Below are positions 1 to 64,000 of a stretch of DNA of 64,000 nucleotides, one piece after another (within the stretch, counting starts at the first letter, position 1; each line of letters opens with the position of its first letter). Source of the DNA: Zingiber officinale (lineage: Eukaryota > Streptophyta > Magnoliopsida > Zingiberales > Zingiberaceae); the NCBI RefSeq assembly GCF_018446385.1, contig NC_056001.1, positions 9,418,672-9,482,671 on the forward strand. The letters run 5' to 3'. A program made the position numbers and the translations under genes. A model generated the notes under the pieces. That model did not search any database and had not been told where the DNA came from. It saw nothing but the letters and a program-made list of their open reading frames with translations.

Positions 1-59
1 AATACAAATTGTTATATTATAATTAGATTCTCATATTATCTAAAGAAAAAAAGTGAAAA

Positions 60-2216
60 ATAAGGCATATGTTGAAGTTTCTGTTGTTAATGAATACATT
101 GTGGAGGAAGTAATAATTTTTACATCATATTATTTTGAGCATCACGTTTAGACTAAAAGACGAAAATCAGAAAGAAATGATGAAGACTCTATTGATCCCA
201 ATTTGAACTCATTATCAATTTTTAATTATCTTGGTCAACCAAATGGAACATATAAGTAGAGATACTTAACTAATCAAGAATAACAGACAACCCAGACATA
301 TGTTTTACTTAATTATCCAAAACTATCATCATATTTTGGGTTAGTATATATTTCCTATTTTATTTCTTATGTCGTAAATTATTTGTATTATAATTCAATT
401 TTTTATAATAGGATTTTACAAAACTTATATCCTAAAATGCAGACACTAGAGTTTGATCGATTCTACGATGAAGAATTTGCACCATGGTTCAAATCATATG
501 TAAGTAGTTTTACCTAAATTTGGTTTGTGCATATCTTAACTTTTAAATAAATAACATATTCATTTGAGTTTAGGTTTATGCTAATCAAGCTCGCGTTGAG
601 CAAGAATTTCTAATCTATCTGTCATGGGATCTAAAAGCATTGGCACACACTTGACCAGTATATTTCATAAATGAATATAATTTTCATACTCAAGAATATG
701 GAAATGGGAATACTACAATAAATAGTGGGGTATGTGTTCAATCATCCAATGATGGAGGTGCAAGCAATGATTTTTATGATTAGCTGGATGAAATTATAGA
801 GATAGAATGCCTTGGCCCATAAATGCGAGTTATTTTATTTATGTGTCGTTAGTTTGACCTTGTCAGAGAGATGAAGGTGCATCCACGATATAATTTGGTT
901 GAAATAAATCATAAAAGACTGTATAAGAGATATGAATTATTTGTGTTGCCACAACAAGCGAGTCAAGTTTTCTATGCTTTATATCCTAGTTTGAAATGTG
1001 ATAAAATTGATTGGTAGAATGTTTGTAAAACGAACATTGGGAAGATATTGTATATCAACAAGAGAAAGTTGCAATTGTTGGAGCAATCTAATGACCCTAG
1101 GTTTTGATGTTTGAGCAAAGGTTTAAGTTAGGTTTATTGTTGTATTTGATATGCATTATGAGTGTGCAGGATACAGGTATAACAAGAAAAGTCCAAGTGT
1201 GATCTTGGCAAAGGAGAAAAGTCCAAGGATGAGTCTTGGTGGTATAAGTCCAAGCAAGTAGTCTTGGCAACGTAAGTCCAAGTGTGACTTGACAATGGAT
1301 GAAGTCCCGAAGGCGTGACCTCTTAGCAAAGGAAGACCCGACAGTAATTACAAGGCCAATGGAAACTCTAGAAGGCAAGACATGAAGGATGGAGAGGCAT
1401 CCGAGGGACGCAAGGCTGATGGAGGAGGCTAGAAGGCTAGGTCTAGGTTGGTCGGACGAGGATGAGTGTTGAGTGAATGCAATCGGGGGTTAAATCCTAG
1501 GATTAGAGTTTTGCTGTAGCGTTACTATAGCAGTATTGTAGCAGTCGACTGGTGTTTTTATTAGTCGACTGGTAGCCGACCGTTGGCTTGTAACGATCAA
1601 ATTTTACTTAGGACCAGTCGACTGGTGGTTGCACCAGTTGACTGGTGGCGGGAAAAATAGTAGGTGTTTTCCTCTCGAGCTCTATTTAATAGAGCTCGGG
1701 GTGCTTGACCAATGTTGATGAAATTAGTGGTGGTTAACCCTAATTAGAGTCTCCAAGTGCCCAAGTGATCTAGTGTGCTTGTACGAGGTTGTGGTGAGGT
1801 TTCTCCACCCATAAGGAGTTACGTGAGCTAGCCGAAAGTTCTCCGGGGAGTCATCCACCGACGGATCGGGATCATCCACCTTACGGACAACTGTGGAGTA
1901 GGACTTTTTATCTGAACCGCGTTAAATCAACGTGTTAGGTTTGTTTTCTATTGTTAGTATTTATTTTTGTATTTCGCTATACGTACTAACCATTGTAGGA
2001 AGTGACGTTTTGGGTGAGACGCTATTCAGCCCCCCTCTGGCATACGTCAAGGTCCCAACAACAACTACATTTCAGATCAAGGAATATAATATTCTGACAT
2101 TACGAGATTCTAGCAGAGTTGTGATAAATGTGGATGCAAGTGAAATTCATGAGAATGATGACGATGACGAGGATGAGGATGAGGATGAAAATGATACTAA
2201 GGACTTTGATTTTTGA
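60..2216 (+). pseudogene. CACTA (En/Spm) transposase C-terminal remnant, split by a solo LTR
   Basis: Conceptual translation recovers the C-terminal part of a plant CACTA TNP2-type protein. Near 85-340 it reads VNEYIVEEV, then a stretch ending YVLLNYPKL. After a likely intron (about 345-412) comes FDRFYDEEFAPWFKSYV, then a second intron (gtaagt at 500, ag before about 575), then YANQARVEQEF. From 780 to 1070 it resembles the DUF4216 module (MRVILFMCRQFDLVR, LFVLPQQASQVFYALYP). The reading frame resumes after the solo LTR at 2061 and ends in an acidic tail (2150-2216). Many in-frame stops show it is dead. No terminal CACTA repeats are seen, so this is an internal fragment. The domain assignment rests on family resemblance recalled by eye; a profile search would settle it. 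Confidence 0.7.
1076..2060 (+). mobile_element. Solo LTR of a Copia-type element inside the CACTA remnant
   Basis: The block starts TGTTGGAGC and ends GGTCCCAACA, as in the LTRs of elements B and C read in the sense direction. It has a TATA-like TATTTAATAG at 1683-1692, palindromic AGTCGACT boxes just upstream (1537-1650), CCAAG...CTTGG dyads near 1190-1270, and after the TATA the leader block also found in B and C (about 1798-1890). It interrupts the DUF4216-like reading frame. Flanking 5-mers are gcaat and acaac, a pair that differs by two transitions, so a decayed target duplication is possible but not proven. No internal region is present. Confidence 0.75.
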
Positions 2217-3889
2217 AGTGTAGGGTAAGCTTTTTTATGATTAAATTTTATTTTAATATGTAAATTTATAAAATTCGTAGCTCAATTAGTTATCTAGATA
2301 TTGTCTCTTTGTTAAATTTAGATATTTTATTTGCGTTTGTTTTGTATTTTTTTCCTATAGGTCATAATTGATGACATTATCGTCGTAAATTCTCTCTCAT
2401 ATCTTCATTATGCATATTGTAAGTTTTTCATGTTCTTCATTAAGCATCAAGCTTTAATTTACTTTATTCTAATTTTGATTTTTAATTGACAATTTCAACG
2501 TGATGGCCATAGACAACAGAGTTTTGGCACTAGGCAAACTGATTCACCGCTTGTCAGCATGCATCAAACTGCAGCGTCTAGTTTAACTCGGTTGATCATA
2601 TCAAAATCTAATCGAGATACTTACATTTCTCCCTTTTTGATGGTATCAACCCAAGTTAAGTTAGGAAAAATAAACAATAAAATGATTTATTCTAAAATAA
2701 ATAAATTTACAATTTAATACATATAGTAAATTTTAAATAAATACAAGAAAAATTGATGCCTCTCTCTTAACTTAATCCCTAATTTCTCTTCATTTGATCA
2801 CATCAAAAAAATATTAGGAAAAATAAAAGAAATTTAAGAAAAAATTGGGAAATTTTTTTAGGGATTTTAAATAGAGTATTGACGAACTTGTCATTTTATC
2901 GAAATTGTTTTTCAAAGATAATGATTTTTATCAATTAATTTTCTATTTTGATAAAATAATTTAAAAATAATTTTTATATTTTAAAAACATCTGAAATTTT
3001 TTCATGGTTAAAAAGCATTAGTTGGATGAGGATAATTTTTTTAAAAAAAATATTTTTATTTAAAAAGATAAATATTTTTAACAGAAATAATTATTTTCAA
3101 AATTAAATGTTATCTAAAAATCTTTCTGATTTTTCTATCCATCCAAAATATAAGGTCTTTAGTTGTGAAATCAAATTGTTGAAAAATAATTTTTAAAAAA
3201 TTGTAAAATTATATTTTTTGAGAAAAAATGATATAAATGTCGAAAAATCTTAAAAAATTTGCTAGCAATAGGAAACATAATATTTTATTATAGATTTTTT
3301 TTTAAAGAATAATTTTTGAAATAATTTTAATTTTAAAAATCCAAATTTTGTTAAAAGTTCATGAAAAAAATTATATAACAGTAAATAAATTTTAAAAATT
3401 TATCTGTTAGCATATAATATATTTATTTTTTTTAAAAAAATTAATAGAAAATATGAACTAAAGGTTTATTAAATAATTAAATTTGTTAATAAGGTTAAAA
3501 TTAAATCAAATTAAATTTAAGTATGCAAAAATTAATTTAACAGTTTAGAACAAATTTAGGATCCCAAAATAAATTTCTATCTACTGTAATTATTAGAAAT
3601 TTTTTAGAATATAAATTCTAAGTATGTTTACTATTTGGACCTTATGAGTTTTGATATACTAATTTTGCCCTCTAGTATTTTTGAAATTTGAAATTGGCAA
3701 AAATTGGAGCATGCATAATACTTTTTCAATAAGTCTATTTGTTTTTTTAATTTTGAGTTTTCCATTTGAATTTTATCAAAATTTTCTAATGGATATGCAT
3801 TAGTTAAGTTTATTTTTAACTCATTGTTATCTTTTTTTCCCTAAATTTATATATTTAGTTCATAGTTTGCATAAGGATCTAGATAACAT
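2217..3889. other. AT-rich non-coding stretch
   Basis: No supportable gene. Around 2610-2660 the plus strand holds a pyrimidine tract, ctccctttttgatgg, that matches the purine tract next to the 3' LTR of minus-strand Copia elements elsewhere in the window. This stretch may therefore be the decayed 3' non-coding part of the gag remnant to its right. The rest is A/T-rich with many homopolymer runs. Confidence 0.4.
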
Positions 3890-5045
3890 TTTCACTGCTT
3901 CATAAAATTTATCAGGAGGTAAAAGTCATACCTCACTTATTGTGATGGACTCATAATTTGAACCTCCCTCTTCATCGATGCTCATCTCAGACGAGGTTTC
4001 ATCTTCTTTTTGGTGACTTGCCATTTGTGCAAGTTTTGCATATGCTTCAACTTTGGATTTTGATGACATTTCGTTTGATGTAGCTTTCAAGTTCTTGTGT
4101 TTCGATCATCTTAGCCCTTTATCTTTGGCCTTGTTTTTGAATTTTGAGTAGCTATACTTGAGGTGCCATTCTTCTTGACAGTTGTAGCATCTAACTTTTT
4201 TGTTTACCCAGAGAATCTTGTTGGCTTGTCTCTTATAAAAATTATTAGACTTAAAGAACTTTGAAAAGTTCCTTACCTTAAAAATTGCTTTATCTTCGTC
4301 GAGCGATGATTCAGAATCCAGCTCAATTTTGTTGGTTTGTAGTGTTAAACCCTAATTTGGTTATTTTCATTGTCATGTAAATTGAGACTCATGTAATTCA
4401 AAAATAGAGAATAAATTTTCTAAATTACTTACCTCGAGTTCTTTGGAAATATAGTAGGAATTTATGATAAATGTCTATTATGGTATCCTCGGGGATGCAT
4501 TTAGCACATGCCTTAGTGAATCCTAATTTATTACCAATTCTTCGAGGTTCGTGAGTCCGATGATCAGCTCCTTAATCTTTGCGTGTAGATGAACTACTGT
4601 TTCTTCCTTTTCCATCTAGAGGTTGTTGAGTTGGTTCCGGAGCAAGTCCTACCTCGCTAGCTTAGCCCCTGAGATTCCTTCATGAAGATCCAGGGATTTA
4701 TCTCAGAGTTCCTTGGCGAAGTTGTAGATACCGATTTGGTTGACTTCTTACGGCAGTAGAACGCTCAACAAATGAAATTTTGCTTTGTCGTTTGCCATAA
4801 AATTAACCAGCTCTTTGCTCCATAGATGTTCCTCTTTTTCTTGTTAGTGTTGATTTTTGGGTTCTACAAAACTATATTTTATGATTAAAAGAATTTCAAA
4901 GTCTTTTTTAAAAAAATACCTCTATTATCAATTTCCAAATTGTGAAATCTCACTTGAACTTTAGTGGGTGAATGCTTAATCTAGTCATCTCATTGTTTCA
5001 GTTGTTGGTTAGTCCTTATAAAACGAACTTCGCTCTTATATTACT
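3890..5045 (-). pseudogene. Copia-type gag remnant (element G)
   Basis: On the minus strand a degraded gag can be followed. A UBN2-like middle region with the pattern HLHAKIKELI...LGFTKACAKCIPEDTI (about 4370-4640) is followed by a zinc-knuckle relic CYNCQEEWHLKYSY (about 4150-4200), in which the last cysteine of CX2CX4HX4C is a tyrosine. A serine/acid-rich tail follows. Stops and frame changes are frequent. A decayed primer-binding site (gctcttatatta, 5032-5043, against gctctgatacca in intact copies) lies just upstream, next to the LTR. No pol is recognisable between here and the purine tract near 2630, so it may be an old GAG-only element like B and C, or simply truncated. Confidence 0.55.
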
Positions 5046-5666
5046 TGTAGGTCTAGCGAGGGAAGCTAGACGGGGGTGAATATCTTGCAATTAAAATTAG
5101 AACAATTTTCTTGATATTTGAACTTAACAAAGACAAAACACACATTAATTTAAAAAAATGTATAAAATCAAGTAAGAGACAAGGAGTTTACTTGGTTATA
5201 ACTGGGGTGGTTGTTAATCTAAGACAGTTGAAAAGCTCCAATAAAGATCTCCTTTGCTTATAATCGTTGAAAGTGTAGATTTTAAAAAATAGAAATAATT
5301 CGATTATAGAGTGTGTTGTATACAATCTTCGAGCACCAGGACTATATTTATAGCTCACTGGTCGCAACTAGCCATTTGCTAACATGGCACCTCTTGAGCG
5401 CCTAAACCTATCCGGGCGCTTGGACTTGGTCAACTCGATCCACTTCCCAATGACTTCTTTCCAACTGATCTCCACTTCTCGAGTGCTTGGACCCGACCCG
5501 AGCGCTTAGAGTCAGCTGATGTGTACTCTAGTGTTGATTCTCGTTACAACATCTTGCTGACTTAATTGAGACATCCAGGGCACCTGCACCCAGCCTGGAC
5601 CTAGTCCAAGTACTTAGATAAAGTCAACTCAGTAGTTGACTTATCCGATCATTTGGATGATTCTCC
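5046..5666 (-). mobile_element. Truncated 5' LTR of element G
   Basis: The block begins, on the plus strand, with tgtaggtctag and a C/G-rich gggggtgaata, the counterpart of the LTR 3' end seen in A, B and C. A TATA box (TATAAATA on the minus strand, about 5338-5350) lies inside. Upstream of it are GGGCGC-type dyads (about 5390-5480) and a CCAGG...CCTGG dyad (about 5573-5600). The left end of the LTR is cut off at 5666, where an unrelated plus-strand LTR-like block starts. Confidence 0.55.
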
Positions 5667-7140
5667 TGTTGGAATGTATACTAAAAGCCTAGCTTTTTGT
5701 ATAAACATTTACTTAGAAATAAAAATCATATTGGTTAAATATCTACATTTATAAGTTAAGTGTAGTTGTTTGATTAATTTATATTGTAGATAACATGGTG
5801 TGTGGTGTCACACACAGAAGATCATGTTATCAATTCCTTACAAATTATAAACAGTAGCTCACGACTGAGATGGAAAGTAACAAACCATTGGAATAGTCGT
5901 AGTGTAATTAGGTATTAGTTTATCTTGACTGATAAATTATACTAGTACACTCTGAATGTATTGAGCAGGATCATTTAAGGTAAGTTTTTTTTATACTGAC
6001 TTAATAAAAGAACAAGACCTTAGTTATTATCGAAGTGTGTGCTCTTAATCCTAATATAATAACAAGCACATATATTTAGTATTTATTTCTTTGACTTATC
6101 AAAGGGTGAGATTTAACTCGATAAATCAATAGGTCTGATAAGTTGGGAAATGATATTACTTATAGTGTGTGTTGTTGATTATAGAAGGAAACTGTGTCCT
6201 AGTAATCTAGGTTGATAATGTCCCTAAGAGGAGTTCATAAGGATTGTCATGTTAAACTCTGTATGTGGACTTAGTCCAACACGACAATAATGTTGAGTGG
6301 TACTACTCTTGGACTAAGATATTAATTAAAGCGAGTTGTCAGTAACTCAATTAATTAGTGGGCATCCGACATCTTAAACACAGGGAGATTAACACACTCA
6401 TGATAAGAAGGAGCCCAAAATGTAATTTGGGATTGGTGCGGTAGTTCAATAATAATTCTTTAGTGGAATGAATTATTATTGATGAAATTAAGTTGGGTGT
6501 TTGGGGCGAACACGGGAAGCTTAATTTCATCGGGAGACCAAAACCAATTCCTCCTCTCGGTCCCTATCGTAGCCTCTTATTAATAAAGTATTATACCCAC
6601 CTATACCCACCTTTATACCCATCCTAAGGTGGCCGACCAAGCAATCTTGGAACCCAAGCTTGGGCCGGCTAAGCAAATAGGATGAGCCAAGTTGTGTGAC
6701 CGACCCTAGCTTGGATTTGTTTTGGGCCGGCCACACAACTTGGCTCATCCTCTAAGACAAAAAAAAGAGTCATATATTTATTACCAAAAAAGGGTAATTT
6801 TTATTTTTTTGGTATTTAGGGTAATTTTCATATTTTTGGTATTTTTTAGAGAGGATTTGTCTTGATTCGCGTTTTCATTTAAGTTAAGATCATTAAGTTA
6901 ATTACTTTCTTTTTGGGTAAAAATCTATTTCCTTTCTTTACAAGATTGAGATTAAGATTTGTTAATTGTAATTATTATAATTTTTTTTCTTTTGACTCTT
7001 AGGTTGTGGTCTATATAAAAATCATATTTAGATGTTAAGGGATTAACCCCTCAAGTTTCAATAAAAAGTTTCCTTCTTGAAGGTTTCTCTTCTTATCTTC
7101 TCCTTAATTTTCATTTCGCGTCAGCCAGTAAGATAATCAC
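5667..7140 (+). mobile_element. LTR-like block in plus orientation
   Basis: Starts TGTTGGAATG and contains a TATATAAA promoter motif at 7013-7020, about 110 bp before the apparent end at a CA near 7127. That spacing fits U3 followed by a short R-U5. The orientation is opposite to the flanking gag and integrase fragments. No matching target duplication was found, so the exact right border (7127-7145) is uncertain. The minus-strand ORF at 6527-6748 inside it shows no family resemblance and is probably chance. Confidence 0.45.
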
Positions 7141-7870
7141 TATCTTGTCTAACGTCACATAGTCATATTTACTAAAATCATCAGTAAAAGTAATGAAGTA
7201 TTAATAGCCTCCTTTAGCTGCTATATTAAAAGGACCGTAAACATTAGTATGTATGAGTCCTAATAAATCATTAGCTCTTTCGCTGTGTCCATTAAAAGAA
7301 GTTTTTGTCATCTTGCATAGTAGACAGGATTCACATACCTTATATGATTCGAAATCAAATGAGTCTAAAAGTTCATCCTTATAGAGTTGTCATATGTGAT
7401 TCTCATTTATGTGACTCAAGCGATAATTCCAAAGATATGTTTGGTTTAAATCATTAGATTTGAACTGTTTTGTATTTATATTATAAATTAAGTTTTCAAA
7501 GTCAAGAATATAGAGTCTATTCATAAGATGTGCACTATAGTAGACCATGTCATTTAAATAAATAAAATAATATTTGTCCTTTATTATAAATGAAAAACCT
7601 TTCTTGTCCAAACAAGAAATAAAGATAATATTCTTAGTTAAAGCAGATACATAATAGCACTCTTCGAATTCCAAACTAAGACCAATGGGAAAAGATAAAA
7701 AATATGTTCCTACAGCTATAGCAGCAATTCTTGTGGCATTGCCTACTCGTAGGTCCACTTCGCCCTTTTTGAACGATCTATTCTTTCTTAGGCTATGCAT
7801 ATTAATATAAATATGAGATGCACAGTCGATATCTAATACCTATGAAGAAGAAATAAATATACTGACTTTT
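7141..7870 (-). pseudogene. Copia pol fragment (GAG-pre-integrase and integrase start)
   Basis: An open stretch of 136 codons (7390-7800) matches the region between protease and integrase of Ty1-copia polyproteins: a VGN..R.AAIAVGTY segment, NIIFISCLDKKG, then LWNYRLSHINENHI, the start of the zinc-binding integrase N-terminus. Downstream (7141-7390) the frame continues as CESCLLCKMTKTSF, the paired cysteines of the HHCC motif, and YFITFTDDFSKYDYV with the first catalytic Asp of the core. It then stops abruptly at the LTR-like block. No RT is present. It is one fragment of an element, not an intact gene. Confidence 0.75.
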
Positions 7871-7884
7871 ATAACATATATATC

Positions 7885-8270
7885 TGAGGCAGAAGTCTCA
7901 ACAACAACAACGACAATAACAACAAAGCCTTATCCCACTAGGTGGGGTCGACTATATGGATCCTTTTACACCATTGAGCTCTATCTCTTACTATATCATT
8001 ATATACTTAAATAAATTTTATCTTATTTTATTGTTGCTAACCAAGTATTTTTTTTTATCTTCCTTTCATTTGATATGCATATTTGTCATAGTTTTACATT
8101 GCCTAACTGGAACATTTATTGGTCGTACAAGTACATGCCTGTATTATCTTAAATGTGTCTCTCGGATTTTTTCCTCAATAGATGCAACTCCGACTTTCTC
8201 TTTTTTTTTTTTTAACTTCCTCCATATACAATTTATAATTCCCCTCCAATGTCTGGTCTCACCACCGTAG
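7885..8270 (-). mobile_element. 3' end of an RTE-type LINE
   Basis: Minus-strand translation gives EKVGVASIEEKIRETHLR, the conserved C-terminal motif of plant RTE LINE reverse transcriptases. It is followed by a decayed NAPVR-like segment and the typical 3' end 'gccttatcccactaggtgg' (on the plus strand) next to a (CAA)n tract at 7897-7927. Only the 3' few hundred bases are present, as expected for a 5'-truncated LINE insertion. It lies directly left of Copia element A. Confidence 0.75.
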
Positions 8271-8323
8271 AAGCTGGTTCCTTCCTTAGACACCCCGCCT
8301 TTAGGTTTCAATGCATAAGATTT

Positions 8324-9733
8324 TGTTGGATAGAAAGCGCTAGAGGGGGAGGGGGGGGGGGGTGAATAGCGCTCGTGGCTTTCACTTTTCATTTCGGAAA
8401 TCTTACGAATAACGCAGCGGAAATAAGTAAAATAACAAACACACCAAAGACTTCAAGATTTACTTGGTTCGGAGCCTGTGACGACTCCTACTCCAAGGCC
8501 TGCGATCATTGATCGCTTTCGGTGGGCAAAAACTATAAGTTCGTAAATCTTTACAAACAGGTGAGTACAGATTTAAGCTTGAAAGAAAAGTTATACCGAC
8601 AAACTACAAAAGATGAAAATAATTACTGATTGTCGGAGCAGCAGAGTGTAGTCGAAGGCTTCGGAGCAGCACACCAGATCACAAGTTCTTCTGTTCGAGT
8701 TGTCTTTTCGGCTGCTTCCGAGGCTCCTTTTTATAGCTTCTATGAAGATGATCCAGATCCTCAAGCTTCGGGATCAGGCTTGACCCGAGGCGGATCAGTC
8801 GACCGATCCCTGCGTTCGGTCGACCGATCAGATGGTCTTCTCCCATCTGATCCGCTCGCTCCGCTTCGATCTGGTCAAGTCTCATCCTCGGTTCAGTCGA
8901 TCGATCCCCTTGTTCGGTCGACCGATCCCCTTGTTCGGTCGACCGATCAGCTCCTTTGACCCGATCAACCTAGCCTGATCCAGTCGACACTGATCCTTGG
9001 TTTGGTCGACCGATCCCCAGGTCCGGTCGACCGATCCCCAGGTCCGGTCAACCGATCCCCTGGTCGAGCCCGGTCCAACCTCCAGAAATCTGATCTGCTA
9101 GCTTGGGGGTTCGGTCGACCAATCCCAATGTTCGGTCGACCGATCCCGATCAGTCCTAACCTTGCATAAAAATATTAGTTTCCGGCAAAACAGAGTTTAG
9201 AACACAAACGATAATATGTAGAAATAAATTTGACAGTCTCCAGACTGTCCGGGTCTGACTTCGGATTTCCAACCGGAAAACCCTAGGTCGACCCGACGCC
9301 TATTGTTCCCTCTACGGGGAACGCGTCCTCACCTACTCCACTCAGGAGATTTATCTGTTACTAGTGCGATCCTCCAGATCGACTGGACTTTTGCTCAGCG
9401 TTCGAAGCTTCCGGACTTTCTGCTGGACTTCCGCTTCCCGACTAGTCCAGTCTTTCACCTGGTCCGCGACACCAGGACTTTCCACTTAGGGTTACCCTCC
9501 CCCCTCCTAGGACTTTTGCCTGAAGCTCTCGACCCGCCAAGACTTTCCACATAGGGTTACCACCTCCTATGACCTAGATTTACCACCCCTTAGGGTTTTC
9601 CACTTGCCTAATCGCAGCTGGGACTTTCTTGAAACACTCAATTAAGTACGTTTGATCACGAAATAACTTAACTTTGAATTCTTTTGCCATTATCAAAACA
9701 ACGGTCGATCGTCGGATGCTGCCCGCACCAACA
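8324..9733 (-). mobile_element. 3' LTR of element A
   Basis: Plus-strand limits are TGTTGGATAG and CGCACCAACA, so the sense LTR runs TGTTGGTGCGGG to TATCCAACA. A TATA box (TATAAAAAGG on the minus strand, 8726-8735) separates U3 from R-U5. U3 carries a set of CGGTCGACCG palindromes (8795-9150) and pyrimidine-rich actttcc repeats. A G12 run at 8351-8362 is shorter in the 5' LTR. It aligns with the two halves of the 5' LTR. ORFs across the palindromes (serine/arginine/aspartate repeats) are by-products of the repeat. Confidence 0.85.
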
Positions 9734-11044
9734 ATGTCCCCCTTTTTGATTATGACAACTGAAATTCAAAGCTAAGTAAAATCGATGCATAAAGTTTAAG
9801 TAAGCAAGCTTAACAAATTTTGAATGTCAGCATGGTTAAGCTAAAACTTAAACTTTGTCAGGCTCCCCCTTAATCAAAGCTTTCTTTAAAACTTTCTTTA
9901 TAAAATTTTTTCTTTTGAATTTCCCTACTCTCCTCCTTTGCCATTTATCAAAAAATAAATACGTTTGAAAAAAAATGTTAACTTTTTATGAAGATACGTT
10001 TGAAAAAATAAGGTAAGACTAAGTAAGGATTCTTTAAGTTACATTTCTTGTAAATCAAATTCGCTAAGTAAGATAATTTAAGCTTGAAGTTGGTTTTCTA
10101 AAAATTTATCAATTAATTTGGCTTAGAGAAAGATTTCTCTTTGTAATATAGTAAAAACTATAGTTTCAACCATTCCTTAGGACACTTAGCTTTCTATAAT
10201 TCATTATAAAGTCTTAGCTAAGTGAAACCAAAGTCTAAACATTAATTTTTTTTTCAACTGAATTTAAAAGGCTAAAAAATTGACTTTTAAGAATGGCTAA
10301 GGCTAAAAAAGAACAAAATGATTTTTAAAGGAGATTTTTGAAAGTAATAGGCTAAATTTTACAAAAACTTAACTAAATTTGAAGGGATTTTTCTTTTAGG
10401 CGAATAGTTAATTTAAAACTTTTTGGAGGCAAATGAGGAGCTTAAAGCCTTAATGTCCAAGCATGAGTTGAGTTAGATTGATTGTAAATTAGCTTATTTC
10501 TTTTAAGTAAGGTATCAGAGCCCTAATGTTCAAGCCTAAGTGAACTCAAAAATTTAAAAGTCAAGCACTTAGGTTCGCGGCCAACTGTCTAACAATTTAG
10601 CTACTTGCTGATTACCTAGAGGGCAACAACTTTCACTTGGTTAGTCAAGTTAAGTCAATAGATCCAGTTAGATTTGACTAGGGCTGGATGACTTGACTTG
10701 ATTACTGTTAGTTAGGTGTTTAACGCCGTGACTCATATTGATGCAGGGACATAAGCATTCTTGAGTTTAGGCTGTACCCTATGCATCTCACACCATTCTA
10801 AGTTTTTCAGGCACAATCAAGGTACACCTAGGTGTTTGTTTGATAATCTGGCTGAATTCTAGGGGAACATGATTTCTAAGATAAAGCCTAGGCTAAGTCC
10901 AAATTTTGAAAATCTAGCAAAATGATTTTGAAACCAAAGTTGAGATTTTGAAACCAAAGTTTTGCGTAGAATTTAGAAATATTATTTTGAAAACAAGTAA
11001 CACATTTAAAAGTGAAGGTAGGAAACAGATTTGAAAATCAATAT
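9734..11044 (-). other. 3' non-coding region of element A, with polypurine tract
   Basis: Between the RT/RNase H stop and the 3' LTR there is about 1.3 kb without a supportable ORF. The polypurine tract (minus strand AAAAAGGGGGACAT) abuts the LTR at 9734-9748. The stretch is about as similar to 27551-27759 plus 39601-40860 as expected for two copies of one family. That comparison gives the empty-site sequence of the B insertion (cctactctcctcctttgcc near 9926). On the plus strand a ggtatcagagccc occurs near 10509, resembling a primer-binding site in antisense; it is conserved in the second copy. Confidence 0.6.
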
Positions 11045-12520
11045 CTATTCTACCCAACACATTCCTATTTGCCTTCTAAGTGCACTGAACTCAAGTTCAG
11101 GTAAGGGTTTTGTGAAAATGTCAGCTAGGTTTGATTTGGACTCAACATAGCTAAGTACAATTTCACCCTTAGCTACATGATCCCTTACAAAATAGTGTTT
11201 TACCTCTATGTGTTTGGTCCTAGAGTGATGAATTGGATTTTTAGTTAAATTAATTGAACTCACATTATCAATTAAAATTTTTGTATTTTTGTATTCTAGC
11301 TGATAGTCTTTTAGTGTATGCATCATCCATAAAAGTTGGGAAGCACATTCTCCTAGGGCTATGTATTCAACTTCAATAGTGGATAGAGCAACACAGTGTT
11401 GCTTTCGGCTTGACCAACTTACTAGGCACTGACCTAGAATTTGGCATCTACCACTTGTGCTTTTTCTATCTAATTTGCATTTGGCATAGTCTGAATCAGA
11501 ATAGCCAAAAAGGTCAAGGGTGCAAGTTCTAGGGTACCAAAGTCCCACATTTAGGGTGCCCTTAATGTACCTAAGTATCCTTTTAACATATGTTAGGTGT
11601 GACTCTTTTGCACAGGATTGATATCTTGCGCACATACCTACTACAAATAAAATATCAGGTCGACTTGCAGTTAGGTAGAGTAGGCTACCTATTATACTTC
11701 TATAGTACTTTGGCTCTACTGGTCTTCCTTCTGAGTCAGAATCAATGTTGCTATTTGTTGCCATTGGAGTGTTTATAATTTTTGAGTTTTCCATGCCAAA
11801 TTTTTTAATTAGTTCTTTAGCATATTTGGTTTGATAAATATAGATTCCATCTTTAGTTTGTTTAATTTGTAAGCCTAATAAAAAATTGAGTTCCCCCACC
11901 AAATTCATCTCAAATTCATTTTTCATTAAATTAACAAATTCTTTTAAAAGTTTAGTGTTGGTTAAGCCAAAAATTATGTCGTCAACATAGATTTGGGCAA
12001 TAAAAATATCTTTTTCTATGGTTTTGACAAATAGGGTCTGATCTATTTGACCTTGGTTAAAGCCCTTGGATATTAAGTAATTAGATAACCGTTCATACCA
12101 TGCCTTAGGTGCTTGTTTTAGTCCATATAAGACATTTTTTAGTCTAAATACATGGTTTGGATGATCTAAGTCCTCAAAACCTGGGGGTTGACCTACATAT
12201 ACCTCTTCCTTAATAAATCCATTCAAAAAGGATGACTTGACATCCATTTGGTATAATCTAAATCCTTTATGTGCTGCATAAGCCAGCAGCATCCTAATGG
12301 ATTCGAGTCTAGCTACTGGTGCATAGGTTTCGTCATAATCTAAACCTTCAACCTGACTGAAACCTTTGACTACTAGTCTGACCTTGTTTCTAACTATTTC
12401 ACCCTGATCATCCAATTTGTTCCTAAATACCCATTTGATGTCAATTATGGACTTATCTACGGGTTTAGGTACAAGTTCCCAGACTTGGTTTATATCAAAT
12501 TGAGCTAACTCTTCCTGCAT
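11045..12520 (-). CDS. Copia reverse transcriptase/RNase H of element A
   Basis: A 491-codon open frame covers nearly all of a Copia RT and RNase H. RT begins within the first 20 residues (WELVPKP), has [11 protein letters not shown] with the first catalytic Asp near residue 93, [12 protein letters not shown] near 131, and the YVDD box at 178-181. RNase H follows: [17 protein letters not shown] near 350, LVSWSSRKQ, then [13 protein letters not shown]. It ends MCWVE. The frame opens at an internal Met. Just upstream (12521-12736) the same frame continues through stops, including PD-stop-IIAMQEE, where the family has Trp, so this is the longest surviving part of a broken polyprotein. It would act in cytoplasmic particles to copy element RNA; activity is unlikely now. 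Confidence 0.85.
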
Positions 12521-12736
12521 AGCAATGATCTAATCTGGGTTAGGTAGGGCTTCCTCTATAGTCTTAGGCTCAATTTTAGAAATGAGGGCAATCTGGCTCA
12601 AGTTTCTATAAGAAGACCTAGTTCTAACTCCTAGGTTTGGGTCACCCAAAATTTGGTCAGGTGGGTGACTAGTACTTATTCTTGTTGGTCTTATATATGT
12701 GTTAGGAGTTAGTTCCTCTGGTTTACTAATGTTAGG

Positions 12737-13565
12737 TTAAATTTCATCGTCTTCTGTAATTTTTGGATTGATGTCAGGGTTTTCATTTATATTAGGTAGG
12801 TTATTGTCTTCATCAAAGATTACATTAGTTGTTTTTTCAACTTTTAAAGTATTTTGGTTATATACCCTAAAGGCCCTAATAGTTGAGGAGTATCCTAAAA
12901 AGATTCCTTGCTTTGATTTGGGTGTAAATTTTCCTAAGTAATCTTTAGTGTTTAAAATATGAACTTTACATCCAAGTACTTTTAAATAGTTTAAGTTTGG
13001 AATTTTATTATAATATATTTCATAAGGGGTTTTATTATGAAGTTTGTTAATTATAATTCGATTTTGAATGTAGTTTGCCATGTTTATTGCTTCCGCCCAA
13101 AATTGATGACTTAAGTTATACTCGCTTAACATGGTTCTAGCGGCCTCTTGTAGGGTTCTATTTTTCCGTTCCACTAGATCGTTCTGTTGAGGAGTTCTAG
13201 GGCATGAAAATTGATGTTTGTATCCATTAATCTTATAAAATTGGGTAAACCTTTGATTTTCAAATTCACCTCCATGATCACTTCTTATTCTTTTAGTTTT
13301 GGTGTCTTTTTCATTTTCTATTAACTTGCAGAAATTATTAAAAATTTCAAAGGCTTCATCCTTTGTCTTTAGAAATTTTACCCAAGTGAACCTAGAGTAA
13401 TCATCAATTATGACTAAGCAGTATTGGTTCTTACTTAGTGATTTGGCTCCATGTGAATCAAATAGGTCTAAATGTAGGAGCTCAAGTAAGGAATCAGTTC
13501 TATCTAGGTTGGTTGACTTGTGGGTTGATTTGGTTTGCTTACCTTGTTGGCAAGCTTGGCAAACT
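12737..13565 (-). pseudogene. Copia integrase of element A
   Basis: One open frame runs from the paired-cysteine motif CQACQQGKQT near 13550 to a stop before 12737. The DDE core is visible: LHLDLFDS, then RSDHGGEF, then PQQNDLVERKNR. All three acidic catalytic residues are present. The frame then goes into the C-terminal region (KVLGCKVHILN, GIFLGYSS) and an acidic linker. It is joined to the pre-integrase segment by a frameshift near 13555, and a stop separates it from the RT frame. An upstream GTG in the core could be mistaken for the start; this is part of a polyprotein and has no start of its own. Confidence 0.8.
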
Positions 13566-14033
13566 GTATTTTCTAAGTTTCTTATTTTTGGGTAGCCCTC
13601 TAACTAAGCCATTTTGACTCATTTTTGAAATGAGTTTGACATGAGTGTGACCCAGTTGTCTGTGCCACAGGGTGGTTTCCTCTTGTTGTGTCAAGAGGCA
13701 CTTTATTGATGATTTGGGTAGATTAATTGTGTAGATGTTATTCTTCCTACATCCCTTAAGTATGACTTCGGGGTTATCAATATTTTTAACTAAACACCTA
13801 GACTTATTAAAAATAACTAGGTAGCCACTATCACACAATTGATTTATACTTAGTAAATTAAAGTTAAAATTTTCAATTAATAAAACATTTCGAATAATAA
13901 AATCGGAATTAAGTTCGATATTACCTTTTCCGATTACCTTAAGTTTACCGTCGTTGTCGAATGCAACTGATCCTAGGTTCTTGTATTTGAGCTTAGTGAA
14001 CTTCAATCTATCTCCAGTCATTGTCTGGAGCAT
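13539..14033 (-). pseudogene. Copia protease end and GAG-pre-integrase of element A
   Basis: The 164-codon frame starts in the remains of the aspartic protease (TMTGDRLKF, where the family has an HMTG motif after the active site). It continues as GKGKV-like VIGKGNIEL and LLSINQLCDSGY, then the pre-integrase LWHRQLGHTHVKLISKMSQ with the histidines of the HHCC zinc site. The catalytic DSG/DTG upstream of 14033 is not recognisable, because the sequence goes into stops and then the minisatellite. Near 13555 the frame shifts; the integrase goes on in another frame. Confidence 0.75.
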
Positions 14034-14204
14034 CCACTATCCAACATCCATTGATTCAATTTCTACACATAAGGTATTTGAATTAGATTTATTTCGATGG
14101 ATCAACAGATAGTTTGATTGAAATAAACTCTCTAATTCTCCATCTTACACATTCTATATTAACAATCAGTTATGTCTATGAGTGATTGTGAGATGGTTGA
14201 ATTT

Positions 14205-16030
14205 AACAATTGATTTAATTTTTGAAAATTTTAAGTTGATTAAATTTTTGAAAAATATTTTAAGTTGATTAAATTTTTGAAAAATATTTTAAGTTAATTA
14301 AATTTTTGTAAAATGTTTTAAGTTAATTAAGTTTTTGAAAAATGTTGTAAGTTAATTAAATTTTTGAAAAAATATTTTAAGTTAATTAAATTTTTGAAAA
14401 ATGTTTTAAGTTAATTAAATTTTTGAAAAATGTTTTAAGTTAATTAAAATTTTGAAAAATATTTTATGTTAATTAAATTTTTGAAAAATATTTTAAGTTG
14501 ATTAAATTTTGAAAAATATTTTAAGTTGATTAAATTTTAAAAATATTTTAAGTTGATTAAATTTTTGAAAAATATTTAAGTTAGTTAAATTTTTGAAAAA
14601 TATTTTAAGTTGATTAAATGTTGAAAAATATTTTAAGTTGATTAAATTTTGAAAAATATTTTAAATTAATTAATTTTTGAAAAATATTTTAAGTTAATTA
14701 AGTTTTGAAAAATGTTTTAAGTTAATTAAATTTTTGAAAAATGTTTTAAGTTAGTTAAATTTTTGAAAAATATTTTAAGTTAATTAAAATTTTGAAACAA
14801 ATTTTAAGTTAATCAAATTTTTGAAAAATGTTTTAATTTAATTTAATTTTTGAAAAATGTTTAAGTTAATTTAATATTTGAAAAATGTTTAAGTTAATTT
14901 AATTTTTGAAAAAATATTTTAAGTTAATTAAATTTTTGAAAAATATTTTAAGTTAATTTAATTTTTGAAAAATATTTTAAGTTGATTAAATTTTTGAAAA
15001 ATATTTAAGTTAATTAATTTTTTGAAAAATATTTTAAGTTGATTAAATTTTAAAAATATTTAAGTTGATTAAATTTTGAAAAATATTTAAGCTAATTAAT
15101 TTTTGAAAAATATTTTAAGTTAATTAATTTTTGAAAAATATTTTAAGTTGATTAAATTTTAAAAATATTTAAGTTGATTAAATTTTGAAAAATATTTAAG
15201 TTAATTAATTTTTTTAAAAATATTTTAAGTTAATTAAATTTTTGAAAAATATTTTAAGTTAATTAAATTTTTGAAAAATATTTTAAGTTAATTAAATTTT
15301 TGAAAAATGTTTTAAGTTAATTTAATTTTTGAAAAATGTTTAAGTTAATTTAATTTTTGAAAAATGTTTAAGTTTATTTAATTTTTGAAAAATATTTATG
15401 TTAATTTAATTTTTGAAAAAATATTTTAAGTTAATTAAATTTTTGAAAAATATTTTAATTTGATTAAATTTTTATAAAATATTTAAGTTAATTAAATTTT
15501 TGAAAAATATTTTAAGTTGATTAAATTTTGAAAAATATTTTAAGTTGATTAAATTTTAAAAAATATTTAAGTTGATTAAATTTTGGAAAATATTTAAGTT
15601 AATTAATTTTTGAAAAATATTTTAGTTAATTAATTTTTGGAAAATATTTTAGTTAATTAATTTTTGAAAAATATTTTAGTTAATTAAATTTTGGAAAATA
15701 CTTTAATTTGATTAAATTTTAAAAAATATTTAAGTTGATTAAATTTATGAAAAATATTTAAGTTAATTATATTTTTGAAAAATATTTTAAGTTGATTAAA
15801 TTTTAAAAAATATTTAAGTTGATTAAATTTTGAAAAATCTTTAAGTTAATTATTTTTTGAAAAATATTTTAATATTTTAAGTTTATTAATTTTTGAAAAA
15901 TAATTTAAGTTAATTAATTTTTGAAATATATTTTAGTTAATTAATTTTTGAAAAAAGATTTTAGTTCATTAATTTTTGAAAAAATATTTTAAGTTGATTA
16001 ATTTTTGAAAAAATATTTTTAGTTGATTAA
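14205..16030 (-). repeat. AT-rich minisatellite, 28-32-bp unit, inside element A
   Basis: About 60 imperfect copies of a unit that on the plus strand reads ttttgaaaaatatttt then aagttaattaaa. Units vary by short indels (27-32 bp) and a few substitutions (aagttaatt / aagttgatt; aatattt / aatgttt). The array lies between gag and the protease and contains no ORF. The TTAATTAA steps put stops in all minus-strand frames, so it must have grown after, or outside, the translated part of the polyprotein. Copy count is estimated by eye. Confidence 0.9.
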
Positions 16031-16860
16031 ATTTTAATTTAGAATTTGAATTTTAATTCGAATTTCGAATTTGAATCTTAATTTAATTTTAATTACGAAT
16101 TTTGAAATTTTATTCGAATTTCGAATTTGAATCGAAATTTAATTTGATTACGAATTTTAATATAGAATTTCTAATTTTAATTTGAATTTGAATCTAAATT
16201 TAATTTTCTTTTAATTTCTATTCCTTAGTTATCTCAACTGATCTAAATTTTTAATCAGGTAATCCTATAATTTTTGTGAGATGAATTAGGTTCAATTTTA
16301 GGGTTTGATTAACTTTGTGTTAGATTTAGGTTTAGCTTTGGGTTCAACAAATAGACGTTGTTTGGATAAACTTCTGGGCTATGGTGAGTCACAAGGACAT
16401 CATTAAAGTAATCATGCCTTTGAGGTTTTCCAAATAGTCCTACCCATTGAACTTAGTACAAAACCTTGGTCTAACTGGTTAGGATCCATAAAAGGTAGCT
16501 TCGGTGAGTTCCACTTAGCCAAATGCACCAGGTCGAAGCCATATCTTCCTAGACATGCGATGACTAAGTTTCCCCAACGTACTATCATCCAATACTTCAC
16601 CAGTATCGTGAGTCAAGTTAAACCTAGCCTAGTTTAATCTAACCTTAATTACCCTTCCGGGTAGTCTACTTTTTGTTACCCTTGTCGGGTGGATTATGTT
16701 TGGAGGTGCCAGCTATTCTGGAGCCTTCCCTTGGATTTTTAAGATTTTATTTGAATTTGATCTTAATTTAAATTTAATTTAATTTGGATTTTGATTTAAT
16801 TTGAATTTTAATTTAAGTTTAATTTTAATCTTAATTTTATTTTATTTTTAATTTAGTTTT
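16031..16860 (-). other. AT-palindromic DNA flanking a short unrecognised segment
   Basis: 16031-16210 and 16740-16860 consist of degenerate AATTCGAATT / AATTTAAATT repeats. The segment between them (16211-16735) has normal composition and is open on the minus strand for short stretches (62 codons at 16412-16600), with no domain I recognise. By position it would sit between gag and protease of element A. Confidence 0.5.
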
Positions 16861-16875
16861 ATTTTTATTATTTTT

Positions 16876-18478
16876 CTTCTAGCTCCCCCTGGATCATAGC
16901 CTCGATATGGTTTATCGAGGTAATGTATTTGATCCTTAGGGACCCAATATTGACCAAGTCCAACTTGATTAACCAGGTTGGATTTGGGTACCCATGCTTG
17001 GACTGATTTATCATTTTTGTCTATTTACTAAGGATAGGTAAGATCTATATTTTCTTTTAGTTTTATAACCTAGCCCAGTTTTGTTGTAAACGACTCTTTT
17101 TGTCCCAAGAATTAGGTCAAGCTTCTTGGAGCCAAAAGAGAACCATTCTAATGTATTTTTTAAATCCTTAACCTGAGTTTTCAGACTGGAGTTTTCTTCC
17201 TCAAGTTTTTTAACTCGAGTTGAACTTCCAATCTGAACTGGGCCAGGTAAGGTCTTGGGGTTAGTCACTTCTTTAAGGACTGCTACTTCCTTTAGAAGTG
17301 ACTTGACCTTTAGGTTTGACTTAGCTAATTTGTGTAGTAAGTAATTAACTAAATTGTTAAGTCGAGGAACACTTACAGCGCAGTCAGGCCCTTCGGAAAC
17401 GGATACAGATCCGTGGCTTCGTTCGGACTCGGCTTCTGACTCGTTCTCGCTCTCGGACAATTCAATCTGGTCCCGGGCCATCAGCGCAAGTAGACTCGTC
17501 TGATTGAGTTCATCGTCGGTGTCTTCTTCTGAGGATTCTTCCCAAGTTGCTTTCAGCACCTTCCTTTTCTTTTGCTTCTTTGCTTTCTTTTGGTTTGGGC
17601 AGTTGGCCTTGATGTGCCCTTTCTAGTTGCACCCATAGCAGATCACCTCGAACTTGACTCTTGAGCTGGGTTGACCTTCCTTGGATTGTACTCTTTCTTT
17701 AGGTCTCTCTTGTTGAAGCCCTTCTTCTTCTTGTAGAGTTTCTTTACAAGATTTACTAGTTCGGTTGTTAATTCATCATCTTCATTATCTAAGTCGGGTT
17801 TGACTTCCGATTCCGGTTCAGTTCTTCGCCGTGATTTTGGTTCTCGTGTTCGACTGGTACCTGCAACCAAAGCAACACCCTTCTCGGTTGGCTGTGTATT
17901 AATCTGTTCATGCAATTCAAACTTTTGTAAGCATCTACCATTGATGCCCACAATGTACTCTTTGGAAACGAGTTTAGTGCGTGCCATATAATGTCTTGGT
18001 TCTCGACTTTTTGCCCAATTGCATGGAGGGCGTTGAGAACGTATTGTATACGCGCGTGGAGTTGACTTGTCGTCTCTCCTTCCTGTATTTTTAGATTATA
18101 TAGTTTATTGAATAGAAGATCTCTTTTACTGACCTTGGTGTCGGAGGTGCCCTCGTGGAGTTCGATCAACTTCTCCCAAAGCTCTTTTGCGTTGGAGAAC
18201 GGTCCAACTCTGTTGAGCTCCTCCTTGGTCAGTCCGCACTGGAGGGTGCAGGTCGCTCTAGCATCAGCTTCCACCTTCTTGATTAGAGTCGGTTCCCATT
18301 TTTCGCAGGGTGTCGGCTTGCCGTCTTCATCGGTTGGTAGTTGTATTCTAGTCTTGATAATCATCCAAGTATCAAACTGGATCTTCAGGTAAGTTTCCAT
18401 TCGTCCCTTCCAGTACCCGAAGTCTTCTCCGGAGAAGTGTGGGTGACAAACGGTGCTGAAACCCTCTTGTTGGGCCAT
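16876..18478 (-). pseudogene. Copia gag of element A
   Basis: The gag starts at ATG 18478 (MAQQEGF). A DUF4219/UBN2 region follows (FGYWKGRMETYL; NAKELWEKLIELHEG). The frame then shifts twice (near 17950 and 17640). The second segment is basic and ends near the zinc knuckle CYGCN-stop-KGHIKANC (about 17585-17640), in which one codon is TAG. The third segment (17011-17559) has an acidic serine-rich part and a coiled coil (VKKLEEENSSLKTQVKDLK). After its stop a frame with WVPKSNLVNQVGLGQYWVPK (16876-16998) continues towards the protease, a linker also seen in simpler form at the end of the B gag. Gag packages element RNA. This copy is broken. Confidence 0.8.
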
Positions 18479-18720
18479 TTGTTAAATATGCAAAACAAAA
18501 ATAGTAGAAATGTCCCAAGACTATGTCTTGGATTAGCAGTGCAGGAAATAAGGTCAAGAAATAACGAACTCGAGTGGTGTTGCACCAGCCTCGAGCAAAG
18601 ACCGATTCGAAAAGAAATAATTAGAATATAGCTATTAAGCTAATTCTAATTGACTCTGTAAAACTGAAAATACCACGAAAAATTACGTGATTGGTGGTTG
18701 CACCAGATCAACGTGACCCC

Positions 18721-18732
18721 ACTCTGATACCA
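18721..18732 (-). other. Primer-binding site of element A
   Basis: The minus strand reads TGGTATCAGAGT two bases inside the 5' LTR. This is complementary to the 3' end of initiator methionine tRNA, the usual primer for Copia elements. Confidence 0.85.
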
Positions 18733-18734
18733 AT

Positions 18735-19401
18735 TGTTGGATCAAAAGCGCTAGAGGGGGGGTGAATAGCGCTCGTGGCTTTCACTTTTCGTTTCAAAAA
18801 TCTTACGAATAACGCAGTGGAAATAAATAAAATAATAAACACACCAAAGACTCCAAGATTTACTTGGTTCGGAGTCTGTGACGACTCCTACTCCAAGGCC
18901 CGCGATCGTTGATCGCTTTCTGTGGGCAACAACTATAAGTTCGTAAATCTTTACAAACAGGTGAGTATAGATTTAAGCTTGAAAGAAAAGTTATACCGAC
19001 AAACTACAAAAGATGAAAATGATTGCCGATTGTCGGAGCAGCAGAGTGTAGTCGAAGGCTTCGGAGCAGCACACCAGATCACAAGTTCTTCTGTTCGAGT
19101 TGTTTTTTCGGCTGCTTCTGAGGCTCCTTTTTATAGCTTCTGTGAAGATGATCCAGATCCCCAGGCTTCGGGATCATGCTTGACTCGAGGCAGATCGGTC
19201 GACCGATCCCTGCATTCGGTCGACCGATCAGACGGTCTTCTCCCATCCGATCCGCTCGCTTCGCTTCGATCTGATCAAGTCTCATCCTCAGTTCGGTCGA
19301 CCGATCCCCTTGTTCGATCGATCGATCAGCTCCTTTGACCCGATCAATCTAGCCTGATCCAGTTGACGCTGATCCTTGGTTCGGTCGACCGATCCCCTGG
19401 T
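18735..19401 (-). mobile_element. 5' LTR of element A, inner part (LTR 3' end)
   Basis: It matches 8324 to about 9068 of the 3' LTR, including the TATA box (19126-19135) and the CGGTCGACCG boxes, which are fewer here (one unit of a local triplication is present where the 3' LTR has three). It stops at gatcccctggt, where the Gypsy LTR begins. The other part resumes at 27119. Confidence 0.85.
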
Positions 19402-21694
19402 TGTGACGACCCGCCTTCTACTAACTAGGCTGTAAGGCCGGACCGTCACAATATGCTGTGCTACACTATATCCATGACCATCACTAAGTCTAGGTGCGGA
19501 AAACTGTACCAAATTAAACCTTTGCTATACTAATACCATTTCTTTATTCTACATGTGCTAAGGGATGCAATCTAAGGTATACATGGCATATCCTGCATCC
19601 CCTATGGTCAAGGAGCTGAGTTACAGGGTTTCCTGGTCGAAACCCAGCTTCCCAATCGATTCAGACTCAACTCAATCGATTGCAAGCTGTTGGATCGATC
19701 CATGGATCGATTCAGATGGCTACTGTGCTCGGGTTAATATTCTAGATCGATCAGCTGATCGATCCAGACTGGCCAATCGATCCATTGATCGATTCCAGGG
19801 CTCTCTGTTCGTGGGAGCGATTTCCTCGATCGATCGAACGATCGATCCCCAACTCTCTGTTCGCGACAGAATGCGATTGGATCGATCGGCTGATCGATCC
19901 AGGACCTTACTGTTTGCGGAACCAGGCTCCCAATCGATCCACTGATCGATTGAGGGCCCCCAATCGATCCACTGATCGATTGGGGTTTTTGATTTCGTAT
20001 CAGAAGTCTGATTTTAGCACTGTTTCGTGCCAAACTCACCTACAAGCTTTCTACAATAGCTGGGAACATACTAATAACACATAACTAGGATTATGAGCAT
20101 AAGCACTAACAATCTAAACAAGTCTTTCATGATTCAAGGCATTAAAATAACTAGAAATGCGGAAATAACATTATGTAAAATCTAAAGTCTTAGTTTGCTA
20201 ATTTCTCCAAGATCTTCATTCCAGGTTCCTTCCACACACATCTTCATCGCATTGACCTCCAGCCTCCACTAGTTCATCTTTCCTTTACCTTTATCTACAG
20301 TATAAGGAAAAGAGTATCTGTAAGCTTGAGAGCTTAGTAAGAAACCATCTACCTCACAAAACATGCATACGATGCAATTTATGATTTGAAAACATGCTAT
20401 TTGAAAGATACGCTGAACAGATGAGAGCATGGCATGGTATCATACACATGGAAACCAAAAATTGATCATGGAACTATCACATGTATCAATGATGAACTAA
20501 GCTGAAGCATGAACTGAGCTAAAACTAAGACTAAGCTAGAACTGAGTTTAAACTGTATACACCACTGATTTGTGAGTTTTGAAAACTATTTATCATAGAT
20601 AGATGAAAATACATAATCATGCTGCTGATGGGACCGGCAACTGTACTTGCTATGCGCGCATCCCTAACTAGACCCGGGTTTGCAAGTCCCAAATTTAGTA
20701 GGGTTTACTAGGTTATCTAAACCTAGGGACGACTGTGGGAGCCCAACCTAATGGATATCTAATCCAGTACAGTGCCACTGCTAAAATAAAATACTAATTA
20801 TAGCTGAGTTCTTCTTATATTGCTATTTCCAGGTTATCTGAACCTATCTGAACCTATCTGAACCTAGAGCTAGGTTATCTGAACCTAGAGGCGATTGTGG
20901 GAGCCCACCCATTGGACCGTAGTCCTATAAAAACTGTAATAAAACTGGACATGCTATAAAAATGTTTCTATTACATTTACTGAGCTATTATAATGCCTAA
21001 GTTGCATTTTTAAATGAGCTGCACCTACTATCGAGCACTTGGTGTGCGCTATTGCTCACCCTATGTGCCCAAAAATCCATATACTACTAAACTAAAACAT
21101 GAAATCATACGAAAGCTACTTATACTGTAGGTGAGGGGTTTCTTACTTCCTGCGCTAGATTTCCTTACGATCTGATCGCTAGATTTCCGGTGGAGAAGAT
21201 CCCTTCAGCGATCTCCTTGCGTCTACGTGTTCCTCTTGTAGTGGAGAGCGTCCTCGTACCGGAGTTATCGTCGGAAGGTGCTCTTGGAACCCTTGGAATG
21301 GAACCCTAGTCTTCCTTGTGGTTGGCGCCGAGAGATGAGGGAGAAGGGAGGTTCGGCGGGATTAGGGTGAGGAGAAGAGGTAAGTCACGATAAAAATAAA
21401 ACTCCTCACTTAATTCCCTATTTATAATAAGGAATTAATTCACCCAACTTTAACTTAAATAAAATTGTTTCCCTTTCCTTTCAGCATGACCCTGCTGGGT
21501 TCTCCTGGTTACTAGAGTTCACCTTAAGTCATAGGACCCAATAGGTCTCGGGTTCAATCCCCGCATAGGTTATTCTACGATTCTATTTATTTTTGCTACT
21601 TCCGTTACTCTAAAAATTCCATAAAAATATCCTAAAATTCCAGAAAAATCATAGAATATTTCTAAAATAATTTTGAGAATTTCCGGGCATTACA
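19402..21694 (-). mobile_element. 3' LTR of Gypsy E
   Basis: Plus-strand limits are TGTGACGACCC and GGGCATTACA; sense is TGTAATGCCC to GGTCGTCACA. TATA box TATAAATAGGG on the minus strand at 21416-21426. Seven palindromic boxes built on GATCGATC lie at 19640-19990, downstream of the TATA box in sense direction, so they would be in the transcript. Near 21530-21575 is a tRNA-like B box (GGGTTCAATCCCC on the plus strand). The polypurine tract (minus strand GTATGGGGGAT) abuts at 21695-21705. Confidence 0.85.
19640..19990. repeat. Palindromic GATCGATC boxes in the Gypsy E LTR
   Basis: Units have two arms around a spacer of about 4 nt. For example CAATCGATC + CACT + GATCGATTG (twice, 19930-19985) and TGGATCGATC + GGCT + GATCGATCCA (near 19877-19900). 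The outer bases differ between units but stay complementary within a unit. The truncated right LTR carries the same set (26810-27120). Confidence 0.9.
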
Positions 21695-21729
21695 ATCCCC
21701 CATACCTTATAAAAAGTTCATCCTCGAAC

Positions 21730-23016
21730 TTAGAATAATTCTGGGTACTTCTGTCTCATACTAGCTTCTGTCTCCCACGTTGCCCCTTCTGTGGTGTGAT
21801 TTTGCCAAATAACTTTTATTAATGGTACCTCCTTGTTCCGCAATTTCCTAACTGCTCGGTCTATTATCTGAATAGGCCGACTATCACAGCTGAGGTTTTC
21901 GCGGACTGGTACCGTCTGGGGCTCAATCACCTGGGTGGCATCTGGGATATGCTTCTTCAGCATAAAGACATGAAATACATTATGGATGGCTGACATCTCC
22001 TATGGTAGCTCTAGCTCATATGCTACCTTGCCAACTTTTCTAGTGATAAGGTATGGTCCCACATATCTGGGACTTAGTTTTCCCTTCTTCCCAAAACGCA
22101 TTACTCCCTTCATGGGAGCTACTCTGAGGAACACTGAATCCCCAACTGAAAACTCTAATGGTCTGCGCCGTGTATCAGCATAGCTTTTCTGGTGGCTCTG
22201 AGCTGTCTCTATCCTCTGGCGGATCTGCTGTATAGCTGCTGTGGTATCTGCTACTAGATCTGTCTGAAGTTCCAGTTCTTTCTGTTCACCACTCTCATAC
22301 CAGCAGATTGGAGATCTACACCTCCGCCCATAGAGAGCCTCGTAAGGTGCCATACTGATAGTGGCCTGATAGTTATTGTTGTATGCAAATTCTGCTAAAC
22401 TCAGATATTTGCACCAACTTCCCTTGAAGTCTAGGGCACATGCGCGGAGCATGTCTTCGAGTACCTGATTTACTCGCTCCATCTGACCATCTGTCTGAGG
22501 ATGGAATGCTGTGCTAAATTTTAACTTAGTGCCCAATGCTGACTGTACACACTCCCAGAAGTGTGATGTGAATCGGCTGTCTCTGTCTGAAATAATGGTC
22601 CGTGAGACTCCATGTAGTCTGACGATCTCCTTGAGATACAACTGAGCTAGCTATTCCATGGAGTAGGATATCCTGATACCTAAGAAGTGAGCTGATTTAG
22701 TTAACCTGTCAACTATTACCCAGATGGTATCAAAACCATTTGTGGTTCTGGGTAGTCCCACTATAAAATCCATAGAAATGTCTTCCCACTTCCATTCTGG
22801 GATCTGGATAGACTGTAGAACTCCTCCTGGTCTCTGCTGTTCCACCTTGACCCTCTGACAGGTCAGACAGGTGCTAACATATCTAGCGACGTCTCTTTTC
22901 ATCCCGGGCCACCAAAAACGTTTCTTTAGATCTTGGTACATCTTGGTGGAACCTGGATGCATCGCATAAGGAGTCCTGTGAGCCTCGTCTAAAATCTTCC
23001 TCTTTAGTTCCTCCTA
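21730..23016 (-). pseudogene. Gypsy E integrase and chromodomain
   Basis: All segments are in one frame, divided by stops at 23014, 22651 and 22000. The zinc-binding N-terminus is seen as MHPGSTKMYQDLKKRFWWP with CLTCQ. The core has DFIVGLP, SDRDSRFTSHFW and a Glu in QMERVNQVLEDML. The C-terminus has LSPRYVGPYLITRKVG, a GPY module. After the stop at 22000 comes HNVFHVFMLKK and a chromodomain-like tail (IIDRAVRKLRNKEVPLIKV to TWETEASMRQKYPELF). Chromodomains of this class are thought to direct integration to silent chromatin. The stops are TAG in places where Gln is expected, so the copy is dead but little decayed. Confidence 0.9.
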
Positions 23017-25620
23017 ATCTGGAACACAGAGTCTGTCACCAAAGTATAGTACCCCATTATCGGACACTCTGAATTCTCTATTTTCTGATTCCGCTAACCC
23101 TTGCTTGGTTTTCTGAATTTCAGGATCCTGTTCCTGAGCTGTCTGGATGTCACCAAGCAGGGTAGATGCTAATGTCATGGTAGAGAGCTGTCCCACTATA
23201 AGTTTGAGACCAAAATCTGTGATCTCTTTCTGTAGGGGCGGTGACATGGCTGCTAGAGATAGTAAGGTAGCACTGGACTTTCTGCTAAGTGCGTCCGCTA
23301 CCTTATTGGCTTTTCCTGGGTGGTAGAGGATGTCTATATCGTAGTCTTTGACCAGCTCAAGTCATCTACGCTATCGCATATTCAGATCCTTCTAAGTGAA
23401 GAAGTACTTCAGACTCTGATGATCTGTATACACTCTGCACTGAGCTCCATACAAGTAATGTCTCCAAATTTTGAGAGCGAACACTACTGCTGCAAGCTCA
23501 AGGTCGTGAGTAGGGTAATTCTTCTCATATTCCTTGAGTTTTCTGGAGGCATAGGCGATCACCTTGCCATTTTGCATCAATACTGCTCCTAGTCCCAACT
23601 TAGAGGCATCACTATAAATATCAAAGCTGTCTGTGTTTTCTGGTAGAGTCAAAATGGGAGCACTGGTCAATCTCCTTTTTAACTCGCTGAAGCTGTTCTC
23701 ACAGTCCTCTGTCCACTGAAATTTTCTGTTCTTCCTAGTGAGAGCTGTTAGTAGGGAGGCTATTCTGGAGAAGTCCTCTACAAACTTTCTGTAATAACCT
23801 GCTAGTCCCAAAAATCTTCTGATTTCACTGGCATTCTTGGGTCTTTTCCAATTACTCACAACTTCTATCTTACTGGGGTCTACCATGATACCATCCTTTG
23901 AGATGATGTGACCTAGGAAGGACACCTGATCTAACCAAAATTCACATTTCGTGAACTTGGCGTACAGCTGGTTCTGCTGAAGGGTCTGCAATACTATTCT
24001 CAGGTGCTCTGCGTGTTCTTCCTGAGTTCCTGAATAGATAAGAATGTCATCGATGAACATGATAACGAACTTATCTAAGTATTCCCTGAGTAACCTGTTC
24101 ATGAGGTCCATAAAAGTAGCTGGAGCATTTGTCACGCCAAAGGGCATGACTACGAACTCGTAGTGTCCGTATCTAGTCCTGAATGCTGTCTTGGGTATAT
24201 CCCCTTCTTTAACTTTCACCTGATGATAACCTGATCTGAGATCTATCTTAGAGAACACTGCTGCTCCCTTTAGCTGATCGAACAGGTCATCTATTCTGGG
24301 AAGAGGATACCTGTTCTTGATGGTGACTTGGTTCAGTGCCCGGTAGTCTATGCACATGCGCATGCTCCCGTCCTTCTTCTTCACGAACAATACAGGCGCT
24401 CCCCATGGTGAGTGAGTAGGGCGTATGAAACCTTTGTCAAGCAGCTCCTGTAATTGCTCCTGAAGTTCCTTCAGTTCTGCTGGAGCCATGCGGTAAGGCG
24501 TTTTGGAGATAGGATTTGTACCGGGAATGAGCTCTATCTCAAATTCAATCTCCCTGTCTGGTGCTAGGCCTGGTAACTCTTCAGGGAAGACTGCTGGGTA
24601 GTCACATACGACTCGGACCTCTGCTAGCTGTTGGTCCTTGTCCTGACTGGCATTGACTACATGCGCTAAAAATCCCGTATATCCTGAATCCAACAATTTC
24701 TGTGCCTTTAGAGCTGAGAGAAATTTCTTTGCTTTTCTCTTTGATTCTCCGCTATACTCAAATTGTACTCCTACTTCAGGTTGGAATATGACTTTCTGTT
24801 TACGACACTCGATAGAGGCACCGTATCTGATTAGAAAGTCCATTCCAAGGATGACATCATAATCAGTCATATCTAGCACTATCAGATCACAAAAGAATTC
24901 TATGTTTGCTATAATGACTGGCACTGCTCTGAGCCAGTGCGTGGATGCCATAATTTTTCCTGAAGGTAGTGTTGTCAAAAACTGACCACTGAATACCTCT
25001 GGGGGTACTGCTAACCTTTCGGCGAATGCCCTGGATATATAAGAATGGGTTGCCCCAGTATCGAATAAGACAGTTGTACTTTGCTGTAAAATACTAATCT
25101 GACCTGTAACAACTGTCGAGGCATTCGCTACGTCCTCTCTGGTTAAGGAGTAGATCCTTGCATTCGTCATAGCTGGAGGGGCTTCTAGTCTGCCCTGGCT
25201 GATGTGTGGACCATCCAAAACGGCCTGCATCTGATGTAGCTGTGCTGGCTGACCTTCGTACTGTATCGGCTGTGGTTGAGGAAGACTTGTCTTGTTCGGG
25301 CATTGCTTAGCCATATGCCCTTCTTGTCCACATTCAAAGCATCCTCGTGTGCCTTTGCGACAAACTCCTGGGTGAAATTTCCCGCAAGTAGCACATTTGG
25401 GATAACTAGGCTGTTTGCTGGCTGGTCCTCCCTTTGGGTAACTCCCTGGTTTGCGCTTGTTGCTGGAGTTCCCTTTCCAGTTAGAGCTGTGACCCTGTTG
25501 TTTCTGAACACCTGAGCCTCCTTGCCCTTTGGACTCTGAGAGGACTTGCTTCTGCTGCCTGATACTGTTCTGGTAGTGCTCGGTGGTCAGAGCACTGCTG
25601 ACTAGTTCTTCGGTGGTTTG
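23017..25620 (-). pseudogene. Gypsy E gag zinc knuckle, protease, RT and RNase H
   Basis: A frame that is open from about 25620 to 23392 has the gag zinc knuckle [14 protein letters not shown] (across 25314), the protease [11 protein letters not shown] (active Asp at codon 85 counted from the Met in the knuckle), a second protease motif VILGMDFL, and RT with [26 protein letters not shown] and FIDD (codons 420-423). RNase H follows ([35 protein letters not shown]). The frame meets TAG at 23392, TAG at 23371 and TGA at 23362, where the family has Gln, Gln and Trp. It then goes on (DYDIDILYHPGKANKVADALSRK) to the integrase linker. There are no frameshifts inside this 2.6 kb. Confidence 0.9.
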
Positions 25621-25624
25621 CGGC

Positions 25625-26356
25625 CTATGCTATTTCCGGCCTCAGCATCTTGAGCATCAACCGGACTCGTTCTTTTTCTGTGCTGACTAGTTCGGGGCAT
25701 AGACGAGCCAGTCTATTGAATTTCTTCATGGCTTCCTCAACTGATAGGTTGCCCTGACGAAACTCAGTGAACTCGTCGTAGTGGCGGTTTGTGACCCGCA
25801 TGTGAAAGAACACCTCGAAGAGTTCTTTCTCGAAGTCAGCCCATGTCATCTAGTTCACTGGGCGCTTCGCTCTAATTCTCTCCCATCATATACGTGCATC
25901 TCCTGTTAAGCAGAAGGAGACGCACTTCACTTTTTCATGCTCTGGCCAGTCCAAAAGCTCCATCGTACTCTCCAGTGTTTTGAACCAGGCTTGGGCATCC
26001 CATGGTTCACTGGTGCCTAAGAAGTTCTCGGGCTTGACTCTCTGCCACTGGATCAGATAGGCTTCTCTCTTTGCCTCTACTACTGCGGCTACTGGTACTG
26101 TAGGCTGGACTGGTGGAACCTCAATAACTACTGGGATTGCTATGTTTGGTTTCGGGGTGACAGTGGGAGTATTCTGCTGATTAGTCTTTAAGGTGGCTAT
26201 CTCCTGTTGCTGTTCTTCTAGCTGCTTCCATAACTGAGCCACTACCGCTGTAAGGTCTGGGGGAGGCACTGAACTGCCTGCCTCATGCTGAGGCTCAGTA
26301 GCTGGTGCCCTTCTAGCTGGGCGTCCTCGTGCCATTTCTAAAGGAACAAAAGACAT
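25625..26356 (-). pseudogene. Gypsy E gag, N-terminal part
   Basis: It starts near 26356, shortly after the primer-binding site region. MARGRPARRAP is the likely true start (Met 7 of the open stretch). A glutamine-rich coiled region (LWKQLEEQQQEIATLK) precedes the retrotransposon gag domain (LEWP-like LLDWPEHEKVKCVSF; MTWADFEKELFEVFF; FRQGNLSVEEAMKKFNRLARL). One TGA (Trp expected) and one or two TAGs interrupt it. Near 25620 a shift of one base brings the frame of the zinc knuckle and pol. Confidence 0.85.
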
Positions 26357-26534
26357 ATATAACTAAAGCATCACGCTTACATAGCTAATACTATCATGTT
26401 AGTTACTATCACAGATAAGCATACTTTAGTTATCTACAAACATGAAAGCAATAAACGTAACAAAGTGAGAGGTATTCTTACTTGGAAGCTGCAGGTTCAA
26501 TGCTGATGTGTGTGTAAGAAGTATGGAACTTAGT

Positions 26535-26546
26535 GCTCTGATACCA
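26535..26546 (-). other. Primer-binding site of Gypsy E
   Basis: The minus strand reads TGGTATCAGAGC three bases from the LTR end, complementary to the 3' end of initiator methionine tRNA. Confidence 0.85.
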
Positions 26547-26549
26547 CTC

Positions 26550-27120
26550 TGTAACGACCCGCCTTATACTAACTAGGCTGTAAGGCCGGACCGTCACAAT
26601 ATGCTATGCTACACTATATCCATAACCATCACTAAGTCTAGGTGTGGAAAACTGTACCAAATTAAACCTTTGCTATACTAATACCATTTCTTTATTCTAC
26701 ATGTGCTAAGGGATGCAATCTAAGGTATACATGGCATATTCTGCATCCCCTATGGTCAAGGAGCTGAGTTACAGGGTTTCCTGGTCGAAACCCAGCTTCC
26801 CAATCGATTCAGACTCAACTCAATCGATTGCAAGCTGTTGGATCGATCCATGGATCGATTCAGATGGCTACTGTGCTCGGGTTAATATTTTGGATCGATC
26901 GGCTGATCGATCCAGACTGACCAATCGATCCATTGATTGATTCCAGGGCTCTCTGTTCGCCGGAGCGATTTCCTCGATCGATCGAATGATCGATCCCCAA
27001 CTCTCTGTTCGCGACAGAATGCGACTGGATCGATCGACTGATCGATCCAGGACCTTACTATTCGCGGAACTAGGCTCCCAATCGATCCACTGATCGATTG
27101 AGGGCCCCCAATCGATCCAC
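26550..27120 (-). mobile_element. Truncated 5' LTR of Gypsy E
   Basis: It matches the first 571 bp of the left LTR with few changes (for example tgtgacg / tgtaacg), including the GATCGATC boxes. It ends in the middle of a box at caatcgatccactg, where element A LTR sequence resumes. About 1.7 kb of this LTR are missing, and so is the right-hand target duplication. Confidence 0.9.
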
Positions 27121-27550
27121 TGTCCGGGTATGACTTCGGATTTCCAACCAGAAAACCCTAGGTTGACCCGACGCCTATTGTTCCCTCTACGGGGAACGCG
27201 CCCTCACCTACTCCACCCAGGAGATTTACTTGTTGCCAGTGCGATCCTCCAGATCGACTGGACTTTTGCTCAACGTTCGAAGCTTCCGGACTTTCTGCTG
27301 GACTTCTGCTTCTCGGCTGGTCCAGTCTTTCACCTGGTTCGCGACACCAGGACTTTCCACCTAGGGTTACCCCCCCCCCCCCCCATGACCTAGGGTTACC
27401 ACCCCCTAGGGTTTTCACTTGCCTAACCATAGCTAGGACTTTTCCTGAAACACTTAAACAAACTTGTTAGATCACAACATAATCTTTACTTTGAATCCTT
27501 TGACATTATCAAAACTTAGGTTCGATCGTCGGATGCTTCCCGCACCAACA
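27119..27550 (-). mobile_element. 5' LTR of element A, outer part (LTR 5' end)
   Basis: It corresponds to 9244-9733 of the 3' LTR (ctgtccggg... to cgcaccaaca), with a C-run at 27370-27385 where the other LTR has interrupted C-runs. Between 19401 and here roughly 180 bp of the LTR are missing. After 27550 comes another polypurine tract and A-type internal sequence, so this LTR is also the 3' LTR of a second copy. Confidence 0.85.
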
Positions 27551-27759
27551 ATCTCCCCCTTTTTGATTATGGCAACTCAAATTCAAAGTTAAGTAAAACA
27601 AATGCATAAATATATTTAAAATATTTAAGTGAGCAAGCTTAAGTATATAAATTCAAATACAAGCATAACTTAAGCTAACACTTAAACTTTGTGAAGCTCC
27701 CCCTTAATACAGGGCTTTATTTTTGAATCAGACTTTTACTTTTGAATTTTCCTACTCTC
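27551..27759 (-). mobile_element. 3' tail of second A-type copy (A2), left part
   Basis: It begins with the polypurine tract (atctccccctttttga on the plus strand) and matches 9734-9930 of element A. The B array interrupts it at ...cctactctc. Its continuation is at 39601. Confidence 0.8.
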
Positions 27760-29409
27760 TGTTGGGATCTCTTCGTACGGCTAGAGAGGGGGGTGTGAAT
27801 AGCCGACCCCAAATCTTTGCTCGTTTCTTTCTACAAATTAGGTTAGCAGCGGAAATAACAAAAGGAAACGAAAATAAAACAAACCAAACCTCAACTCGTC
27901 GATGTAACGAGGTTCGGAGATGAAACTCCTACTCCTCGGCGTGTCCGTAAGGTGGACGAAGCCTATCAATCCGTCGGTGGATGAGTCCCCGGAAAACCGG
28001 CTAATACAATATACTCCTTGTGGGTGGAGAAACCTCGCCACAATATTCTTGCAACAGCAAGAAAGGAATACAACAAGAAATACAAGAAGACAAGAACAAT
28101 AAATGTAAAACACAGTTTTCTTGCCTCCTCGCCCATCGGATTCGTTGAAGCGGCTCCTCGAACACCTACAACAGGATATCCCGATGAGAAGCTCACGCTG
28201 AAGCTTGTGAAGAAGAGCTCAACAAAGCTCAAGCACCGCAATGGCGGCTCAGAGAAGAAGAGAAGAGGAAGAAGAAGTAGTGCACAACTCTCGACCCTTT
28301 ATACCGCCAAGAAGACAATGAAGAAACTAGCCGCGTCAGAACGCTAGAACCCCGATCGGGCACCGATCACCCTAAGCGCTGAAGCTTCGTTTGTCACCGA
28401 CGGTCCCGGACCGATCAGGTGTCGCGATCGAAGCCCCGATCGGTCGTGGACCGATCAGGAACCTCTGACGGTCCATAGACCGATCAGCTCGCCTCACGCC
28501 ATCGATCTATGCCCGATCGGTCCGCCGATCGATCAGTGGGTGGATCGGCCGCCAGACCGATCCACGGCTTTTCTCGCAGTTGCGTTGCCTCCCGATCGGT
28601 CTCCGGACATCGATCAGATTACAACCGCGAGCCATCGATTCGATTCTCGATCGGTCACCGCACCGATCGTGGCAACGAATATCACCGGATCGGTCACCAT
28701 CCGATCCAACTCCTAGGTTTAGAGTGCCCTCTCTACCTAGTTGGAGAACGAGCCACCGAGCCCTCTCCGACTCCATATGCCAAGCTTCACTCACTTGGAC
28801 TTCTCAACACCGGATGTCCGATCACCCTTGATCCATCTGGATTTTCCTTGCTTGCTTTACTCACCGGGACTTTCCACGCTTCACTCACCAGATTTCCACA
28901 CCGCCTAACATCCCAGCTAGGACTTTCCCACCGCCTCTTCACTCACCAGGGACTTTCCAACCGCCTAACATCCCAGTTAGGACTTTCCCACTGCCCGGCT
29001 TCACTCACGGGACTTTCCCGTGCCAAGTCTCCATACTTGACTTTTCCTGGCAAGTCTCCATACTTGGACTTTTCCAGGCCAAGTCTCCATACTTGGACTT
29101 TTCGTGCCAAGCTCCCTTGCTTGACTTTTCCGTGCCAAGTCTCCATACTTGGACTTTTCGAATCAAGTCAACAGGTCAACCTCGACCTATGGTTGCACCA
29201 ATAATCTCCCAAACATCTATTCTTGTCCCACATCAAGAATAGAACTCTCTCACGAGTGTCAAACATCAACATGCAACACAACTAGGTCAACCTTGACCTA
29301 AGGTTGCACCGACAATCTTCCCAAGTCAAACATCAAAATACAACTCGAGTCACGTCAACTCGAGTTGGTCGGGTCAACCAGTCAACCTTGACCTAAGGTT
29401 GCACCAACA
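27760..29409 (-). mobile_element. LTR B1 (outer 3' LTR)
   Basis: Plus-strand limits TGTTGGGATC and TGCACCAACA. TATA box TATAAAGGG on the minus strand at 28295-28303. It has the same parts as B2 and B3 but is about 50-65 bp shorter. The losses are at CTG/CAG and in homopolymers, so many palindromic boxes (28340-28700) look damaged. Confidence 0.9.
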
Positions 29410-31295
29410 ATCTCCCCTTTGATGTTTGACAAAACCATAATCAAGTTAGGTTAACCCGATAACCTAACTTAGGTTTTCAATCATCTTCCAATGTCCAATG
29501 TTCCTTCCTTGAACATTCTCCGGACATTCTCCCTTAGGTTAACCCGATAACCTAACTTGGGTTCTCCAATAATTCTCCCCTTTTGACACACATCAAAAGA
29601 ATTCCAATGTTCTTCCTTGAACATTCCTAGACATTCTTCCCTAGCTTAGGTTAACCCGATAACCTAACTTGGGTTCTCCAATAATTCTCCAATGAACACT
29701 CTCCCTTTTGACACACATCAAAAGAAAAGGAGGGTATCAAGGTCAAGATTTTCTTCCTAATGAAAGTCCCATACCTTCCATTGAAACTCTTAATTTCCTC
29801 CTTGATACTAAACTCAACAATCAACTTAGTGATAATCCCATATCACTAATCCTCAAAAGTCTTAAGGAGTAAAAACTCCCCCTAAAAGTCAACTCCCCCT
29901 TGACCATTGCACCAACAATGTCTTTGAGAGTTCCAAACCTTTAGAAATCCGAAAACACCACTTCCATAACTGAAATTTCAGACAACAGCTGAGAAATCAG
30001 AAATTCGGCACGCCCTGATCGGTCCCCAGACCGATCAGCCCTTCACCAGATCGCACTCGTGCTACTGGAACTCACTGGATCGGTCTGCAGACCGATCCAC
30101 AATACTCTGGATCGGTCCGCTGGATCGGTCCGCAGACCGATCAGATCTTCCTTGGATCGGTCCCCGGACCGATTCAGCTACTGAAATCAGAACTTCTGAT
30201 TTTCTCCCCGGGAGAAGTTCAGAAACTCACAGAAAATTACAGAAAATTCTAAAAATTACGAAACTTTGAGGATACATTCCTCATAACATACACTATCATG
30301 GAAAAATAGTTTTAGATGAAAATAACTTCCATTTTCAAATCTTGATACAAAGTTCGAAAAGTTTTGAAATAGCTCAAAGTTTCAAAAACTTTGTATCACT
30401 TTGTTCAATGATGAATGCAATCACTAAGATGGCTTCATCAAGGTTTTCCAAATCAATTTTAAAATGATTTTAAACCTTTTAATTTAGGACCATAATCTTA
30501 GGGCTAGATGTACATGACTTGTACACAAGCTTTCCCTATGATCCTTAATTTCTTGAATTAGGGTCATCTAGGTACAAGGACTATGCACCTTGATCCTAAC
30601 TCATGATCCTAATATCTCACACACATCTAAGGTGTATCAAACCACATTCAAGTCAATTTGATGTGAGACATGGATTAAGGTCAACTTAGGCTAAGTTCTC
30701 ATGCATTTTCTAAACTACACTTTGATCTCAATATCAAAATGTGTTTTTATCCTTAAATCAATTTCATTGATTATTAATGCAAGAGATGATGACATGGCAT
30801 AAAATGGTATCATAAATGAAAACATGTGCCAATGTCATGATGTCATGGCATAAAGTTTGAAACTTAAATAAACATGACATAAAAACTAGCCTAAGCATTA
30901 TCATGACATTTCAAATGATAATAAAATAAATATGATGTCATGGCATGGCATATGACAACCAATCATGGCAAGTTAGCACAAATAAAATACCTAAATTCCC
31001 TATCTAAGTATCCTTAGCCTTAGCTAACTTAAAATCTAACCCTAGACTGCCCATATATCCCTAAGAGAAAACCAAAATCCCAATTATGGTATTTCTCTAG
31101 GTTTTCTTAAATTGTGCCAAATAAGATTAAAATCGATATTTCCCAATTATGGCACAATTTACTCTTCAAGGAGTAAATGATAATTCCATTTCATTTTCAA
31201 AAGTTCTCAAAACCTTGAAAATGCTCCTTGAGTGTCAATTTCCTCAAAGTTGGGTTAACTACCCTTCTAATTGGAGTTGACACTCTCTAACCCAT
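29410..31295 (-). other. 3' non-coding part of B internal region 1
   Basis: Starts with a polypurine tract (plus strand atctccccttt). Holds three or four copies of a dyad AAGTTAGGTT...AACCTAACTT (29440-29680), GATCGGTC/GACCGATC boxes (30015-30180), and then plain AT-rich DNA. No gene. In other GAG-only elements this place is also non-coding. Confidence 0.75.
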
Positions 31296-32768
31296 CTATG
31301 GGATAGAGAAGATGCTCCTAGGAACCCAATACCTATTTGAGCTCATTGGGTTCACTAAAAATTCACTAGGGATAACTTCCCTAGCAACTCTCCTAATGAC
31401 CCTCTTAGGCTTTAAAGCCTTGGCCATTTGGGACTCATCAAGATCAACTCTAGGGGTGACTCCCCTTGTGACCTTGGCAATGGTCTTCCTAGCCCTAGGT
31501 TTTGTTCCATAATCGAATGGAACATTATGATAAGTGGGCTTGACCATTTGGGACTTAGGTTTGTGACCCAAACCTTTCTTGTCCTTGGACTTGGGTTTTT
31601 GACTCTTAAACCCTAGAGATGACTTCTCCATGTTTTTAAGAGCCTTTTCTAAATTATCAATTCTTGACCTCAAGACTTGATTTTCCCTCTCTAATACCTC
31701 AAGTTTTAATTTGTCATTTTCTCTTGAGATATTCCTAGGCATGTGTCTTGTTTTCTTGGGATTTCTACCTAGGTTTTCCTTAACTTTAGAAGCGTTAATC
31801 CTAGGGTTGGTATTTCTAGTGTTATCCTTACCTAGGCTAACATGTTTAGCTCCTAAGCACATGTATTGGTTCCTAAAGTTAACATGCTTATCATTATTAA
31901 CAATTGCAACAAAACTACTAGCATGAGTTTTATTAGAATTGCAATAATGAACCTTAGAGATTACCTTAGGGTTTGCCTTAGCTCCCCCTATCGATGTGCT
32001 CGGTCTCTTGTCCTTGTGAGATTGCCTCCCCCTCGGACATTGGCTCCTATAGTGTCCCCTTCGCTTGCATTGGAAACACACCACGTGCTCCTTGCCCTTG
32101 CGTGTCGGGACTCCGGCTTCCTTGACTTTTGGCGCCGGTGGAGTCTTTCTAACCCTCTTTGGACACTTACTCTTGTAGTGCCCAAATTCCCTACACTCAA
32201 AACACATTATATGCAATTTACTTGAACTTAAAGTGTTTGAGTTACCTAGGGTTGAGGATGAATGGATGCTCTCTTCTTCATCCCTCCCGGAGGTAGAAGC
32301 TTCTTCTTCGTGCTCCGATCTTGAAGAAGAACTCACTTCCTCTTCTTCTTTAGATGTTGAGTAACCCTCAACTTCCAATTTGCTCCCTTCATGATGTGAG
32401 CTACTTGGCTCACTAGGCTCCTCTTCATGGCTTGAAGTGGAGCTCTCTTCATGGTACTTGGCCAAGTTATCCCATAATTCCTTGGCATTGTTGTAACCTA
32501 TCTTACACAAGATGTTAGTAGGCAATGAAAATTCAATTATTTTCGTTACCTCTTCGTTGATTTCGGATTTGTGAATTTGTTCTCTTGTCCACTCCTTCTT
32601 CTCAAGTGGTTTTCCTTCCTTATCCACCGGAGGAGTAAATCCTTCTTGTACACAAAACCAATTCATTATGTTAGTCATAAGAAAATACTTCATCCTTACC
32701 TTCCAATACGCGAAGTCGCCGCATTCGTAGAAGGGTGGAATGGTGACATCTTCTCCATAGAGATCCAT
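31296..32768 (-). CDS. GAG protein of element B, copy 1 (490 aa)
   Basis: Intact ORF from ATG 32768, 50 bp after the primer-binding site. Domains in order: a DUF4219/gag N-terminus (FAYWKVRMKYFL, residues 19-30; NAKELWDNLAKYHE, 94-107), an acidic serine-rich linker (110-185), two CCHC zinc knuckles (CFECREFGHYKSKC, 189-202; CFQCKRRGHYRSQC, 231-244), a basic region, a coiled coil (about 349-383), and a conserved C-terminus ending near VNPMSSNRYWVPRS. A stop follows; nothing like a protease comes after. The product should bind and package the element RNA in cytoplasmic particles. It is homologous to, but distinct from, the gag of element A. An intact ORF in two copies and a close relative in C suggests recent selection on gag. 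Confidence 0.9.
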   Translation of the reverse strand: MDLYGEDVTIPPFYECGDFAYWKVRMKYFLMTNIMNWFCVQEGFTPPVDKEGKPLEKKEWTREQIHKSEINEEVTKIIEFSLPTNILCKIGYNNAKELWDNLAKYHEESSTSSHEEEPSEPSSSHHEGSKLEVEGYSTSKEEEEVSSSSRSEHEEEASTSGRDEEESIHSSSTLGNSNTLSSSKLHIMCFECREFGHYKSKCPKRVRKTPPAPKVKEAGVPTRKGKEHVVCFQCKRRGHYRSQCPRGRQSHKDKRPSTSIGGAKANPKVISKVHYCNSNKTHASSFVAIVNNDKHVNFRNQYMCLGAKHVSLGKDNTRNTNPRINASKVKENLGRNPKKTRHMPRNISRENDKLKLEVLERENQVLRSRIDNLEKALKNMEKSSLGFKSQKPKSKDKKGLGHKPKSQMVKPTYHNVPFDYGTKPRARKTIAKVTRGVTPRVDLDESQMAKALKPKRVIRRVAREVIPSEFLVNPMSSNRYWVPRSIFSIP

Positions 32769-32817
32769 TCTCTAGCTTTGCTCCCACGGGTGTTGATCAG
32801 ATGAAGAGCGAACCTTC

Positions 32818-32829
32818 GCTCTGATACCA
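32818..32829 (-). other. Primer-binding site, B unit 1
   Basis: The minus strand reads TGGTATCAGAGC two bases from LTR B2, the initiator methionine tRNA complement. Confidence 0.88.
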
Positions 32830-33382
32830 CTTGTTGGGATCTCTTCGTACGGCTAGAGAGGGGGGGTGTGAATAGCCGACCCCAAATCTTTGCTCGTTTC
32901 TTTCTACAAATTAGGTTAGCAGCGGAAATAACAAAAGGAAACGAAAACAAAACAAACCAAACCTCAACTCGTCGATGTAACGAGGTTCGGAGATGAAACT
33001 CCTACTCCTCGGCGTGTCCGTAAGGTGGACGAAGCCTATCAATCCGTCGGTGGATGAGTCCCCGGAAAACCGGCTAATACAATATACTCCTTGTGGGTGG
33101 AGAAACCTCGCCACAATATTCTTGCAACAGCAAGAAAGGAATACAACAAGAAATACAAGAAGACAAGAACAATAAATGTAAAAACACAGGTTTTCTTGCC
33201 TCCTCGCCGACTAGATTCGTTGAAGCAGCAGCTCCTCAGAACACCTACAACAGCAGGATATCCCAGTCGAGAAGCTCACGCGAAGCTTGTGAAAAAGAGC
33301 TCAACAAAGCTCAAGCACCAGAAACAGCAGCTCTGTAGAAGAAGAGAAGAGGAAGAAGAAGTAGTGCAGCTACAACTCTCGA

Positions 33383-33392
33383 CCCCTTTATA
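33383..33392 (-). promoter_or_regulatory. TATA box of LTR B2
   Basis: TATAAAGGGG on the minus strand, about 55 bp downstream (sense) of the last palindromic box. The same motif is at 38453-38462 in B3, and a related TATAAATCTAGG at 41810-41821 and 46773-46784 in C. The start of transcription is expected about 30 bp further on. Confidence 0.65.
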
Positions 33393-33445
33393 CCTGCGAA
33401 GAAGACAGCGAAGAAACTAGCCGTTGCGTCGCAATGGCTAGAACC

Positions 33446-33830
33446 CTGATCGGTCTGCAGACCGATCAGCCTAGGCGCGTGAAGCTTCTGTTTGTCACCT
33501 GATCGGTCCCCAGACCGATCAGGTGTCGCGATCGAATCCCTGATCGGTCTGTGGACCGATCAGGGAACCTCCTGATCGGTCCATAGACCGATCAGGCTTC
33601 GGCTCCTCACGCCACTGATCTATGCCTGATCGGTCTGCCGATCGATCAGGCCATGGGTGGATCGGTCAGCAGACCGATCCACGGCTTTCTTCTCGCAAGT
33701 TGCGTTGCCTCCTGATCGGTCTCCAGACCGATCAGATTATAATCAGTGAGCCACTGATCTGATTCTGATCGGTCACCAGACCGATCAGGGCAAACGCAAT
33801 ATCACTGGATCGGTCACCAGTCCGATCCAA
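33446..33830. repeat. Array of nine palindromic GATCGGTC/GACCGATC boxes in LTR B2
   Basis: Each box has arms of 9-12 bp around a 4-6-nt centre (TGCA, CCCA, TGTG, CATA, and others). Most boxes have outer arms CTGATC/GATCAG, others TGGATC/GATCCA; the outer bases change on both sides together. The arrays in B3 (38503-38885) and C2 (46855-47190) are of the same kind. Confidence 0.92.
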
Positions 33831-33899
33831 CTCCTAGGTTTAGAGTGCCCTCTCTAACCTAGTTCGGAGAACGAGCTACCGAGCCCTCTCCGACTCCAT

Positions 33900-34312
33900 A
33901 TGCCAAGCTTCACTCACTTGGACTTCTCAACACCAGATGTCCGATCACCCTTGATCCATCTGGATTTTCCCTTGCCCGGCTTTACTCACCAGGACTTTCC
34001 ACCTGGCTTCACTCACCAGGATTTCCACACTGCCTAACATCCCAGTTAGGACTTTCCCACTGCCTGGCTTCACTCACCAGGACTTTCCAACTGCCTAACA
34101 TCCCAGTTAGGACTTTCCCACTGCCTGGCTTCACTCACCAGGACTTTCCCCGTGCCAAGTCTCCATACTTGGACTTTTCCAGTGCCAAGTCTCCATACTT
34201 GGACTTTTCCAGTGCCAAGTCTCCATACTTGGACTTTTCGCGTGCCAAGCTCCCTGCTTGGACTTTTCCGTGCCAAGTCTCCATACTTGGACTTTTCCCG
34301 AATCAAGTCAAC
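33900..34312. repeat. Array of about 30-bp dyad units with co-varying arms in LTR B2
   Basis: Units are separated by a constant gactttcc. Arms seen: CCAAG/CTTGG, CCAGAT/ATCTGG, CCTGG/CCAGG, CCTAAC/GTTAGG, CCAAGT/ACTTGG, CCAAGC/GCTTGG. Centres are ctccat, atccca or cttcactca. About 12 units. They make up the start of U3 in sense direction. Confidence 0.9.
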
Positions 34313-34547
34313 CAGGTCAACCCTGACCTATGGTTGCACCAATAATCTCCCAAACATCTATTCTTGTCCCACATCAAGAATAGAACTCTCTCACGAGTGT
34401 CAAACATCAACATGCAACACAACTAGGTCAACCTTGACCTAAGGTTGCACCGACAATCTTCCCAAGTCAAACATCAAAATACAACTCGAGTCACGTCAAC
34501 TCGAGTCGGGTCAACCAGGTCAACCTTGACCTAAGGTTGCACCAACA

Positions 34548-36367
34548 ATCTCCCCCTTTTTGATGTTTGACAAAACCATAATCAAGTTAGGTTAACCCGA
34601 TAACCTAACTTAGGTTTTCAATCATCTTCCAATGTCCAATGTTCCTTCCTTGAACATTCTCTGGACATTCTCCCCTTAGGTTAACCCGATAACCTAACTT
34701 GGGTTCTCCAATAATTCTCCCCCTTTTTGACACACATCAAAAAGAATTCAAATTCTTCCTATGACATTCCCCTAGCTTAGGTTCACCCCATAGCCTAACT
34801 TGGGTTCTCCAATAATTCTCCAATGAACACTCTCCCCTTTTTGACACACATCAAAAAGAAAAAGGAGGGTATCAAGGTCAAGATTTTCTTCCTAATGAAA
34901 GTCCCATACCTTCCATTGAAACTCTTAATTTCCCCCTTGATACTAAACTCAACAATCAACTTAGTGATAATCCCATATCACTAATCCTCAAAAGTCTTAA
35001 GGAGTAAAACTCCCCTAAGTCAGCTCCCCTTGACAATTAGGTAAAAACTCCCCCTACAGGTCAACTCCCCCTTGACCATTGCACCAACAATGTCTTTGAG
35101 AGTTCCAAACCTTTAGAAATCCAAAACACCAACTTCCAACTGAAATTTCAGACAAAACAGTCGAAAATCAGAAGTTGGCACGCGCTGATCGGTCACCAGA
35201 CCGATCAGCCTTCACTGGATCGGTCACCAGACCGATCCACACTCTCCTGGATCGGTCCCCAGACCGATCCAGACTTCCTGGATCGGTCCTAGTAGAAAAC
35301 TCTAGAAAATTACAGAAAATTTCTAAAATTATAAAACTTTGAGGATACATTCCTCATAACATACACTATCATGGAAAAATAGTTTTAGATGAAAATAACT
35401 TCCATTTTCAAATCTTGATACAAAGTTCGAAAAGTTTTGAAATAGCTCAAAGTTTCAAAAACTTTGTATCACTTTGTTCAATGATGAATGCAATCACTAA
35501 GATGGCTTCATCAAGGTTTTCCAAATCAATTTTAAAATGATTTTAAACCTTTTAATTTAGGACCATAATCTTAGGGCTAGATGTACATGACTTGTACACA
35601 AGCTTTCCCTATGATCCTTAATTTCTTGAATTAGGGTCATCTAGGTACAAGGACTATGCACCTTGATCCTAACTCATGATCCTAATATCTCACACACATC
35701 TAAGGTGTATCAAACCACATTCAAGTCAATTTGATGTGAGACATGGATTAAGGTCAACTTAGGCTAAGTTCTCATGCATTTTCTAAACTACACTTTGATC
35801 TCAATATCAAAATGTGTTTTATCCTTAAATCAATTTCATTGATTATTAATGCAAGAGATGATGACATGGCATAAAATGGTATCATAAATGAAAACATGTG
35901 CCAATGTCATGATGTCATGGCATAAAGTTTGAAACTTAAATAAACATGACATAAAAACTAGCCTAAGCATTATCATGACATTTCAAATGATAATAAAATA
36001 AATATGATGTCATGGCATGGCATATGACAACCAATCATGGCAAGTTAGCACAAATAAAATACCTAAATTCCCTATCTAAGTATCCTTAGCCTTAGCTAAC
36101 TTAAAATCTAACCCTAGACTGCCCATATATCCCTAAGAGAAAACCAAAATCCCAATTATGGTATTTCTCTAGGTTTTCTTAAATTGTGCCAAATAAGATT
36201 AAAATCGATATTTCCCAATTATGGCACAATTTACTCTTCAAGGAGTAAATGATAATTCCATTTCATTTTCAAAAGTTCTCAAAACCTTGAAAATGCTCCT
36301 TGAGTGTCAATTTCCTCAAAGTTGGGTTAACTACCCTTCTAATTGGAGTTGACACTCTCTAACCCAT
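34548..36367 (-). other. 3' non-coding part of B internal region 2
   Basis: Same layout as 29410-31295: polypurine tract (plus strand atctccccctttttga), TTAGGTTAACCCGATAACC dyads (34583-34800), GATCGGTC boxes (35185-35290), then AT-rich DNA that is nearly identical to unit 1. No gene. Confidence 0.75.
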
Positions 36368-37840
36368 CTATGGGGTAGAGAAGATGCTCCTAGGAACCCA
36401 ATACCTATTTGAGCTCATTGGGTTCACTAAAAATTCACTAGGGATAACTTCCCTAGCAACTCTCCTAATGACCCTCTTAGGCTTTAAAGCCTTGGCCATT
36501 TGGGACTCATCAAGATCAACTCTAGGGGTGACTCCCCTTGTGACCTTGGCAATGGTCTTCCTAGCCCTAGGTTTTGTTCCATAATCGAATGGAACATTAT
36601 GATAAGTGGGCTTGACCATTTGGGACTTAGGTTTGTGACCCAAACCTTTCTTGTCCTTGGACTTGAGTTTTTGACTCTTAAACCCTAGAGATGACTTCTC
36701 CATGTTTTTAAGAGCCTTTTCTAAATTATCAATTCTTGACCTCAAGACTTGATTTTCCCTCTCTAATACCTCAAGTTTTAATTTGTCATTTTCTCTTGAG
36801 ATATTCCTAGGCATGTGTCTTGTTTTCTTGGGATTTCTACCTAGGTTTTCCTTAACTTTAGAAGCGTTAATCCTAGGGTTGGTATTTCTAGTGTTATCCT
36901 TACCTAGGCTAACATGTTTAGCTCCTAAGCACATGTATTGGTTCCTAAAGTTAACATGCTTATCATTATTAACAATTGCAACAAAACTACTAGCATGAGT
37001 TTTATTAGAATTGCAATAATGAACCTTAGAGATTACCTTAGGGTTTGCCTTAGCTCCCCCTATTGATGTGCTCGGTCTCTTGTCCTTGTGAGATTGCCTC
37101 CCCCTCGGACATTGGCTCCTATAGTGTCCCCTTCGCTTGCATTGGAAACACACCACGTGCTCCTTGCCCTTGCGTGTCGGGACTCCGGCTTCCTTGACTT
37201 TTGGCGCCGGTGGAGTCTTTCTAACCCTCTTTGGACACTTACTCTTGTAGTGCCCAAATTCCCTACACTCAAAACACATTATATGCAATTTACTTGAACT
37301 TAAAGTGTTTGAGTTACCTAGGGTTGAGGATGAATGGATGCTCTCTTCTTCATCCCTCCCGGAGGTAGAAGCTTCTTCTTCGTGCTCCGATCTTGAAGAA
37401 GAACTCACTTCCTCTTCTTCTTTAGATGTTGAGTAACCCTCAACTTCCAATTTGCTCCCTCCATGATGTGAGCTACTTGGCTCACTAGGCTCCTCTTCAT
37501 GGCTTGAAGTGGAGCTCTCTTCATGGTACTTGGCCAAGTTATCCCATAATTCCTTGGCATTGTTGTAACCTATCTTACACAAGATGTTAGTAGGCAATGA
37601 AAATTCAATTATTTTCGTTACCTCTTCGTTGATTTCGGATTTGTGAATTTGTTCTCTTGTCCACTCCTTCTTCTCAAGTGGTTTTCCTTCCTTATCCACC
37701 GGAGGAGTAAATCCTTCTTGTACACAAAACCAATTCATTATGTTAGTCATAAGAAAATACTTCATCCTTACCTTCCAATACGCGAAGTCGCCGCATTCGT
37801 AGAAGGGTGGAATGGTGACATCTTCTCCATAGAGATCCAT
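36368..37840 (-). CDS. GAG protein of element B, copy 2 (490 aa)
   Basis: Intact ORF from ATG 37840. It differs from copy 1 at about three residues (Gly for Glu near 128, Leu for Pro near 392, Thr for Ile near the end). The gag N-terminal region, acid/serine linker, both zinc knuckles and the coiled coil are unchanged. It is also GAG-only: the stop is followed by non-coding DNA to the polypurine tract. Such a close pair in one array fits duplication by recombination between LTRs, or between a circular and an integrated copy, after a single insertion. Confidence 0.9.
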   Translation of the reverse strand: MDLYGEDVTIPPFYECGDFAYWKVRMKYFLMTNIMNWFCVQEGFTPPVDKEGKPLEKKEWTREQIHKSEINEEVTKIIEFSLPTNILCKIGYNNAKELWDNLAKYHEESSTSSHEEEPSEPSSSHHGGSKLEVEGYSTSKEEEEVSSSSRSEHEEEASTSGRDEEESIHSSSTLGNSNTLSSSKLHIMCFECREFGHYKSKCPKRVRKTPPAPKVKEAGVPTRKGKEHVVCFQCKRRGHYRSQCPRGRQSHKDKRPSTSIGGAKANPKVISKVHYCNSNKTHASSFVAIVNNDKHVNFRNQYMCLGAKHVSLGKDNTRNTNPRINASKVKENLGRNPKKTRHMPRNISRENDKLKLEVLERENQVLRSRIDNLEKALKNMEKSSLGFKSQKLKSKDKKGLGHKPKSQMVKPTYHNVPFDYGTKPRARKTIAKVTRGVTPRVDLDESQMAKALKPKRVIRRVAREVIPSEFLVNPMSSNRYWVPRSIFSTP

Positions 37841-37889
37841 TCTCTAGCTTTGCTCCCACGGGTGTTGATCCGATGAAGAGCGAACCTTC

Positions 37890-37901
37890 GCTCTGATACC
37901 A
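37890..37901 (-). other. Primer-binding site, B unit 2
   Basis: The minus strand reads TGGTATCAGAGC two bases from LTR B3. Confidence 0.88.
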
Positions 37902-37903
37902 CT

Positions 37904-39600
37904 TGTTGGGATCTCTTCGTACGGCTAGAGAGGGGGGTGTGAATAGCCGACCCCAAATCTTTGCTCGTTTCTTTCTACAAATTAGGTTAGCAGCGGAAAT
38001 AACAAAAGGAAACGAAAACAAAACAAACCAAACCTCAACTCGTCGATGTAACGAGGTTCGGAGATGAAACTCCTACTCCTCGGCGTGTCCGTAAGGTGGA
38101 CGAAGCCTATCAATCCGTCGGTGGATGAGTCCCCGGAAAACCGGCTAATACAATATACTCCTTGTGGGTGGAGAAACCTCGCCACAATATTCTTGCAACA
38201 GCAAGAAAGGAATACAACAAGAAATACAAGAAGACAAGAACAATAAATGTAAAAACACAGGTTTTCTTGCCTCCTCGCCGACTGGATTCGTTGAAGCAGC
38301 AGCTCCTCAGAACACCTACAACAGCAGGATATCCCAGTCGAGAAGCTCACGCGAAGCTTGTGAAGAAGAGCTCAACAAAGCTCAAGCACCAGAACAGCAG
38401 CTCTGTAGAAGAAGAGAAGAGGAAGAAGAAGTAGTGCAGCTACAGCTCTCGACCCCTTTATACCTGCGAAGAAACTAGCCGTTGCGTCGCAACGGCTAGA
38501 ACCCTGATCGGTCTGCAGACCGATCAGCCTAGGCGCGTGAAGCTTCTGTTTGTCACCTGATCGGTCCCCAGACCGATCAGGTGTCGCGATCGAAGCCCTG
38601 ATCGGTCTGTGGACCGATCAGGGAACCTCCTGATCGGTCCATAGACCGATCAGGCTTCGGCTCCTCACGCCACTGATCTATGCCTGATCGGTCTGCCGAT
38701 CGATCAGGCCATGGGTGGATCGGTCAGCAGACCGATCCACGGCTTTCTTCTCGCGAGGTTGCGTTGCCTCCTGATCGGTCTCCAGACCGATCAGATTACA
38801 ATCAGTGAGCCACTGATCTGATTCTGATCGGTCACCAGACCGATCAGGGCAAACGCAGTATCACTGGATCGGTCACCAGACCGATCCAACTCCTCGGTTT
38901 AGAGTGCCCTCTCTAACCTAGTTCGGAGAACGAGCTACCGAGCCCTCTCCGACTCCATATGCCAAGCTTCACTCACTTGGACTTCTCAACACCAGATGTC
39001 CGATCACCCTTGATCCATCTGGATTTTCCTCGCCCGCTTTACTCACCAGGACTTTCACACGGCTTCACTCACCAGGATTTCCACACCGCCTAACATCCCA
39101 GTTAGGACTTTCCCACCGCCCGGCTTCACTCACGGGACTTTCCAACCGCCTAACATCCCACTTAGGACTTTCCCACCGCCCGGCTTCACTCACGGGACTT
39201 TCCCGTGCCAAGTCTCCATACTTGGACTTTTCCAGTGCCAAGTCTCCATACTTGGACTTTTCCAGTGCCAAGTCTCCATACTTGGACTTTTCGCGTGCCA
39301 AGCTCCCTGCTTGGACTTTTCCGTGCCAAGTCTCCATACTTGGACTTTTCCCGAATCAAGTCAACCAGGTCAACCCTGACCTATGGTTGCACCAATAATC
39401 TCCCAAACATCTATTCTTGTCCCACATCAAGAATAGAACTCTCTCACGAGTGTCAAACATCAACATGCAACACAACTAGGTCAACCTTGACCTAAGGTTG
39501 CACCGACAATCTTCCCAAGTCAAACATCAAAATACAACTCGAGTCACGTCAACTCGAGTCGGGTCAACCAGGTCAACCTTGACCTAAGGTTGCACCAACA
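37904..39600 (-). mobile_element. LTR B3 (outer 5' LTR)
   Basis: Nearly identical to B2 except in 39015-39200, where CTG/CAG sites appear as CCG/CGG or are lost. TATA box at 38453-38462. The right-hand ctctc target duplication follows at 39601. Confidence 0.92.
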
Positions 39601-41021
39601 CTCTCCCCCTTTGCCATTTATAAAAAATTAAGCCAGTTGAAAGCAAGTTTTAAGTTTTTAGAAAAAACAGATTTAGGCTTTGAGAGAAGGTAAAAATGCT
39701 TGTGTAACACTTAGCTTATAATTAAATTTTACTAAAAAAATTGTTAGCTAAGGGAGAAAGAGGACTTAAAAAGGAATATTTTTCACCTAAGTTTAAAAGG
39801 CTAATATATGGATGACTTCGAAGGATGACTTTAGCCACTTTTGAAACTTAGTTGTTTTTAGAAAAAATACTTAACTAAATTTTGAAAAACTTAGCTAGAT
39901 TTTAAAGAATTTTTGGAGCCAAATTATTTTTGAAAAAAAATTTGAAGTCTCTTTTTACTTAGCAGACATCTTTTGAAAGCAATGAGTTAAATTATGCAAG
40001 TAAAGAAATATGCATTTTAATACTTTTAGCTAAGTATAGAATGAATCTAAGAGGTAACTTAGAAAAGTATTTTAGCAAAAATTTATAAAGGTGGCTAAGT
40101 TTGAGAAAGTTTGAAAGTTGCTATATGAGTCACTTAGCTAAGTCTTTTGCAAACATTAAATTTTGAAAATGTAGTTTCAGTTTAAAAAGGTACTTAGCTT
40201 GAAAACTTAATTTTGAAAAAATAGAAGTAAGAATTTATTAAATTTTAGGATGAAGAGGGAGTAACTAAATATTTAATTTAGGTTATTTAATCAAATATAG
40301 TTGGTCCTTAAGTCCAAGCATGAGTCAAGTTAAATAGTTGTTAACTTATCCAAATTGTTTTGATCAGGTATCAGAGCCCTAAAGTACAAGCATGCTCAAT
40401 CTTAAAATCTCCATTTCCTTCACCAACTGTCTAACCTTTAGCTACTTGCTGATAGCCTAGAGGGCAGCAGCTTTCACTCGGTTAGTCAAGTTAAGTCTTT
40501 TAGTTCAGTTAGATTTGACTAAGGCTGGATGACTTAAACTGATTACTGTTAAGAAAGTATTTAACGCCTAGACTCATAATGATGCACAAATATAAGCATA
40601 CTGGAGTTCAAGCTATACCCTATGCATCTCACGTCGTTCTATGTATTTCAAACACAAGCAAGGTATACCTAGGTGTTTGTGAGATGCTCTGGCTTAAATC
40701 TTGGGGAACATGATTTCTAGGGTAGAGCCTAAACTAAGTCCAACTTTTGAAAATTCTAAGAAAATGGTATTTTAAAACCAATATTTTCCTAGAATTTAAA
40801 AGGTAAGGAAAAAAAATGTAGGAAACTGATTAAAAAAAAACTATTCTACCCAACACATTTCTATTTCAGTAAACAACTAAAAACCAATAAACATGAGTAA
40901 GTAGAAGTCAACCAAATACTAATACAGTCTGAGAAGACAAATAGGTGTCTGTCCAAAATACATCAAGTAATAGTCTCAGAAGGTAGGATCATCAAGAGCG
41001 GGATCATCAGCTGGAGGATCA
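39601..41021 (-). mobile_element. 3' tail of second A-type copy (A2), right part
   Basis: It continues the sequence broken at 27759. 39601-40830 parallels 9930-11040 of element A, including the plus-strand ggtatcagagccc (40372). On the minus strand MCWVE plus stop (about 40842-40860) corresponds to the end of the A RNase H. Beyond that the similarity to A is lost; 40861-41021 is unassigned and runs into the gag of element D. The copy therefore lacks nearly all of its coding part. Confidence 0.7.
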
Positions 41022-41256
41022 TCAGCTGAGTTCAGCAGTTCTTAACATGCTTAACATATCATGCGATGGCTTGTCAATTTCATTTATGTTATAGTTCATG
41101 ACAAATTGACTATAGTCTTCTGGCAACGATTGCAGAACAAGGTCAGTGCCAATTCTTGGCCCAATGGAAACCCAATCTTTCAAGGTTCTCAACAACCTAA
41201 TCATTTTAAGTACACGAGTTCCTACGGGACTTCCTTCTTGCATCTCGCGTTGAAAT
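41022..41256 (-). pseudogene. Copia gag of element D, downstream part
   Basis: The minus strand reads FQREMQEGSPVGTRVLKMI, then LVLQSLPEDYSQFVMNYNIN and MLSMLRTAEL. This is the UBN2 core of a Ty1-copia gag, in a lineage different from A, B and C. The frame joins directly to the upstream part at 48049 when element C and one copy of its target duplication are removed. Confidence 0.85.
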
Positions 41257-43037
41257 TGTTAGGATCGATGATCGCGGCTAGAGAGGGGGGTGTGAATAGC
41301 CGACCCCAAATTCTCGTTTCTTCCTACGAATTAGGTTAGCGCATCGGAAATAAACACAAGAAACGAAAACAAGAAGATCAAACCTCAACGCGTCGATGTA
41401 ACGAGGTTCGGAGATGATACTCCTACTCCTCGGCGTGTCCGTAAGGTGGACGAAGTCTACCAATCCGTCGGTGGATGAGTCCCCGGAGAACCGGCTAATA
41501 ACTACTCCTTGTGGGTGGAGAAACCTCGCCACAATACTTGTAACAACAAGAAAGGAGTACAACAGATACAAGAAAGCAAAAGACAATATGAAACACTTGC
41601 TTGCCTTTCTTGTTGACTGGAGTGATGAAGCAGCAACCTCACACCAGCAGCAGCTGACGAGAATCCAGTCGAGAAGCTCATGCGAAGCTTCAGCAGCGAG
41701 GAGCTCAGCAAAGCTCTGATAGTAGGTAAGAGCAGAAGCTCTAGAGCACCAGAACAGAAGTTCTAAGAAAAAAAAGTAGCACGCAGCAGCAGCCCTTCAC
41801 CTAGATTTATACCTGCGAAGAACCTACAACGAAGACAGAAGATGCAGAACCTAACCGTTGTCACTCACAACGGCTAGATCCAGACCGATCAGGCTTCACC
41901 CGATCGGTGCGGCTTGCTCGACGGTCGGGGACCGATCAGGTGCCGATCGGTCCCAGCATCGATCGAGGCTTGCAGAGTTGCCCAACTCTCGTGGAATCTG
42001 ATCGGTCCCGGACCGATCCCACCGTGGTAGCGCCCCGATCGGTCCCGGGACCGATCAGCTCCATGCCGATCGGTCCCGCACCGATCGAAGCCCACGTAAC
42101 CATGATCGCCTTGTTTGTTATCCGATCGGTCACCGCACCGATCGGATACCAAGCTCTCGATCGGTCTGCAGACCGATCCAGAGCTTGGTTTTTGCCCAAA
42201 CCAAGTCCCAAACCTTCCAAACCAATATCCGGTCAACCTTGACCTATTGGTACATCATTCTTAGCATCCGGTCACTCCCTTGACCTGCTAAGATTCTCCA
42301 CCAAGTGTCCGATCAATCCCTTTGACCTACTTGGACTTTCCTCTTCGTGCCAAGTATCCGATCACTCCCTTGATCTACTTGGACTTCCCAACACCAGATG
42401 TCCGATCACCCTTGATCCATCTGGATTTTCCCTTGCCCGGCTTAACTCACCAGGACTTTCACCTAGCTTCACTCACTAGGGTTTTCACCTGGCTTCACTC
42501 ACCAGGATTTCCAATCTGCCTGGCTTCACTCACCAGGACTTCCAAACTGCCTGGCTTCACTCACCAGGACTTTCCCTTGCCTGGCTTTACTCACCAGGAC
42601 TTTCTCGAATGCCTGGCTTCACTCACCAGGACTTTCACCTTCACCTAGCTTCACTCACTAGGATTTTCACCTGGCTTCACTCACCAGGATTTCCCGACTG
42701 CCTGGCTTCACTCACCAGGACTTCTCCGACTGCCTGGCTTCACTCACCAGGACTTTTCCCCGTGCCAAACTCCCTGTTTGGACTTTCCCCGTGCCAAGTC
42801 TCCATACTTGGACTTTCCGCGTGCCAAGCTACCTGCTTGGACTTTTCCCGAATCAGGTCAACCAGGTCAACCTTGACCTAAGGTTGCACCTACAATCTCC
42901 CAAACACCTATCCTTGTCAGACATCAAGAATACAACTCTCTTCTCGTCAAACATCGTCAAACATTAAAACACAACTCGAGTCAGGTCAACTCAAGTCAGG
43001 TCAACCAGGTCAACCTTGACCTAAGGTTGCACTAACA
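41257..43037 (-). mobile_element. LTR C1 (3' LTR)
   Basis: Plus-strand limits TGTTAGGATC and GCACTAACA. TATA box (TATAAATCTAGG, minus) at 41810-41821. Palindromic boxes 41880-42180, dyad array 42184-42850. Against LTR C2 the box region has many small losses, mostly at CTG/CAG; the rest matches closely. Confidence 0.9.
42184..42850. repeat. Dyad array in LTR C1, including nested dyads
   Basis: It begins with CTTGGTTT/AAACCAAG (42184-42205). Next comes a two-tier dyad at 42221-42251: outer ACCAATA/TATTGGT, inner GGTCAA/TTGACC. Then CTTAGCA/TGCTAAG, CCAAGT/ACTTGG (twice), CCAGAT/ATCTGG, several CCTGG/CCAGG, CCTAG/CTAGG, CCAAAC/GTTTGG, and CCAAGC/GCTTGG. The arms differ between units but remain complementary. 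C2 has the same series at 47195-47860. Confidence 0.9.
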
Positions 43038-44737
43038 ATCTTCCCCTTTTTGATGTTTGACAAAATCCAAAATCAAGTTAGGTTAACTCGATAACCTAAC
43101 TTAGGTTTTCCAATGTTCTTCCTTGAACATTCTTCCAAAACCTACACTCTCCCCCTTGGGACATCTCTCCCCCTTTTTGACACACATCAAAAAGAGGGAA
43201 TCAAGGTCAAGAGTTTCTTCCTAATGAAAGTCCCATACCTTTCATTGAAACCCTTAATTTCCCCCTTAATACTAAACTCAACACTCAACTTAGTGACAAT
43301 CCCATATTACTAATCCTCAAAAATCTTAAGGAGTAAAAACTCCCCCTAAAAGTCAACTCCCCCTTGACAATTAGTTAAGACTCCCCCTAAAGGTCAACTC
43401 CCCCTTGACCATTGCACCAACAATGTCTTGGAGAGTTTCAAACCTTTAGAGACCCGAAACTCAACTCCCACAGCTGAAATTTCATACCACAGTCGAAATT
43501 CAGCAAATTCAGCGTGCCTGATCGGTCACCGGACCGATCAGGACCCCTCTGGATCGGTCCAGTGACCGATCCAAGTTCAGATCAGGCGGTTTTTGATTTC
43601 TTCTCTCCCGAAATTCAGAAACTCACAACAAATTCCAGAAAATTCGAAAAATTGTGAAATTTTGAGGATACATTCCTCATACCATATACTATCAAGGAAA
43701 AATAGTTTTCTATGAAAATAACTTTCATTTTCAAATCTTGATACAAAGTTCAAAAGTCTTTGAAATAGTTCAAAGTTAACTCATCTTTGTATCAATTTGC
43801 TCAATGATGAATGCTATCACTAGAAAAGCTTCATCAAGGTTTTTCAAACCAATTTCAAAATGATTTTAAACCTTTTAATTTAGGACCACAATCTTAGGGC
43901 TATATGTACATGACTTGTACATAAGCTTTCCCTATGATCCCCAATTTCGAATTAGGCTCATCTAGGTACAAGAACTATGCACCTTGATCCTAACTCATGA
44001 TCCTAATATCTCACACACATCTAAGGTGTATAAAACACATCCAAGTCAATTTTGATGTGAGATATGGGTTTAGGTTATCTTAGGCTAAGTTTTCATGCAT
44101 TTTCTAAAACAACAACTTGATCTCCATATCAAATTGTGTTGTTTATCCTTAGATCAATTTCATTGATTATAAATGCAAGAAATGATGGCATGGCATAAAA
44201 AGATATCATAAATGAAAACATGTGCCAATATCATGATGTCATGGCATAAAGTATGAAACTTAAATAAAGCATGACATATAGATAACCTAAGCATTATCAT
44301 GACATTTTAAATGATCATAAACTAATTATGATGTCATGACATGGCATATGGCAAACAATATATGACAAATAGCACATAAAGGTATAGAAAATACCTAATT
44401 CTAGCCTTAGTTGCCATTTTTAATAATTTTGATCATTTTTCCATAGGTTCTATATTCCTAAGTGTAATAGACCTAAAATCATATACTAAAGATTTTTAGA
44501 TCACCATGTGCCAATTAGATTGATCCTAGAAAACTCCTCAAATGAGATTGACACATCCTAATCACCTTAGGAATAATTCTTAATTTCATTTTCAAGGCTT
44601 GATTATACCTTGAAAAATCCTAAAGTGCCACATTTTGCCATGATTAGGTTAACTACCTATTCAAGTAAGGTTGACACACCCTAACTCATCTAGTGTGATG
44701 AAATCACGCTCCTAGGAACCCAATACCTATTGGAGGT
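43038..44737 (-). other. 3' non-coding part of the C internal region
   Basis: Begins with a polypurine tract (plus strand atcttcccctttttga). One TTAGGTTAACTCGATAACC dyad near 43076, GATCGGTC boxes (43518-43573), then AT-rich DNA related to the same part of B. Short ORFs here have no support. Confidence 0.7.
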
Positions 44738-46165
44738 CTATGGGTTCACTAAATATTCACTAGGGATGACTTCCCTAGCAATCCTCCTAATGACCCTCTT
44801 AGGCTTTAAAGCCTTGGTCATTTGGGACTCATCAAGATCAACTCTAGGGGTGACTCCCCTTGTGACCTTGGTGATGGTCTTCCTAGCCCTAGATTTTGTT
44901 CCATAATCGAATGGAACATTGTGATAAGTGGGCTTGACCACTTGGGACTTAGGTTTGTGACCCAAACCTTTCTTGTCCTTGGACATTGGTTTTTGACCCT
45001 TAAACCCTATAGATGACTTCTCCAAGTTCTTAAGAGCCTTTTCCAAAGTATCAAGTCTTGACCTCAAGACTTGATTCTCCTTCTCTAATACCTCAATTTT
45101 TAATTTTTAATTTTTCTTTGAGGTATTCCTAGGCATATGTCTAGATGATTTGGGATTTCTATCTAGGTTTCCCTTAACCTTAGATGAGTTAATCCTAGGG
45201 TTGGCTTTCCTAGTGTTATCCTTATCTAGACTAACATCTTTGGCACCTAAGCACATATATTGGTTCCTAGAATTAACATGCTTATCATTCTTGACAATAG
45301 CAATAAGGCTACTAGCATGCATCCTACTAGAATTGCAAGAATGTGCCTTAGAGATTACCTTAGGGTTTGCCCTAGCTCCCCCTATACATGTGCTCGATCT
45401 CTTGTCCTTGTGAGGTTGCCTCCCCCTTGGACATTGGCTCCGATAATGTCCCCTTCGCTTGCATTGAAAGCACACCACGTGCTCCTTGCCTTTGCGTATC
45501 GGGACTCCGGCTTCCTTGACTTTTGGTGCCGATGGAGTCTTCCTAATCCTCCTTGGACACTTACTCTTGTAATGCCCATACTCCCTACACTCAAAGCACA
45601 TTATGTGTAATTTGCTAGAAATTAAATGGCTTGAGTTACCTAGGTTTGAGGATGGATGAACGCTCTCTCCTTCATCCCTTCCGGAGGTAGAAACTTCTTC
45701 TTCTTGCTCCGAACTTGAAGAAGAAATCTCCTCCTCTTCTTCTTTAGATGTTGAGTGGCCCTCAACTTCTAAATCCACATCCCCATGGTGTGAGCTACTT
45801 AGCTCACTTGACTCCTCTTCATGACTTGAAATGGAGCTTTCTTCATGGAGCTTGGCCAAATTGTTCCACAATTCCTTGGCATTGTTGTAACCATCTATCT
45901 TACACAATATATCATTAGGTAATGAAAATTCAAAAATTTTCAATACCTCATCGTTGACTAGGGATTGGTGGACTTGTTCCTTGGTCCACTTCTTCTTCTC
46001 TAGGGTTTCTCCTTTCTTGTCCATCGGAGGCTTGAACCCTAATTGAACACAACTCCAATTTTCAAGATTAGTCATAAGAAAATATTTCATTCTTACCTTC
46101 CAAAATGCGAAGTCGTCGCGATCGTAGAAAGGTGGAATTGTGACATCTTCTCCGAACCGATCCAT
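44738..46165 (-). pseudogene. GAG gene of element C, interrupted
   Basis: It starts at ATG 46165 (MDRFGEDVTIPPFYDRDD) and is collinear with the B gag: N-terminal gag region, acid/serine linker, zinc knuckles CFECREYGHYKSKC and CFQCKRRGHYRSQC. After 352 codons a TAA occurs in an A/T-rich stretch (about 45104-45115) at the start of the coiled coil, where B reads EN-DKLKLEVLE. The same frame then continues for 109 codons or more (MRSRLDTLEKALKNLEK to EYLVNP). A second stop lies close to the C-terminus. A truncated protein with both zinc knuckles could still be made. Confidence 0.85.
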
Positions 46166-46215
46166 TCTCTAGCGCTTGTGCTCCCCTGGGTGTTGATCCA
46201 ACGAAGAGCAACCTG

Positions 46216-46227
46216 GCTCTGATACCA
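46216..46227 (-). other. Primer-binding site of element C
   Basis: The minus strand reads TGGTATCAGAGC two bases from LTR C2. Confidence 0.88.
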
Positions 46228-46229
46228 CT

Positions 46230-48048
46230 TGTTAGGATCGATGATCGCGGCTAGAGAGGGGGGGTGTGAATAGCCGACCCCAAATTCTCGTTTCTTCCTA
46301 CGAATTAGGTTAGCGCAGCGGAAATAAACACAAGAAACGAAAACAAGAAGATCAAACCTCAACGCGTCGATGTAACGAGGTTCGGAAATGATACTCCTAC
46401 TCCTCGGCTTGTCCGTAAGGTGGACGAAGCCTACCAATCCGTCGGTGGATGAGTCCCCGGAGAAGCGGCTAATAACTACTCCTTGTGGGTGGAGAAACCT
46501 CGCCACAATACTTGTAACAACAAGAAAGGAGTACAACAGATACAAGAAAGCAAAAGACAATATGAAACACTTGCTTGCCTTTCTTGTTGACTGGAGTGAT
46601 GAAGCAGCAACCTCACACCAGCAGCAGCTGACGAGAATCCAGTCGAGAAGCTCACGCGAAGCTTCAGCAGCGAGGAGCTCAGCAAAGCTCTGATAGCAGG
46701 TAAGAGCAGAAGCTCTAGAGCACCAGAACAGAAGTTCTAAGAAAAAAAGCAGCACGCAGCAGCAGCCCTTCACCTAGATTTATACCTGCGAAGAACCTGC
46801 AACGAAGACAGAAGACGCAGAACCTAGCCGTTGTCACTCACAACGGCTAGATCCAGACCGATCAGGCTTCACCCTGATCGGTCTGGGGCTTGCCTGATCG
46901 GTCGTGGGGACCGATCAGGCCCTGTGCTGATCGGTCCCCAGACCGATCAGAAGGCTTCACAGAGAGTTGCCCAACTCTCTGTGTGGAATCTGATCGGTCC
47001 CTGGACCGATCCCACCTCAGGTGGTAGCGTCCCTGATCGGTCCCGGGGACCGATCAGGCTCCATGCTGATCGGTCCCCAGACCGATCAGTAAGCCCACAG
47101 AACCATGATCGCCTTCTGTTTGTTATCTGATCGGTCACCAGACCGATCAGATACACAAACGTATCACTGGATCGGTCTGCAGACCGATCCAGAGCTTGGT
47201 TTTTGCCCAAACCAAGTCCCAAACCTTCCAAACCAATATCCGGTCAACCTTGACCTATTGGTACATCATTCTTAGCATCCGGTCACTCCCTTGACCTGCT
47301 AAGATTCCCCACCAAGTGTCCGATCAATCCCTTTGACCCACTTGGACTTTCCTCTTCGTGCCAAGTATCCGATCACTCCCTTGATCTACTTGGACTTTCC
47401 AACACCAGATGTCCGATCACCCTTGATCCATCTGGATTTTCCCTTGCCCGGCTTAACTCACCAGGACTTTCACCTAGCTTCACTCACTAGGGTTTTCACC
47501 TGGCTTCACTCACCAGGATTTCCAATCTGCCTGGTTTCACTCACCAGGACTTCCAAACTGCCTGGTTTCACTCACCAGGACTTTCCCTTGCCTGTCTTCA
47601 CTCACCAGGACTTTCTCGAATGTCTGGCTTCACTCACCAGGACTTTCACCTTCACCTAGCTTCACTCACTAGGATTTTCACCTGGCTTCACTCACCAGGA
47701 TTTCCCGACTGCCTGGTTTCACTCACCAGGACTTCTCCGACTGCCTGACTTCACTCACCAGAACTTTTCCCCGTGCCAAACTCCCTGTTTGGACTTTCCC
47801 CGTGCCAAGTCTCCATACTTGGACTTTCCGCGTGCCAAGCTACCTGCTTGGACTTTTCCCGAATCAGGTCAACCAGGTCAACCTTGACCTAAGGTTGCAC
47901 TTACAATCTCCCAAACACCTATCCTTGTCAAACATCAAGAATACAACTCTCTTCTCGTCAAACATCGTCAAACATCAAAACACAACTCGAGTCAGGTCAA
48001 CTCGAGTCAGGTCAACCAGGTCAACCTTGACCTAAGGTTGCACCAACA
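46230..48048 (-). mobile_element. LTR C2 (5' LTR)
   Basis: Plus-strand limits TGTTAGGATC and TGCACCAACA. TATA box 46773-46784, complete palindromic boxes 46855-47190, dyad array 47195-47860. The leader block (about 46370-46500) is shared with B and with solo LTR 1076-2060. The 226-codon minus-strand ORF 46093-46773 crosses the LTR and primer-binding site and is not a gene. Confidence 0.9.
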
Positions 48049-48410
48049 GAAATAAAGCTTTAGATATCTCAAATCTCTCATGCCTTGCCTGCCCTGATAT
48101 AGTTGTCTAAGATGTTTAACCATATCGTGAGTATCCATGTTCTCATGTTTCTTCTGAAGCTCAAAGTTCATGTTGGCAAGCATAAGGCATGACACATCCA
48201 ATGTATTATCTTGATGCTTCTTATAAGCATCCTTATTAGAATGAGTAGTATTAGTGGAGGGTGGTTCAGGAATAGGTTACTCTAGGGCATATGATTTTCT
48301 TCCTTGTTTGAGAACAATTCTCAAATTTCTGTACCAGTCTAGGAAATTAGCTCCATTGAACTTGCCTTTATCAAGGATAGATCACAGTGAGAAAGTATTA
48401 GACGTATTTG
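48049..48410 (-). pseudogene. Copia gag of element D, upstream part
   Basis: The minus strand reads SILDKGKFNGANFLDWYRNL, then a TAG within YALE-stop-PIPEPP, then LDVSCLMLANMNFELQKKHE and, after a small frame change, RFEISKALF, which joins FQREMQEGS at 41256. This is a typical Copia gag N-terminal half. The apparent Met at 48201 is a TTG, not a start. Confidence 0.8.
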
Positions 48411-49389
48411 TTGACCTAGTGATCTACAATAAAAAATACAGAAATAAGAATCATATTTAAATCACTTAATTAGGCCTTTAATTAAATGATTCTTCCACTA
48501 AACTGTAAATCTTGGTAGGAGCAAGTCATAGATGTGGACAACCGTAGTTTATCCACACTACTAGCTCTAGACCCAATAATAATAACATTTAAGTGAGATA
48601 AGATTCACATTATAGCTCATCTTGAGTTAGCTTTGGTTAATCACCCAAAACTAGTGTAATTTATGTAAACAATGTTTACTAATTACATCGCATGCAACTC
48701 TTGGATAGTTAGGTGAATAAGACTATTTATTCGTTTGCCTAACGTATGAGATATGACTCTAAGTTCTCAATCTAATTGAGGTAACTTAATTAAGTCACAC
48801 TCAAAGTTCAATAATTGGACATCATAATTGTTCTGTCACACTCTACCAAGATCAATTGAGTCACATTACTTTGACAAACATGTCTATAGTTGATCAAGAT
48901 AATAGTGAGTACCAAACTTTGGTAGGCATATAAAATTGACCTAATTAAGATAAAACCACTAATTAAACATGCATCACATACAAGCAAGACATATATCAAC
49001 ATATATGCATAATAAATAAAGAAACATTACATGTTTATGACCTGTCTACTGCGATCTTCTCAAGTCAATGAGAAGATAAAAAAGTCAACCTAAGGAATTG
49101 TATCTTCTCTAAGTGCTTCCTTGGTTGTCGTGTGTTGTTGGCATCCTTCTTTTCAATCATCGTCTAGTAGACTAGAACTCCTTCCTTGTTGCGTTACAAA
49201 GAAAAGAAACCCTGAGTTACATTCGAGGGAAATCTAATTTTACAACTAGAAGTATGAAGGCAAAAGACACGACATGCAAGTCCTATTATGAATTATAACA
49301 TGCACGCACGCATAATCCAATCACATTGGATAAGGGGCCATAACCATGGACCATGGCATACATCATTCGTAATATATCTATGACATAAT
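48411..49389. other. Non-coding DNA, probably leader of a Copia remnant
   Basis: AT-rich, no gene. By position it lies between the D gag and the LTR-like block at 49390, and may be the 5' untranslated part of D. A decayed primer-binding-like atctatgacataat lies just left of 49390. Confidence 0.35.
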
Positions 49390-50225
49390 TGTAGGACCTG
49401 TGCGACCGACAAGAGGTGAGTGAATTGCTTGTAAAATAGAAATAACCCCTTTCTCATTCTTTCTACGTAGTTAGATAACACAATTAAAATAAACAAAAAT
49501 GAGCAACTAAAGAAAGAAAGTAAGAATGTTGATTTACTTGGTTACAACCTAGGTGGTTATTAATCCAAAGCGTTGAAAAGCTCTACTAGAAATACTTCTT
49601 CGTTGAAGGCGGAGTAGCCTCTTACAGAGGTTAACAACTCAAGAAAAAGACTAGAAAAGATGATAATAGGTGTTGTTCAAGTTGTTTTTTAATATCTAGA
49701 TCCAGGGGCCTTTTTATAGCTCCTAGAAAATATTATCCGAAGCTTGAAGGAGCCTTCAAGGTGGTCCAGGACGCATTTAACAAAACAAGTTTTATCACTG
49801 AAGATGAAACTTTATTTTCAGCTAAAGGTTATCTGAAGGCGCCTTTAATAGACTGGAAGACGCCTTTGATTCTATTCATGCGAGACACCTTCCAAGACAT
49901 TGAAGGTGCCTTCCATGAGGTAGGTCAGCCTTTTTGCTGTTCTTCTTCGCGTGGGTGATGCTCTGGTTATCCGAAATTGAGCTCACTCAAATCTAACTCT
50001 GAGCTTCTCTTCGAGTAGGCTTCCTTTCCGGCTTCTCGTCCCTCGAACGCCATGCATGCCCTTCTCATCCACCGGTGTACTCTTGCACAACACCTCATCC
50101 CTCGGATGCACCGAGTCTTTCAACTCATTTCCAGTGTCATCCTTCTTGCTAGCCGTGTCTTTCACTCGGCTTCTTGTGCTCCTAAGTTCCTGCACACTTA
50201 GACACAAGACATCAAACATAAACAT
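49390..50225 (-). mobile_element. LTR remnant with GAAGG-NN-CCTTC boxes
   Basis: Starts tgtaggacctgtgcg and agaggtgagtgaattgc, the decayed form of the CCAACA-type LTR end. TATA box TATAAAAAGG on the minus strand at 49709-49718. Upstream of it (49745-49915) are palindromes CTTGAAGG-ag-CCTTCAAG and GAAGG-tg-CCTTC and a GGCGCC. The outer end is not defined. The minus-strand ORF 49983-50225 has no recognisable domain. Confidence 0.5.
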
Positions 50226-50694
50226 GACCTAACTTCAATAGGTTGACTATATCAAAACTACCATGGGGTACTTACAATAGTTTTATTATGATTGCAAACA
50301 GTGATTTATAAGGTGTAACCTATGACAATCCAACTAGTTGGTTAGCGAGCGAGATCAAGGGGCAACACCCCTTGAGAGGGAAGGGGGGGGGGGGGGGGGG
50401 TCAGGGTAGTGCCCCTTGCGGGGGGCTGGGGCAGTGCCCCTGAAGTAAAATTATTTTAGTAATTCATTGAATGAGTTGCCGCCCTTAGTCCATAAAGAGG
50501 AACCCAAGACTCTTTATAACAGATTGATGCATCCTTGCAATACATATTGTACAGTCGTTCATAATAGTTTGTGAGTTATTTCATAATCTGTTCTCAATAG
50601 ATTGATGCAACTGCATCAATGATTATGAAAACCGTGGATTTTGTAAGCTTTTTCGAATGAAATCGGACTGAAGCACACATTCATATTATGTATG
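50226..50694. other. Intergenic DNA with a G17 run and G-quadruplex-like segment
   Basis: A G17 homopolymer at 50384-50400, followed within 50 bp by GGG, GGGGGG and GGGG runs, and small inverted repeats (AAGGGG...CCCCTT). No gene. Length of the G run may be unreliable. Confidence 0.6.
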
Positions 50695-51756
50695 TGTTGG
50701 TGCGGTTAACACTAACGATCTAACTCAGGTTTTGATGAATGACAAAATAGGTTAAGTTAGTTTCATTATTATCTAACAGTTTGACCGAGTGTGCAGGAGA
50801 AGCCCAGACATGTCGACGGGTTGACCTGATGTATGGCACGAAGCCCAGCTAGGTCGACGGGTCGACCGGATAGCTGGCACGAAGTCCAAACGGGTCGATG
50901 GGTTGACCAGACGTTTGACACGAAGTCCAGCTAGGTCGACGGGCTGACCGAATAGCCGGCACGAAGCCTAGATGGGTCGAAGGGTTGACCAGATGTTTGA
51001 CAGGTAAGTGAAGGTAAGCCACTGGAGGGGAGTGACTGTAAGGACGCGTTCCCGGGAAGGGAACATTAGGCGTCGATCCGACTTAGATCTATTTCGGATA
51101 TCTAAGTCGAGATCGTGACTAGGTATCGAGGAGACAGAATCTAATTAATATTTTATTTGATGATAAACTGTGCTAACACTCTATTTTGCAGGATATATAT
51201 TTGCCTCGGACTAACGTTTTCTTGTAGGAAGGAAACTGCTGGAAAATAAGGGTCCGAGCGTCCGGAAGGGATTTGGGCGCCCGAAGGTGAATTTTATCCC
51301 CAACGTCACTTTGCCACGTGGAGATCCCTGGTTGGCTCGGCTTCGTCATATTCAGGGTGCCCGAAGGGATCCAGGCGCCCCAAACCTCTTATATAAGGAG
51401 GGTGAAGGCTGAAACAAAGGAACAACACAACAACTCACGATCTACTTTCCTATGCTCCTGCGACGCTGCGAAGGCTCTCCGACAAAGTGCTAATTTGATT
51501 GTTCTTTTTCTTATTGTCGATTGTTTTTCTTAGTAATTCCTATACTTCTTTTGTAATCAATATTTCGAATTATTAGTGATTGGCTAACGGAAGCACTCAA
51601 CGAGTGCGGACCTTGGAGTATGAGTCGACACAGGCTCCGAACCAAGTAAAAACTACTTGTGTCATTTTTTTCTGTTTTCGATTTTTTCGCTGCGTACTTT
51701 CGTTAAAATTTTAATCGATATTCATCCCCCCTCTCTATCGAATTCACGATCCAACA
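50695..51756 (+). mobile_element. Solo LTR with perfect GTATG target duplication
   Basis: It runs TGTTGGTGCGG to CGATCCAACA and is flanked on both sides by gtatg (50690-50694 and 51757-51761). TATA box TTATATAAGG at 51389-51398. U3 carries four or five units of about 60 bp with nested dyads (50800-51005). The U5 has the GGCTCCGAACCAAGTAAA stretch that is also found in element A. No internal region. It marks an element lost by LTR-LTR recombination. Confidence 0.9.
50800..51005. repeat. Nested dyad units in the solo LTR
   Basis: The clearest unit, 50845-50877, has outer arms CCAGCTA/TAGCTGG and inner arms GGTCGAC/GTCGACC. Neighbours have CAAACG/CGTTTG or changed CAGCTA outer arms around a similar inner core. 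A constant gcacgaag links the units. Confidence 0.85.
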
Positions 51757-51913
51757 GTATGAAGATGCTGCAATTGCTTCAGTTTGATTAACATACATTA
51801 TTTCATGCTCAACCAAACACTCATATAATCATGTAAATCATAATAAAGATATATTCTTTATCTATATCATATATAAAACAAAATTAAAAATGATATATAT
51901 GCATTCGCAAGCA

Positions 51914-52118
51914 GTTCTGATACCATTTGTTGTGTCTAAAGGATATTAACATATCTTTACAATGATATAATATTGTCTACTTTGAGGTTAAACCCTCATA
52001 ATTTTATTTTTGGGCTCCATTAAAAAAACCTCATTTCAATAGGGATATCTTATATTTTTTTAAAACCCATTATTTTTTTTTATATCTTTCTAATATGAAA
52101 TTTTAATTTATTCCAATA
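51914..52118 (-). mobile_element. Decayed TRIM: primer-binding site and 5' LTR
   Basis: gttctgatacca (51914-51925, primer-binding site on the minus strand) is followed by an LTR of about 188 bp. It starts tgtgtctaaagg and ends near ttccaata, and is alignable along its length to the TRIM LTR at 61680-61865. Most differences are C-to-T or G-to-A. The rest of the element is not seen. Confidence 0.7.
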
Positions 52119-52685
52119 TTTTTCCCATTGTGTACTTTAAGATTAGCATTTTTGTTTTTCTTGTTCACTATGCTGATTATGTGATATGTGATTTATGATT
52201 TGAGTAATGACTTACTCAACGTGAGTTTCACCCTTAATTGTGGCAATGTCATTTACAAAGCTAACATGTTTGAAAACACACAAAAGAAGGGAAAAAAAAT
52301 CAATTGAAATTCAGTAGCTTACACCATAATGATCAAAAGGGAATTTATATACCTGCGGGGTCCAGGCGGGCTACGGATTAGACCAAACACATGACCTCAT
52401 TAAATTTTTTATTTTAATTTTAAATTTTTAAGTATTTTTTTCTTTTAACTCATGAGTCAACTCAACCTCATCTTAGGTTGATCCGTGCAGTCATGAGCTT
52501 AAGTAAATCAGTCCATCTAAATCCACTTTAAATAAATTGATAAAATTTTAATCTAATTTATTTAAATTATTTGACAGGATGGGTCAATCTAACGAATCCA
52601 ACTTAAATTGACAATTCTAACGGAAACTTACGTCGAGTACCAAATTACATTGATACTTAGGGATGTCAATTTCTGTGCAAGAAGC
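52119..52685. other. Intergenic AT-rich DNA with repeat remnants
   Basis: No gene. 52350-52640 contains a degenerate gggtcaa...ttgaccc-like dispersed repeat (ggatgggtcaatctaacg near 52577). Confidence 0.35.
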
Positions 52686-52689
52686 CATG

Positions 52690-52960
52690 ATACTCATACA
52701 ATCGATATTTAAGTATTAAATCTGGAAACTCAAGGGAGCGGGGAGCTGATATCTGAATACTAAGTCTAGATGCTCAAAGAAAGTCGATATCCAAGCACTA
52801 AATCTGTATGTTGAAGCAAAGTCGATATGTGAGAGAACTAAGTGCGGATTTTAGGAGAAAGTCGATATTTGAGCATTAAGTCCGGATGCTTAGGCAAATC
52901 CGATATTCGAGTACTAAGGTAGGGTGCTCGGGAAATAACTCGGGTACCATCACATGTCTC
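52690..52960. repeat. Degenerate minisatellite, about 45-bp unit
   Basis: Roughly six copies of a unit like gtcgatatttgagcattaag + tccggatgctcagg + aaa. Copies differ by substitutions and short indels. Not in an ORF. Confidence 0.75.
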
Positions 52961-53621
52961 CTTCAAGTCGGACTAAGCTATGTAATCGAATGAAGTCCGA
53001 TTAAAAATTATCCAATCGAAGATGATTAACCTAGGGATAATTTTGAATGTCATTAGATGTCTCTTCTTCAAATAGTATAGAGAGGGGTGAATTTTAAGAT
53101 TTTTTTAAAATAAAAATGACAAGGTTAATTTTAGTTTTTTATTTTAAATTATTTAAGAAATATGAAGAGAATTTCCTTGGCTGTTTCATTTGGCAGTGAA
53201 AGCCTTGTGTGCCGCTACTTGTGTAGCAAATTAGTTCAATGCCCTGATTTTGCCAATATAGAAAAAGAGATTAAATCTAACCCAACCCCTCCTTAGGTAA
53301 AGACCCAATTGAAGCGTCGTAAGTGGCAAACATCTGTTTCTTTAACCAACCACAATGCAAACAGGCAGCGTACAGTAGCAGTCATTACATTAATTCCTCC
53401 CGACAATTAACTCCTCATCTCAGAGAAGAAAACCACCAACAGTACAACATTTTTAATACTGTTGGTACTAAATAGCTAAATCTGCTCTCTCTCCTCTGCT
53501 TTTCCAGTTTTCTCGCTCACCAAATATCCAGTTCTACGTCCAACTCTTGCAAGGAGACGCCTTTACCTTTTGTCTTCCCTCAAAAAACTGATCCTTTTTT
53601 GCTTTACTCTGCGGCGGGGAG
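52961..53621 (+). promoter_or_regulatory. Upstream region of the CDCF-motif gene
   Basis: No gene. A pyrimidine-rich stretch (ctgctctctctcctctgc, 53481-53498) is a plant Y-patch-like core promoter element, about 130 bp ahead of the ATG. A clear TATA box at a fitting distance is not obvious. Confidence 0.4.
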
Positions 53622-54299
53622 ATGAAGAAGCTCGGAAACGGGAAGGGGCGGAAGGTGCACCCTGCGCCGGCGCAGCAAGACCACCTGGCCGCGCTCCCAG
53701 CGGCAGTGATGGCCCTGGCGGCGACTCTGACGCCGGGCGAGCAGGAGGTCCTGGCCTACTTGCTGTCTGGCGGCGGTAGGTGGAGGGAGCAGCGGAGGCG
53801 TAGGCCGCATCCCCCGGAGCTGGGGTGCGACTGCTTCGGGTGCTACAAGAGCTTTTGGGCGCGGTGGGACGCGTCGCCGAACAGACATGTCATCCATCGA
53901 ATCATCGACGCCGTCGAGGAGACCCTGGAGAGCAAGGAGCGCGTTCGCGGGCGCCGCCGGAGGCAAAGGGAGCGGAAAGGCTGCGGCTTTGTGGCGGCGG
54001 ATGGGGAGGAGAGCTTGGAATTGGAAGCCAAACTGTTCCCGGGGGCGGATGGAGGTCATTTGGCTGGCGATAATATTACTGATGGATTGGGCGATGAGGG
54101 CTGTGTTCATGGTGATGGTGATAATGATGATGAAGAAGATGAAGATGAAGAAATAGAGGGAAAACAAGAAGACGAAGAAGAACAATTAGAAGACGAAGAA
54201 GAACAAGATAACGATGAGAACAACAGCCATGAGAGCAAGAGCTCAATGAGGAGATTCATGAGTTTTCTTGGAGAAAGTGTTTGGGGAGTTTGGAGTTGA
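53622..54299 (+). CDS. Plant protein with CDCF-CY-FWARWD motif and acidic tail
   Basis: Single-exon ORF of 225 codons, ATG 53622 to TGA 54299, GC-rich in its 5' half unlike the surroundings. Residues 69-100 carry the most distinctive segment, CDCFGCYKSFWARWDASPNR followed by IHRIIDAVEE. I know such a segment from uncharacterised plant proteins, but cannot name the family. Before it are a hydrophobic helix-like stretch (22-50) with LTPGEQEVLAYLL and a basic run. Residues 108-119 (GRRRRQRERK) could be a nuclear signal. 165-205 is almost only Asp/Glu, and the C-terminus (209-225) ends FLGESVWGVWS. Cys 69, 71 and 74 might bind metal. No transmembrane segment. A minus-strand ORF over the same bases is a shadow. 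Function unknown; existence as a real gene is likely. Confidence 0.85.
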   Translation: MKKLGNGKGRKVHPAPAQQDHLAALPAAVMALAATLTPGEQEVLAYLLSGGGRWREQRRRRPHPPELGCDCFGCYKSFWARWDASPNRHVIHRIIDAVEETLESKERVRGRRRRQRERKGCGFVAADGEESLELEAKLFPGADGGHLAGDNITDGLGDEGCVHGDGDNDDEEDEDEEIEGKQEDEEEQLEDEEEQDNDENNSHESKSSMRRFMSFLGESVWGVWS

Positions 54300-55872
54300 A
54301 CGAAAAGCCAAAGATAGAGATGGAAAAAAGAAGGGTGTTTTCTGCAGAAATAAAAGAAGGTTAATGAACACTCTATCTTTTGTTCTATAATTTATCTTGT
54401 CAATAGTGTTCTAAGAAATCTGCCGACTAGTGGTCTTCAGCTTCATGTTGTTAAAAAAAACACAAGGGGGAAAAAGTTAGGCGGTCGCTTTGCATGTGCT
54501 AAACCTTTCGCCTGTTTTTAGTGATTTGCTTTCCCAATCTGTTGTCAAATCCATCATTAGAAAGACCATTTATTGCTTCCAGACCCCAGTCCCGTTCCTT
54601 GGAAATGCTCAACAGAAAATCATCATAAAAATGTTCGAGATTGATAGCCTCTTAATATTTCAAAAGCTCAAACCGAAACCATTACCAAATCATTAATGGC
54701 TCTTCACTTCATGCCCAAAGTTGATTTAGCATTTTTGCATCATCAAGTTTGCTGAGTAATTTAATTGCTAAAGAAGAGAATAGTCATCTAAGCTACCAAG
54801 TTTCAATTATTGTGCTCACTTTCTCCATGTTTATTTATTAATCTCTGCAGCCATCTTGTAGGCGTGTGATAGCCCATGCTCAATGGCTAAATTATTAATG
54901 CAATCAATTGTTCCTTTCAAAAAGTTGATTTCAAAATTCATAGGATGCTTGGTCCTCTTTTGTCCTGGGGAAATAACAGTGGATAACCCATAGCACAAGG
55001 ACACAGTCTTGTCAATATTGAGGCCATTTTTTGTCAGCTTTTGCTAGTTTTTAGGTTGCATCCAAAACATGGCTCTGCTTCTTTCAGTGTTTTTTCTGCG
55101 GTGGCTCTTCTGATCTTATCCTTTGTGTCTTTCATTTCCATCCCTGTTTTCTTGAGATTCAAGGCATTATTTTTATTTCTACATGTTCTTGGTTTGTGGT
55201 TCCTGGGCCAAATTATACAAGCGATTTGACATGGTGCCCTACAGGTGGGACTTGGTCATGGTGGAGATAGAATTCTGCATTCTTTTTTTTTTTTCTGTCT
55301 CATATTTTTTGTGTTGGATTTTGTGCGGTTTGTATTTTAAATGAACGAGTTTAACTGCAATTGTTGGGTGTTGTGCTCTGTAATTAGTTTGCAATTTCAG
55401 TCGCCATATTGTTCAACCTTGTGCATCTCGATGTCATATTGAATTTTCAATTCTTTCAAGCTTATCTTCAGAGATTCTCATTTGTTATAAATACAATGAC
55501 ATAGGCCATGAGGTAGCCTGAAGGTTTCTGATTATATAAAAGGTTCTGTTTTCTGTTACTACACATATGCATACTTTTAAAAGCACTACTAAATTTTTAT
55601 AGGGATTATGTCCAAGTATCAACTTAGCTATACTACGGGGTTACTTTGTGATATAATCTGATGGTAACAGGTGAAGTTGTGACTTTAGTGGTCTCTCCAA
55701 GATGATCTCACGTATTTTGAAAGGGATAACTCATGAGAATTTATTCAGCCTTAGTCTTCATATGGGATATGAGATAATCCAATATAAGATAATCCATAAA
55801 AAAGTGAATCAAGAGATAGACTATTTGTAATTGCGATCAGATTGTGGTCATGATTCGGTCGTAATTGGTTAT
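54300..55872. other. Intergenic region downstream of the CDCF-motif gene
   Basis: Contains the 3' untranslated part of the gene (possible polyadenylation region around 54360-54420) and then AT-rich DNA. ORFs at 54490-54696 and 55041-55229 have no recognisable domain and no coding look. Confidence 0.4.
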
Positions 55873-56023
55873 GATCCCTCTCTGAATTCATCGTCCCCTT
55901 AGGTTATAGTTTGGAGTCGGACGGATGACCGAAGATCGCCAACAGTGGGCAAGTGGTCAAGCTGTTAGGCGCCGAGTGATGGGTGGACGTCGGCCGGCCT
56001 TCGTATGAATTTAGAGAGGGATC
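55873..56023. repeat. 151-bp foldback element (MITE-like)
   Basis: Terminal arms GATCCCTCTCTGAATTCAT (55873-55891) and ATGAATTTAGAGAGGGATC (56005-56023) are inverted copies with one mismatch in 19. The inside is GC-rich (tcggccggcc near 55990). No clear target duplication. It ends 206 bp before the ATG of the next gene. Confidence 0.65.
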
Positions 56024-56229
56024 GCAATAAGAAAAAAAATTAATCTTTTAAAATTAGTGAATGAATCTACTTTATCATTATAGAAAGTACCTTCATACCA
56101 CACAAATTGGAATCGTATCTAAGGCCGCACAATTGACGAGCCCAAATGGAGGCCTAGGCCCAACAATGTTGGTGATTAAGAGGCCCTGGCGCCTGGCAGC
56201 GGCCGCTGAACCAGTCAGCGGTGTCGACG

Positions 56230-56752
56230 ATGGCTGCTCTACGCCTCATCATGCTCAGCGCTGCCAATCCATGGTCTTCGCCAGCGCCCGCCGCTGCTCG
56301 CTGTGGAAATTATTCCTTCCCTGTCAAGTCCTCAAGCCTTCCTCTTTCCTGCAGCTCGAGAACTGGCCAAATTATCAGGGGGAGGAGGTTGATGGTTAGG
56401 GCTGGCCCTCCGAGCACCAACAGCCTCATCCTCGCGTTCCTGCTCCCGCTCTCCCTTCTCGTCGGCACCATCTTCGCGGCCGCGCGCATCGCCGACAGGC
56501 TCGACGAGAAGTTCCTCGATGAGGTAAGGACGAGGCGAGTGACTCCGCCCACCACCTGTTCGACATTTGACAATTTATTTTGATTTTCTCAATGCCCCCT
56601 TCTTGAAGCTCGCGATGAACGAAGCGATCTTGGAGGAAATGGATGAGGATGATGTAGACGAAGATGAGGACGATCGAGGCGTATTGGTAGAGGAAGAGGA
56701 CGGGGTTGCGGCGATTCCAAAGACTCGAAATCGCCCCAAACGAGTAGTGTAA
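56230..56752 (+). CDS. Small plastid-type single-pass membrane protein, two exons
   Basis: Exon 1 is 56230-56523 and exon 2 is 56609-56752. The intron of 85 bp has gtaagg at the donor and cttgaag at the acceptor and keeps the frame (98 + 47 codons). The product is 145 aa: residues 1-57 are rich in Ser, Ala and Arg with few acids, like a chloroplast transit peptide. 64-86 is a transmembrane helix (SLILAFLLPLSLLVGTIF). 88-100 is a short conserved-looking RIADRLDEKFLDELA, then an acidic run (107-129), and a basic end PKTRNRPKRVV. Without splicing, the frame would end shortly after the donor. I do not know its function; the topology suggests an anchor or small subunit in a plastid membrane. A minus-strand ORF in exon 2 is a shadow. 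Confidence 0.8.
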
Positions 56753-57539
56753 AAACTAGTGATCGCCATCTATGTATGTGTCAGTTCTTAACTATGAATT
56801 TGTACCATGGTTGTGCTTGATATCTTTGAATTCTGTACTGCATCCAAACTTCGATCATCATCCGAATCTGTAGTGGAATTACTAAAATCTGAGCTCAAAC
56901 AAAAATAATCGAGAAGAGAACGACGGAGGCAGGTGCAGATTTGGGTGTTGTTGATCCAAATAAAAAATCTTGTATCCGTGAGCAATTTGATTGTTGTTAG
57001 AAGGTGCCCGAGCAAACTGTGTAGTGCGGCTTAGTGTAAGGCTCCTGATGCCAGGGTGCGGTTTCTAAATGTGTATAAATTATACTTGGAACGAATCAAC
57101 TTTGCTCAGGACGAATTAGTCACCGACTCAAAACTGAATAAGGGAGGAGAGTTAGAGTTCTGTTAGATTTCTGGCTGGTATTAAAATTATGATAAATATT
57201 TAATGAATAGATTTATTGAATTATTATGTTAATATTAGGTTGTTTCTTGAAAGAAACGTATTGTAGTATCCGACTGTAAAATATCAATAAGGATCGTTAC
57301 AGTTCTATAAGAATTTTAATGTCATATTAAATAAATGAAAATTTTCACATCGTAAATCGTGATGTGATATGAACAAATATTATAGAAAATTAATAGTTTA
57401 AGATTTGAAACATAAAGTATAAGAACTTTCATTGATAAATCAATAGAGGTAGTATATATAAGGATAATATTTTATGTATATAAGAGACATAATTGATAAG
57501 TGAGAAAATAAAGATGATAAAAAAAACTTGAGTTTTAAG
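56753..57539. other. Intergenic DNA
   Basis: 3' untranslated part of the small membrane protein gene, then AT-rich sequence with no recognised feature. The minus-strand ORF 56788-57015 has no support. Confidence 0.35.
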
Positions 57540-58005
57540 TTATAGTTCACACAACAAGTAAAATAAGAAATATAGTAGATATTGTTGTAGATAGTTCGTT
57601 AAATAATGAAGTTATAACGTTAGTTAGAAAAAATGATAGAATTATAGCTCTCAATATAGTAATGGTGAAAGAAACTATGAACGTAATTAGTATATATGCA
57701 TCTCAAGTAGGATTAGATAAAGCTATCAAATCAAGATTTTAGGATTATCTAGATAAAATATTATAAAATATTCCATCAAATGAAATGATTTTAATATGAG
57801 ACAATATAAATGAGCATGTCGGAGTGAAAAAATAAAGAATATGAGAAGGTACATTGGGATTATTAATTTGGAACGAAAAATGAAGAAGAGAAAATTATAT
57901 TAAATTTTGTGATAGCATATGACCTTCTATTAGTCAATATATTCTTTAAGAAAATAGAACACTTGGTCACGTTCAAAGTGGAAATAATAAATCACAAACT
58001 AAATA
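57540..58005 (+). pseudogene. RTE LINE endonuclease remnant
   Basis: In translation: DRIIALNIVMVKETMNVISI, YASQVGLDKAIKSRF, IPSNEMILI-stop-DNINEHVG, then TLGHVQSGNNKSQ. These follow the apurinic endonuclease of plant RTE LINEs, including the (G)D-N-H-V-G catalytic stretch. Many stops are present. The central RT is missing; after 58005 unrelated LTR-like DNA begins. Confidence 0.7.
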
Positions 58006-58009
58006 AATC

Positions 58010-58905
58010 ACTTTGGATTGCCTTTTGATGGTTGGAAATGTAGCAACATTTCTCTTTCAAACCCTCAAGAACTGGCATAAATAAGTGTTCTTCAAATCTT
58101 TATGAAAATCCCTTTTCTAGGGTTACTTTAACACCTCTTAATCGATTGGCTTACCCCCAATGATTATCACGTCAGTTTAATCGTTCAAAATTTATAGAAC
58201 GACTCTTTTTCATCCATCTAATCAATTAGTGAGCTATATCAATCGATTCGGTAGCTTTTAATCAATTACCTAATTGATTCAGATGCTTTTTATTCTCGTG
58301 CAACTTTCTACCAATCGATTGGCCAAATTCCCAATCGATTCAGCACCCCTCTGTTTGCTAGAAGGCTACTTCCAATTGATTGGCCTAGCCTTAATCGATT
58401 TCCCCAATCGATTTCAGGCTTTCTGTTCATGAGAGAAACACAGCTTAATCGATTGCCCTAATCGATTATCATGAGCCAATCGATTACTCAATTGATTCCT
58501 CACCCATTTATACTCTCGCGAAGAACTCCTAAACGATTACTTGGGCCTAATCGTTTGTCCAACCCTTAACTCTACCCGAGTTTAGTGTTCATTTGCCCAA
58601 CCCTAGCGTCATCTGTGACTCGTTGGGACTTTTCATTGTCTAGCATCTAGTCAACCTTGACCTACGAGAGCTTCTTCACCAAGTTTCTGGTCAACCCTTG
58701 ATACACTTGGACTTTCCATCTCGTACCAACTTTTGGTTGAACTTTCGATCACCAACTGTCCGGTCAACTTTTAATCCACTTAGATTTTTTCCTTGCATAG
58801 CCCCGCTAGAACTTCCATTGCTTAGTTTCCAACTAGGTCTTCACTGGCTAGCCCTACTAGAACTTCCATTGCATAGTTCGCAACTAGGTCTCTGAAGCTC
58901 TATTT
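58010..58905 (-). mobile_element. LTR fragment with CAATCGATTG boxes, within the LINE remnant
   Basis: 58140-58510 has about 12 copies of CAATCGATTG or one-base variants, sometimes in pairs around a short spacer. 58600-58880 has dyads like CCAAGT...ACTTGG and CTAG units joined by gacttt/acttcc, the same series that starts U3 in B and C on the minus strand. A TATA box-like tttatactctcgcg is near 58506. The LTR ends are not found. It separates the two halves of an RTE LINE. Confidence 0.6.
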
Positions 58906-58909
58906 TTTT

Positions 58910-59480
58910 AGTGAATTATTAAAATAGGAGATGACGAGTTGTCTAGAACTGAAAGTTTTAAGTATTTAGAATCATTTTTGTAAAATGATGAAGAGATTGA
59001 GAGATATATTTTATATAAAATACAAGCAGAATGGTTGAAATGGAGGAGAGCATTAGACTTTTTATGTGATCGTAAAGAACCTTTGAAACTTAAAGGGAAG
59101 TTTTATAAAATGACGATTAGATCTACTATATTATATTGCGCTAAATGTTGGGATATGACTCGTGCACATGAGCAGAAGATGAGAGTTGTAGAAATTAGGA
59201 TGTTAAGGTGGATATGTGAATATATGAGGATGAACAAAATAAAAAATAAGGATATTAGAGAAAAAGTCAAAGTTACATCTATTGAGAAAAAATTTCGATA
59301 TATATGTTTAAAATAGTACAAACATATACTTACTTATCAATAAATGTACTGTGAAATTAAGACAAATATGTAATCAAACGAGAAAGATTAAAAAAGACTT
59401 GACTAATTATGATAAAATAAGATAAAATTTATTTAAATATAAATAATTATATAGTAGAAGATAGAGATATATGTTACCAA
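58910..59480 (+). pseudogene. RTE LINE reverse transcriptase C-terminal remnant
   Basis: 93 open codons (59035-59316) read KWRRALDFLCDRKEPLKLKG, then KFYKMTIRSTILYCAKCWD, EQKMRVVEIRMLRWICEYMR and DIREKVKVTSIEKKFR. This is the conserved RTE C-terminal domain. The frame begins before this as ESFKYLESFL (58950) and decays after it, to about 59480. It is the same LINE class as at 7885-8270 but an independent insertion. Confidence 0.8.
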
Positions 59481-59813
59481 TTTTTTTTCTCCTAATTATT
59501 TTTTTTAGAAATTTGATTATTAATTAAAGACCCGCACTCTAAATTTTAGGTGTTCCGTTGCTATGCGCGATGCAATATCGCTGGCTATTTTGATTCTACT
59601 AATTTCTTATTTAATTATTTTATCATCATCTTCACTCCCACCAAATCTAATTCTTAGATTCTAAATTTTAGGTTAAGATCCTAAATAATTAAAGTCTAAT
59701 TTTTAGGTATTCTGTTATTGTTGTTAGCGTTAATAAATTCTCTTGCGCCGCTTATAATTTTTATCCTACCAAATTCGTATTCCCCTGCTTACCAATTCTT
59801 GTTCAATCCATCA
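59481..59813 (+). promoter_or_regulatory. Upstream region of the RING-H2 gene
   Basis: AT-rich DNA between the LINE remnant and the RING-H2 start. It is open in the gene's frame from 59718, but has no in-frame ATG before 59814. No definite TATA box. Confidence 0.35.
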
Positions 59814-60596
59814 ATGGCGTCTTCGCCCAGGATCAGTACCACACCTGTTGACGATGATCTGATGTATTTCTCGCCATGGATAATATCGACAATCTTTGCG
59901 GAACTTCGTGTCACGGCGCGGGCTCGAGTTTCACTGCAGGAATGCCAGAGTCCGCCGGTGCCGACGGCACTACCGCAATTGATGTTCGACTTCTCTCGTC
60001 GGACTTCCCCGTCGCCCGAGCACCCCGCCGAGCACGTCGACTCCGCCGTCGGCGAGCCCTTCCGACTCTCCATGCAGGATTCTGAGTGGGAAGTGGAAGC
60101 ACACTCTGCGTTTATGCAGGCGACGGCCGATTACTTGCCGCTTGCTGTCGGCGTGCTTTTCGCACCGGCTTTTTGCAGGTACATCTCAACGGTTTTCGGT
60201 CACTTGCCCAGAACAGACGCAGTCCTAGTGGAGGTCTCGTCCCTCATTCTCGTCTCCGATGACTCTTCGCCCATCGACCAACTCCGGCTCGCGTTGCCTG
60301 GGGAAGAGTATAGTTTGCTGTACGGCTACGACGACCCCGACGAAACCGACGACATCGACGATGCCGACTCCGGTGGACGGCCCAGACCGGCGTCTGCTGC
60401 GGCCGTGGAAGGCCTAAAAACGGTGAACGTAATGGAAGAGGGATCCTGCTCGATTTGTCTGGAGGATTTCGAGGTAGAGGTTTGTGTGTTGATAATGCCT
60501 TGTAGCCATGCGTTTCACGAGACGTGCTTGAAAAAGTGGCTGGGGCGGAGTCATTCCTGCCCTCTCTGTCGCTTCCTGCTTCCTGAAGCAGAGTAG
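59814..60596 (+). CDS. RING-H2 finger protein, putative E3 ubiquitin ligase
   Basis: Intronless, 260 codons from ATG 59814 (the first in-frame ATG; the open frame before it has no Met and is AT-rich). The C-terminal RING at 212-252 has C212, C215, C230, H232, H235, C238, C249 and C252, a complete C3H2C3 set with CSICLEDF, MPCSHAFHETCLKKWL and CPLCRF. The spacing (C-X2-C-X14-C-X1-H-X2-H-X2-C-X10-C-X2-C) is that of plant RING-H2 ligases, which bind an E2 and pass ubiquitin to targets. The N-terminal 200 residues are without a known domain. An acidic stretch (172-186) precedes the RING. No clear membrane helix (105-120 is only mildly hydrophobic). The substrate cannot be told. Strong GC bias sets it off from its flanks. 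Confidence 0.9.
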   Translation: MASSPRISTTPVDDDLMYFSPWIISTIFAELRVTARARVSLQECQSPPVPTALPQLMFDFSRRTSPSPEHPAEHVDSAVGEPFRLSMQDSEWEVEAHSAFMQATADYLPLAVGVLFAPAFCRYISTVFGHLPRTDAVLVEVSSLILVSDDSSPIDQLRLALPGEEYSLLYGYDDPDETDDIDDADSGGRPRPASAAAVEGLKTVNVMEEGSCSICLEDFEVEVCVLIMPCSHAFHETCLKKWLGRSHSCPLCRFLLPEAE

Positions 60597-61679
60597 GATC
60601 CATCACAACCCAATTTGAGTATTTACGACTGCAAAGAGACATATAATTAAGACTAGCTAATTCCTTCTCGTTCATATTGCTCTGAAAAAGTTGAGTTTAC
60701 AATTTTATTAATTGTTTCATTTTTTAAACGAAGCACATTATTAGTTGAGACTTGATATTAACTGTATATATATCTATATCACGCAGGAGACTTCATGACT
60801 AGTAAAGTTAGTCTACAAATTGCTTCCGTCTGGTTTTTCTTATTTCAGAGTTCAATTTCAAGATGCTAGTTTCTTTTGGCTTCTCAATATCAATCACTTT
60901 ATGTATAAAAATCTGCAGAATTGACGTAGAGAAAATTAATGCCAATGTCATAAACTGGAAGGTACAAAGGGAATAACACGTAGGGTAACAATAAGGTTCA
61001 AGCAAAAGTTTTAAAGGAGTTCAGAAAAGTGAGACAGTTAGTAAAAACAACTGGGGAAATAGTTTAAACTTATGTTAAGCCCATCTAAACTTTAGAGTTT
61101 TTCGTCTTAAAAATTCTCTTTGGCATTAAATGATGAAAACGTCGCCTCGGCAGTCCCCACAAGATGGCCCTCCATTGTCTATGATACGGCGAGTATTGAA
61201 GCTGTCACAGGGGAAAAGAAGGTCAAAACAGCATGTTGATTGGAGTCAAAGTCAAGAGAGGTACCATCTTATTTCCGATTGAGTTGACAGATCAGTTTTC
61301 TTGACCGACCTGATCGGCCGACCCACCAAGGACTATCCGATTGGCCGATCTGATCGGCTGCCCGTTCATTCTTCCAAAACCAACTAGTCTACCTATTATA
61401 GTAGAGTCAAGCCAATCAGTCTGCCTAACAGAACATCCGACCAACCAGTCTTCTTAGTCGAGCAGAGCATAACCAAGTTAATCCATTAAAATTCCATTAG
61501 ACTGCTGGGCCATCGACCTTTTGTCTTACCTACTGACACATAGACAAGGGCAACATCACATCTAACATCTCTATCTAGACAGAATCGTCCTCTGACTCCT
61601 AGATAAGGGTAACATGATCCTCTGACACTTAGACATGGATAACTTTACCCTCTGCTATATTTTGTCTTGACGTGTCTTT
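60597..61679. other. Intergenic DNA downstream of the RING-H2 gene
   Basis: 3' untranslated part, then AT-rich DNA. 61280-61460 has short palindrome-like gaccgacctgatcggccgac and related repeats, perhaps the edge of another LTR. No gene seen. Confidence 0.35.
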
Positions 61680-62203
61680 TGTGTCCAAAGGATGTCCATA
61701 TATCTCTACAATGACATGATATTGTCCACTTTGGGCCTACGCCCTCATGACTTTGCTCTTGGGATCTCCCCAAAAGGTCTCATACCAATAAAGATATCTT
61801 GCATCATTTAACCCAATGATCTTTACCAAATATTTTCAATGTGAGACTTTGATTAAACCCCAACAATCCTCCCCTCATGAAGGACCACAATTACTCTCAT
61901 GGTCCGGACCTCCCCGCAAACATCTGGTCACACTGACCTGTTATGGACTTCCCCGCAAGCATCCAACGAATGACCACAATTACTCTCATGGTCCGGGCCT
62001 CCCCGCGAGTATCTGGTCACGCTGATCTGTTCTGGGCCTCCCTGTAAGCATCCGCACACGGTCACCTTAACCTGCTTCGGGCCTCATCCAATCATCCTGA
62101 CCTGCTCTAGACCTCCCCGCAAGCATCTGGTCATCCTGACCTACTCTGGGCCCACCCTCGACTTTGTTCAAGGACACCCCACATTGTATGTAATCTGGAC
62201 CAT

Positions 62204-62216
62204 GACTCTGATACCA
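62204..62216 (-). other. Primer-binding site of the TRIM
   Basis: The minus strand reads TGGTATCAGAGTC, the initiator methionine tRNA complement, five bases from the right LTR. Confidence 0.8.
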
Positions 62217-62244
62217 TTTATTGTGCCCAAAGGATGTCCACATA

Positions 62245-62605
62245 TAGGGTTGTAAACAAGCCGAGTTGAGCCGAGTTTTGGGGTGTTCAAGCAGCCGAGC
62301 CGAGCCGAGCCGAGCTTAAAATGAACCAAGCTTTTGAAATGAGTGTTCAAGCTTGGCTTGAGTTTGGTTCGTTTAGATGTTATTAAGCTCTCAATTCAAG
62401 TTTGACTTGAGCTTGGTTCATTTAGATGTTATCAAGCTCTTAATTCAAGTTTGTTTGATTGCTTGAAATTTTAATTGTTTGATTGGTTATTAAGATTGAT
62501 AATTTAAATTTATTTATTTTATTGTTTATTTAGCATATTGAAAAGAGTTTTAACGTTAGTTCTTACCAAACTTGTTCACAAACGCTTGGTTCATTTACAG
62601 CTCTA
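62245..62605. mobile_element. hAT-type MITE inserted in the TRIM LTR
   Basis: 361 bp with terminal inverted repeats TAGGGTTGTAAACAAGCC and, at the other end, GGTTCATTTACAGCTCTA. Flanking 8-mers are tccacata (62237-62244) and ttcatata (62606-62613), equal at six of eight places with two transitions, as expected for an old 8-bp hAT target duplication. The left TRIM LTR shows the uninterrupted sequence. Inside are gagccgagccgagc repeats, no ORF. Confidence 0.8.
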
Positions 62606-62816
62606 TTCATATACCTCTATAATGGTATGATATTGTCCACTTTGGGCATAGACCCTCATGACTTTGCTCTTAGACTCTCCCCAAAAAGCCTCATGACAAT
62701 GGAGATATCTTGCATCCTTTTAACCTCATGATCTTTACCAAATCTTTCCAATGTGGAACTTTGATTGAACCCCAACAATACCCCTATTATAAAGAGTCTT
62801 GCCTTGCATGCTAAAA

Positions 62817-63023
62817 AAAATGATTAACCAGGCTCGGTAACGTCGAGCATGGGGTGACTGGCTTGACCCCATAGAAATTTCCCACCGGCCACTATGGTAA
62901 ATCGGGAAACGCTCGTAGCGGGCAGCCTAGCATCCTTTAGTTGTGTGCCCCATTTGGAGAAAAAATTTCTACAAATTCACCATATCTAGGGCTCGAACCG
63001 TGAGTACCTGGGTGATAATCTAT
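62817..63023 (-). mobile_element. SINE with 14-bp target duplication
   Basis: 207 bp flanked by two copies of cttgcatgctaaaa (62803-62816 and 63024-63037). The minus strand has a Pol III B box GGTTCGAGCCC near its 5' end (about 62990-63000). A good A box is not obvious, perhaps because of truncation or decay. The minus-strand 3' end is a T run, a feature of the Au-type plant SINEs; that assignment is a guess. Confidence 0.7.
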
Positions 63024-63037
63024 CTTGCATGCTAAAA

Positions 63038-63477
63038 GAAGAATGGAAAAGAGGAGAGAGACTCACTGTAGATAATTATTTTATTTATTATCTTGTACTA
63101 TTCATCTTATATATGCATGATATCATAAGAAAGAAAGAAGCGGAGGAGGCCGTTGCGACCAATGTTACGAGGAGCTCATCGATCCACCTCCAAGCTAAAC
63201 GAGAGGGCGCTCCCTTGGGCTAGGGTATGTGCCTTACGCCCGTCCCTCATATTTCCCTAATATGCTACTTAGTCGGCTTCTTACTATATTCTTGGGACCA
63301 ACCCCAAGCTTTGGAGTGCTAGGATCGGAAAAATCCTATTGTTGTTTGTGAAAAGGAAGGTCAAGCATTGTCGTCTCCCTCTAGCAAAGTCTTCTCCCGA
63401 TCAACACTAGCAACATATCATTGACGGTCCACTCTTCTCAGCTCCCGAATGAGATCAATCTAGAAAGGAGATAAATC
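63038..63477. other. Intergenic DNA, no recognised feature
   Basis: Moderately GC-rich between 63140 and 63330. The ORF at 63029-63223 has no known domain. It could be the edge of another repeat. Confidence 0.3.
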
Positions 63478-63690
63478 ATGAAGATATTCCGTACACAATA
63501 GAAATTGACAAACCTATTGACAATAACATATTTACACTAACCAACTACGTCAATTAGTGGTTATTATCTGAAAGAGATTATTATCTGGAAGAGATATAAA
63601 TTATAAAAACATTTCACATCTGATAGAAATCGATCAGAGGCCTATTGATAATGACGTATTTATATGAACTAACTTGCCAGTCGGTGGTCT
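63478..63690. repeat. Diverged tandem duplication, about 105-bp unit
   Basis: 63478-63581 and 63582-63690 share the order gagataaat, atgaagatatt/aaaaacattt, atagaaat, cctattgacaataacatatt/cctattgataatgacgtatt, taactaac/actaact, and end in gtggt. No ORF. Confidence 0.6.
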
Positions 63691-63760
63691 TAAAAAATCC
63701 CTTGCTTCCATGTGTAATGCAGTACCATAAGAGAGAGTTGTCTGAATACCCTAAATTGAC

Positions 63761-63786
63761 TAATAATAATAATAATAATAATAATA
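63761..63786. repeat. (TAA)n microsatellite
   Basis: Eight to nine perfect taa/aat repeats. Confidence 0.9.
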
Positions 63787-64000
63787 TAAGTCACAAATTA
63801 AGTAAATGCATTCCTTTTTCAAAAAAGTTAAAAGGATGGCTCATCAATATTTTATACAGAGAACATTTTATCCTTCAGAGCTAGTAACTGATACAATGCG
63901 TACAAGTAATAGATAATTGTTATAACATGTGACACTAATACTTACTGTTTTCAATTGATTTAATACATTTAAAATAATTTAAACTGAATTGGTAAAAGTT

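Follow-up and report, generated by a model that had tools for sequence, protein, structure and literature searches.

Palindromic box arrays in LTR retrotransposons of a ginger locus resemble the repeated motifs described in Sireviruses

The window analyzed here, i.e., the whole 64,000-nucleotide stretch of Zingiber officinale DNA, holds several LTR retrotransposons, the majority of them on the minus strand, and their box arrays and accompanying features are collected in Table 1. Family B forms a tandem LTR-internal-LTR-internal-LTR arrangement (27760–39612), in which 30223–34559 and 35297–39612 are 98.7% identical and which likely arose by unequal recombination. The internal regions of families B (29409–32831) and C (43020–46228) are short, at ~3.2–3.4 kb, and their ORFs of at least 120 aa, two of which were scanned against Pfam, include a zinc-knuckle gag, with no evident pol among the listed ORFs of that size; B and C are therefore probably non-autonomous, and their copies with boxes in the linker (internal region) are apparently short elements with gag alone. 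C1 and C2 have the appearance of the LTR pair of one insertion, and a target-site duplication, GAAAT, was seen by eye around them. Element A contains a 1.8-kb tandem array (14201–16037) whose unit is ~28–29 bp as judged by self-match offsets. A Gypsy element, E (19402–27122), lies within the palindrome-bearing part of an element A LTR. The junction lacks ~220 bp of the interrupted LTR (corresponding to 9023–9243 of the other copy), and inspection by eye revealed no clear duplication of a target site around E; that LTR retrotransposons often target palindromes is stated in the title of PMC6911290.

Table 1 Positions of box arrays and associated features within the 64,000-nucleotide window.
Feature	Position	Strand	Remarks
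LTR D boxes CCAGTCGACTGG	1541..1647	+	upstream of TATTTAA at 1683
LTR A3 array, core TCGGTCGACCGA	8795..9150	-	half-site as in B, spacer 0
LTR A5 (other A copy), boxes TCGGTCGACCGA	19193..19392	-	
Gypsy E LTR array, GATCGATC-N4-GATCGATC boxes	19660..19985	-	~1.4–1.75 kb downstream of TATAAATA (~21426)
Gypsy E array, second copy	26810..27109	-	
LTR B1 array	28348..28713	-	CAG/CTG-biased changes
Linker cluster, four B-type boxes (one with a mismatch)	30017..30174	-	lone half-site at 30110; upstream of clustered polypurine tracts
LTR B2	32832..34547	-	low end adjoins AGTGG/TATCAGAGC, high end adjoins AGGGGGAG-AT
LTR B2 TATAAA	33387..33392	-	~54 bp downstream of the array
LTR B2 box array, nine GATCGGTC-N4-GACCGATC	33446..33830	-	element runs on the minus strand
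Four AGGGGGAG polypurine tracts beside LTR B2	34550, 34717, 35048, 35065 (34550..35072, 523 bp)	-	
Linker cluster, three B-type boxes	35187..35269	-	lone half-site next, at 35281
LTR B3 array, nine boxes	38503..38894	-	every spacer 4 nt
LTR C1 array	41880..42185	-	CAG/CTG-biased changes largely confined to the array
Linker cluster of element C, two boxes	43520..43571	-	
LTR C2 array, seven B-type boxes	46855..47195	-	also other-sequence palindromes (e.g., 46958–46983)
LTR F1 boxes GAAGG-NN-CCTTC	49745..49915	-	minus-strand TATAAA at 49713
LTR F2 array, ~41-bp units with GGTCGACGGGTCGACC	50800..51005	+	TATATA at 51390, well downstream
LTR G array of AATCGATT	58140..58510	-	downstream of minus-strand TATAAA at 58507

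The first-pass annotation of this DNA had described nine boxes in LTR B2, ending about 55 bp before the TATA box, and both points are borne out, with TATAAA at 33387–33392 and the first box starting at 33446. Both half-sites, GATCGGTC and GACCGATC, are exact in seven of the nine boxes and the remaining two carry one mismatch each in the right half, while the spacer is 4 nt throughout. Counting palindromes with arms of at least 5 bases, the array has 10, where shuffles average 3.3 and never exceed 8 (0/300 shuffles reach 10), and its 198 paired bases compare with a shuffle mean of 35 (0/300 shuffles have as many). Its predicted RNA folding is likewise extreme (z −17.0), none of 100 shuffles being equally stable. 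Checked for a CpG island, a trait expected of the Sirevirus boxes discussed below, the array has a CpG observed/expected ratio of 1.00, with 0.94 and 0.45 in its flanks. The array of LTR C2 (46855–47195) has 11 such palindromes (maximum 7 in 300 shuffles), a predicted folding at z −14.4 (0/100 shuffles equally stable) and CpG observed/expected of 0.73, with 0.89 and 0.44 in the flanks. Within it, at 46958–46983, lies a perfect palindrome with 12-bp arms whose sequence is unrelated to the boxes. A second cluster of boxes is found in the linker of both B and C, upstream of the cluster of polypurine tracts (PPTs), and all nine linker boxes have a spacer of 4 in a scan that allowed spacers of 3–5 only. 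Among all exact half-site pairs in the window with spacers of 0–29 (n = 38), 30 are separated by 4 nt.

Comparison of the boxes with one another indicates which of their parts stay constant. Across the boxes of B3 and C2, which were called with spacers of 0–8 allowed, the 8-nt arms are 97–100% identical in pairwise comparison (chance being ~25%), whereas the spacers are 45% and 38% identical, respectively, and the flanks, 5–12 bases from the boxes, 24–33%. Spacer length is 4 in 9/9 B3 boxes and in 5/7 C2 boxes. It had been proposed that the dyad is kept and not the exact sequence, and these figures give that proposal no support in B and C; what is kept beyond symmetry is the sequence of the half-sites, near identical in contrast to that of spacers and flanks, together with their spacing. 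The related claim that both arms change together stands for the two outer base pairs and is weak further out. In 25 boxes (nine from B3, seven from C2, and nine from the linkers) the outer two pairs read CT...AG in 15 and TG...CA in eight, i.e., 23/25 are matched, and the two mixed cases are one CT...CC and one TG...AG (Fisher p = 7e-5, an optimistic value as the boxes are related and not independent). Co-change past the two outer pairs is not claimed: a first value of p = 0.006 for pairs 3–4 became 0.05 once box type was removed and the linker boxes were added, and the corresponding value for pairs 3–6 is 0.17. The spacers have no self-complementarity of their own, with 9/28 pairs where permutation gives 8.8 on average.

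Conserved half-sites and spacing, combined with free spacers and flanks, favor a protein-binding site. The boxes could instead be kept primarily for hairpins in RNA or single-stranded DNA, serving as a small-RNA source or in packaging or dimerization, with protein binding secondary. Several observations fit such a role, namely the very stable predicted folding of the B2 and C2 arrays and, at z −7.2, of the Gypsy E array, the palindromes of other sequence in the C2 array (including the one with 12-bp arms), and the small-RNA hotspots of maize Sireviruses, as far as these are covered in the available text of PMC10760457 and PMC5311732. Hairpins permit compensatory change, yet the arms in B and C are 97–100% identical, and they permit loops of variable length, yet the spacer is 4 in 9/9 B3, 5/7 C2, and 9/9 linker boxes (spacers of 3–5 scanned in the last). 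We consider a primarily hairpin-based role to be rather unlikely on this account. The dimeric DNA-binding factor and the hairpin formation named in the first-pass annotation both remain reasonable suggestions.

A third suggestion made there, a repair-based process that makes palindromes, was assessed through the changes between LTR copies. A3/A5, E3/E5, and B2/B3 yielded 19 changes at paired positions, in a scoring that excluded three pairs with gaps and takes in some incidental palindromes, and in which B2 and B3, tandem-array neighbors, are not proven to be an LTR pair and no target-site duplication proves the pairing of A3 with A5 or of E3 with E5. All 19 were one-sided in a first scoring; two of them turned out to be a single change, symmetric, in one of the short A boxes (19314 vs 8935), which leaves 17 one-sided changes and one symmetric change. 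The symmetric case looks like the same C-to-T transition on both strands at a CCG site. A chromosomal process, driven by repair or methylation, that alters the two arms jointly could account for this box, the change being consistent with deamination of CCG on two strands, but the other 17 of the 19 scored changes are one-sided, so that repair-based palindrome making is unsupported and a process of this kind is highly improbable. One-sided changes fit decay after insertion, and the symmetry would thus have been set while the element lineage was active.

The remaining families carry arrays of variable strength. By plain count A3 is weak, its five palindromes being reached by 43/300 shuffles (18/300 for paired bases), and the 12-mer TCGGTCGACCGA occurs there at four exact sites and at eight sites when up to one mismatch is allowed. 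The palindromes of D, F1, and G are modestly enriched over shuffles: three in D (reached by 3/300 shuffles; paired bases 0/300), five in F1 (1/300; paired bases 2/300), and six in G (4/300; paired bases 0/300). F2 is an array of ~41-bp units with five sites at up to two mismatches, and its single palindrome, reached by 172/300 shuffles, is no significant excess. The units of F2, together with parts of A (~21-bp units, by eye), resemble plain tandem repeats, as would be expected if a founder palindrome had been copied by slippage or unequal exchange and then passively inherited without present function. Passive copies should diverge evenly, yet in B and C the flanks are near chance identity and the arms near identical, and we regard mere repeat expansion as improbable.

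The first-pass annotation had also assigned the same arrangement, upstream of and near the TATA box, to the other Copia LTRs. Five of the seven non-Gypsy families considered (A, B, C, D, and F1) conform to it, and F2 and G do not. In F2 the box center precedes TATATA by as much as 529 bp. The G array follows a TATAAA resembling the C promoter, and 5/5 scored palindromes are downstream of this TATAAA; one palindrome of looser form, gapped by 8 nt and beyond the limits of the scan, was seen by eye on the upstream side at 58527–58552. A weaker TATA-like sequence was also noticed by eye ~60 bp past the array, near 58076, and G would have the usual order if this were its promoter. The sequence around the arrays links most of these families to one another. 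Downstream of the promoter D shares homology with B and C (74–76%), yet its boxes are CCAGTCGACTGG; homology between G and C2 covers 101 columns upstream (75%) and 40 in the core promoter (78%), yet the boxes of G are AATCGATT. F2 shares homology with A (77% over 102), and F1 matches A weakly (best E 0.21). Judged by these alignments, D, F2, and G are partial LTRs akin to those of B, C, or A and carry arrays of like kind, and F1 is probably a related LTR too, to the extent that its weak matches indicate. The arrays change faster than the LTR sequence that surrounds them, as is reported for maize.

The first-pass annotation knew of no described system that does this across LTR families, a statement refuted by Bousios et al. 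2010 (PMC2829016). In the available portions of that survey, Sirevirus LTRs carry a high-copy palindromic repeated motif (RM) with a CGG-CCG core shortly upstream of a conserved TATA, and an RM consensus is given per element, with one core each: CGGTCGACCG (Vitis), CGGTCTGACCG (Osr10), CGGTCAGACCG (Osr8), and ACAATCGATTGT (Tnd-1), the last being the published exception to the CGG-CCG core (PMC2829016). The boxes of our window are alike in their high copy number, their dyad symmetry, a core that varies by element, and a linker cluster, as well as, in A, B, and C, in the CGG-CCG core and, in A, B, C, D, and F1, in clustering shortly upstream of TATA; CGGTCGACCG and ACAATCGATTGT correspond to the cores of A and G, respectively. 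They differ in that D, F1, and G are without the CGG-CCG core, the cores of D and F1 being absent from the 2010 table, in that the boxes of G are placed downstream of TATA, and in that the B and C copies with linker boxes appear gag-only, whereas linker boxes in the survey, as far as its available text goes, belong to envelope-containing elements only (PMC2829016). A further parallel comes from maize Sireviruses, whose palindrome-rich LTR region is described as a highly variable small-RNA hotspot (Bousios et al. 2016, as relayed in the available text of PMC10760457 and PMC5311732). There, as here, a hairpin-capable palindrome cluster occupies the regulatory region of the LTR, and the variability recalls C vs G and B vs D; the maize core, CACCGGACNNNGTCCGGTG, is different.

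Other features of the elements bear on this affiliation. Sireviruses are marked by a 5′ LTR (PBS) junction that reads CA/ATTGG or AGTGG/TATCAGAGC; the AGTGG form is exact in B2, B3, and C2, and A has CA/ATTGG/TATCAGAG followed by T in place of the last C, which we accepted as such a junction. The terminal PPT, AGGGGGAG-AT-TG, is exact at B2 alone within family B and was accepted for the family, with B3 having AG for AT and B1 being one G short; A3 has AGGGGGAC-AT and C1 has AGGGGAAG-AT, and an exact AGGGGGAG tract stands beside an A-type LTR end at 27553. PPT copies cluster near the 3′ LTR in both B (four) and C (six exact copies near C1, at 43149–43405). When A, B, and C were checked for a C-rich signal, G runs were seen by eye on the plus strand near the low LTR ends. 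Element A encodes a Copia reverse transcriptase (RVT_2, E = 7.1e-72). Taking at least eight CGG-CCG palindromes as the mark of an RM, we counted nine in B2, nine in B3, seven in C2 plus two in its linker, and eight in A3 (with up to one mismatch). The arrays of A, B, and C are almost certainly the RM boxes by which the regulatory part of Sirevirus (Ty1/copia) LTRs is recognized. The palindrome boxes of this window are mostly a fresh example of the kind described in 2010, to which they add new core sequences as well as numbers for the conservation of half-sites and spacing as opposed to the freedom of spacer and flanks.

The best overall explanation, to which we give a probability of roughly 0.6, is that these Sirevirus RM boxes are inverted half-sites for a dimeric host factor that activates the LTR promoter. 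It draws on the array, its position, the conserved half-sites, their near-fixed spacing, the Sirevirus junctions, and the predicted folding, all of which are observed here. Each box would be a pair of inverted half-sites of the TCGGTC/GACCGA type, with a spacing set by the family, to which a putative dimeric host transcription factor would bind, and the array would act as a putative upstream activating region of the LTR promoter, supplemented by the second cluster in the linker. For this putative mechanism taken by itself, with factor binding at the half-sites and a boost to the LTR promoter from the array, we judge the odds to be about even. Several observations count against the overall explanation: a single rigid dimer would not allow a spacing of 0 in A vs 4–5 in B and C; the B and C copies, apparently gag-only, carry linker boxes of a sort published only with envelope; the CGG-CCG core is absent from D, F1, and G; the terminal PPT is exact solely at B2; and the A3 array is weak by plain count, as is the match of F1 to A. 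The array is also present in the 3′ LTR part of the element RNA. By analogy with maize Sireviruses, this RNA copy may fold into long hairpins and so feed small-RNA silencing.

Boxes of closely related design occur in the Gypsy element. We read its LTR as spanning 19402 to ~21698, and the nine palindromes with arms of at least 5 at 19660–19985 are a clear enrichment (maximum 7 in 300 shuffles). That the Gypsy boxes lie downstream of TATA, as previously noted, is confirmed, with 13/13 scored palindromes at 558–1791 bp downstream. The E boxes equal the B boxes in core arm length and spacer, with one symmetric base per arm differing, and exact E half-site pairs have a spacer of 4 in 6/6 cases (three per LTR copy; spacers of 0–29 allowed); boxes other than GATCGATC-N4-GATCGATC vary more. 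The element itself was left out of Sirevirus because its RVT_1, RVP_2, and RNase H domains are of the Gypsy kind and not accompanied by a Copia-type reverse transcriptase, and Pfam found no chromodomain in it at E 0.01. With one Gypsy family at hand, the likeness between E and B boxes may be convergence, exchange, or coincidence. It is doubtful, in our estimate, that a dyad of two GATCG(A/G)TC half-sites with a 4-nt spacer is truly common to a Ty1/copia Sirevirus (B, C) and the unrelated Ty3/gypsy E, in which case the dyad would stand upstream of the promoter in B and C and inside the transcribed LTR in E. Were it so, sites for a single host factor or RNA-structure pathway would have arisen convergently in unrelated retrotransposons or passed between them, and a match beyond coincidence would point to a host factor common to unrelated element classes. 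A palindrome common to two element classes, maize Copia and Helitron, is described in the available text of PMC10760457 and recalls the B-type geometry in E, the sequence and the element class being different. Titles and abstract openings retrieved by literature queries, which lacked the B core, report no boxes in Gypsy LTRs.

The arrays of B1 and C1 depart from their counterparts in a biased manner. In the C1 array 21/28 of the CAG/CTG triplets of C2 are altered, compared with 99/293 other triplets and 3/18 CCG/CGG triplets, and outside the array CAG/CTG is altered in 4/25 and 1/32. In the B1 array the figures are 25/30 for CAG/CTG, 114/337 for other triplets, and 2/20 for CCG/CGG, and outside the array 13/16 and 15/21 CAG/CTG triplets are altered, i.e., the whole LTR is affected. 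CAG/CTG triplets within the array fall from 30 to 9 in B1 and from 28 to 10 in C1. The comparison pairs B2/B3, E5/E3, and A3/A5 are free of the pattern, with 0/30, 1/22, and 8/25 CAG/CTG triplets altered. The pattern is a bias rather than an exclusive rule, other triplets being altered too. Gaps are also unequal (23 to 4 in C1 vs C2 and 53 to 6 in B1 vs B2), the small deletions being mostly one-sided. B1 and C1 were considered as evolutionary variants, and this was rejected on the CAG/CTG bias and the one-sided gaps. Provided that C1 and C2 started out identical when inserted, the differences between them would point to consensus errors and not to evolution, and the pattern in B1 and C1 is probably a sequencing consensus artefact. 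As to its cause, our guess would be that the Nanopore consensus errs at methylated CHG sites or within inverted repeats, the latter being the subject of PMC7229812, judging from the available part of that paper. In assemblies, CAG/CTG-biased changes in palindrome arrays can mimic rapid evolution.
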